The notes under the pieces were generated by a model. That model ran no database searches. It saw only the letters and a list, made by a program, of their open reading frames with translations, and was not told where the DNA came from. A DNA stretch of 39,381 bases, taken from the NCBI GenBank assembly GCA_013036105.1, contig JAAXCX010000016.1, positions 1 through 39,381 on the forward strand, read 5' to 3'. The stretch comes from Vulcanimicrobiota bacterium (GTDB taxonomy: Bacteria > Vulcanimicrobiota > Vulcanimicrobiia > Vulcanimicrobiales > Vulcanimicrobiaceae). Below, in pieces: positions 1 to 39,381 of this stretch. The position numbers were made by a program, and so were the translations under genes. The stretch's first letter is position 1; every line of letters begins with the position of its first letter.

Positions 1-1027
1 GCAACCCGAAGCCCTCATCTGCAAGCTGCTCGATCCCTTTACGCTCCGCCCCGCCGCCGATGCGCACGTTCCCTCCCAAGCCCAACTCGCGCGGCACGTT
101 TTCGATGATCTTGTTCTGGAACAGGCGGAAGGTCGCGATGACGCGCGGCACAACGATCTGGCGCAGCTGCGAACTGGCCGACTCGCGCGTGCTGCGTCCG
201 TCGAGCGTTTTGACCGGGAAGAATTGCTCTTCCAATTCCGGCGGACCCGAACCGTAGACGCGTTTGATCTGCTCCGCTTCACCAGCCGTCGTTTTTAGGC
301 CAAGCGAAATATCATTGGTCAAGATATTCCCCCCAACCGGAATCGTTGCGGTGAAGATCGCGCCTCCGCCGCTGTAGACGGCGATGTCGGTCGTGCCGCC
401 GCCGATGTCCAGCAAGACCACGCCGACCTGTTTCTCTTCCGGCAGCAGCGTCGCGGCCGAACTGGCCAGCGGCTCGAAGACGAGCCCCGATGCCTCGAGC
501 CCCGCGCGATGCACGCATTTCAGGACGTTGGTGATGAACGACGTGCCGCCGGTGATGATGTGCGTGTCGACTTCAAGGCGGCCGCCGGCCATGCCGACCG
601 GATCCTCGACGCCGTCCTGTCCGTCGACGGTGAAATAGCGCGGCAGCGCATGGATGATCTGCCGGTCGGTCGGAACGCTAATAATCTTGCTGGCCTCGAC
701 CACGCGATGCACGTCGCTGCTGCTGACCTCGCGGTCTTCGTTCTGGACGGCAACGACGGCCCGGTTATTGGTGCTGCGGATATGTTCGCCGGTGATGGCG
801 ACATAGACGTCGCCGATGTGGACGCCGGCCATGCGTTCGGCCTTTTCGGTCGCCGCCTCGATCGATTTGATGGTCTCCTCGAGGTCCGTCACCACGCCCT
901 TACGCATCCCCAGCGAAGGCGCTTCCCCGTAGCCAATAATCTCCAAGCCCTGGGGTCCGTCGGAGGCGACAACAGCGCACGTCTTAGTCGTGCCTATGTC
1001 TAGCCCCGCCACGGTGCCATGCCTCAT
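1..1027 (-). CDS. ftsA: Cell division protein FtsA (C-terminus cut by window edge)
   Basis: FtsA is the actin-like ATPase that tethers FtsZ to the membrane and recruits later divisome proteins. Translating the minus strand from the ATG at 1027 gives about 342 residues of open frame running off the left edge. It opens with the phosphate-1 motif (LDIGTTKTC), continues with an SHS2/1C-like section, and carries the phosphate-2 motif LLDIGGGTTDIAVY. The late GGNVRIGGGAE stretch resembles the adenosine-binding part of the fold. A GAGGGG Shine-Dalgarno sits about 7 bases before the ATG. The C-terminal membrane-targeting helix lies outside the window. ftsQ lies on the same strand at 2319-3059, but two plus-strand genes separate them, so ftsA probably has its own promoter in 1028-1241. 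MreB or DnaK are less likely because of the FtsA-style spacing and the ftsQ neighbour. Confidence 0.93.
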   Translation of the reverse strand, partial: MRHGTVAGLDIGTTKTCAVVASDGPQGLEIIGYGEAPSLGMRKGVVTDLEETIKSIEAATEKAERMAGVHIGDVYVAITGEHIRSTNNRAVVAVQNEDREVSSSDVHRVVEASKIISVPTDRQIIHALPRYFTVDGQDGVEDPVGMAGGRLEVDTHIITGGTSFITNVLKCVHRAGLEASGLVFEPLASSAATLLPEEKQVGVVLLDIGGGTTDIAVYSGGGAIFTATIPVGGNILTNDISLGLKTTAGEAEQIKRVYGSGPPELEEQFFPVKTLDGRSTRESASSQLRQIVVPRVIATFRLFQNKIIENVPRELGLGGNVRIGGGAERKGIEQLADEGFGL

Positions 1028-1174
1028 CCGCGATCCCCTCAAGCCCAATATATTGTGGCCCGGCTGCCTAAACCCTACAACGTGTAGAGGTTATTGGCAA
1101 GGGCCCTGACCTACTAGAGCCCACAGGTTTGAGCGGCGCCCGCGCCCTCCTTGCGAGCAACCTGTGCAGCGGTG

Positions 1175-1203
1175 TGGAGAAAAGCCGGAAATATTGGTAA
1201 AAT
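1175..1203 (+). promoter_or_regulatory. Possible sigma70-type promoter for the small exported protein
   Basis: A TGGAGA box (1175-1180; 4 of 6 to TTGACA) and a TAAAAT box (1198-1203; 5 of 6 to TATAAT) are separated by 17 bases. They lie about 40 bases before the GTG start at 1242. This is a match by eye in a GC-rich background, so it is tentative. Confidence 0.3.
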
Positions 1204-1241
1204 CCCATGCTAAGTTCACTCGGCGCTTGGATGGAGTACTC

Positions 1242-1544
1242 GTGCGAACAATCAGCCTGCTAGCTCTCGTCGCGGCTCTGGCCGCGCCCGCGGTCGCTCA
1301 AACCTCAAAAACAGCGCGCACCGCCGTAACGAACCCCGCGCAACTACCGGATGGCACCTACACGGCGGTCGTGCAAAGAGTGCTCGACACGAAAGACATC
1401 GTGGTCAAACTTTCCAACGGCACGCAAGCCACGCTGAAAACGAACAAAGATAACGTCGACTTCAGCAAATGCCAGACCAACGAACCAATCCGCTTCTCGG
1501 TGATCAACGGTCTGGTTGCAGTGTACGCTCCCGACTCACCGTAA
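1242..1544 (+). CDS. Small exported protein of unknown function
   Basis: A 100-residue protein. I chose the GTG at 1242 because a GGAG motif sits 5 bases upstream and because it makes the protein open directly with a signal peptide (VRTISLLALVAALAAPAVAQ, likely cleaved after AVAQ). A longer frame from 1164 would bury the signal. The mature part is about 80 residues, threonine- and valine-rich, probably all-beta (TYTAVVQRVLDTKDIVVKL followed by a second strand-rich section), with a single cysteine in FSKCQTNEP. I do not recognise a family. It lies between ftsA (divergent) and the methyltransferase, whose start is only about 11 bases after this stop, so the two are probably co-transcribed. Confidence 0.7.
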   Translation: MRTISLLALVAALAAPAVAQTSKTARTAVTNPAQLPDGTYTAVVQRVLDTKDIVVKLSNGTQATLKTNKDNVDFSKCQTNEPIRFSVINGLVAVYAPDSP

Positions 1545-1555
1545 AGTCGAGCTAC

Positions 1556-2344
1556 GTGGGCTCCGCAGCTCTCCAGGGGAAACTTTGGGGCAGAGGCGCC
1601 GATGACTGGTCGACGCTGCAAGAGCGCATGCACCTGCCGCTTTATCGCGGCGTCATATCCGCACTCACGCCGCTGCAAGGTCGCAAAGTTCTCGACGCGG
1701 GCTGCGGTTCTGGTCTGGCGTTATCACTGCTCCAAGAAAGCGGGGCAAAAGTTTCGGGGATAGACGCCGCCCCCGAACTCGCCGCCATCGCGCGCCAACG
1801 TGCGACGGAGGCCGACGTGCGCGTCGGGGACATCGAAGATCTTCCGTTCGAAGATGGAGAATTCGACGACATCGTCGCCTTCAATGCCTTACAATACGCG
1901 GCGAGCCCCATGAATGCGTTGCGCGAGATGCGCCGCGCGTTGCAAACTGACGGCAGGCTCGCCATCGGGCAATGGGGTGATGCATCGCGCTGCGAAACCG
2001 AAATACTCTTTAAGCGATTACGCGAATTAGCTCCCCCGCCGGCCGGCTCGCCCGCGCCACTTGCGCTTACGGGCGACGGCGTGCTTGAAACGCGACTGGT
2101 CGAAGCCGGCTTTCAACCGTTCTCATGGGGAGAGACCGAAGCGCCGTTTGAGTATCCGGATTTGGAAACGTGCTGGCGTGCCATGGCGGCCGGAGGGCCT
2201 ATGGTTCGTGCGATCGGCGCAGCCGGCGAAGCGGCCGTGCGCAAAACGGTTGAGGATGTTTTCCGGCCATCGACGCTACCGGACGGCCGCGTCAGGCAGA
2301 TGAACGTCTTCCGCTGGGTTATTTGTAACGTACAACCGGCGTAG
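1556..2344 (+). CDS. Class I SAM-dependent methyltransferase
   Basis: A 262-residue enzyme predicted to move a methyl group from S-adenosylmethionine to an unknown small molecule. Motif I (VLDAGCGSGLAL), motif II acidic end (VSGIDAAPEL), DIEDLPFEDGEFDDIVAFNAL (motifs III-IV) and ALREMRRALQTDGRLAIGQWG (post-IV strand) are in the order of the UbiE/Methyltransf_11 type. The open frame extends back to 1469 over the previous gene, but homology-like sequence begins only after the GTG at 1556, which I take as the start; its ribosome site is weak. The 3' end overlaps the convergent ftsQ stop by 26 bases. Nothing here shows the substrate; being next to cell-division genes is not evidence for a role in division. 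Confidence 0.85.
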   Translation: MGSAALQGKLWGRGADDWSTLQERMHLPLYRGVISALTPLQGRKVLDAGCGSGLALSLLQESGAKVSGIDAAPELAAIARQRATEADVRVGDIEDLPFEDGEFDDIVAFNALQYAASPMNALREMRRALQTDGRLAIGQWGDASRCETEILFKRLRELAPPPAGSPAPLALTGDGVLETRLVEAGFQPFSWGETEAPFEYPDLETCWRAMAAGGPMVRAIGAAGEAAVRKTVEDVFRPSTLPDGRVRQMNVFRWVICNVQPA

Positions 2345-3059
2345 CCGGCGCGCGCAGATCGATGGCCGCAATCCTCTTGCCGGCCGTTTGCGATAATATC
2401 GGGCCGATCAAGGCCACTTTACGCGTGAGGTCCTCATCGTCACCAAGCAATATCTGAACGCCGCGCGGCGTCACCGCCACCAGATCGCCGAAGCGGTCGT
2501 AGCGCAAAGAGACCACGATGACATGAGCCGCCTCGAGTTGATCGTAATCGTCACGTAGCCGGACTACACGTTCGTCTTTCACATCTTTCCCGGGCGCGAG
2601 CGGTTTGATATTCACGATAAATTGCGGGAAGGCCGGCCCGGCTTGCGCGTCCAGGACGCGCAGATCGCGATCGATTACAAGTCTTACGGAGGCGGTTCGA
2701 ATCACCGCAAACGGATGGCGTTCCCGCACGACGATCGACACCGACGCGGGAAAGGACCGCCGGATCGTAACCTGGCCAATATCCGGAATCGCGCCAACCC
2801 GATCGGCCGCGGCGCGCATGTTCTGCAGCCAAACGTTTATGCGGCGGTTAATCGCGGCGTGATGGAGGATCTCTTTGGCGTTGACGCGCCGGTTGCCGAT
2901 GACGGCGATCTGGTGAGCGCGAAAACCCGGCCACGTCATGGCATAGTAGACGCCTAAGAAGCCGCCGGCGACCAATAGGACGAGGACGATCCAGAACGGA
3001 CGCAAACGCGCGGCGGCCGAACGCTTTCGCCGGGCGACGGGCTTTCGCGGACGACTCAT
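2319..3059 (-). CDS. ftsQ: Cell division protein FtsQ/DivIB
   Basis: A 246-residue bitopic membrane protein of the divisome, which with FtsB and FtsL controls septal peptidoglycan synthesis. From the ATG at 3059 it has a basic cytoplasmic tail (SRPRKPVARRKRS), one membrane span (about residues 20-42), and a POTRA domain starting FRAHQIAVIGNRRVNAKEIL. The FtsQ beta domain follows (VTIRRSFPASVSIVVRERHP, then DLVAVTPRGVQILLGDDEDL). The open frame extends upstream to 3206, but the ATG at 3059 overlaps the stop of the HAD gene in an ATGA, so this start implies translational coupling. It ends 26 bases inside the convergent methyltransferase gene. ftsA follows only after two opposite-strand genes, which breaks the usual ftsQ-ftsA adjacency. 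Confidence 0.9.
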   Translation of the reverse strand: MSRPRKPVARRKRSAAARLRPFWIVLVLLVAGGFLGVYYAMTWPGFRAHQIAVIGNRRVNAKEILHHAAINRRINVWLQNMRAAADRVGAIPDIGQVTIRRSFPASVSIVVRERHPFAVIRTASVRLVIDRDLRVLDAQAGPAFPQFIVNIKPLAPGKDVKDERVVRLRDDYDQLEAAHVIVVSLRYDRFGDLVAVTPRGVQILLGDDEDLTRKVALIGPILSQTAGKRIAAIDLRAPATPVVRYK

Positions 3060-3844
3060 GCCAACACGTACCGTTCGATCGCTTCGGCTACGCCGTCGTT
3101 CGCGACGTCGGCAACAACCGCATCGCTCACCGCGCGAAGTTCGGGCGGCGACGATCCCATCGCAACCCCAAAGCCGGCGGTGCGCAGCAGCGGTATGTCG
3201 TTCCAAGAGTCGCCGATTGCCATGGTGGCCTCGAGCGGAACGCCGACGGTCCGTGCGACGAGCTCCAACGCCTTCCCCTTATCAACCTTCGGATCCATGA
3301 CTTCGATGAACCATGAAATGCTGCGGGTCACATACGCGCGGTCGCCCATTGCCTGCCGCACACCCTCGATTTCGCGATCGACAACTTGAGGTTCTGCGAT
3401 GATGCACGCTTTGGTCGCATCGCTGAACCGGAACTCTTCCGCCAGCGAGGGCACGACGATCGGCTCCGAATCCGCAAGACGGGCGTAGAAATCCGAACAG
3501 CGGCTGCGCTCCTCGCAGTAATAGCGGTCGTTTTTATACAGCTGCACGTGCAGACCGCGGGACTTGGCGTAGGCGGCTACTTCAAGCGCCGCCGCGTTCG
3601 GCAAGGGCGTATCGAGCAGCACTTCGTCTTTTCCCGGATCGACGACTGCAGCGCCTTGATAGCAGATGATCGGTGCCTCAAAACCCAGCGAGCGCGCGAA
3701 GGGAAGTGCCGCGCGAAACATCCGCCCGGTTACGATGCAGCCCTGCGCGCCACGTTCGCGCATAGCCGCGATCGCTTTCACAACGCGCGGCCGGATCTGC
3801 AGGTCCTCGCCGATGAGTGTGCCGTCGAGATCGAACGCGACCAA
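3056..3844 (-). CDS. Cof-type HAD-superfamily phosphatase
   Basis: A 262-residue haloacid-dehalogenase phosphatase, likely acting on sugar phosphates or similar small molecules. Motif I is FDLDGTL, with nucleophile and acid/base aspartates at residues 5 and 7. Motif II is IVTGR, motif III the lysine in DKGKALELV, and motif IV GDSWNDIPLL. A large C2-type cap lies between II and III, as in the Cof/YidA group. The start is uncertain: TTG at 3844 gives an unusually short N-terminus and has no clear ribosome site, while an in-frame CTG 15 bases upstream, overlapping the dnaE stop, has AGAAGG 9 bases before it. The gene lies between dnaE and ftsQ and overlaps ftsQ in an ATGA. The substrate cannot be read from sequence. 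Confidence 0.88.
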   Translation of the reverse strand: MVAFDLDGTLIGEDLQIRPRVVKAIAAMRERGAQGCIVTGRMFRAALPFARSLGFEAPIICYQGAAVVDPGKDEVLLDTPLPNAAALEVAAYAKSRGLHVQLYKNDRYYCEERSRCSDFYARLADSEPIVVPSLAEEFRFSDATKACIIAEPQVVDREIEGVRQAMGDRAYVTRSISWFIEVMDPKVDKGKALELVARTVGVPLEATMAIGDSWNDIPLLRTAGFGVAMGSSPPELRAVSDAVVADVANDGVAEAIERYVLA

Positions 3845-3855
3845 CTGCGGGCGCG

Positions 3856-6800
3856 TCAGGTCGGCAGGCCTTCTTGTACGTTCCCGGCCCCGACGATGCG
3901 TTCGAGTTCAAGCCTCACGCGATAATCCGAGGCAATGCCGCGAGAGAGCTTCTGGTCGCGATCGCCTACGCGCAACACGAGCGGCACCGTTCCGGGCCAT
4001 TCATCCATAATCGCGACCAGCCGGTCCACTTGATCGCGTTGCGTCACGTTCACGTGCCAGCCGGGCGCGCGCGCTGCGATCGCGGGGCGTTCGAACGCGG
4101 AGACGTCGCTCACCGCAATCGTCGTCTCCATCGGCCCTTCCTGGCCGACGGGCCCGCCGACTCGCTCACGCGTGCGGAGGCGACCCTTAACGACAAGAAT
4201 CTTGTCGGCCTCAAAAAAGCTTTGGACCTGCGGATAAATTTTTGAAAAGACGACGGCCTCTACACTGCCGGTCATATCTTCGATCGTCGCAATCAGAATT
4301 TGCTGCCCCGCTTTGGTGAGCGTGCGCCGCACGCCGGTCACCATGCCCGCAACGCTGACGAACGTGTCGTCCTCGCGCTGACGCAGATCTTTGACCGGCA
4401 CGGCCCCGGTGCGAGCCAGCGCCTCCGCTATATCGGCCAGCGGATGTCCCGAAACGAAAATGCCGAGCGTTTCCTTTTCCCACTGCAGCATCTGCAGCGT
4501 CGAGGGCGGGGCGACTGACGGAAGCGAGGGCGCGAGTCCTTCGACCGACGCCGGATCGCTTTCGCCGAAGAGCGAGGCTTGTCCGAGCTCGGCATCGCGC
4601 GTTTCGGCAGCGGCAATTCGCAACGCAACGTCGAGCGCGCCCAACTTTTGCGCGCGATTCCCCGGCAGACAATCCAGCGCGCCGCATTTTATGAGCGACT
4701 CGAAGACCCGGCGGTTTACTTGCTTGCCGTCTACGCGGCGCGCAAAGTCGAAGAGGTCAACGAACGGTCCGTTCTTGTCGCGCACCTCGAGGATAACGCG
4801 CACGGCGCCTTCGCCCACGCCTTTGATGGCAGAGAGTCCGAACCGGACCTCGCCGTTGACCACTCCGAAGTCGATCAACGAAGCGTTGACGTCCGGCGGC
4901 AGCACGGCGATGCCGATATGTTTGGCTTCCTCGATGTATTCGACCAGCTTGTCGGTGCGATCGCGCACCGAGGTCATCAGCGCGCTGAAGTACGCCAGCG
5001 GATGGTTGGCCTTGAGAAATGCTGTCTGATACGCGATCCACGCGTATGCTGCCGCATGCGCCTTGGGAAAACCATAGCCGGCGAAGGGTTCGATGTAGGC
5101 AAAGATTTCAGCCGCCAGCTTCTCGGGGATGTCCGAGTGCTGCTTCGCACCTTCAATGAATTTCTTGCGGTAGACCGGGATCTTCTCTTTCTGCTTCTTG
5201 CTCATGACCTTGCGCAACTCGTCCACTTCGCCCATCGAGAAGCCGGCAATGTCGCGCGCCGTGCGCATTACCTGCTCCTGATACGCAATAGTTCCGTACG
5301 TTTCGGAGGTAATCGCTTCAAGTTTGGGGTGCAGGTACTTGGCTTTGCTGCGGCCATGCTTGGCATTAATGTATTGTGGAATCCATTCCATCGGACCGGG
5401 CCGGTACAAAGCGACGAGCACGATAATGTCATTTAATTCGTTCGGCTGCAGATCCGTGCAAATACGGACCATCCCTTCCGATTCCAACTGAAAGACACCG
5501 ACCGTTTCACCGCGGCTGAGCATGTCGTATGTGCGCTTGTCGTCGTCGGGGATAGCTGCAAGATCGAAGTGAGCATCCGACGTGCGCTTTATCTCATCAG
5601 CCGCGTTTTTCATCACGGTCAAGTTACGCAAACCGAGAAAGTCCATCTTGAGTAGACCGATACGCTCTACCCAGTTCATGTCGTACTGCGTGTTGATTCC
5701 CGCGTCGCCCTTCGCGAGCGGCGCATAATCGATCAGTGGTCCCGCAGAGATCACGACGCCGGCGGCGTGCGTCCCGGCATTTCGCGCCAAACCTTCGATG
5801 GACTTGGCCGTGTCGAGCCATTTGCGCATCTCCGGCGATCCGCGATAGAGCGTTTTCAATTCGGGAATTTGCTCCAGCGCCTGTCCGATCGTCAGTCCCG
5901 TAGGGCCGGACGGAATCATTTTCGCAACGCGGTCGACATCCGGTAATGGCACGCCCAGCGCACGACCCGCGTCGCGAACCGCCGCGCGTGCCGCCATCGT
6001 TCCGAAGGTCACGATCTGCGCGACGCGATCCTCACCGTATTTTTTTGAGACGTAGGCGATTACTTCGTCGCGCCGCTCAACACAAAAATCGGTGTCGATG
6101 TCGGGCATCGATATGCGGTCAGGATTGAGGAAGCGCTCGAAGAGCAGATTGAACTTCAGGGGATCGAGATCGGTGATGCGCAGGCAGTACGAAACGACCG
6201 AGCCTACTGCCGAACCGCGCCCCGGCCCGACCGGAATGTCGTTATCGCGCGCGTACTTGATAAAATCCCAAACGATCAAAAAGTATGACGCGTAGCCCAT
6301 CTTATTGATGATGGAAAGCTCATAATCCAGTCGCTCGCGAAGGGCTGCATCGCCGCCCGCGCGCTCCGCGCCGTAGCGCTCGATCAAGCCCACCTCGCAG
6401 AGCTCGAGCAGGTACTCTTCCGCGGTTTTTTCGTGGAATAAGTCCTCTTGAGGCACTGGAAACTCCGGCACGTTGAAGACGCGCTCCGGAATCCGGATGT
6501 CGACGCGCTTGGCGATCTCTTCCGTTGCATCGCAAGCTTCGGGCAAATCGGCCCAGGCCGCCCGCATCTCGTCGTTGGACTTGACGTAAAACTCGTCGGA
6601 GTAAAAGCGCATCCGGTTCGTATCGGCGACAGTCTTTCCGGTGCCGATGCAGAGGAGCACATCGTGGGCGGCGGCATCTTTGCGTTCGAGATAGTGCGAA
6701 TCGTTGGTTGCCACGATTGGCAGACTCAGCTCCTTGGAGATTTTGACGATGCCCGGGTTGATCGACTCTTCCTCGGGCATGCCGTGCCGCATCATCTCTA

Positions 6801-7305
6801 GGTAAAAACGATCGCCGAAGATATCCGAGTACGCCTTCGCATTATTTTTGGCGGTTTCGTAGTCGTTACGAAGCAGAGGCGCAGCTACCATTCCCGAGAG
6901 ACAGCCGGAAAGTGCGATCAAGCCTTCGTTATGCTTGGCCAGCAGCTCCATATCGATGCGCGGTTTGTAATAATAGCCTTCCAGAAAGCCCTTGGAGACC
7001 AGCGCGCTCAAATTGCGGTACCCGATGAAATCGGCGGCAAGCAGCGTGATGTGCGCTTCTTCGCGCGCGGTCCGATCGAGCCGTCCGCGCGGCGCCAGAT
7101 ACGCTTCGCAACCTAAAATCGGCGTGAGGCCGTGCTCGCGCGCGGCGTAATAGAACTCCATCGCGCCATACATGACGCCGTGGTCGGTCAACGCGATAGC
7201 GGGGCTTCCGTTTTCAGCGGCGTGCCGGCACAGTTCGGAGATGCGGCACGCTCCGTCCAACAAAGAGTATTCGCTGTGGACGTGCAGGTGGACGAATTGA
7301 CTCAC
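3856..7305 (-). CDS. dnaE: DNA polymerase III alpha subunit DnaE
   Basis: The replicative polymerase subunit, 1149 residues, close to normal DnaE length. The N-terminal PHP domain keeps the usual metal-binding residues: H8 and H10, D41-H42, E67, H85, C134, and D202 and H204. The palm begins at GPGRGSAVGS (about 360-370), with catalytic aspartates D402 and D404 in PDIDTDF. The third catalytic aspartate should lie in the palm after about residue 530. A helix-hairpin-helix (IKGVGEGAV) and an OB-fold near 980-1060 follow. The GTG start at 7305 gives the typical opening SQFVHLHVHSEYSLLDG; the GAGG upstream is unusually close. The HAD phosphatase follows directly. Its promoter should lie in the 107-base divergent gap with sdhA. 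Confidence 0.97.
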   Translation of the reverse strand: MSQFVHLHVHSEYSLLDGACRISELCRHAAENGSPAIALTDHGVMYGAMEFYYAAREHGLTPILGCEAYLAPRGRLDRTAREEAHITLLAADFIGYRNLSALVSKGFLEGYYYKPRIDMELLAKHNEGLIALSGCLSGMVAAPLLRNDYETAKNNAKAYSDIFGDRFYLEMMRHGMPEEESINPGIVKISKELSLPIVATNDSHYLERKDAAAHDVLLCIGTGKTVADTNRMRFYSDEFYVKSNDEMRAAWADLPEACDATEEIAKRVDIRIPERVFNVPEFPVPQEDLFHEKTAEEYLLELCEVGLIERYGAERAGGDAALRERLDYELSIINKMGYASYFLIVWDFIKYARDNDIPVGPGRGSAVGSVVSYCLRITDLDPLKFNLLFERFLNPDRISMPDIDTDFCVERRDEVIAYVSKKYGEDRVAQIVTFGTMAARAAVRDAGRALGVPLPDVDRVAKMIPSGPTGLTIGQALEQIPELKTLYRGSPEMRKWLDTAKSIEGLARNAGTHAAGVVISAGPLIDYAPLAKGDAGINTQYDMNWVERIGLLKMDFLGLRNLTVMKNAADEIKRTSDAHFDLAAIPDDDKRTYDMLSRGETVGVFQLESEGMVRICTDLQPNELNDIIVLVALYRPGPMEWIPQYINAKHGRSKAKYLHPKLEAITSETYGTIAYQEQVMRTARDIAGFSMGEVDELRKVMSKKQKEKIPVYRKKFIEGAKQHSDIPEKLAAEIFAYIEPFAGYGFPKAHAAAYAWIAYQTAFLKANHPLAYFSALMTSVRDRTDKLVEYIEEAKHIGIAVLPPDVNASLIDFGVVNGEVRFGLSAIKGVGEGAVRVILEVRDKNGPFVDLFDFARRVDGKQVNRRVFESLIKCGALDCLPGNRAQKLGALDVALRIAAAETRDAELGQASLFGESDPASVEGLAPSLPSVAPPSTLQMLQWEKETLGIFVSGHPLADIAEALARTGAVPVKDLRQREDDTFVSVAGMVTGVRRTLTKAGQQILIATIEDMTGSVEAVVFSKIYPQVQSFFEADKILVVKGRLRTRERVGGPVGQEGPMETTIAVSDVSAFERPAIAARAPGWHVNVTQRDQVDRLVAIMDEWPGTVPLVLRVGDRDQKLSRGIASDYRVRLELERIVGAGNVQEGLPT

Positions 7306-7412
7306 TGCCTCGCGCAGTTCGTCGCGCCTAGCGGAAAACCGTGTAGCCTACCCGCCTTGCCCATACTAAGGTCATGGGGGCCCGGCCGCCGGAGTAGTAT
7401 AAAGAAGGTCAC

Positions 7413-9098
7413 GTGATCAAGCACGACGTCGTGGTCATCGGTGGCGGTTTGGCCGGCATGCGCGCCGCCGTGGAAGCGGCCGAGCGCGGAGCGGACGTCG
7501 CCATCGTCAGCAAGATGCACCCAGTCCGGAGCCATTCGGGCGCGGCCCAGGGCGGCATTAACGCCGCTTTAGGCAATACAGCCGAGGACACGCCCGCCAA
7601 CCACGCCTTCGACACCGCCAAGGGCTCGGATTACCTGGGTGACCAGGATGCGATCGAGGCCATGTGCGACGACGCCCCCCGCCAGATCATCTGGCTCGAA
7701 CACCGCGGCTGCATCTTCTCGCGCCTGCCTGACGGCAGGCTTGCGCAGCGCCCCTTTGGCGGCGCCGGGTCGCCCCGCACCTGTTACAGCGCCGACGTCA
7801 CCGGGCTGGTCATTCTGCACACACTTTGGGAGCAGCTCGAGCGCTTCAACGTCAAAGTCTACGAAGAGTATTTCTGCACGGCGCTCTGTACTGAGGACAG
7901 CGTCGGCGCCGGCGTCGTCGCCTACAACATGCGCAACGGCCAGCTCGAGCTAATCACAGCTAAGGCTACTATTTTTGCCACCGGCGGTTGCGGGCGCATG
8001 TACGCCAAGACGACCAACGGCTACGCCTCCACGGCCGATGGTCTGGGCATTGCGTTCCGCGGCGGCGTGCCGATCATGGACATGGAGTTCGTTCAGTTTC
8101 ACCCGACCTCGCTCAAAGAGAACGGCGTGCTGCTTTCGGAAGCGGCGCGCGGCGAAGGCGCACACCTCCTCAACTCGCTGGGCGAACGGTTCATGTTCAA
8201 ATATGCGCCCGAAAAAGGCGAACTCGCTTCGCGCGATGTCGTTTCGCGTGCGGGCTGGACCGAGATCATGCAAGGCCGCGGCGTCGACGGCTGCGTGCTG
8301 CTCGACTTGCGCCACCTGGGCCGCGAGAAGATCCTCGAGCGCCTGCCCCAGATTCGCGAACTCGCGCTCGATGCGACGGGCAAGGACGCCATCGACACGC
8401 CTATTCCTATTCTGCCGGGTATGCACTACACGATGGGCGGCATCGAGACAGACAAATTCGGAGCCACGCGCATTCCCGGGATCTACGCCGCCGGCGAAGC
8501 GGCCTGCGTCTCCGTGCACGGCGCCAACCGCCTGGGCGGGAACTCACTGCTCGAGACGATCGTCTTCGGCGCGCGTGCGGCCAAGCACGCTTGTGAGTAT
8601 ATAAAGGAAAGTGGCGACGTCCGCCCATCGGAGCGCACGCTCAAAGCCGAACAGGAACGCATTGACGGCTGGCTCTCCAAGAACGAAGGCATTCGCGCTC
8701 CACAATTACGCTCGCAGATGAACAAGACGATGAGCGAAAACGTCTTCATCTTCCGCAATGAGAAAGAGTTAACCAAAGCGGTCGACGACTTGCTGGAGAT
8801 TCGCAAAGCGTTCGACCGCGACGTCTACGTGATGGATAAATCCAAAACGTTCAATACCGACCTCGTCCACGCGATGGAAGTCGACTTCTTAATCGACGCC
8901 GCCATGTGCGTTGCGAACGGGGCGCTCGCGCGTAAAGAGTCGCGCGGTGCGCAAGCGCGCACCGACTACCCCGAGCGAGACGATGAGAAGTGGATGGTCC
9001 ATACGCTGGCGTGGCGGCAAGACGGACAGAATCCGCGCCTCGATTACTCCCGCAAAGTGACCATCACGAAATGGGCGCCGACTGTGAGGTCATACTGA
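7413..9098 (+). CDS. sdhA: Succinate dehydrogenase/fumarate reductase flavoprotein subunit
   Basis: The 561-residue FAD subunit that oxidises succinate to fumarate (or the reverse) at the membrane face. The Rossmann motif VVIGGGLAGMRAAVEAAERG is near the N-terminus. H41 in RSHSGAAQGG is the expected covalent FAD attachment histidine. Later come substrate and capping regions with PFGGAGSPRTCY, MHYTMGGIETD and HGANRLGGNSLLETIVFG, typical of SdhA/FrdA. The GTG start at 7413 follows an AAGAAGGT ribosome site. The stop overlaps the sdhB ATG (TGATG), so the subunits are translated together. The direction of the reaction in the cell cannot be judged from sequence. Confidence 0.96.
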   Translation: MIKHDVVVIGGGLAGMRAAVEAAERGADVAIVSKMHPVRSHSGAAQGGINAALGNTAEDTPANHAFDTAKGSDYLGDQDAIEAMCDDAPRQIIWLEHRGCIFSRLPDGRLAQRPFGGAGSPRTCYSADVTGLVILHTLWEQLERFNVKVYEEYFCTALCTEDSVGAGVVAYNMRNGQLELITAKATIFATGGCGRMYAKTTNGYASTADGLGIAFRGGVPIMDMEFVQFHPTSLKENGVLLSEAARGEGAHLLNSLGERFMFKYAPEKGELASRDVVSRAGWTEIMQGRGVDGCVLLDLRHLGREKILERLPQIRELALDATGKDAIDTPIPILPGMHYTMGGIETDKFGATRIPGIYAAGEAACVSVHGANRLGGNSLLETIVFGARAAKHACEYIKESGDVRPSERTLKAEQERIDGWLSKNEGIRAPQLRSQMNKTMSENVFIFRNEKELTKAVDDLLEIRKAFDRDVYVMDKSKTFNTDLVHAMEVDFLIDAAMCVANGALARKESRGAQARTDYPERDDEKWMVHTLAWRQDGQNPRLDYSRKVTITKWAPTVRSY

Positions 9099-10054
9099 TG
9101 GCCCAAATAAAACTCGACATCTTCCGCTACGACGAAGCCGTCGACGCCGTTCCGCACCGCGACACGGTGGAAGTCGATGTGCCCGTCACGACCACGGTGC
9201 TCGATGCACTCGAAACCGCTAAAGCCGAAGTCGACGGTTCCATCAGTTTCCGCCGTTCCTGCCGTTCGGCGATCTGCGGCTCGTGCTCGATGAACATCAA
9301 CGGCGTGACCGGGCTTGCATGCAAGACGCCCTGCAAGAGCGTGATGAACGACCAAGGCGTCATCCAGATCGATCCGATGCCGAACTTTCAACCGATGAAA
9401 GATCTCGTCGTGCACATGGATCCGTTCTGGGACAAATACACGCGGCTCAAACCTTACCTGCAGCCGGCCGACCGCGACGAAGACCACGAGACCGAGCGGC
9501 GCGTGAGTCCAGCCGACATGAAGAAACTCGTCGACGCGGCAAACTGCGTCATGTGCGCGACCTGCTACGCGCTCTGCCCGGTCGTCAGCGTCGATCCGTC
9601 ATTCGCGGGCCCCGCGGCTATTGCGTATGCGTACCGTTTCATCGAAGACGTGCGCGACGGCAAGAAAAAAGAGCGCCTCGCGCAGATCAATGAAGATTAC
9701 CTGTGGCTGTGCGCGCACTGCTACGCATGTTCGTACTGCCCCAAGCACGTCGATCCTCACGATCGCATTGTCGACGTCAAACGCGCCACTATACAAGAAG
9801 GCGTGATGATGAACCACCCCGGACCCCGCCACGCCCTGGTCGTGAACAAAACGATCAAAAACACCGGGATGCTCGCCGAGACCGAAGTTATTCTAGGCAC
9901 TGTGGGCCGCTTCAATTTCCGCGGGTTGTTAAAGATCGGGCCGCAGGGCCTGCGCATGGCGATCAAGGGAAAAATGCCGCCGCCGTTCCTCAAGCCAATC
10001 CCCAAGGCCGACGAAGTTCGCACGATTTTCGAATCGCTGGAGGTTCCGACATGA
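9098..10054 (+). CDS. sdhB: Succinate dehydrogenase iron-sulfur subunit, type-E variant
   Basis: The 318-residue electron-transfer subunit. The plant-type [2Fe-2S] cluster is ligated by C55, C60, C63 and C75. A [4Fe-4S] set follows at C150, C153, C156 and C160-P. The third cluster motif is C205-x2-C208-x2-C211-x2-C214-P. In classical SdhB the position corresponding to C208 is not cysteine and the cluster is [3Fe-4S]; the extra cysteine here predicts a second [4Fe-4S], as known for type-E (archaeal/epsilonproteobacterial) enzymes. The C-terminus has about 90 extra residues with RFNFRGLLKIGPQGLRMA and a proline-rich tail. I chose the ATG at 9098, which overlaps the sdhA stop, over the longer frame from 8990. 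The stop overlaps the next ATG (ATGA). Confidence 0.94.
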   Translation: MAQIKLDIFRYDEAVDAVPHRDTVEVDVPVTTTVLDALETAKAEVDGSISFRRSCRSAICGSCSMNINGVTGLACKTPCKSVMNDQGVIQIDPMPNFQPMKDLVVHMDPFWDKYTRLKPYLQPADRDEDHETERRVSPADMKKLVDAANCVMCATCYALCPVVSVDPSFAGPAAIAYAYRFIEDVRDGKKKERLAQINEDYLWLCAHCYACSYCPKHVDPHDRIVDVKRATIQEGVMMNHPGPRHALVVNKTIKNTGMLAETEVILGTVGRFNFRGLLKIGPQGLRMAIKGKMPPPFLKPIPKADEVRTIFESLEVPT

Positions 10055-11001
10055 GCAGCACGCTTCTGCCCGAAGAGCAAGCCACCGACTCTCACCGCCA
10101 TTCCAAGAGTTCGGAGATGCGACGGTACGGCTTCTTCCCCGGGTGCGTCGCCAAAGAGTCGTGCAAAGAGCTCTTTAACTCGACGATGCTGCTTGCGGAC
10201 AAGCTCGGCATCGAATTGATCGAACTCACGGCGGCTTCGTGTTGCGGCGCGTCGGTCGTCAACGACACCAACCGCGATATCGCGCGCGTCCTCAATGCGC
10301 GCACGTACGCGCAAGCGGAGGCGCTCGGCCTCGACGACGTCATCACGATCTGCTCAACCTGCACCGGCCACATGCGCGCCGCCAACAAAGAGCTGCTCGA
10401 GAGCGACGAGCGCATGAATCAGGCGAATTCAATCCTCGGGAAATTCGGGGCGAAGTACGAGGGCAGCGTCATGGTACGCCATCTGTTATGGCTGCTTATC
10501 GACGACATCGGCTTGGACAAGCTCAGCAGCATGGTCGTGCGTCCGCTCAACGGCTTACGCGTCGCGCCGTTCTACGGCTGTCACATTATCCGCCCGGAGA
10601 AAGTCAACGGCTGGGAGTCCGCGCGTAATCCTCATTCACTAGAAGACGTCATCACCGCCATCGGCGGCGAGCCGGTCGATTACGCCGGCAAGACACGCTG
10701 CTGCGGTTTCCACATCCAGCTTGAAAAAGACGGCGTCGCTACGTCAATGGTCGGTCAGAACATGCGAATCGCGAAAGATCGCGGCGCCGAAGCCGTGATT
10801 ACGCCGTGTCCGCTCTGTCACTTGGCGCTCGACGCTTACCAGCAAGACGCCGCCGCACGCTGGGGCCGCACCGATTTACCGACCTTCCATCTTCCGCAGC
10901 TGGTCGCGCTCGCACTGGGCGTGCCCGCCGAAAAGCTCGGGCTCAACAAGCACCTGATCGATCCACGCACGATTCTGGTTGAACGCGAACTGATCGCTTA
11001 A
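10051..11001 (+). CDS. sdhE: SdhE-type subunit, heterodisulfide reductase subunit B-like (CCG domains)
   Basis: A 316-residue protein with two cysteine-rich CCG domains: GC, then CCGAS, then CSTCTGH in the first half; YGCH, then CCGFH, then CPLCH in the second. These bind special iron-sulfur clusters in HdrB and in SdhE, the subunit that takes the place of the SdhC/SdhD haem anchors in type-E succinate:quinone reductases. No transmembrane helix is evident, so membrane contact is expected by amphipathic helices. The ATG at 10051 overlaps the sdhB stop (ATGA), and no sdhC or sdhD follows. This is the last gene of the operon; the next gene is convergent 19 bases away. A stand-alone HdrB role is unlikely given the operon. 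This SdhE is not the unrelated flavinylation factor of the same name. Confidence 0.93.
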   Translation: MSSTLLPEEQATDSHRHSKSSEMRRYGFFPGCVAKESCKELFNSTMLLADKLGIELIELTAASCCGASVVNDTNRDIARVLNARTYAQAEALGLDDVITICSTCTGHMRAANKELLESDERMNQANSILGKFGAKYEGSVMVRHLLWLLIDDIGLDKLSSMVVRPLNGLRVAPFYGCHIIRPEKVNGWESARNPHSLEDVITAIGGEPVDYAGKTRCCGFHIQLEKDGVATSMVGQNMRIAKDRGAEAVITPCPLCHLALDAYQQDAAARWGRTDLPTFHLPQLVALALGVPAEKLGLNKHLIDPRTILVERELIA

Positions 11002-11020
11002 GGGACGGCTCGCCGGCCGC

Positions 11021-11344
11021 TCAGCACGACTGATACATGCAGACCCAGTTGCCGTGCTCGTCGTACCAACAGTTATAGCACTTGTGGGATTCGCGTGTAT
11101 TGCTTACGTCTAGCGTGGTTGACGCAAAGCCATGAGCGCGCGAGGAGCGCGCGACTCGAACGACGCGATTACCTTTAACCGTAATGGTATAGGCGACGCC
11201 GTTGATCCTGACGTTCTGCGTGCCTTGATGCAGGCTCACTTTGACTGCACGCGATTTTGCCGAACTTGGGACGATAGTTGCGGCCTGCGCAACAAGGTTT
11301 CCCGAGAGTACCGCGATCGATAAGATTGCGAGGAGACGAAACAT
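11021..11344 (-). CDS. Small exported protein with C-terminal cysteine (paralog 1)
   Basis: A 107-residue protein starting at the ATG at 11344, set by a perfect AAGGAGG at 11351-11357. It has a signal peptide (MFRLLAILSIAVLSGNLVAQAA). A beta-hairpin-like stretch follows (VRINGVAYTITVKGNRVVRVARS), then a tail with several cysteines and aromatics (CYNCWYDEHGNWVCMYQSC) ending in cysteine. The same layout recurs in the protein at 15799-16122, where the middle reads VTIKNHKFVIDVNNNKVVSV and the end is FWWC. I take them as members of one family. I do not recognise it in any named family. The four tail cysteines could form disulfides or anchor a partner after export. Confidence 0.78.
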   Translation of the reverse strand: MFRLLAILSIAVLSGNLVAQAATIVPSSAKSRAVKVSLHQGTQNVRINGVAYTITVKGNRVVRVARSSRAHGFASTTLDVSNTRESHKCYNCWYDEHGNWVCMYQSC

Positions 11345-11350
11345 TAAAAA

Positions 11351-11357
11351 CCTCCTT
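11351..11357 (-). promoter_or_regulatory. Ribosome binding site deciding the start at 11344
   Basis: A consensus AAGGAGG on the minus strand, 6 bases before the ATG at 11344. It excludes the longer upstream reading frame. Confidence 0.85.
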
Positions 11358-11430
11358 ACATGGAGAGGATGGTTCGCCATACCCCAGGAGTGTGCTTTTG
11401 TTACACCAGGTCAGGAAGTCGGCCCCACCA

Positions 11431-11437
11431 AAGGAGG
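11431..11437 (+). promoter_or_regulatory. Ribosome binding site deciding the start at 11443
   Basis: AAGGAGG lies 5 bases before the ATG at 11443. It shows that the open frame upstream of this ATG is not translated as part of the protein. Confidence 0.85.
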
Positions 11438-11442
11438 CACGT

Positions 11443-12189
11443 ATGCTTCTGCGTTTTCTGCTCGTCGCGAGCGTGCTGGCAACGATGACCCCGGCCCGTG
11501 CCGACGACCAGCTGTATCTGGGTTCACTGAAACCCGAGTTCTTCGTCGTCTCCAACGGCGATAAGTCGACAGTGGTAACGATGGGCGTAGCGCAGGAGAT
11601 TGAGAAGCAATCGCTCGATGTGCTTGGCCCCAACGCGCCTTGGATTATTCCAGAACCTTCCTGGAGTACAGCAGACGAAATCGCGGCGCGTTGTGCGCAC
11701 GACCCAAATGCGCTGGGCGGGATTGTCATCATCTACTACCATGGATATGCGACACACTTCTTCTTGCTTTGGCAGTCAGAGACCACAACACTAGACGTGA
11801 GCGCCTCGGTGATCTCATGCAACCGTACCGCAGACAACCACGTCGCGCCCACTCTGGTTGGCATGATTGGACCATTGCCGAACGCCCAACATACGCCGTG
11901 GGTTGTGAAGCGCACGCAGATCAGCATTCCGCTGCTCACTATCGCCGGTTATGCTTCAACAATAACGAAGAATAATAACGCCGCTGTCTTGGCGACGATC
12001 TTGGCCGCTACCTCTTCGCGCGATATCCCGGGTTACAGCGACCCGGACCGCCTACGTGCGATCGCCCAACACTTGGGCGTTGACGTCGTCGATGGACTTC
12101 AGGCGGTCTGCGCTACGACCAATGACGTTCCGGCCGGGGTATCGATCGCGCCGCGCACAAAGCTTTGCGGGTCGCTGGGGCTTCGCTAG
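11443..12189 (+). CDS. Exported protein of unknown function
   Basis: A 248-residue protein with a clear signal peptide (MLLRFLLVASVLATMTPARAD). The mature part mixes strands and helices: a strand GGIVIIYYHGYATHFFLLW, four well-spaced cysteines, and a C-terminal stretch PGYSDPDRLRAIAQHLGVDVVDG that looks helical. I recognise no family or catalytic motif. It is divergent from the small exported protein at 11021-11344, with a 98-base gap that must hold both promoters. Its export and its position in the accessory run group it with the other exported proteins here, but nothing shows a shared function. Confidence 0.75.
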   Translation: MLLRFLLVASVLATMTPARADDQLYLGSLKPEFFVVSNGDKSTVVTMGVAQEIEKQSLDVLGPNAPWIIPEPSWSTADEIAARCAHDPNALGGIVIIYYHGYATHFFLLWQSETTTLDVSASVISCNRTADNHVAPTLVGMIGPLPNAQHTPWVVKRTQISIPLLTIAGYASTITKNNNAAVLATILAATSSRDIPGYSDPDRLRAIAQHLGVDVVDGLQAVCATTNDVPAGVSIAPRTKLCGSLGLR

Positions 12190-12204
12190 CGGGCCTTTCA
12201 TCGA

Positions 12205-12849
12205 ATGCATTTCGCTCCACTTTTTAACGCAATGATCCACCACCCCGCGGCGGGCGCAGTTCTCGGCGCGGGGTGGGGCCTGGTTGCCGCGCTCGCCGGA
12301 CGCTCGTGGGGGCGTTACCAGGCAAAGAGAAAATTCGAAAAGAGAGATTTCCTAGACAGGCTGCATGTGAGCCTCAATATGCTTGGGGATGGCGAGCTCA
12401 AGATCCGAACGATTGTCGAACGTCCACTAGCGGATGTTGTGCTCAACCAAGTAGTAAAAAGTAAGATTACTGCTGCAGCACGGCGCGCAACACCTGAGAA
12501 CCCAATTTTAGCACTTTCGGAGCGGGACGCAAGTTTTGTATTCAACTGCGTTATTAATGCTACGGCCGAGCATTTTTGCTCAGGGTGCGTCCGGGCCGAT
12601 TCGGGCCACCCCGTCAACACGAACATCTATGCACTCTTTCTCACCTGCGAGCCCGTAAGCGAAATGCGGCAGCAAAAAGTTCGAGCGGTGCTCGTAAAAC
12701 GGCAGCATCTCATCGAATTTCCCTACACAGAGTCGGTACCGAAGCTCGAACACGAATGGCATAACGATCGTGTAAATACACTACGCTGCGCCGCGGAGTT
12801 ATACAAGACGCGCCCCGAGCTGTTTTCCCACATCGAACTCAGCACTTAA
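12205..12849 (+). CDS. Hypothetical protein with one N-terminal membrane span
   Basis: A 214-residue protein of unknown family. A glycine/alanine-rich hydrophobic segment (AAGAVLGAGWGLVAALAG, about residues 15-32) is followed by a very basic stretch (RYQAKRKFEKRDF), which suggests one span with the C-terminal domain in the cytoplasm. The soluble part contains cysteines in NCVINATAEHFCSGC and a segment KVRAVLVKRQHLIEFPY. It starts 15 bases after the previous stop on the same strand, so the two may be co-transcribed. ATG at 12205 or at 12232 is possible; neither has a good ribosome site. I cannot assign a role. Confidence 0.6.
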   Translation: MHFAPLFNAMIHHPAAGAVLGAGWGLVAALAGRSWGRYQAKRKFEKRDFLDRLHVSLNMLGDGELKIRTIVERPLADVVLNQVVKSKITAAARRATPENPILALSERDASFVFNCVINATAEHFCSGCVRADSGHPVNTNIYALFLTCEPVSEMRQQKVRAVLVKRQHLIEFPYTESVPKLEHEWHNDRVNTLRCAAELYKTRPELFSHIELST

Positions 12850-12983
12850 CGCCTCACGCGTACGGTTCTCGCTAGTTCCCAGCAACCGGGGCACGAACGC
12901 GATTCCGATCGAGCGGAATAAGCACAGTGGCCGGCCTCGAATGAAAGCATTTCCTGCCACAGTCGCCGAACAATTATTTGGAA

Positions 12984-13481
12984 ATGAACCTGCTTTTCGC
13001 GTTTTCGCTCCTTCTCGCGGTGGCCTCGCCGGCGCCGGCTTCGCAGCAGCCTTTTGTAAGCGTTGACCGGTTTCGCAGCGTCTGGGCCGCTGATGCGTGT
13101 ATCAAACAGCACGGCCAGAGTTGGGACGATTATTGGTACTGGGTCCAGCGGTTTTATAATGGCAGGAGCGGCTGGAATGCCCAAAGCGCTGGCATCGTGG
13201 CGAAGATCCGCGACCCCGCAACGCGCGCGAAGCGCGCTGCTGATCTTACATCGCTCGGACTACGCGTGAGTGCCGAATGGTCCAAAGCCAATGCTTGCCG
13301 TAAGATTCGGACCGCGACTGGCCTGTTCAATCTGGGCGAGCGCGGCAAGCCCGCGCTGTCGACATGGGGTAATGAGCTGCGCGACGCGATGAACCGGGAC
13401 AACGGCGACGGCGCCGCGATCGGTACGGCGATCGACGATATTATTCGTCAGGTCAACGCCGTGCTCGGTCCTCCGCGCTAA
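12984..13481 (+). CDS. Exported protein of unknown function
   Basis: A 165-residue protein starting at the ATG at 12984; a TTG two codons earlier also fits, and the ribosome site is weak. A signal peptide (MNLLFAFSLLLAVASPAPAS) precedes a helical, tryptophan-rich mature domain with SWDDYWYWVQRFYNG, two cysteines (ACIKQHG and NACRKI) that could pair, and an amphipathic C-terminal helix (AIDDIIRQVNAVLG). No family is recognised. It ends 9 bases before the convergent TIR-membrane gene. Confidence 0.68.
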   Translation: MNLLFAFSLLLAVASPAPASQQPFVSVDRFRSVWAADACIKQHGQSWDDYWYWVQRFYNGRSGWNAQSAGIVAKIRDPATRAKRAADLTSLGLRVSAEWSKANACRKIRTATGLFNLGERGKPALSTWGNELRDAMNRDNGDGAAIGTAIDDIIRQVNAVLGPPR

Positions 13482-13490
13482 GGTTCTCTC

Positions 13491-15119
13491 TTAATGCTTG
13501 CCCAGGCCGGCTGCGTTCGCCAGCCAGTCGATAAACGATTGCGGCACAAACGCGCGTGCCCAGTTTTCATGAAATCGCAGCACCGCGACGGTTAGGGCCG
13601 AGAGTGTGACCACCAGCGCGTAAACACCGACAGAGCCTGTTTTTAGGATATCGAAAAGCGCCTTAAGGCTGGTTTCGCGTTCTCCGATGTCACGCAGTGC
13701 TTTGGTTGCGTCCTGCAGCTCCTTCGTACGCGAGGGGAAGTTTTTCAGTCGTTCGATGAGCAGGCTAAGTGCGTTCTTAGCGTGCTTGACTTCGCCGTCA
13801 TAGAGAATCGTAAAAAGCGCGATCGATGCGATAAGCGTGGGTATCCACAGGAGCCACAGCAGCAGTTTGCCGATATCAGCCGACTGCTCGAGCACCGAGC
13901 GCTTCAGCGGGCTCAGCTCTTCCACTAAGACCATCGTGATAACGACCAAAAATATCGGTAGATAGCGGCCTGCACTCTCCTTGAGCAAAAACAAAACGTC
14001 ATTGCTAGCGATGACCAAACTAGCGACGGCACTTCGCGTTATTTTCTCGTCTGGCACGGTCACATCGAGCGCTCCCTGCAGTCTCTTCCAGGCCTCGAGA
14101 TCGCAGCGAACGCTGCGTATCAGGAAGAAAAGAACCGGGAAAACAATGCCGAGCCACAAACCTGCCACGTAGAGCGAATAGGGAAAGTACGGCCCAAATA
14201 TTTGTCCGAACGAAAGTGGATCGGGTACCGACGGGGTCACCAGCCGGCTTGCGATTTGCAGGGCGTAGAGATGTTTAAAATTCTCGGGGAGCACATAGTA
14301 CGCGCACAGGACGAAAAGTGCGGCGAAGGCGCCGACGACGATCCATTCGTGTCGTTCTAAGAGCCGACTGTTGATCCGGCGGCGCCGGCTTGCCAGCGAC
14401 GGAATAACGTCTAGGTTGTGGAGCGCGAAGAGCGCGAGGAGCGCCGCGATCACAACACGCGAGGTGTCGAGAAAGACAACGTTTGTCCGCGTCGACTCGG
14501 CCCAATGACGCCACGAGTCCGAGGTGAGCGGTCCGTACGCGAGGTAACTGCCGGCCACGGCGAGAGCGATGGCCCCGCCGTACCAAAGAAGAATGGACCG
14601 CCACGTTATTGCGTCACCCGGCTTCACCGGCTCGGTGGAAATAGCGCTCGAAGTTCCTGCCGTACCGACGATTGTATCGATCTGCTCCTCGGGCGGCTCC
14701 GCGATTCTGGAAGTGGAAAGAGTGCGCGTCGTCAGCTCGACGAGCTCATCCAGTCGACTCTCAAGCGGTGGCGTGAGCGCATCGAGCCAGTGCACGCGCT
14801 GAATATAGTATTCCAGATCCTTATCGGGCAAGACGGATTCGATTCGAAACGGGACGATGGTCTTGCCGCGCTTGTAGGCCAGCTCGAGTTCGCTCAGAAC
14901 GTGTGGCGACGCATTGGCCTTCGACGAAAAGATGAGCAGTAGGATCTGCGTGGCTGCGATGGCCTCGACGATTTGGCGTCCGTAAGGAACACCTGCTATC
15001 GGATCCCGAGGAGCCATCCAGCACTCGATGCCCGCGGCCTCTAACCGGTCGCAGGCTGCCTCGGCGATCGTCAGGTCTTCACTGGAATAACAAATGAAGA
15101 CGTCGTGTGGTGCCGCCAA
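13491..15119 (-). CDS. TIR domain fused to about seven transmembrane segments
   Basis: A 542-residue protein. The N-terminal TIR domain (about residues 4-130) opens HDVFICYSSEDLTIA, has a BB-loop-like APRDPIAGVPYG, a strand ILLLIFSSKANAS, and then HVLSELELAYKRG. There E77 is in the place of the catalytic glutamate of NAD-cleaving TIR domains. A linker follows, then about seven hydrophobic spans near residues 175, 225, 258, 318, 391, 428 and 502, with a charged, partly coiled region (ALSLLIERLKNFPSRTKELQD) before the last. The TTG at 15119 is the only plausible start, since an in-frame TAA lies two codons upstream. A small membrane protein is encoded 63 bases upstream. TIR plus membrane domain suggests a signalling or abortive effector, but this is inferred. 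Confidence 0.85.
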   Translation of the reverse strand: MAAPHDVFICYSSEDLTIAEAACDRLEAAGIECWMAPRDPIAGVPYGRQIVEAIAATQILLLIFSSKANASPHVLSELELAYKRGKTIVPFRIESVLPDKDLEYYIQRVHWLDALTPPLESRLDELVELTTRTLSTSRIAEPPEEQIDTIVGTAGTSSAISTEPVKPGDAITWRSILLWYGGAIALAVAGSYLAYGPLTSDSWRHWAESTRTNVVFLDTSRVVIAALLALFALHNLDVIPSLASRRRRINSRLLERHEWIVVGAFAALFVLCAYYVLPENFKHLYALQIASRLVTPSVPDPLSFGQIFGPYFPYSLYVAGLWLGIVFPVLFFLIRSVRCDLEAWKRLQGALDVTVPDEKITRSAVASLVIASNDVLFLLKESAGRYLPIFLVVITMVLVEELSPLKRSVLEQSADIGKLLLWLLWIPTLIASIALFTILYDGEVKHAKNALSLLIERLKNFPSRTKELQDATKALRDIGERETSLKALFDILKTGSVGVYALVVTLSALTVAVLRFHENWARAFVPQSFIDWLANAAGLGKH

Positions 15120-15182
15120 GCCTTAGGAATACGGTATGCCGGTCGCTCGCCCTGCCCTCTCAACCGGGATCAGCATGATCGC

Positions 15183-15557
15183 CTAGTTCGTCGGAGTGGG
15201 GATAGCGAGCGCGGCTCCAATCATCAGACAGAATAAGGCGATGATCGGAGCCCACCATTGCATCGGGATCCAAAACAGCGAATGAGAGCGCCGTATCACA
15301 ACCGAGGATCCGTCGGCGGGGTCAATAAGCGTGCGCCCGGGCTCGGAATTTAAGCGGCGCCCCCAGACCCAAACCAGATACGCGGAGATGAGACCCGTCA
15401 CGAGCATTGTAATGCCGAGGGCCATGTTCTGGCCGCCTTGATTCATCTTTGCCGCAACCGCTACGGCGCTGACGATGAGTACTGAGAGGCCGCACACGAC
15501 CGCAGGCACGAGCAGCGCCAGCAGCCCCCAGCCTCGCCAAATGAGAAAAAACGGCAT
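15183..15557 (-). CDS. Small three-span membrane protein, TIR partner candidate
   Basis: A 124-residue protein. The ATG at 15557 was chosen because AAAGGGGA lies upstream and because the protein then opens with a membrane-type segment (PFFLIWRGWGLLALLVPAVV). A second span follows (MALGITMLVTGLISAYLVWVWG), then a charged cytosolic or periplasmic loop with LNSEPGRTLIDPADGSSVVI, then a third span (WAPIIALFCLMIGAALAI). No domain name is known to me. It reads in the same direction as the TIR-membrane gene 63 bases downstream and is probably co-transcribed, which makes it a candidate partner. Confidence 0.72.
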   Translation of the reverse strand: MPFFLIWRGWGLLALLVPAVVCGLSVLIVSAVAVAAKMNQGGQNMALGITMLVTGLISAYLVWVWGRRLNSEPGRTLIDPADGSSVVIRRSHSLFWIPMQWWAPIIALFCLMIGAALAIPTPTN

Positions 15558-15727
15558 TGCATAGTCCCCTTTGTGGGCGGCATGAATCGGTACGGCCGTG
15601 TTCTGCGCCCTGGCCTCTACCCTTCTGCTCTTACCGTCCAGTACGCTGGTCAGGCCGCCGGGGGACGCCGCTAGGGCCGTAAAAGATGAAACGTTTGTTC
15701 CGAGCATAAGTACCAAGTTACCAGCCG

Positions 15728-15741
15728 CCAGGCATGCCTGG
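15728..15741. promoter_or_regulatory. Perfect 14-base palindrome in a divergent intergenic region
   Basis: The sequence CCAGGCATGCCTGG is fully self-complementary and lies in the 241-base gap between divergent genes (15557 on minus, 15799 on plus). It could be an operator for a dimeric regulator. No regulator gene is adjacent and no second copy was noticed, so this is weak. Confidence 0.25.
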
Positions 15742-15798
15742 GGGCTCGCCCTAGTGCTACAACATCTCGACAAACCGGACACTCTTAAGGGAGGGTAT

Positions 15799-16122
15799 AT
15801 GTCTAAATTAATTGCCTTTTTTCTCGCAATCTCGATACTTCTGCCGGTTGCCGGCGCACAGGCCGCGACGAAGATTCCTAAAGGCGGCGTCGGCGTTCAT
15901 AACGGGATCAATATGGTCACCATTAAGAACCACAAATTCGTCATTGACGTGAACAACAACAAAGTCGTCAGCGTCAAGGAGAATCGCGGCGGCAAAATGG
16001 TGGCAGTCAAAGGCTCGACAGCGAAGCGCAAAGGCTTCACCATGTATTATAACGACTGCACGGCCGATGTTTATAGCAACTACTATCCCTACCCGTACCT
16101 GTACTCATTCTGGTGGTGCTAG
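15799..16122 (+). CDS. Small exported protein with C-terminal cysteine (paralog 2)
   Basis: A 107-residue protein starting at the ATG at 15799 behind a strong AAGGGAGGG site. It has a signal peptide (MSKLIAFFLAISILLPVAGAQAA), then the VTIKNHKFVIDVNNNKVVSV section that mirrors the protein at 11021-11344, and a tyrosine-rich tail (YSNYYPYPYLYSFWWC) ending in cysteine. Paralog 1 is exactly the same length. A strong intrinsic terminator follows, so this looks like a highly expressed single-gene unit. The function is unknown. The aromatic tail suggests surface or matrix adhesion, but that is speculation. Confidence 0.8.
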   Translation: MSKLIAFFLAISILLPVAGAQAATKIPKGGVGVHNGINMVTIKNHKFVIDVNNNKVVSVKENRGGKMVAVKGSTAKRKGFTMYYNDCTADVYSNYYPYPYLYSFWWC

Positions 16123-16146
16123 TCTCAGTAGCCTAGCGCTTCTATA

Positions 16147-16182
16147 AGAGAGCCGGAGCAACAGCTCCGGCTCTCTTTTTTT
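16147..16182 (+). terminator. Strong intrinsic terminator
   Basis: A perfect 13-base-pair stem (16147-16159 with 16164-16176) with an AACA loop is followed by seven T residues (16176-16182). It lies 25 bases after the stop at 16122 and ends just before the convergent SDR gene. As the stem is symmetric it could also serve the minus strand, though there the T-run is missing. Confidence 0.92.
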
Positions 16183-16187
16183 ACCGG

Positions 16188-16946
16188 CTAAAGAATATCC
16201 AACCGGCCGCCGTCCGCTACCAAGGTCGTGCCGTTGATGAAGCTTGCATCGTCGGACGCGATGAAACAGATCGCTGCTGCTAACTCTTCGGGCTTGCCGA
16301 CGGCGCCCTCGATTTTTTCCGCGCCGCTCTTCACATTGGGATTATTCCAAAGCATCGGTGTGTCTACCGCCCCGGGTGCTACGCAGTTCACGCGAATCTT
16401 CCGCGCTTCCATCTCTATGCTAAAACCCCGCGTGAAAGCCTCGATCGCGCCTTTCGAGGCGGCATACGGAACCACGTTCGCGGTTGTTTCGTGTGCGTGC
16501 ACCGAGCTGACGTTCACGATCGCGGAGCCGGGCGGCATGTGCGGTGCGCCGTATTTCGAGAAATAAAACACAGATCCCATGTTCGTCTTCATGACCGCGA
16601 AGAAGTCCGCTTCCGTCACGTCGACGATCGGCTGAAACGTCATCATGGCGGCGTCGTTTACGATAACGTTCAGGGAACCGTATGTTGCAATCGCTGTTGC
16701 AATTGTTGCCTGCACTTGTGCTGAGTCGCCGACGTCCAGCTCCGCCGCGATGGCCCGGCCGCCTGCCGACACGATCTGATCTGCCGTCGCCTGCGCTGCG
16801 TCTTGATGAAGGTCGGCGACGACGACGTTGCCGCCCTCGGCCCCCATGCGCAAGCATGTCGCCCGGCCAATTCCGGAGCCGCCCCCGGTCACGACACACG
16901 TCTTGCTGCTGAATCTCATTGCGGCGAGGCGTTCGGTCTTTCGCAT
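16188..16946 (-). CDS. Short-chain dehydrogenase/reductase (SDR, classical)
   Basis: A 252-residue NAD(P)-dependent oxidoreductase. The cofactor motif TGGGSGIG is near residue 20, VADLHQD follows strand 2 (the aspartate favours NAD), and NDAAM stands for the usual NAG. The catalytic set is the serine in VNVSS and the tyrosine and lysine in YAASKG. The C-terminal section (APGAVDTPM, then FINGTTLVADGG) is typical of the FabG/glucose-dehydrogenase-like group. The start may instead be the ATG at 16919, which would remove nine residues. It is divergent from the GH1 gene by 37 bases, so a shared sugar-related control is possible but unproven. Confidence 0.88.
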   Translation of the reverse strand: MRKTERLAAMRFSSKTCVVTGGGSGIGRATCLRMGAEGGNVVVADLHQDAAQATADQIVSAGGRAIAAELDVGDSAQVQATIATAIATYGSLNVIVNDAAMMTFQPIVDVTEADFFAVMKTNMGSVFYFSKYGAPHMPPGSAIVNVSSVHAHETTANVVPYAASKGAIEAFTRGFSIEMEARKIRVNCVAPGAVDTPMLWNNPNVKSGAEKIEGAVGKPEELAAAICFIASDDASFINGTTLVADGGRLDIL

Positions 16947-16983
16947 AGTGGTCCCGCCCCGCACTGGGTCGAAGATCGACGCA

Positions 16984-19125
16984 ATGCAGCAGGGCTTGCG
17001 GTTTGGCGTCGCCACAGCCGATCACCAGTGCGAAGCGTACACCGGTCAAGACGACGTCCGCGACGTCTGGGAGCGCGTGCGTGGCCTGACGCCGCGAGGC
17101 CGCGCGACGGACTTTTGGAATCGCTACCGCGAAGATGTCGACCTCGCTAAAAATTTGGGATGCCGCGCCTTTCGTCTCTCACTCTCGCGGGCGCGTTTGG
17201 AACCAGAGCCCGGTGCGTGGAACGACGAGGCGTTCGCGCACTATCGTGACGTGCTGACCTATATGCGCGACGCGCAAATGGCAACCGTGGTCACCCTTCA
17301 TCACAACACATGGCCGCTGCACGTACAGGCTGCCGGTAATGGCGCCGGAATGCTGGACGCCGCATTCCCTGCGCGCATGGCCGCGTACGCGTCCGAGGTT
17401 GCACAGCGTTTGGGCGATCTCATCGATTATTACGTCACGTTAAACGAGCCGAATCAACTGGTCTACGGCTACATCAAGGGTTTCTGGATGCGCGATTACC
17501 CCGTGCCGCCGGGCCTGGAACCATTTGCCACGTCGGAGCAACAGATGGACGCGGTGCTCACGCTCATTCCGAACCTATTTCGCGCGCACGCCGAAGCGCG
17601 AGCAGCGATCCGCAACCACCGCCCAGGAGCAAAGGTTGGCGCGAATCCGCTGGTCCTTGGGCTCCCACGCTGGTTGCAGCGCATAGTCGACCGCAATGCA
17701 ACGCACCTCAAATCGCCCGAACAGGCCCGGCGTCAGGCGGGACGGCTTTCGCAGCATTCGGTTTTGGATAGCGGCGCCGTGGATATCACGATCGCGCAAG
17801 TGACCATGACACAGTCGCGCATGGATCACGTGCTCTTCTCGGAACCATACTTCATCGCGCATCTTGCCGCTTTGCGTCCGGTGTCGCTGGCAGTACCGCA
17901 AGACTTGGAAACCTGGAAAGTGCGCGTCGCCGTGACAGCGGATACGCCGGCAGCCGATCGAGCCGGCGGACTCTTTCCCGCGGCATCCGTCACGTATTGC
18001 CTTAACGGGGGCGAAGCTATCGATGCGCTGCACGACGGTAAAGTCGATCTCGTGTTTGAAGACGACGTGCTATTGCGGCAGCATGTTTCGGCGGCTTTCG
18101 CGCTGACGCCGCTCCCCTGCCACGATCAACCGTTCGCCGTGGCGATGGCGCTCGGAAGCCGGACCTTGCTCAATGCCGTCGATCGCGCGCTTCGCGACTT
18201 CAAGAAGCGAGATCCAAGCCTTCCGCGCACGCACAATCGCAAGACGATCGCGTACATCGGCAAGCCTGCAGCCCAAGACGACGCGTTCGGCGCCGCCGAT
18301 GGGTTCCCCGATCTCGACAAGTCGCTGCAGGCCATACGCAAGCGCGGCCTTTTGCGCGTCGGCGTCCATCCAGGCGTCGACGGTTTGTGCACGGCCGACG
18401 CTGCGGGAGAGTACTGCGGGCTAGAGCCGGACCTCGCGCGGTTCATTGCCAAGCAGATTTTCCACTCGGATGATGCGAAGGTTCGATTCGTGCCCGTCAG
18501 CGGCAAACGCCGCTTGGGCGCCACACGTTCGCTGCTGCAGCTCTTCGACGGCTTTCGCAAATCGTTCGGATTGTTCGGCACACTTCTTGGTACGAATTGG
18601 TGGAATCTCGGCATGTCAGGAAAACTGCCGCGTTTTCTTTGCCCGGCCCAATGCATCGGCGCATTAGATTATGTCGGCCTGGATTATTATTGGGGAATCC
18701 CGTCATTTTGGCCCGGCGAGCTACATCGCCTGGCGGCAGCGTCCGAATGCCGCTATGCAACTGCGCCCGTGTGGCCCAACGTCCTCGATGAAATCCTGCG
18801 GGAAGCGCAAAGGCAATTCCCCGAGAAGCCAGTCATCGTCATCGAGAACGGCTGCGTGACCAGCGCAGATGGTTTCTCGCGCGCAAACTATTTGGATGCG
18901 CACATCCGCGAAGTGGAACGAGCCTTACATCGCGGCGTTCCGATCGAAGCATATCTCTGCTGGAGCATCACCTCCAACCGCGAATGGGGCCTTCCGTTCG
19001 ACGAGAACAGCGACTTCGGTTTATATCACATCGACCTCGATCGCGATCCCGCGCTCGCACGCGAGCCGACCGAGGCAAGCGCGCGGTATGCCCAAATCAT
19101 CGCGAACGCGTCCACCGAGGGCTGA
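16984..19125 (+). CDS. GH1 beta-glycosidase with an inserted, permuted solute-binding-protein domain
   Basis: A 713-residue protein, against about 450 for ordinary GH1 enzymes. The barrel starts LRFGVATADHQCEAYTG, with acid/base E155 in LNEP and nucleophile E621 in VIENG. These are 466 residues apart rather than about 190. Between them, after GLPRWLQRIVDRN (about 236), sits a periplasmic solute-binding (SBP_bac_3-like) fold in two pieces in reversed order. The first is its later part (VDITIAQVTMTQSRMDHV, LFSEPYF, then a second lobe with DGKVDLVFEDDVLL). The second is its usual opening (LRVGVHPGVDGL, then GLEPDLARFIAKQI, about 447-505). GH1 resumes at LGTNWWNLGM. The frame is unbroken and both catalytic residues are kept, so I read a real ligand-sensing glycosidase. 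No signal peptide is seen. Confidence 0.85.
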   Translation: MQQGLRFGVATADHQCEAYTGQDDVRDVWERVRGLTPRGRATDFWNRYREDVDLAKNLGCRAFRLSLSRARLEPEPGAWNDEAFAHYRDVLTYMRDAQMATVVTLHHNTWPLHVQAAGNGAGMLDAAFPARMAAYASEVAQRLGDLIDYYVTLNEPNQLVYGYIKGFWMRDYPVPPGLEPFATSEQQMDAVLTLIPNLFRAHAEARAAIRNHRPGAKVGANPLVLGLPRWLQRIVDRNATHLKSPEQARRQAGRLSQHSVLDSGAVDITIAQVTMTQSRMDHVLFSEPYFIAHLAALRPVSLAVPQDLETWKVRVAVTADTPAADRAGGLFPAASVTYCLNGGEAIDALHDGKVDLVFEDDVLLRQHVSAAFALTPLPCHDQPFAVAMALGSRTLLNAVDRALRDFKKRDPSLPRTHNRKTIAYIGKPAAQDDAFGAADGFPDLDKSLQAIRKRGLLRVGVHPGVDGLCTADAAGEYCGLEPDLARFIAKQIFHSDDAKVRFVPVSGKRRLGATRSLLQLFDGFRKSFGLFGTLLGTNWWNLGMSGKLPRFLCPAQCIGALDYVGLDYYWGIPSFWPGELHRLAAASECRYATAPVWPNVLDEILREAQRQFPEKPVIVIENGCVTSADGFSRANYLDAHIREVERALHRGVPIEAYLCWSITSNREWGLPFDENSDFGLYHIDLDRDPALAREPTEASARYAQIIANASTEG

Positions 19126-19192
19126 GATGCCGTACCTAGGACCGGGCCTATTCATGCATGAGGTGTAGCGCCAGACAGCTAATCCTCAGTCG

Positions 19193-20074
19193 ATGAAATC
19201 TCTTTTTGCCGCCCTTCTCCTACTGGCGGTTTCTGATGCGTCATCGTTTCCGTACGTCATCGACTACAGTGGTCTGCCTAAAACGTACTGCGTCGAACGC
19301 GCCGGCAGGTGTATGGAACCTGCACCGCTCCTCCCTTTACAGGCCGGAGATCGCGTGAGCATCGTCCAGTCGGCAGCCGGCGAAAACAGTCCCACGATAG
19401 ATCTGTGGGTCGATGGCGCGCCGCATGTGATCGACGTCCACAACTCGCCGTTCTGCGTCGGCCGAATCGGTGGAAGCTGTACAGCGGCATTGGAGCAGCA
19501 GCCGCCAGTGGCGATTTCTTCGAACCAGAAAAAGATGCTAGACTCGGTGCGCACCGTCCTGCGCGACGCGAACAGCGATGCGCACTCACAGGTTTCTTTC
19601 TATCGAGGCTTAGAGCATCCGCTGCTGATTGCGATGCTGCGCTCGCCTAAACGCGCCCGAACGGGCACCACGGCCGAGCTGCGGTTCGCATGGCTTGGAG
19701 GCACACCGCCGTTTTACGTTACGGTTAAACGTGGCTCGGAAATCGTCGCGCAGCGCGAGGCGCTGTCAAACGAAGCGCGTTTTAACGTCCAGCTTCCGGA
19801 AGGACGATACGAACTCAGTGTGCGCGGTCAATCACCGCGCCCGGATGTGGAAAACTTCGATGTGATCGCAGCGCGTAGCCTTCCGCATCAGAGCGCCGCG
19901 GATGCTACCGCCCTGCAAACGCTCCCGCCACAGATCGCCGTCGTAGCGTACGCCGCGTGGCTCGCGAAACAAGGCCCAGAGTGGTATTTGGCGGCTTATG
20001 AAGCGCTGAACGCCGTACCTGATGATTTCCCGCCCGCGGCGCAACTGCGCCTGTATCTGACCGAAGGTCCTTAG
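19193..20074 (+). CDS. Exported protein of unknown function, convergent with the CHAT protease
   Basis: A 293-residue protein with a signal peptide (MKSLFAALLLLAVSDASSF). The first half has paired cysteines (YCVERAGRCMEP, then FCVGRIGGSCTA). The middle has an Ig/Fn3-like beta section (LRFAWLGGTPPFYVTVKRG, then FNVQLPEGRYELSVRGQ). The C-terminus is helical (AAWLAKQGPEWYLAAYEALN). The family is unknown to me. Its last 170 bases are also read on the other strand as the tail of the CHAT protein. The location suggests a link to the CHAT protease, such as substrate or scaffold, but there is no direct evidence. Confidence 0.72.
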   Translation: MKSLFAALLLLAVSDASSFPYVIDYSGLPKTYCVERAGRCMEPAPLLPLQAGDRVSIVQSAAGENSPTIDLWVDGAPHVIDVHNSPFCVGRIGGSCTAALEQQPPVAISSNQKKMLDSVRTVLRDANSDAHSQVSFYRGLEHPLLIAMLRSPKRARTGTTAELRFAWLGGTPPFYVTVKRGSEIVAQREALSNEARFNVQLPEGRYELSVRGQSPRPDVENFDVIAARSLPHQSAADATALQTLPPQIAVVAYAAWLAKQGPEWYLAAYEALNAVPDDFPPAAQLRLYLTEGP

Positions 20075-22817
20075 TAACCAGATCACCGTCGCCGAAGATC
20101 ACGTACGGCGCCCAGGCGAAAGGGTGGTTGAAGCGTGGATCATTTGAGCGGATCATCGCGAGCTGCGCTTCGCGCAAAGCTTGTGCTGCGGTCTTTCCTG
20201 ACTTCATGGCGGCAAAAAATCGGGGAGTGATTTGCGGCGCGGCATCGTCGTCGACTTGCCACAGCGTCACCGAAATTGCCGGCGTACCGGCGTAGAGAAA
20301 TGCGCGCGTCAGGCCGCTAATGCCCTCACCGCTAGGATTGGTGACGATTCCCGTATCGCAGGCCGAGAGCGTCACGAAATCCGCGTTGAGTTTAAGGCCG
20401 AAGACATCGGCCATCGTCAGGAAGCCGTCGCCGCGCTCCGGATGCGCGAGCACGATGGCCGGCTGGGTGAGGCCCTCGATCTGATCCGGCAATACTGCAT
20501 GGGTGGCGAACAATAGATACCGGTAATTCTGAATCGTTCCGCCGGAATTCAAGCTGAGAATGTGGGCCCGGGTGGCGTCATCGCCCGAGATGACGCTATT
20601 TGCCGGCGCGCGCAACGCATCGCGTACCGCGTTCGCTTCAATTACCGTTCCAGGCAACTGCGGAAAAATACCCGACGCCGTGCTCGGCCGCATCGCCTTC
20701 AACTGTAAACTTCCAAGGCTTGCCGGAACGCCGTCGGGTTGCGGTACGATCGGCGGTGAAACAACCTGCATGCCCGGCGAGCCAAAACTGGGATTCGCAA
20801 AGGCCAACAACGTCTGCGGCGCGCTCCGATGATTGCTGTAGGAGGCGCTTACGACGCCCAACAGCGAGGCTGAGGAAACGTATGCGATTGCGACATTCTC
20901 AATCAGATAGTGTGGGCGCTCGGGATTTCTAGCAGGATCTTGGGTTGCCAATGCCTCGAACGGCATCTCGTAGAGCGACCCGGACGGAACGACAACCAAG
21001 CTTTTTGCTGAAAGCAGCGCTCGGGCGGCTTCTTTAGGAACCAACTGCCGGTACAGGGCAAAGCTGTCACGCAAAAACCCCGGCAAATCACGGGCGGGCG
21101 TTCGCGTTTGTGCAAAGATCCTTTCGATATGTTGATGCAGTGCCGCGACCAGCGCATCGATACGCCTACGCGGCGACAACCTGAGCATCTGCATGTGCTG
21201 CCGATCAACGACCCAGAGAACGCTGCGCTCGTACAGTAGGTCGTAAATCAGCATGACTTCCCCATGCTTCAGGACTTGGCGCTGAATGTAGTCGAGTGGG
21301 ATGGGCCGCGGATGACGAAGGGCATAATACCGAGGATAACTCGCCTTGACCCGCTTATCGAGAGCGTCCTGCTTTTTGATTGCGGTGTCCAGGTCCGTCT
21401 TAGCCGAGTTCAACGTTATGTGATCGGGGTTCGCGCTCGCAAGAGCTTTGCTATATCGCTCCTGATCGGACCTTACGACTGCGCCGGCAAAAGTCTCTTG
21501 CTGAACAATTTCCGCTGGCACGCCGCCGAAATGTTGAGCTGTACTCGCCCCGATCTCTTCCAGCACGCTGCGCCCCGCTTTGCGTTCGAGAATCTGCAGC
21601 GCCTTACGATCATAGCCCTTACGTGGATGCCTTTTGTCGAGGTCCACTAAGAACGCAATGTACTCATCGTACACGAAGAGAGCGGTCCCAAAAAAAGAAG
21701 TGCGCTCGCCTGGGGAGTACAGCCCGGCCCGAAGACGTTCAACCCGAGCGAGCGCTTCATCATAGTGCCGCTGCGCGGAAACTTCGTAGTTCGGCCCAAG
21801 TTTGGAATCGGCGAAAGCCAACACGCTTAGATCCTTCCAAACGGACGGAAGCCGCAGTGCGACGTTTAACCGAACAGCTGCCGCCGAGTCACGCCGGGCC
21901 GCAGCATATTTTCCGAGGTTCTTTTCAATGTCCGCGATGCTTCCGAGCGCGGCAGCAGCACCGGGGCGGTTGCGAACTTTGCGAAAGAGCGCAAGCGCGT
22001 TGTGTTCCGCTGCAAGCCCTCTTGCAAAAGCTCCGCGGTTGGACTCGATGACGCCGATTCTCCGGAGGTCAGCAGCCTCGCCACTCCGGCTGCCCTCCCC
22101 TCGATAAATTGTAAGAGCCTGCCGTTCAGAAGAGAGTGCATCCGCGTAGCGACGGAGCCCGTTCTCGATCTCCCCGATCATTGTCAGGTCGGAAGCCTCT
22201 AGTTCTTGAACGGGCACCATAACTTCGCGGTTGAGCGCAAGGGACTGCTGCTCCGCAGCGAGTGCATCGGTGTAGGCACCGAGGTCTTGCTCGATGCTCC
22301 CTATGATCCCCAAAACACTGGCTTCGCGGATTTGGTAGTTCATTTTTTCAAGGACAGAGGTTCCGTCGAGTCCACTGCTCATCTCGCGATAGATCGACAG
22401 AGCCAGCTGTGCCGCGACAAGTGCCTCAGCGTATTGTCCAAGAAAGTCTTTGAGCGTTGCAATACTTTCGAGATCCGTAGCCTCAGCGAGCGTTGCGCCT
22501 GTCTTTCGATTGATCGTCAAAGCCTGCTGCCACGACGCCAGTGCCTCCGGGTACCGGGCCAAAGCGTCCTGAACCGTTCCAATACCGGTAAGAAATTGCG
22601 CGGCGTAAACTGAGTCGTTTTTTTTTCGCGCTTCCGCGAGCCCGGCTTGCCAAATTCTTAAGGCGGCCTCGTAGTCACCGTTTCGGTAAAAAGACGAAGC
22701 CAAATCAAGCTGTCGTTCTAATGTTTGGACGTCAGGCGTAGCTACCGCAGTTGGCGAAGGTGCCGGTGACGCAGCCAGTGCGAGGATGAGGAACGATCCT
22801 GCTACAATTCGCCTCAT
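19905..22817 (-). CDS. Exported TPR-CHAT caspase-like protease
   Basis: A 970-residue protein. A signal peptide (MRRIVAGSFLILALAASPAPS) is followed by tetratricopeptide repeats over about residues 37-330 (for example SSFYRNGDYEAALRIWQAGL). A linker comes next, then a CHAT (caspase HetF associated with TPRs) peptidase domain. The catalytic dyad is H773 in LFATHA and C820 in LSACDTG, followed by the typical GTPAISVTLWQVDD stretch. The domain ends near FGDGDLVTK (residue 916). The last 54 residues are basic, low-complexity, and encoded antisense to the convergent exported gene. The gene is the fourth of the minus-strand array, 22 bases after the RHS-like stop. CHAT enzymes cleave partner proteins in conflict and gliding systems; the substrate here is unknown. 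Confidence 0.9.
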   Translation of the reverse strand: MRRIVAGSFLILALAASPAPSPTAVATPDVQTLERQLDLASSFYRNGDYEAALRIWQAGLAEARKKNDSVYAAQFLTGIGTVQDALARYPEALASWQQALTINRKTGATLAEATDLESIATLKDFLGQYAEALVAAQLALSIYREMSSGLDGTSVLEKMNYQIREASVLGIIGSIEQDLGAYTDALAAEQQSLALNREVMVPVQELEASDLTMIGEIENGLRRYADALSSERQALTIYRGEGSRSGEAADLRRIGVIESNRGAFARGLAAEHNALALFRKVRNRPGAAAALGSIADIEKNLGKYAAARRDSAAAVRLNVALRLPSVWKDLSVLAFADSKLGPNYEVSAQRHYDEALARVERLRAGLYSPGERTSFFGTALFVYDEYIAFLVDLDKRHPRKGYDRKALQILERKAGRSVLEEIGASTAQHFGGVPAEIVQQETFAGAVVRSDQERYSKALASANPDHITLNSAKTDLDTAIKKQDALDKRVKASYPRYYALRHPRPIPLDYIQRQVLKHGEVMLIYDLLYERSVLWVVDRQHMQMLRLSPRRRIDALVAALHQHIERIFAQTRTPARDLPGFLRDSFALYRQLVPKEAARALLSAKSLVVVPSGSLYEMPFEALATQDPARNPERPHYLIENVAIAYVSSASLLGVVSASYSNHRSAPQTLLAFANPSFGSPGMQVVSPPIVPQPDGVPASLGSLQLKAMRPSTASGIFPQLPGTVIEANAVRDALRAPANSVISGDDATRAHILSLNSGGTIQNYRYLLFATHAVLPDQIEGLTQPAIVLAHPERGDGFLTMADVFGLKLNADFVTLSACDTGIVTNPSGEGISGLTRAFLYAGTPAISVTLWQVDDDAAPQITPRFFAAMKSGKTAAQALREAQLAMIRSNDPRFNHPFAWAPYVIFGDGDLVTKDLRSDTGAVAPRAGNHQVRRSALHKPPNTTLGLVSRATRRTLRRRSVAGAFAGR

Positions 22818-22839
22818 TCTTGGTCGCGCCAGACCGCGT

Positions 22840-25020
22840 CTATTGCTCTTTGATAATTGCTATGGCCCAATCGTCCTGATCCGTGCGCGGAGCGATCAAG
22901 TTCACCAGGATTTTGCCCGACCTCCAATGAGGGATACCGTCGGCGCTCGTCCCGCGAACGAAACCCGCCGGAAGCGAGGCGCTCACGTCGGCCGCAAGCT
23001 GATCGACGTTACGTTGACCGACGTACGATGGCAGGTCAACGCATCCAAACACCCATTGCGCGCTCGTATCGCGCGCTACCAAGCAGTTCTGCACCAACGA
23101 TCCGTCCAGCACGGCCGTACTTTTGTAAAATGCGCCTGCCACGGAAGTGCGTTCCTGAACCCCGCGAAATCGCGCGAAGTTTTCAAGTGCCGCCGGAAGG
23201 ACTTGGTTGAAAAATTCTCTCCAGCGGCTAATTTGGGTCGCCGAGACGCTGACTTGGGCCGGCGCTTCGTTGCTGACTGAAATGCTCCAATCGTCCGAGT
23301 TATAAGCCGGAGAACCCAGAGAAACGACGATGTGATTGGAATTCTCCCAGTGCGGCGCAGGCGTATCGTTCGTCCAACGCCGCGTGAATTGCGGCAGCGC
23401 AGCGGACAGATCCGCAACGAGCGCACCGAGCGACGCTCTTCCCACGTACTGCGGAGCGTCGTTGCAGGCCATTTTCCAAGCCCCGCCGCTTTGCAGAATG
23501 TAGCAATTGTTAACCAAAGACGTTCCACCCAAGCCGACGACATTGAATCCGTTCACGTCCGCGTTGGCGCTGCCTTTCATCGCGGAAAAATTCGCCGCCG
23601 CCGCCTGGACCAGTTGCGCCAGTACAGGCCGCCACTGATTAACCCGCTCGCTATCGGGTTGCGCCTGAGCAAAAGCGGCTTGCGACTCTCCGTACATGCG
23701 GTTGTCGTAGAATGCCCAGCCCAGCCGGCTATAAAATGCCGCCGTCTTGCCCGGCAATTGCAATACCGAACCCTTGACTGTCCCTGCTGATAAAACTGTA
23801 CCCTGATTATCGTAAAGCGTATCCGACGTGGAGACGCCGTCGCTTTGCAGTATCTCCTGGACGAAATTGCCGTCGTCCGAGGAGAGATAGACGTAAAATT
23901 CCGTGCCACCCGCAGCGTGCACGCTAACAAGTTTGCTATTGGTATAGCTATCGAATGAGCCGTAGGTGTATGTGGTGACCCGGCCATCCGTGCGGATAGC
24001 CTTCGCAACCCGACCGGTCTGCCCGTCGTATGCTAAACGCATTGAGCTACGATCCGGGAATTGAACGCGCGTTAAATCGTGTATGCCGTCGTAGTCATAC
24101 GTATAGACGTTTCCGCTAAAGTCAGTATAGCGCGCAAGATCGTTACCCCAGAAAGTATAGCTACGATTCTTCTTGTTGTAACGGTATTCGTATTTTGCGA
24201 CCCGGCCGCTCGCGTCACGGACTCGCGCTAACGAGCCATCACTATTGAACGCTAGAAGAAATTCTTTCCCGTAGTTATCGTAAATCTCTTTCGGCTGTTG
24301 CTTTGACGTATAACGGATAGCAACAAAATTGTTCCTCGAATCCCAGATACGCACGAGCAGCCCCTTCAAATCGAAGGTCTCAAACTCGCCGCTGAAAGCC
24401 CCCACGGATCCGTAAGCGCTGAATGTCTTGTTGAGTGCCTGACGCTGGAAGCCCTCAGGCACCCGTTCGAGCTTCTGCTGATGCGCTGAATCGAAAAATG
24501 CTTCCCCAACGGGAGGCAAGGCCGGCTCGATCAACCCTTGATTCCGGTATCGGTTCCACTCGCTCTTTAGAGTAAGCTGATCGCGCAGCTTGAGCGCATA
24601 GACACTTCGCGCTGCATCGCTGCCGAACAGATGCGTCTGGTTCGCGGCTGCCATGACCTCGGCAGCGATTTGGCTTTGCGAGCGCAACCCGCTTTGCGGA
24701 ATAAATGTGGTCTCACTCCCGCCGCCATAGTCTTTGGCTAGGATAGAGCCGTCAGCCTCAAACTCGAGGGAGGTTTCATAGCGAGATCCCCAGCCGAAGC
24801 CAAACCACCCCGTATGCGAGCTTTTTGATTGGTATATCCGCTCGATTCGCGTCAGCGGCGATGATGACGTCGCAAAGTCGGTCGACGTGAGAATGAAATT
24901 GCCGATCGATTCGTTGTGACCAAGCTGCACGTCATCCCGAATCCCCGCATTCGCAGGCGCAGACAGAGCCAAGGCTATGAGAAGCCCACTTGCCAGGGTG
25001 ACTGCGCGCCGCGGGTTCAT
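22840..25020 (-). CDS. Exported RHS/YD-repeat-like protein with tandem C-terminal domains
   Basis: A 726-residue protein. The ATG at 25020 overlaps the upstream NTPase stop (ATGA). It has a signal peptide (about residues 1-25, ending SAPANA). The N-terminus then looks like the opening of RHS proteins (IGNFILTSTDFATSSSPLTR, then HTGWFGFGWGSRYE), followed by YD-type beta repeats (KYEYRYNKKNRSYTF, DFSGNVYTYDYDG, DGRVTTYTYG). It is far shorter than RHS shell proteins (over 1000 residues), and no toxin domain or RHS core autocleavage motif is seen. Instead the C-terminus holds two related domains of about 105 residues, each with NF, LVxNC, a W then CxD, YVG, LxADLSAxLP or a variant, PHW and DDW. 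A cargo, adhesive or sensing role is possible. Confidence 0.8.
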   Translation of the reverse strand: MNPRRAVTLASGLLIALALSAPANAGIRDDVQLGHNESIGNFILTSTDFATSSSPLTRIERIYQSKSSHTGWFGFGWGSRYETSLEFEADGSILAKDYGGGSETTFIPQSGLRSQSQIAAEVMAAANQTHLFGSDAARSVYALKLRDQLTLKSEWNRYRNQGLIEPALPPVGEAFFDSAHQQKLERVPEGFQRQALNKTFSAYGSVGAFSGEFETFDLKGLLVRIWDSRNNFVAIRYTSKQQPKEIYDNYGKEFLLAFNSDGSLARVRDASGRVAKYEYRYNKKNRSYTFWGNDLARYTDFSGNVYTYDYDGIHDLTRVQFPDRSSMRLAYDGQTGRVAKAIRTDGRVTTYTYGSFDSYTNSKLVSVHAAGGTEFYVYLSSDDGNFVQEILQSDGVSTSDTLYDNQGTVLSAGTVKGSVLQLPGKTAAFYSRLGWAFYDNRMYGESQAAFAQAQPDSERVNQWRPVLAQLVQAAAANFSAMKGSANADVNGFNVVGLGGTSLVNNCYILQSGGAWKMACNDAPQYVGRASLGALVADLSAALPQFTRRWTNDTPAPHWENSNHIVVSLGSPAYNSDDWSISVSNEAPAQVSVSATQISRWREFFNQVLPAALENFARFRGVQERTSVAGAFYKSTAVLDGSLVQNCLVARDTSAQWVFGCVDLPSYVGQRNVDQLAADVSASLPAGFVRGTSADGIPHWRSGKILVNLIAPRTDQDDWAIAIIKEQ

Positions 25021-28000
25021 CGGATAGTGCGGGCCCGCCCGCGCAAGACTCGAATCGCTTGATCGATTAGGGTGTTTGCTTCCGGGTTGGAAAGGTCGCT
25101 CTGAGTCAATATCCGGTTGGCCGCCATTTGCGGCGTCAGCGCGGTAGCCAGATTCCAAACGTAGACGCTGCCATCGACACTCCCCAGCACAACATCTCTC
25201 CCGTCAGGAGTAAAAACCGCGCTCGCAGTTCCGGCCGGAGGCCGGACGGCGCCGAGGAGCTCGCCCGTATCGCGATCCCACAACTCAGCCGATCCGTCCT
25301 TCGAAAGCGTTAGGACGTAGGCGGCATCGCGCGGCGCGAATGCAATCGAAGCTATCTCTCCCCAGCCTGGATGCTCGAGCAGCAATGCGCGCAGTTTGCT
25401 TCCGGACATATCCCAAATCTTGATCGTGGGATCATCGCTATGCGCGAAGCCAAGCCAGCGATCGTCGCCCGAAAAGGCCATCGCGGTAACGTGTCCCTGG
25501 CCCGTGTAGGGCCGCCGGAAGAACCGGTCGCCGTTGATCGGGAAAAAGCTTATCGTGCCGTTGTCTGCGCCGGCTGCGTAGCCATATCGGTGCGAACCAT
25601 GCGCTAACGCCGCGGCCGTAATGCTCGAGCTGGAAAACAAGTTCTTGCCGGTGCTGAGATCAAAGATGCTTAAGGTCGCTGTATCCGCTGCAAAGAACAT
25701 CGCATGTTTGCCGTCGTTTGCGATTTGGATCCGGCGCGGAGCTGTAGCCCAGCTCTTTGGATCTTCCGATACGATCCGCTTGCCATTGAGTGACCAGATG
25801 AACCAGCGGTTGCTCGTGTAGGGCGCTCCGGCCAAAGGATCCGCACCGGTTTGTATAGCGAGAACGCCCCGATTCGGAACAAACGCGGCGTCCGTGAAGC
25901 GTTTGCCGCGCATGGTCGGCCGAATCGTTTGGGTTAGCGACGGGTCGTTACCTGCGACATTCCAAACTCGCAATGCGCCACCACCGACCGTAAGCGCACG
26001 TTGGCCGTCGCCGCTGAACTCAGAAGTGACCACCCAATCCGTACCGGAATGCGGCAAGGTCGCCTCTTCGCTCAGCCCTCCTCCGGCGTTCCATAGTACT
26101 GCGGTACCGTCGCGACTTCCGGTGAGCATTTTCGTACCCGATGGGTTAAATGCGATCGACTCCACGGAGCCGTGGTGAGTAGCGCGCGCGCGCGATAATG
26201 CGATTCCCGGGCGCCAGAGGCTCATTCGACCGTCGTCTCCGGCTGTGGCCAGGAGTGCGCCGTCCGGCGAGAACGAAGCTACGGTCACCGCTGTTTTTTG
26301 GCCAACGCCAAATGAGGCGATCTGCCTGCCGTCGATCGCCCACAACGCTACGGCGCCGTTGTCGTAGGTGGTCGCGATCTGCGTTCCGGCCGGGTTAGCG
26401 ACGGCATCCAAAACGTTTGGTGAACCGAATTGCGCGCCTAACGTCGCCGCAATATTCCCGGTCGTAGCGTCAAGGACGTAGACCTGTGTGGAACTGGATG
26501 CAATCACCCGGTCTCCCGGCGCGAATGAAATCGCCGTGACTTCTGCATGCGAGTCGTTACGCGAAGCTATCACTCTGTGCTGTCGTAAGTCATACAGCGC
26601 CACCGTACCGTCGGCGCCGCCGGTGGCGAGTAACGTGCCGCTTTGATTGACCGCTACATGTAAAAGGTGCGTATTGCTGACGGCGGCTAGGAGCGGGCTC
26701 CGTCCACCCTTCCAATCCCAGATCAAGAGTCTTCCGTCGGCCAGCGCGCCAATCACCGTCCCATCGTCAGGCGTGAACACGACGTCGTTTACGTAAGCGT
26801 CTACCGATCGCGATGCGACGCGTGAACCGGTTGTCGAACGCCAAACGATCACTTTTCCATCGGCTCCGGCTGTCGCCAAGTAGGTACCGCCGTGACTGAA
26901 TGTTACGGCATTGACGCGTCCGGTGTGAGCAGACGCGCCGTTCCCCAATGCAGTTGCGCGGCGGGTGGCGCCGCTGCGGAGGCTGTGCAGCCGGCCTGAG
27001 CCATCTTCCGCTACCGTGACCAGATAGCGGCCGGTGGGATCGAACGCGAGGGCCGTGATGCGATCGTTGGCGTCGTAATCTTGCATCGGCTTTTGAAGCA
27101 GCTGTCCGGTGCCATTCCACAACGTTACGGAACCGTCCGCGCCGGCGGTCGCAATCTCGTTCGTTCCGGGAGCCGGATTGAATTGCACCGCCGTGACCGG
27201 CGCATTGCGGTCTGCTAGAACCGATCCTTGCCGCATGGAGATTTTATCAAGCGCTTGCGGGAGCAAGACACGCAAATCCCGATCGTTCGGGTCGAGGACG
27301 TAGGCGGCGCCCAAATAGAGGGCCGCATCATCGCTCTGGCTGTTAAGTAGCGCGCGCCTTCCGGCTTCGACGAAGGATTTCGCCCGTTCGTTCTGCGCAA
27401 CGCCCGTCTGCTGCATGGCTTGGTGCATACTGCCCAGAGCTTGCTGATTCTTGACTGCGAGCTGCCCGGCTAAATCTTGCAGCTTTGTTTTTTGAGAGTT
27501 CAGCTGTCCTTCTTGTATGAGCAGAAGCCCATTTTTAGTACTGAGCCCGGTTTTTTGGGTCTGTAGGGTGCCGTTTACTTTCGTGAGCCTGCGGGCCAAC
27601 GTGTTCACGTCGTTGATCTTGCTCTTGAGTTGCAGATTTAAACTTGCTTGTTGCCGGTTTAAACTCGCTGCCCAAACCACCGACGCCATTGCGATGAGCG
27701 CGACCAAACTGACAACAACGGCGAAAACGCGGGTGCGACGTGCCAAGCGCTGCGCCGATGCCGCGCGGGTACGCTCTACCTCGGCGTCACGTTTGGCGCG
27801 TTGCTGCTCTTCCTGCTTAAGTTTTTCGTCAGCTAGAGCGGCAAGGCTGTCGCCGAAGAGTTTTTCAACCAGTTCAAATTTTCCGCCGTAGCGTTTCGCC
27901 CACGCCTCCGTGCGGGGGAGCTCGTTCCACCACTCCCATCGATCCTGTACCTGATCGAGCGGAAGTGTAACCTTCTGCGAGGATGACTTCCGTTGAAGGA

Positions 28001-29339
28001 GCGCCAGCAATGCGCTGTACAGCCGGCCATCGTCCTCTTCGGCAAACAGCCAGCCCATCTCGGTTTTTCCGCCGACGAGATTTTCGTGCCGCGGCGCGCT
28101 GATCTTGTACCAGTGACGCAATAAGGCTTCGTGCACGACGTCGACTCGCGTGTCGGGCTGCAACGTGTGGACCGCAGCCGGCGTCGTAACGATGAACGAA
28201 CAATCGTCGGCTCGGAACCGATCCAGAACGACCACGAGATCATCGTGGGACATGCCGGTTTCGGCGGACAGCTGCGAGAACGTGATCGCTCGCCGCGTTG
28301 CGCGTCCCTCTTTGTCGACTTCGCTGAGCGCGCGGAACGTTTGCTCCACCGCCAGCTCAACGCCGGGAATCGACTGCATCACCTGATCGGCGTGTTGTGA
28401 AAGAGCTCCCGCGATGCCGTGGATTTCCTGATAGTCGCTCAACGTGAGGGTGCGCGGTTCGGCGGGCGATCGCTGCCCGGCATGCTCCCATAAACGCGAC
28501 AGGCAGTGCTGCAATACCGGGAGTTGGTCCAACTCGCTTCCGGCGTCGTTCAACAGACGCTCGACTAAGTCTGAGTCGATCTTCGCCCCTGCCTTGTCGA
28601 TAGGTTGCCTGATGACTTCCTCGCGCTGGTCACGCGTTAGCGAGGGCACCAAGAATTGCGAGACGCTCACCGCTTCGGGCAGGCCTTGGAATTGCGCACA
28701 ATCGCCGATAAAGTCCGAGCGCATCGTAATGAGCACGTGCACGGGTCGCGAAGACATGCGGCTGCCCTCTAAGAGCAGCTGGACGAAATTGGCAGCTTTG
28801 TCGCGCCAGCGTGAATCGCTGGCACGGCCGTACTCACCGCCCGGATTGGCGTAGCGAAAGAGTTCTTCGAATTGGTCCACAACGAGCAAGAGCGATTTGC
28901 CCGCGATACCCGGCACTTGATCCAGCGCTTTCGCGAGCCCGTAGCTCGAGCGCTCGAGAGCAAACCCGATCAGCTCTCGTCTGATCTCCGGGTCCACCTG
29001 CGTATCCGCTGACTGCGTCCGCGTTGCCAGAGCGGCAAGCGCATCCGCCAATGCCTCCACCGGCTCGTTTCCGGGACGAAGCGTAAGCGATTCCCATCTG
29101 GGACCGCTGACATCGGCGCTCTCCTGCTCGAGAAGCGGTAAAAGTCCGGCGCGCACGAGTGACGACTTGCCGCTTCCGGAGCTGCCCACGACCGCGACAA
29201 AACGGCTGCGGTCGACCAAACGATAGAGCGCGAGCTGTTGCTGCTCGCGGCCAAAAAAGTACTCGCGATCGGCAAAATCAAACGGCCGCAATCCCGCAAA
29301 GGGACGACGTTCCGAGACGTGCGACTCGGACGCGATCAT
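25017..29339 (-). CDS. nSTAND1 NTPase with one membrane span and about 16 WD40 blades
   Basis: A 1440-residue protein. The N-terminus GLRPFDFADREYFFGRE, Walker A at 52-60 (GSSGSGKSS) and Walker B near 151-160 (LLVVDQFEEL) are typical of the nSTAND1 clade. ITMRSDFIGD (about 204-212) and a winged-helix-like section follow. A basic stretch (RLARRTR) leads into one membrane span at about 537-558, then a coiled-coil-like region (561-650). About 16 WD40 repeats follow (roughly 712-1420, for example LATAGADGKVIVWR), enough for two propellers. Basic residues before the span suggest NTPase inside, WD40 outside. The ATG overlaps the TIR stop (ATGA) and the stop overlaps the RHS-like start (ATGA). STAND proteins act as ligand-triggered switches. 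The ligand is unknown. Confidence 0.93.
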   Translation of the reverse strand: MIASESHVSERRPFAGLRPFDFADREYFFGREQQQLALYRLVDRSRFVAVVGSSGSGKSSLVRAGLLPLLEQESADVSGPRWESLTLRPGNEPVEALADALAALATRTQSADTQVDPEIRRELIGFALERSSYGLAKALDQVPGIAGKSLLLVVDQFEELFRYANPGGEYGRASDSRWRDKAANFVQLLLEGSRMSSRPVHVLITMRSDFIGDCAQFQGLPEAVSVSQFLVPSLTRDQREEVIRQPIDKAGAKIDSDLVERLLNDAGSELDQLPVLQHCLSRLWEHAGQRSPAEPRTLTLSDYQEIHGIAGALSQHADQVMQSIPGVELAVEQTFRALSEVDKEGRATRRAITFSQLSAETGMSHDDLVVVLDRFRADDCSFIVTTPAAVHTLQPDTRVDVVHEALLRHWYKISAPRHENLVGGKTEMGWLFAEEDDGRLYSALLALLQRKSSSQKVTLPLDQVQDRWEWWNELPRTEAWAKRYGGKFELVEKLFGDSLAALADEKLKQEEQQRAKRDAEVERTRAASAQRLARRTRVFAVVVSLVALIAMASVVWAASLNRQQASLNLQLKSKINDVNTLARRLTKVNGTLQTQKTGLSTKNGLLLIQEGQLNSQKTKLQDLAGQLAVKNQQALGSMHQAMQQTGVAQNERAKSFVEAGRRALLNSQSDDAALYLGAAYVLDPNDRDLRVLLPQALDKISMRQGSVLADRNAPVTAVQFNPAPGTNEIATAGADGSVTLWNGTGQLLQKPMQDYDANDRITALAFDPTGRYLVTVAEDGSGRLHSLRSGATRRATALGNGASAHTGRVNAVTFSHGGTYLATAGADGKVIVWRSTTGSRVASRSVDAYVNDVVFTPDDGTVIGALADGRLLIWDWKGGRSPLLAAVSNTHLLHVAVNQSGTLLATGGADGTVALYDLRQHRVIASRNDSHAEVTAISFAPGDRVIASSSTQVYVLDATTGNIAATLGAQFGSPNVLDAVANPAGTQIATTYDNGAVALWAIDGRQIASFGVGQKTAVTVASFSPDGALLATAGDDGRMSLWRPGIALSRARATHHGSVESIAFNPSGTKMLTGSRDGTAVLWNAGGGLSEEATLPHSGTDWVVTSEFSGDGQRALTVGGGALRVWNVAGNDPSLTQTIRPTMRGKRFTDAAFVPNRGVLAIQTGADPLAGAPYTSNRWFIWSLNGKRIVSEDPKSWATAPRRIQIANDGKHAMFFAADTATLSIFDLSTGKNLFSSSSITAAALAHGSHRYGYAAGADNGTISFFPINGDRFFRRPYTGQGHVTAMAFSGDDRWLGFAHSDDPTIKIWDMSGSKLRALLLEHPGWGEIASIAFAPRDAAYVLTLSKDGSAELWDRDTGELLGAVRPPAGTASAVFTPDGRDVVLGSVDGSVYVWNLATALTPQMAANRILTQSDLSNPEANTLIDQAIRVLRGRARTIR

Positions 29340-30862
29340 CGGGCCTCGCCGGCCGCAATTTTGCCGGACGAACCGGCTGCATGAAGCAAGGGTTCGATCA
29401 GGGGTCCGAGCGCCTCGGGGGTCGGCACGTCATACGCGGTCAGATCCAGCACCAGATCCACCGCGCTACGCGGCGGCAGCTCGATCAGCGCTTCCTTGCG
29501 AACACCCGGCGGCGGACCGGCAATCAGGGCACGCCGTGCAAAGTCTTTTTCGCGGCCGAACTCTTTCCAATTCGCCAATTCGCTTGCGCTAGCGCGGGCA
29601 AAGACTTCCGATGCATTCGGACCCCAGCAGACGACGACGCCATCGCATTTTCGCAGCTGCTCGAGGTGCCATGCCGTCAGCGCGGCTTGATCTCCATCGA
29701 AGGAGGGAGTAAGCGCCTCGATCTCCCTGGCCTCGAGCGCTTTGGCCAAACGCATTGCGTAAGGCGTATCTTCAAGCTTGTGATAAATGTACACGCGCGC
29801 ATTAGCCGGGAGTCCGGGAGCGTGCACGGGCCTCGGCGTCGTGTTCTTGAGATGATCGATAAGAAAATCTCGAAATTTGCTCAGCTCGTCGCCGACGATT
29901 TTATCGCGTGGCGACTCCGGCGCAAACCTCTTGCCGATCGCGAGCGGATCCCGCTCCAACGCACCGAAAATTTTAGGCGCCCAGACAATCCGCCGGAATT
30001 TCTCGTCTTTCCCCGCCCGAGCGGCCGCCCGGTCGAGCTGAAGTTTGACCAGGGGCGTGCCGTCATCCGCGGCAAAACGTTCTTTTTCTCCCAGTAAATG
30101 AATCGAGAGCTCCGCGTCGGCCAGGGCACCGTCGACAAACTGCGTGACCGCCGGGCCGTCGTCCGGCAATTCGTCATTGAGCGCGGGCACGACGACCATG
30201 TTGCCGTGTTCCAATTCATCGACCATTCGCCGGTACGGCTCGTCCATGTCCTTCGCGGGCTTGGCTAAATAGATTTTGCGGCCCGACCGCGGAGTGGGTG
30301 GCGGGACGGTGTCATTATCGGGCACCTCGTCCACTTTCGCCTTGCTCCACAGATCGCGCGCGAGTTCTTCGACCCGATCGTAGAACGCTGCATCCTGTTT
30401 TCCGCGCTTAAAGAATTCGCGGTACTGTCCCGCCTTCTCGTCGTCTTTTTCGTAAAACCGGTAGCTGTCCTGACCCTGCAGCAAAAGCGGCCGCGCATCA
30501 TCGTCGATGTGATTCTTGCCGACTACGACAACTCTACTCTTTACACCATGTTCGCCCAGCTGTCGCCACTGTTGTTCGAACAAGGCCAGTTCTTTCAGGC
30601 ACCAGTCCCGGTGGATCCAGTTGTTGGAAAGGACTGCCAGAAAGATTTGCGATTTCGAAATCTTCTCTTTGAGAATGGGATCGAATTGGTCGCTCTTGGC
30701 GATTTCGCGCGAATCGCGAAAAATTTCAGGGGTGGGCGGACCAAACGAAGTAAAATACGCTTCTAAGCCCTTCAAAAGCGTCGTGATGAAGCCTTTGCCG
30801 TCGTCACCGGGCAACGGTTGATCGTCATTACGTGCGTAAGATAAAAAAATTCGCAATGGCAT
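29336..30862 (-). CDS. TIR effector with two additional TIR-like domains
   Basis: A 508-residue protein from the ATG at 30862; a TTG at 30883 is less likely. Domain 1 is a TIR domain (RIFLSYARND, then IFRDSREI, then SNNWIHRDWCLKEL), with E91 at the place of the catalytic glutamate of NAD-cleaving TIRs. Domain 2 (about 195-300; RKIYLAKPAKDMDEPYRRM, then ELSIHLLGEKE, then LVKLQLDRA) and domain 3 (about 355-500; ARVYIYHKLEDTPYAMRLA, then EQLRKCDGVVVCWGP) have the alternating strand-helix pattern of TIR/DUF4062-like folds but no obvious catalytic glutamate. The stop overlaps the NTPase start in an ATGA. Together they suggest a TIR effector controlled by a STAND switch; NAD cleavage is inferred. 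Confidence 0.88.
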   Translation of the reverse strand: MPLRIFLSYARNDDQPLPGDDGKGFITTLLKGLEAYFTSFGPPTPEIFRDSREIAKSDQFDPILKEKISKSQIFLAVLSNNWIHRDWCLKELALFEQQWRQLGEHGVKSRVVVVGKNHIDDDARPLLLQGQDSYRFYEKDDEKAGQYREFFKRGKQDAAFYDRVEELARDLWSKAKVDEVPDNDTVPPPTPRSGRKIYLAKPAKDMDEPYRRMVDELEHGNMVVVPALNDELPDDGPAVTQFVDGALADAELSIHLLGEKERFAADDGTPLVKLQLDRAAARAGKDEKFRRIVWAPKIFGALERDPLAIGKRFAPESPRDKIVGDELSKFRDFLIDHLKNTTPRPVHAPGLPANARVYIYHKLEDTPYAMRLAKALEAREIEALTPSFDGDQAALTAWHLEQLRKCDGVVVCWGPNASEVFARASASELANWKEFGREKDFARRALIAGPPPGVRKEALIELPPRSAVDLVLDLTAYDVPTPEALGPLIEPLLHAAGSSGKIAAGEAR

Positions 30863-31059
30863 AATAAAGCCCTGAGTGGACAAAAGGCTATTTCGGCAGG
30901 GTGCAGGACCCTCCTCGCCGGATTCAGCGCCGATGTTGCCCGGTTAAGGTTCTTTACGAACTTCTAACAGCAAAGCGAGCTATCGCTAACCACCCCGCTC
31001 TGTCGCTTGACACCTCCCCGGAGGGACCGGTACATGAGCCCTTGGCGGCGGCTCTTTCT

Positions 31060-31842
31060 TCATTTCTTTGTCGCGAATTTCTCGTCACCGGGCCAGACTT
31101 GAAACTCCGAATTGTGACGCAGATACCTCACAAGTGTGGAGACGCGCGCTTGATTACTCGGATGATTGGACAGATACGAGAGCCTTGACGTCGGATATTT
31201 CTGCTGTAATTTTCGGAGCATCCAAACCAAACCCCACGGATTGAAGTGTGCGCGATCGCAAATAGTTGCGCCGGCTTTATCCGCATCCGATTCTTGTTTG
31301 CGGCTATAGCGAAGATCCGAGAAAGATCCGACTTTATCGAGGAAGCGCGCATACAAACCATGGTGACGAGCAATCAGCGCCGCTACCTTGTCATTCCACC
31401 TGCGCGTCGTTTGATCGCTATTTATTCCGTCGTAGTGTAGAACGTGCGCCGATTCGTGGCAGAGAACTCCGGCCACTTCCTCGCGGTTGTCGGCAAAATT
31501 CACCATGCCGACGCTGATGTACACGCGCGGTCCGTAATAGCTCTCCGCATCCGGAACGGACTCCGTCTCGACATAGTAACCAAAGGGCGTATTGTGATAG
31601 TCCTTGGTAACGACCGGCTCGAGCATAGCGGCAATAGACGCTACCAGCCTTGCCTGCGGTGCACTGGGTGCGGCTAGAAGCGCCCGCTCCGACTGCAGCT
31701 GCTGAGCATCCAGGGCCGCATAGTTCGGCGAAGCCGTCGGTGCCGGAGCCGGAGAGGAACCGCCCGAAGTGGCCCCCTGGCACCCGGCTAGCAACAGGCC
31801 CGAAGCGGCCAGCATTGAGGCCATTGTCAAACGAAGGTGCAT
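31060..31842 (-). CDS. M48-family metalloprotease, predicted lipoprotein
   Basis: A 260-residue protein from the ATG at 31842; the frame runs further upstream, but this start opens with a lipoprotein signal (LTMASMLAASGLLLAGC). The cysteine would be lipidated. A low-complexity serine/alanine/proline linker (GGSSPAPAPTASPN) leads to the peptidase. Its zinc site is HESAH, and the third ligand is likely the glutamate in KQESDADKAG, as in M48/BepA-like proteases of the cell envelope. The C-terminus (YPTSRLSYLSNHPSNQARV) is typical of the family. It lies 197 bases upstream of the TIR gene on the same strand, so it may be a separate unit. Its 5' end abuts the divergent SLOG gene. Confidence 0.9.
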   Translation of the reverse strand: MHLRLTMASMLAASGLLLAGCQGATSGGSSPAPAPTASPNYAALDAQQLQSERALLAAPSAPQARLVASIAAMLEPVVTKDYHNTPFGYYVETESVPDAESYYGPRVYISVGMVNFADNREEVAGVLCHESAHVLHYDGINSDQTTRRWNDKVAALIARHHGLYARFLDKVGSFSDLRYSRKQESDADKAGATICDRAHFNPWGLVWMLRKLQQKYPTSRLSYLSNHPSNQARVSTLVRYLRHNSEFQVWPGDEKFATKK

Positions 31843-33642
31843 GCCATCCCGATTTCCAGTCCGTCGAAAGCGGTCCTGTGTCGAGGCGTTTTTGTTTATT
31901 GCGTACAATCTACCGTCATCGGCACAGAAACGAAGGCGCGATTCCAAACACTTCCGCTGGTGATCGGGATCACCGGTCATCGCGACCTGCCGAAAACCGA
32001 TGAGCCGCGTCTGCGCGCACGCTTTGGCGAGATTCTCGAGCAACTTCAAACGAAGCATGCCGCGACACCCCTCTTGGTACTGTCAGGGATGGCAGCCGGA
32101 GCGGATATTTTGGCAGCCGAGGAATCATTTGAGCGAGGCATCCCGGTGCTCGCATGTCTGCCGATGCCGGTTGAAGAGTACGAAAAGGATTTTACGCCGG
32201 CCGAACTCAGTCGATTTCGTAAGGCCATTCCGCGCTGCTGGGATTCGATCGTAGTCGGAAGCTCCGACGGTGGCAAACATAGCTACGTTGCTACCGGTAA
32301 CTATATCGCCTACTACAGTGACTTGCTCATCGCGTTCTGGGACGGTGAGCCGGGCCGTGGACCCGGCGGCACGGCCGACATTGTCGCGCTTCGAAAGAGC
32401 GGGTTGCCGGCTGGAGGGAGAGACGCCCTTGTTTCATACGTCCCCGACATCGGACCCGTGTACCAGATCGTTACGCCCCGCGAAGGCCGCCCGCGTCCTG
32501 CAAACTGTTTTGACGTTATTGAAACCTACCCGCAGTACTTCAGCTCCGATAAATCCGGCGAGCAAGATTTTGAGAAAGCGATCACCTATCTCGACCGCTT
32601 CAATCGCGATCTGTCGAAAGAACCGATGCCGCCGAACTCCGACGAATTGGCCGCGCTCAGAGACCGCGCCGATAGGGCTGCAAACAAGCTGCAAAAACGC
32701 AGCTTAGCATCCCTCCGCAGACTCTACCTGATCGCCGGACTCGCGGGGGCAGCGCAAATCATTGTTCCGAGCTCGGGCCTTTGGAAACTCCCCGCGGGGT
32801 CAGGTCTTGAAATAAAACTCGGATTGTTGATCGTTGCGTTTGCGGTCTTTGCGTTGGCTAAACGCAACGATTACGAAAATCGCTATCAAGACTATCGGGC
32901 CATTGCTGAAGGCTTGCGCGTTCAGCACGCCTGGTGTTGCGCGGGGCTCCGCGATCGTCTGGTTGAGGCATCCTATCTTCAGATGCAGCAAAGCGAACTG
33001 CAATGGATCCGGCTCGCGCTTCGCACCGCATATCTTATTTCTGGGGCGCGAGCGCAATGCGCGAGCGATTCCATCGATCACCCTGACTGCCAAGATTGGA
33101 TTACCACCCAGGCACATTACTACGGCAAAGTTGCAGGTCCGAGAGAAGCAAAGCACAATCGCCGCGCGCACCGTGCAATAGTTGTTTTCGCCAGCGTGGG
33201 CGGCGCGTTATCGGCTATTGCAGGCATCCTGTTTGCTTTGGCCCAGCCTCACGGTATCTTGATCCCGTGGCACTCGATCCATTGGAGCATTTACGGCCTG
33301 CCTCCCCGTCCGGGCTTGCCCCCCCGGCCGCCATGGTATTTCCCCTGGCCGCAGGCGACTGTTGTTAAGGACTATCTGCCGTACTGGGCCGCCATGCCGG
33401 CTGCGCTGGGCGGCATGATCGCGCTCCTCATTCAGTTTTACTCTCAGCAGCGAGGGTTTACCGAAAATGCGCGGCGCTACCAGCACATGTACGTGGTATT
33501 TGCCGTTGCCAAGGAGCGCCTCGAGAAAAAGGCCGGCGACCCGATCGCCGTACTGGCCGAACTCGGACACGAGGCGCTTGTCGAGCATGCCGACTGGCTG
33601 ATTCTGCACCGGGAGCGCCCAATAAGCTTCGTACACACGTGA
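31837..33642 (+). CDS. SLOG-domain protein with four membrane spans (SLATT-like)
   Basis: About 600 residues. A SLOG (Rossmann, nucleotide-binding) domain begins LPLVIGITGHRDLPKTDEP, then TPLLVLSGMAAGADILAAEE and GIPVLACLPMPVEEYEKDF. These recall LOG/DprA-type phosphate-binding loops. A charged linker precedes four membrane spans (about 290-307, 325-342, 450-470, 530-550). The last leads into YSQQRGFTENARRYQHMYVV, reminiscent of SLATT pore-forming effectors. The start is uncertain: GTG at 31837 overlaps the divergent protease start, while GTG at 31960 begins inside the first strand. The stop overlaps the trypsin-like start (GTGA), so the two are coupled. SLOG plus SLATT is known from nucleotide-signal immunity; use here is inferred. 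Confidence 0.8.
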   Translation: MHAIPISSPSKAVLCRGVFVYCVQSTVIGTETKARFQTLPLVIGITGHRDLPKTDEPRLRARFGEILEQLQTKHAATPLLVLSGMAAGADILAAEESFERGIPVLACLPMPVEEYEKDFTPAELSRFRKAIPRCWDSIVVGSSDGGKHSYVATGNYIAYYSDLLIAFWDGEPGRGPGGTADIVALRKSGLPAGGRDALVSYVPDIGPVYQIVTPREGRPRPANCFDVIETYPQYFSSDKSGEQDFEKAITYLDRFNRDLSKEPMPPNSDELAALRDRADRAANKLQKRSLASLRRLYLIAGLAGAAQIIVPSSGLWKLPAGSGLEIKLGLLIVAFAVFALAKRNDYENRYQDYRAIAEGLRVQHAWCCAGLRDRLVEASYLQMQQSELQWIRLALRTAYLISGARAQCASDSIDHPDCQDWITTQAHYYGKVAGPREAKHNRRAHRAIVVFASVGGALSAIAGILFALAQPHGILIPWHSIHWSIYGLPPRPGLPPRPPWYFPWPQATVVKDYLPYWAAMPAALGGMIALLIQFYSQQRGFTENARRYQHMYVVFAVAKERLEKKAGDPIAVLAELGHEALVEHADWLILHRERPISFVHT

Positions 33643-34775
33643 ACAGGTTTCTCTTTTTCGTTTGCTTTGCGACGGGGCTACTGGCAAGTGGCGTCAATGC
33701 ACGCGCGGCCAACGCGTTTCCCGCCATCGAGCAGTCGCTGGCGCTCATCGGATCGGTCGGCGCCGGCGGACATCTCGATTCCGAAGGCACGGCTTTCTGC
33801 GTGAGTTCCGACGCCTCGCATTCGTACTTGATTACCAATAACCACGTCGTTACCGACGACAACGGCGCACCTCTGAATAATCTCATCGTGATTTTGGCGC
33901 GAGACATGCACGCCTCTCAGGCGCCGCGCTACCGCGCGACGATCATTCGCCGCAGTGAAGACCCGGATTTGGCGATCGTCGCCATCGATGTCCCGAATCT
34001 TCCGCCGGTGCATATATCATCGACTCTGCCGGCCGTCGGAGATGATATCGCCATCGCGGGTTTCCCTTACGAAGAATCGTTTGTCTGGGGACGTTTGTTC
34101 GGTGGCAAAGCGTTTCATCTGGATCGGCCGTTCCCGCCGGAGCTCACGCCATCGGAGCATAAAGGGGCGGTCAGCGCCATACACGGCGGGAGTTACTACA
34201 TCCAATATGACGCGATAACGGACAACGGCAACAGCGGCGGGCCTCTCTTCGATCCGTCGACCGGCGACGTCTTCGGCGTCGTGCAAGCCAGCGTACCAGG
34301 CGCCCCCGAATATCGCGGGATTCCCTCTCCGGTGCGCAACAATCTGGCGATCTCGATTCGGGAAGGCTGGGACTTTATCGCACGCGCGCCGATCAGTCTA
34401 AGCGCCACGGTGGCAGGTACCGGCGAGCACTTTGCGCACCGCAGCGCCTGCGCCAAAGCGCAGAGCCGGTTTGAGCAGGCATACGGTGTGTGGGCACAAG
34501 CGCGCAGCGCGGCAGCTACGCTACGAGCAGCTATTGGGAATCCCCGCTACGCAGCCCATCTCGAGCTGATGCGTACAGCGCTCCGCAGCTATGCCCGGGC
34601 CGAAACGGCGGCAGAGCACGGAATGCAAAAGGCGATACGTGCAGTTGAGCGGCGGAGTCCGCAAAGCGCTGCTCTCGATCGGAACCTCTTCGGTGCCATT
34701 ACGGCTCGCAACCCGTCTCAAAATGCGATAGCGCTGGCCGCTCACAAGCTGACCGCAACGAAGCCGTGTACGTGA
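33639..34775 (+). CDS. Exported trypsin-like serine protease
   Basis: A 378-residue protein starting at a GTG that overlaps the SLOG stop. A signal peptide (about 1-23, ending GVNARA) precedes a chymotrypsin-fold peptidase. The catalytic triad is H69 (TNNHVV), D110 (EDPDLAIV) and S199 (GNSGGPL). There is no PDZ domain. The C-terminal 110 residues are alanine-rich and helical (RSAAATLRAAIGNPRYAAHLEL, shown here only as a motif region), ending KLTATKPCT with a cysteine near the terminus. It differs from DegP/HtrA by lacking PDZ modules. Coupling to a SLOG membrane protein suggests activation when the partner senses a signal, since trypsin-like proteases are common in conflict operons; the substrate is unknown. 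Confidence 0.9.
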   Translation: MNRFLFFVCFATGLLASGVNARAANAFPAIEQSLALIGSVGAGGHLDSEGTAFCVSSDASHSYLITNNHVVTDDNGAPLNNLIVILARDMHASQAPRYRATIIRRSEDPDLAIVAIDVPNLPPVHISSTLPAVGDDIAIAGFPYEESFVWGRLFGGKAFHLDRPFPPELTPSEHKGAVSAIHGGSYYIQYDAITDNGNSGGPLFDPSTGDVFGVVQASVPGAPEYRGIPSPVRNNLAISIREGWDFIARAPISLSATVAGTGEHFAHRSACAKAQSRFEQAYGVWAQARSAAATLRAAIGNPRYAAHLELMRTALRSYARAETAAEHGMQKAIRAVERRSPQSAALDRNLFGAITARNPSQNAIALAAHKLTATKPCT

Positions 34776-34794
34776 CACGATAGAGGCCACAGCG

Positions 34795-35646
34795 TCACGG
34801 ACGTACGGTTATGAGGGCGGTCTTACAGAGGTTCGTTCTTCCTGTGTTTTCACTTACTGCCTGGCCGGGCTTCAACGCGTCTAAATGAAAAGCGACGTCT
34901 TCAGCTAGGCACTGACGCGAAAGATCGATTTGATCGCGATCCATAACGTTGGGGTCCTTCGTCGAGACGGTGCCGATTAGAGATCGCGGAAGTACGAACG
35001 CGCGTTCCTCTGCCGGACCAAGCGGTTTATCCCCGTCTTCAACGCTAAGTAAAACCGCCCACACGGCGCCGACCGAACGGCAACAATTGTAAGCAACCGA
35101 GATCGTCGTGATTGGCTGAGTCGTGCCGTTGCGAATGGTTATCCGGCGACTCTTTGAACGAGCCGGCTCGGGGTTTGCTCGAAAGCTTCTCGGCCCGGTA
35201 GTCGTCCCGTCGACGATAAGCTGAAGTTCCGGACAGTACCGCATCGCAACGTTCCGGCCGTCGACTGCTAGGTGGCAGTCGTACTCATCCACCCAATCGT
35301 CGTATTCCAGCATCATCTGGCACGGCAAGACGATTGAAGAACTACGGCAGGCCAGTTGGTCGAGTGTCAACTGGCAAGAAACGTGCGTCCCGGGCACATG
35401 CGGTCCGCAGGGAAATAAGCGCTTTGCCACCGGCGGCAGCGATGGACTCAGCGGGTCGACTATCCATTCCGCCCATTTCATCGCTTGCCGAGTATTCAAG
35501 AACTGGTAGTCCGGAAAGTTCAAGCTCGCTACGCGCGCAGGAAATACCGAATGCTTAAGGTTGACCCACGCCGGCGCGTTGTCCGCAAAGCACAGAGACG
35601 GCAGCATCGCAAAGAGAAACAGCAGCGCTGCGCTTACCTGCCTCAC
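34795..35646 (-). CDS. Cysteine-rich exported protein of unknown function
   Basis: A 283-residue protein starting at a GTG whose first bases overlap the stop of the DUF4071-like gene (GTGA). It has a signal peptide (VSAALLFLFAMLPSLCFAD). The mature part has about ten cysteines (for example FPCGPHV, LACRSSS, VAYNCCRS), two beta-rich sections (ITIRNGTTQPITTISVAYN) and DGRNVAMRYCPELQLIVDG. The end is LCKTALITVRP. Disulfides are likely after export. No family is recognised. The coupling to a cytosolic TIR-like/TPR protein is notable because the two products should lie on opposite sides of the membrane. It is convergent with the trypsin-like gene, 19 bases away. Confidence 0.75.
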   Translation of the reverse strand: MRQVSAALLFLFAMLPSLCFADNAPAWVNLKHSVFPARVASLNFPDYQFLNTRQAMKWAEWIVDPLSPSLPPVAKRLFPCGPHVPGTHVSCQLTLDQLACRSSSIVLPCQMMLEYDDWVDEYDCHLAVDGRNVAMRYCPELQLIVDGTTTGPRSFRANPEPARSKSRRITIRNGTTQPITTISVAYNCCRSVGAVWAVLLSVEDGDKPLGPAEERAFVLPRSLIGTVSTKDPNVMDRDQIDLSRQCLAEDVAFHLDALKPGQAVSENTGRTNLCKTALITVRP

Positions 35647-37070
35647 GAGCCAAGCTGCTCTTCCAGTTGCGCGAGTTTGTCAAGAATACTCCTATCGGAG
35701 ATTTCGTTTTTTAGCTCGGCAACGGTATCGGCCCGAAGCGACTGATCCAAAACACCTTCCGCCGTCTTGCGCAGCAGTATGAGGTTTCTCGCCGTCGTCT
35801 CAAGACACCAATCCTCCACGTCGAGCGTCGCGATACGCGCCAGCACCTGGATTGCCGTCTTACTGTCCCCGCCCAAAACAGCCAGCTCGAGTATGGTCGC
35901 AAGCTGCCAGTAATCCTTGGAATTCGCTCCCCCCAGACGCCCAAGGGCGAAGGTTACAGCAGGCAAAGTGCGCGCAAACTCCTCGCGCGCATCGGGTGTG
36001 CCACTAAGCGCGAGCAGCGTCACAAGATTCACGCCGGGGTAATAATCACGCGGATCGGCATTAAATCCGGAGCGGTACAGCTCGATCGATCGCATGAGGA
36101 AACCCCCCGCTTGCAACTGTTTGCCCGCGATAAGGGCCTCGACATATTGGTCCTTGTATATTCGCCCGAGCAAAGACGAAGCTTCGGGTGAATGACCCTT
36201 TTCCTCAATCAGCCGCTCGAGAATGGCGACGGCGCGCGACCGGTCATCGGTTTTATTGCGGCGATTTAACGCGAATGCGTGCTGCTCACGTAGCATCGGC
36301 ACGGACGACTGCAACCAGTCCGGCGCACTTTCGGCAAGCGTAATCATTTCATCGAATGCCTTCAAATCGCGATAGGTAAGAAATACTTCGAAAAACAGCT
36401 CCGCGTTCACTTTTGAGATCGTGCCGAGATCTCGGGCGATGCTCTGAATCTCGGCGAGCGCTTCCGCTTTTTGTTCGGGGATTTTGCCGCGCCGCTTTGC
36501 GGCGTCCAAGCGTTCGCGAACCTTCCCCACCTCGCGTGCCCGGTCGCGAAACGTATCGGTAATTTCATGTGGAAGCGTTTGTTCCGGCAACCCGGGAATT
36601 AACTGAAAGAGTGGACTGTCATTTGCCGTGTCATCCAACACATGCTCAAGCCGGGAAGCCAGCGCTTCGACAAAAGTTCCGGCTGCGCTCTCACCGAGGT
36701 GCCCATCCGTGAGTTTGTAGGTGATGGCTCGAATCGCGGCAATGTCGAAGGGTAATGCCGCTTCGCCCGACCCGACGATGATCGTAGTGCGGGGCCGGGC
36801 CGCGTGGCGCACTCCCAGCTCATAGAAGACGTTTGGGTTTGAGAGCGTCACGTCGACAATCGCTATTTCGGCCAGCAGCAGACGTTCAAACATCGGCAGA
36901 TGGATCACCCCGCCGCTGCGTTCCTCGTCGGCCCGAACGCATTCCAGGTCAAACCTGAGGACGGCCGGTTTGATTCCCCGTTCGTAGATGTCGTCAAAAT
37001 CAACAGTGTGGTTGCGCAGCGCGTCGGGCTTTTGACCGAACGGCATAGCGACAAATACCAGAGGCTTCAT
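35643..37070 (-). CDS. DUF4071-type protein: TIR/deoxyribosyltransferase-like domain plus TPR-like region
   Basis: A 475-residue protein with a good GAGAGG site before the ATG at 37070. The N-terminal 125 residues (PLVFVAMPFGQKPD, then HLPMFERLLLAEIAIVDVT, then NPNVFYELGVRHAARPRT) have the nucleoside 2-deoxyribosyltransferase/TIR-like pattern, including an NVFYELG element with a possible catalytic glutamate. The rest is helical TPR-like (for example SLLGRIYKDQYVEAL, then AFALGRLGGANSKDYWQLAT). It resembles DUF4071, the TRAF-binding region related to ASK-type MAP3 kinases and found in bacterial conflict operons. The C-terminus is acidic and coiled. Overlap with the exported protein by GTGA shows coupling. 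A regulatory role by analogy with those systems is inferred. Confidence 0.82.
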   Translation of the reverse strand: MKPLVFVAMPFGQKPDALRNHTVDFDDIYERGIKPAVLRFDLECVRADEERSGGVIHLPMFERLLLAEIAIVDVTLSNPNVFYELGVRHAARPRTTIIVGSGEAALPFDIAAIRAITYKLTDGHLGESAAGTFVEALASRLEHVLDDTANDSPLFQLIPGLPEQTLPHEITDTFRDRAREVGKVRERLDAAKRRGKIPEQKAEALAEIQSIARDLGTISKVNAELFFEVFLTYRDLKAFDEMITLAESAPDWLQSSVPMLREQHAFALNRRNKTDDRSRAVAILERLIEEKGHSPEASSLLGRIYKDQYVEALIAGKQLQAGGFLMRSIELYRSGFNADPRDYYPGVNLVTLLALSGTPDAREEFARTLPAVTFALGRLGGANSKDYWQLATILELAVLGGDSKTAIQVLARIATLDVEDWCLETTARNLILLRKTAEGVLDQSLRADTVAELKNEISDRSILDKLAQLEEQLGS

Positions 37071-37088
37071 CAGGCCTCTCGTTCGACT

Positions 37089-37385
37089 TTACACGGCGGC
37101 AAACTCCCGGAGCACGACGTCCACCGATACGACGCGCTCGGCCGGAATCTCGATACGTTCTCCGTCGTAGTGCACCAGCGGCAAGCCGTCCTGCAATCGT
37201 GCGAGCATGCGGTGCCGGGTGAATTGCGCCATCTGCGCTTGGTTAAAACCTTCGGTCACGACGCGGCCGTCGTCCAACGTAATGGCGAGCTCCGCCGGGA
37301 AATAGCTCAATTGCCCTACCTCCGAACGCGCCAAATATACCCGAACCCAGCGCTTGCTATTCCTGTTCCTCGGCCTCGGAAGCAA
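37089..37385 (-). CDS. Small hypothetical protein
   Basis: A 98-residue soluble protein of unknown family, rich in strands (VYLARSEVGQLSYFPAELA, then LVHYDGERIEIPAERVVSV). The start is unsure: TTG at 37385 (AAGAGA upstream) overlaps the end of the 52-residue gene, while TTG at 37334 would avoid the overlap. It ends 18 bases before the DUF4071-like start on the same strand, so co-transcription with that gene is likely. No membrane segment or signal is seen. Confidence 0.6.
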   Translation of the reverse strand: MLPRPRNRNSKRWVRVYLARSEVGQLSYFPAELAITLDDGRVVTEGFNQAQMAQFTRHRMLARLQDGLPLVHYDGERIEIPAERVVSVDVVLREFAAV

Positions 37386-37515
37386 TGATCTCTTGATTCT
37401 GTCTCCGATCGTACCGCTTCTTCGTCTTATGCGAACCCGCCGGACGCAGGTTCACAGCCGGTCCCAGGGGCGGCTTTATCTTGGCCTTGCGGCGGCGTTT
37501 TCGCTTGGCGGCCAT
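37357..37515 (-). CDS. Very basic 52-residue protein
   Basis: I read this frame by hand. The ATG at 37515 is preceded by AAGGGA, and it gives 52 residues with a strongly basic N-terminus (AAKRKRRRKAKIKPPLGP), a middle containing AGSHKTKKRYDRRQNQE, and an acidic tail (IIASEAEEQE). The charge pattern fits a nucleic-acid-binding or ribosome-associated peptide. It slightly overlaps the start of the next gene on the same strand. The opposite strand also has an open frame here, but without a ribosome site. No family is recognised. Confidence 0.5.
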   Translation of the reverse strand: MAAKRKRRRKAKIKPPLGPAVNLRPAGSHKTKKRYDRRQNQEIIASEAEEQE

Positions 37516-37571
37516 CGCCCAGTCCCTTCGACCGGGGCCCCGGCGGATGCTTGCGGAACGGTCGGCGCGTG

Positions 37572-39035
37572 ATGAGGCTCGTCCAGCTTCTCGAGGAAAC
37601 GCGACGGCTCACCCACAGCATCGCGCCTGAATGGGTCGCGCTCTCCGCGCGCGCCAAGGGGCTCCCCGCGGATTCCCACCTCGTGGGCGAGGAGTGGATT
37701 TCGGGCCCGTGGGCGGTGCTCTACGCCGCCAACCGCTACATCCGAACTCTGAAGCGAACGGTGCGCGGCCTGCCCCCAATCGATTCGCGAAGCGTTAGCA
37801 CGAGCGGCGGCGTGACGAGCGTGCGCGTCTTTCCGCACGATCTCTACGATCGCGTCCTGCTGCAGGGCATGACCGCTCACGTGCTCCTGGACGGCGACGC
37901 TCTTTCATTTATCCATCCGCCGAACGGAATTCGAAATGTTCTCGTGCTTGGCGCCGGTAATATCTCCAGCATTCCCGCACTCGACGTGCTCTACAAAATC
38001 ATCGCCGAGCGCGCGCGTTGCATTCTAAAACTCAGTCCCATCAACGAATATCTGCGGCCGGTTTTCGAACGAGCGCTGGCACCGTTCGTCGCTGCCGGCA
38101 GGTTGAGTTTCGTTTCGGGCGGCGCCGAGATCGCCGCGGGCCTTTGCGCCGACGACGCCATCGACGAAATACACGTTACCGGAAGCGCGGCCACCTTTGA
38201 AGCCATACGCGCAATCGCGGCCCACAAACGTGTGACGGCCGAGCTCGGCAGCGTCACGCCCACAATCGTCGTGCCGGGCGCATGGAGCGAAACCGACCTG
38301 CGTTTTCAGGCGGAAAACATCGCGACGCAAAAGGCGCACAACGCCGGCTTCAACTGTATCGCCGCGCAAGTGCTGTTGCTGCCGCGGGACTGGCCATTGA
38401 AAGACAGACTCCTCGAAGAGATACAGGGCGTCTTCAACCGTTTGGAACGGCTGCCCGAAGATTATCCGGGGGCGGTTGCGAGGCGCGCCGCGCTCGCCGG
38501 CGCCGAATCGGAGTTCCGGACCATCGTCCGGCTCGATGCAGCCGCCGTTACGAGCGGCTTTCAAAACGAAGCGTTTTGCGGCGTTTTGTTAGCGGTCGAA
38601 GTTCCCGGCGATCCGCAAAGCTTTTTGCGCGAGTCGGTCGCCTTTGCGAACGAGCACCTCTATGGGAAACTCGGCGCCAACCTCATCGTGTCCCCGCAAA
38701 CCGAACGCTCGATGCCGCAAGCAATTGCGGATGCAGTCTCGCGCCTAGAGTACGGATGCGTTGCCGTCAACGCTTGGGCGGGCGTCGGGTATTTTCTCAC
38801 GGAAACGCCATGGGGATCCTACCGTGCGGACGGCGAGGGCACCGGAGTCGTCCACAATTCCTACCTGCTTGCGAAGACGCAAAAAAGCGTCGTCCGAGCG
38901 CCGTTTCGACCGCTTATCAAGCCGCCGTGGTTTGTCACCAACAAAAAGCAGGCGCGTCTTGGCCGTCTCCTCTGCGATTTCGAAGCAGAGCGCACACAGC
39001 TCAACGCAATTCGCGTTATGTCGGCCGCTATTTAA
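37572..39035 (+). CDS. Aldehyde dehydrogenase superfamily protein
   Basis: A 487-residue NAD(P)-dependent oxidoreductase. The ALDH signatures are EIHVTGSAATFEAI (nucleotide-binding loop), E224 in TAELGSVTPTIV (general base) and C262 in AGFNCIAAQ (thiol nucleophile), 38 residues apart, close to the usual distance. The N-terminal 50 residues are unlike common ALDHs, and the C-terminus is extended (RAPFRPLIKPPWFVTNKKQA). TTG at 37551 is the upstream alternative; the ribosome site of the ATG at 37572 is weak. The substrate is unknown; acyl-CoA or a long-chain aldehyde is as likely as any. The stop overlaps the convergent peptidase stop by 8 bases. Confidence 0.87.
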   Translation: MRLVQLLEETRRLTHSIAPEWVALSARAKGLPADSHLVGEEWISGPWAVLYAANRYIRTLKRTVRGLPPIDSRSVSTSGGVTSVRVFPHDLYDRVLLQGMTAHVLLDGDALSFIHPPNGIRNVLVLGAGNISSIPALDVLYKIIAERARCILKLSPINEYLRPVFERALAPFVAAGRLSFVSGGAEIAAGLCADDAIDEIHVTGSAATFEAIRAIAAHKRVTAELGSVTPTIVVPGAWSETDLRFQAENIATQKAHNAGFNCIAAQVLLLPRDWPLKDRLLEEIQGVFNRLERLPEDYPGAVARRAALAGAESEFRTIVRLDAAAVTSGFQNEAFCGVLLAVEVPGDPQSFLRESVAFANEHLYGKLGANLIVSPQTERSMPQAIADAVSRLEYGCVAVNAWAGVGYFLTETPWGSYRADGEGTGVVHNSYLLAKTQKSVVRAPFRPLIKPPWFVTNKKQARLGRLLCDFEAERTQLNAIRVMSAAI

Positions 39036-39381
39036 CCGCGCCGGCCGCTTGCAGCATGCCGAGCACGCGATCGGTGGGAAGTCCGTACACCGTCACTCCG
39101 CCTTTACCCGTCATCGTCTTGGCACTAAATAGCGCATCGTAGATCGCGTACTCCGTCGCCTCAGCCGTAGCACGATATAAGCCGTTGAGAACCGCGGTAT
39201 CGGTAATGATCGGCACCGGCGGCGCCTTGACCTCGAAATCACCGGTTCGCGCAAACGAGTACCCCGTGCTAAACGCGATGAAAAGATCGCCGCTGCCGAT
39301 ATCGCTGGTCCGACCGGTTCGGGACATGCCCATGCCGGCGCGCAAAGCTACCGCGCGCAATTGCCGCGAATCCAGCGGCGC
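39028..39381 (-). CDS. P1/DmpA-family peptidase, C-terminal part (N-terminus beyond window)
   Basis: An open frame enters from the right edge and ends at 39028. The 118 residues resemble the C-terminal part of P1/DmpA-family (S58) aminopeptidases, Ntn-type hydrolases that self-cleave into two subunits: LRAVALRAGMGMSRTG, then IGSGDLFIAFSTGYSFA, then a long helix (NGLYRATAEATEYAIYDALF) and VYGLPTDRVLGMLQ at the end. In this family the cleavage serine and the active-site pocket lie further upstream, outside the window, so activity cannot be judged. It ends 8 bases inside the convergent ALDH gene. Confidence 0.8.
   Translation of the reverse strand, partial: APLDSRQLRAVALRAGMGMSRTGRTSDIGSGDLFIAFSTGYSFARTGDFEVKAPPVPIITDTAVLNGLYRATAEATEYAIYDALFSAKTMTGKGGVTVYGLPTDRVLGMLQAAGAVK

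Follow-up and report, generated by a model that had tools for sequence, protein, structure and literature searches.

A single reading frame, open throughout 16984-19125 (+) of the window (the whole stretch of 39,381 nucleotides that was analyzed), encodes a protein of 713 amino acids in which a glycoside hydrolase family 1 (GH1) enzyme is interrupted by a solute-binding protein (SBP) domain. The gene is single-copy within its source genome, which belongs to Candidatus Eremiobacterota, a phylum of little-known soil bacteria. Along the chain, the GH1 strands β1-β5 are followed by the later part of the SBP domain, a linker, the first part of the SBP domain, and the GH1 strands β6-β8. The features of the locus are as follows.

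16188..16919, - strand: SDR-family dehydrogenase gene, 243 amino acids, divergent from the GH1 gene and 64 bases from it (Pfam adh_short_C2)
16984..19125, + strand: whole gene, GH1 with an inserted, circularly permuted family-3 SBP domain, 713 amino acids (Pfam, NCBIfam, model)
16984..17751, + strand: first part of GH1, residues 1-256, comprising β1-β5 and the helices 229-240 and 245-256 toward the insert (Pfam GH1 at 7-221; model secondary structure)
17446..17448, + strand: catalytic acid/base E155, NEP motif
17758..18210, + strand: native C-terminal part of the SBP, residues 259-409, comprising the end of lobe 1, a hinge, lobe 2, a hinge and the last helix of lobe 1 (profiles; order-restored matches; model)
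17803..17805, + strand: Thr274, predicted ligand contact, counterpart of Ser164 of Mycobacterium tuberculosis GlnH (alignment; PMC6069109)
17818..17820, + strand: Arg279, predicted α-carboxylate contact, counterpart of GlnH Arg169 (alignment)
17860..18129, + strand: lobe 2, residues 293-382, missing as a clean deletion from several relatives (alignment)
18061..18063, + strand: Asp360, predicted α-amino contact, counterpart of GlnH Asp250 (alignment)
18211..18321, + strand: linker joining the native C- and N-termini of the SBP, residues 410-446, of variable length (model; alignment)
18322..18519, + strand: native N-terminal part of the SBP, residues 447-512 (NCBIfam PRK11917; order-restored matches)
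18511..18513, + strand: Arg510 at the second junction, counterpart of GlnH Arg147, which contacts the Asp/Glu side chain (alignment)
18520..19122, + strand: second part of GH1, residues 513-713, comprising α5 and β6-β8 (profiles; model)
18844..18846, + strand: catalytic nucleophile E621, ENG motif

Six further genes in the window, at 13494-15119 (-), 19908-22817 (-), 25020-29339 (-), 29339-30883 (-), 33639-34772 (+) and 35646-37070 (-), have conflict- or signalling-type domains and encode two TIR proteins, a CHAT-TPR protein, an nSTAND1-WD40 protein, a trypsin-like peptidase and a TPR-S/MAP3K_TRAF_bd protein. An RHS-repeat/DUF6531 protein gene (22843-25158, -) lies between the CHAT and nSTAND1-WD40 genes. 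Conservation of the GH1 gene does not extend to this conflict- or signalling-type neighborhood. Scanning the whole window against Rfam and for tRNAs gave no matches.

Both parent families were recognized by Pfam, each in two stretches: Glyco_hydro_1 (PF00232; E 1.7e-38, 132.7 bits against a cut-off of 22.6) and SBP_bac_3 (PF00497; E 1.2e-10, 41.7 bits against a cut-off of 26.4). The cut-offs of the GH1 equivalog models in NCBIfam were not passed by the 713-residue protein. Among 42 aligned members of the family described below, the acid/base E155 is Glu in 41, and the nucleophile E621 is Glu in all 42. One short member (L085, on G124:C110) has NAP instead of NEP at the position equivalent to E155. 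Its metagenome-assembled contig has a name indicating approximately 2.9x coverage, and the same sequence contains unknown bases; the NAP may represent a sequence error or a dead copy. No export signal is apparent in the window protein, whose chain begins directly at GH1 β1, as judged from the sequence rather than by a signal-peptide predictor.

The order of the SBP pieces is reversed relative to ordinary SBPs. The later part (residues 259-408) corresponds to positions 94-248 of the NCBIfam model PRK11260, and the first part, located downstream of it (residues 445-510), corresponds to positions 28-93 of PRK11917. In all eight ordinary SBPs from the same phylum that served as the comparison set (L093-L100), the region matching residues ~419-511 comes first, and the region matching ~260-410 follows after a few residues. 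In L093, for example, residues 419-511 align with target positions 32-122 and residues 262-410 with positions 126-275. The natural order gave two crossed matches, whereas putting the order back gave one continuous match of approximately 220-230 residues (best E 6.8e-21), and the order-restored domain also matched solved SBPs (E 3e-16). Two unrelated partial SBPs are ruled out because the restored order yields a single continuous full-length match. The cut is located inside lobe 1, between the strand ending FVPVSGKRRL and the helix leading to LDSGAVDITIAQ. The inserted domain does not follow the linear order of SBP_bac_3 (N-terminal part of lobe 1, lobe 2, rest of lobe 1); it derives from that family by permutation and is not an ordinary member. 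That the domain is a genuine circular permutation, opened within lobe 1, is as good as certain. The new ends neighbor each other in the native fold, and a domain permuted in this way can therefore occupy a loop of a host protein.

An AlphaFold2 model of the full-length protein, built on a 41-member family alignment, had a pLDDT of 86.8 and a pTM of 0.87; the SBP blocks scored mainly 85-96, and confidence was low at residues 434-437 of the linker. The corresponding values for a short member of 600 residues (L075) were 83.7 and 0.85. In the model, the barrel strands are residues 6-10, 62-66, 100-107, 149-154, 217-221, 564-571, 617-621 and 654-660, and the insert of approximately 250 residues lies between the fifth and sixth of these. 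It occupies the β5-α5 loop, after β5 and the extra helices 229-240 and 245-256 and before α5 (517-534). The top 50 Foldseek matches against the PDB were all GH1 enzymes, with 4r27 as the best, in agreement with a (β/α)8 barrel; none of these 50 matched the SBP part separately. According to the model and the alignments, the inserted putative sensor and the output domain are both intact, as in a domain-insertion switch. Since the β-to-α loops form the catalytic face in barrels such as GH1, the SBP insert should be near the active-site mouth in the predicted fold.

A sequence-only reading of this DNA had described one open frame, two retained catalytic glutamates (E155 and E621), a permuted SBP order and an insertion within the barrel. 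All four points stand: the frame is uninterrupted, the glutamates are at these positions, the native SBPs of the phylum carry both pieces in the opposite order, and the insert lies between β5 (217-221) and β6 (564-571). That reading had also considered that the two SBP pieces might be partial domains that fail to fold together; the predicted structure, in which the whole chain reached the above pTM, gave no indication of this.

We searched 98 relatives first and then 149 genomes of the phylum with a family threshold of E ≤ 1e-40, and 52 of the 149 contain a match. A conserved family of this kind, at which the sequence-only reading had guessed, is thus present in the phylum. A scan of genome contigs, which is suited to close relatives and was the sole search reaching other phyla, gave 20 loci in metagenome-assembled genomes from several sampling projects. 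The 42 aligned members comprise 33 full-length proteins and nine without lobe 2. Their identity ranges from 86% (G006, same genus) to approximately 48-50% (L069 and L070), with the junctions unchanged. An assembly error or a chance join of two genes has a negligible probability: identical junctions are found in all 42 members, which come from many assemblies and three family-level groups, and a rearrangement was looked for and not found. Chance and misassembly are excluded because tens of independent members share the junctions, and the architecture, the permutation and the family are as good as certain. Among the phylum genomes, there was no insert-free family match except for fragments truncated by contig ends, and neither a relative with an empty insertion site nor a close plain GH1 was present. 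The nearest plain GH1 enzymes are only ~31-36% identical over the matched parts, and plasmid GH1s show at most 36% identity. Judging from the closest plain GH1 enzymes, the insertion is, in the data at hand, as old as the subfamily itself.

Two members have unusual gene arrangements. In L083 (G113:C58, ~8119-8775), two overlapping frames share the coding of the family protein; the sequence suggests a frameshift, either present in the gene or introduced by the assembly. Two full-length family members that differ clearly from each other occur in the genome G099, on contigs C3 and C46 (L080 and L081).

In M. tuberculosis GlnH, the amino acid ligand is bound at its amino and carboxyl groups by Ser164, Arg169 and Asp250 and, in the case of Asp, at its side chain by Arg147, Trp232 and Thr162 (PMC6069109). 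We mapped these contacts through alignments with the Glu-binding 5eyf and the Asp-binding PEB1a, the GlnH sequence itself being placed by motif reading; Ser164, Arg169, Asp250, Arg147 and Thr162 correspond to T274, R279, D360, R510 and Q272, respectively, and Trp232 aligns with no clear counterpart. T274 is Thr in 27/33 full-length members and in none of the nine short ones; R279 is Arg in 33/33 and 8/9, respectively; D360 is Asp in 29/33 full-length members and is absent along with lobe 2. Most full-length members therefore have the predicted S/T, R and D contacts of family-3 amino acid SBPs. R510 is invariant in all members, including the short ones, as are S286, Y289 and E481, and Q272 is nearly invariant where GlnH has Thr162. 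Since R279 and R510 persist without lobe 2, the conservation is partly structural.

We infer that the protein is a cytoplasmic retaining GH1 β-glycosidase with a built-in Venus-flytrap sensor, and that its catalysis is controlled by a ligand; on the sequence evidence, we regard this reading as somewhat favored. The family-3 amino-acid-type SBP, with its new ends side by side in lobe 1, would sit on the catalytic face of the barrel, and binding of a small ligand would close both lobes; the likeliest candidate is a free amino acid or a compound closely related to one. The lobe movement would then be transmitted via both junction helices (245-256 and 517-534) to the loops around the active site and either raise or lower the glycosidase activity. 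An amino acid is a more likely ligand than a sugar. The correspondence of R510 with the GlnH arginine for Asp/Glu side chains led us to consider an acidic amino acid as a candidate ligand; we did not settle on it because R510 is also invariant in the short forms and a Gln occupies the position of GlnH Thr162. Without an apparent signal peptide, the domain would meet the millimolar amino acids of the cytoplasm. Such concentrations would saturate a typical high-affinity SBP unless the affinity of the domain were lower.

Lobe 2 (residues ~293-382) is absent from the nine short members, where it is cut at the two hinge strands, and much of the linker is also gone in five of these nine. Lobe 1 and the catalytic residues are retained where lobe 2 is lost. 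We placed the short forms on a midpoint-rooted tree of the GH1 columns only. The tree needs four changes, of which the starred branches alone force two. L072 and L073 adjoin the full-length L054, and the L075 group, L084 and L074 are separate. A single loss, in which all short forms would make up one clade, was rejected (AU test, p 8e-8), and lobe 2 appears to have been excised about four times. Loss is the likelier direction because the deepest members are full-length, the root being a midpoint root only. Loss on about four occasions implies that regulation is not essential everywhere. In the lineages without lobe 2, control of the enzyme by a ligand has probably ceased, with lobe 1 still needed structurally.

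An unbiased comparison of short and full-length members over 547 positions found the strongest drop in conservation at T274, which supports, at the sequence level, a ligand-binding sensor in the full-length forms. The events linking the loss of lobe 2 with that of T274 number two to four and cannot reach significance on the tree; statistical proof that one loss drags the other along is out of reach with so few independent pairs. In the clade f3 (L055, L056 and L058), lobe 2 is kept while T274 and D360 are both lost, suggesting that the ligand differs or is no longer bound. Such patterns are compatible with a site that works in the majority of full-length members and has been abandoned in others. 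Between close pairs, the GH1 parts have a dN/dS of ~0.02-0.12; values for lobe 2 are mostly ~0.1-0.5, and those for the linker span 0.18-0.98. The ratio is well below 1 in both SBP lobes. The insert is thus under constraint, as estimated from these sequences, and this constraint is weaker than that on the barrel. Mean identity is 0.40 in lobe 2 and 0.67-0.74 in the barrel.

The same data bear on a purely structural role, in which the permuted SBP senses nothing, lobe 1 serves to stabilize the barrel or to form a dimer interface, and lobe 2 survives as a decaying remnant. Such a role would account for the repeated loss of lobe 2 with retention of lobe 1, the faster evolution of lobe 2 and the invariance of R510, S286, Y289 and E481 even in the short forms. 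However, T274 and D360 are kept in most full-length members, lobe 2 is under purifying selection, and the change of T274 in all short forms, and together with D360 in f3, would be left unexplained. We consider a structural insert unlikely. The location on the catalytic face, the predicted amino-acid-type binding residues and the intact catalytic residues would also suit a role on the substrate side, with the SBP acting not as an allosteric switch but as an extended subsite for the aglycone of a glycoside, for example an amino-acid-conjugated sugar. This role is rather improbable: the lobes of Venus-flytrap SBPs normally enclose the ligand completely, and the full active site is kept in the short forms without lobe 2.

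The only conserved neighbor across the loci compared is the SDR gene. Members of the SDR cluster occur at 26 of 41 loci, mostly directly adjacent to the GH1 gene and divergent from it. A close SDR relative is present in 39 of the 149 genomes, and 37 of these 39 also belong to the 52 genomes that carry the GH1 gene (Fisher p ~2e-20, a value that ignores kinship). The nearest solved relatives of the SDR are varied SDR enzymes, including glucose 1-dehydrogenases, and one possibility is that it oxidizes the released sugar. The conserved divergent SDR gene could also point to a protein partner, with the inserted domain docking the SDR or perhaps a transporter. This is very unlikely, given that the short forms keep the SDR neighbor without lobe 2 and that no ABC transporter gene was recognized among the conserved neighbors. 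The persistence of the SDR gene beside the short forms indicates that lobe 2, at least, is not needed for the SDR.

Of the functions considered, control of catalysis by a ligand is the most probable. There is about an even chance that the family represents natural, phylum-restricted glycosidases that are ligand-gated through a permuted Venus-flytrap domain inserted in a TIM barrel, with sensor-less sister variants as unregulated controls. If ligand-gated, it would be a natural and conserved counterpart of the switches that engineers have made from permuted binding domains. Matched pairs with and without the ligand-binding lobe would make the gain and loss of allostery by domain insertion directly testable, and the family might provide a ready template for metabolite-controlled glycosidases. 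Bench work is merited, as both regulated-looking and sensor-less versions of one enzyme occur within the family.

The component parts are known, and the arrangement is known from engineering. The cutting out of lobe 2, which is half of the binding cleft, with lobe 1 kept is new here. In the open-access literature, we found no report of a natural permuted SBP inside an enzyme, an earlier description being possible, and nothing relevant on GH1 enzymes of Candidatus Eremiobacterota. GH1 β-glycosidases, such as BGL167 (4r27, the best solved match) and BglA from Thermotoga maritima, have the same barrel, strand order and counterparts of E155 and E621, and they share the sugar-site residues Q15, H107, N154, W660, E667 and W668 with the window protein, whereas the ~250-residue β5-α5 domain is absent from plain GH1 enzymes. 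Family-3 amino acid SBPs (PEB1a 2v25, 5eyf, GlnH 6h1u and AncQR/AncCDT-1) have the same fold elements and T/S, R and D contacts. In contrast to them, the domain in the window protein is permuted, lies inside an enzyme and has no apparent signal peptide, and compared with GlnH, Thr162 is replaced by the nearly invariant Gln272.

The nearest natural relative in function is MltF, in which an SBP-type N-terminal domain switches the lytic transglycosylase on when muropeptides bind (PMC10746161). MltF thus has a natural SBP-type domain controlling an enzyme that cuts sugar bonds, and its structure (6hqh) matches the order-restored domain by sequence. However, its regulatory domain is fused end to end, being neither permuted nor inserted, and the enzyme class and compartment differ. 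Two engineered proteins share the logic of a Venus-flytrap and an output domain joined at two points. XynA-XBP271, a chimera of a xylanase and a xylose-binding protein, is approximately three-fold more efficient with xylose (PMC4896006). In the other, a circularly permuted GltI, also a family-3 SBP, was placed in a non-permuted red fluorescent protein (PMC6335823), and a permuted family-3 SBP thus lies inside another protein, as in the window family. Both are laboratory constructs, whereas the family described here is natural and conserved, and its switching is putative.
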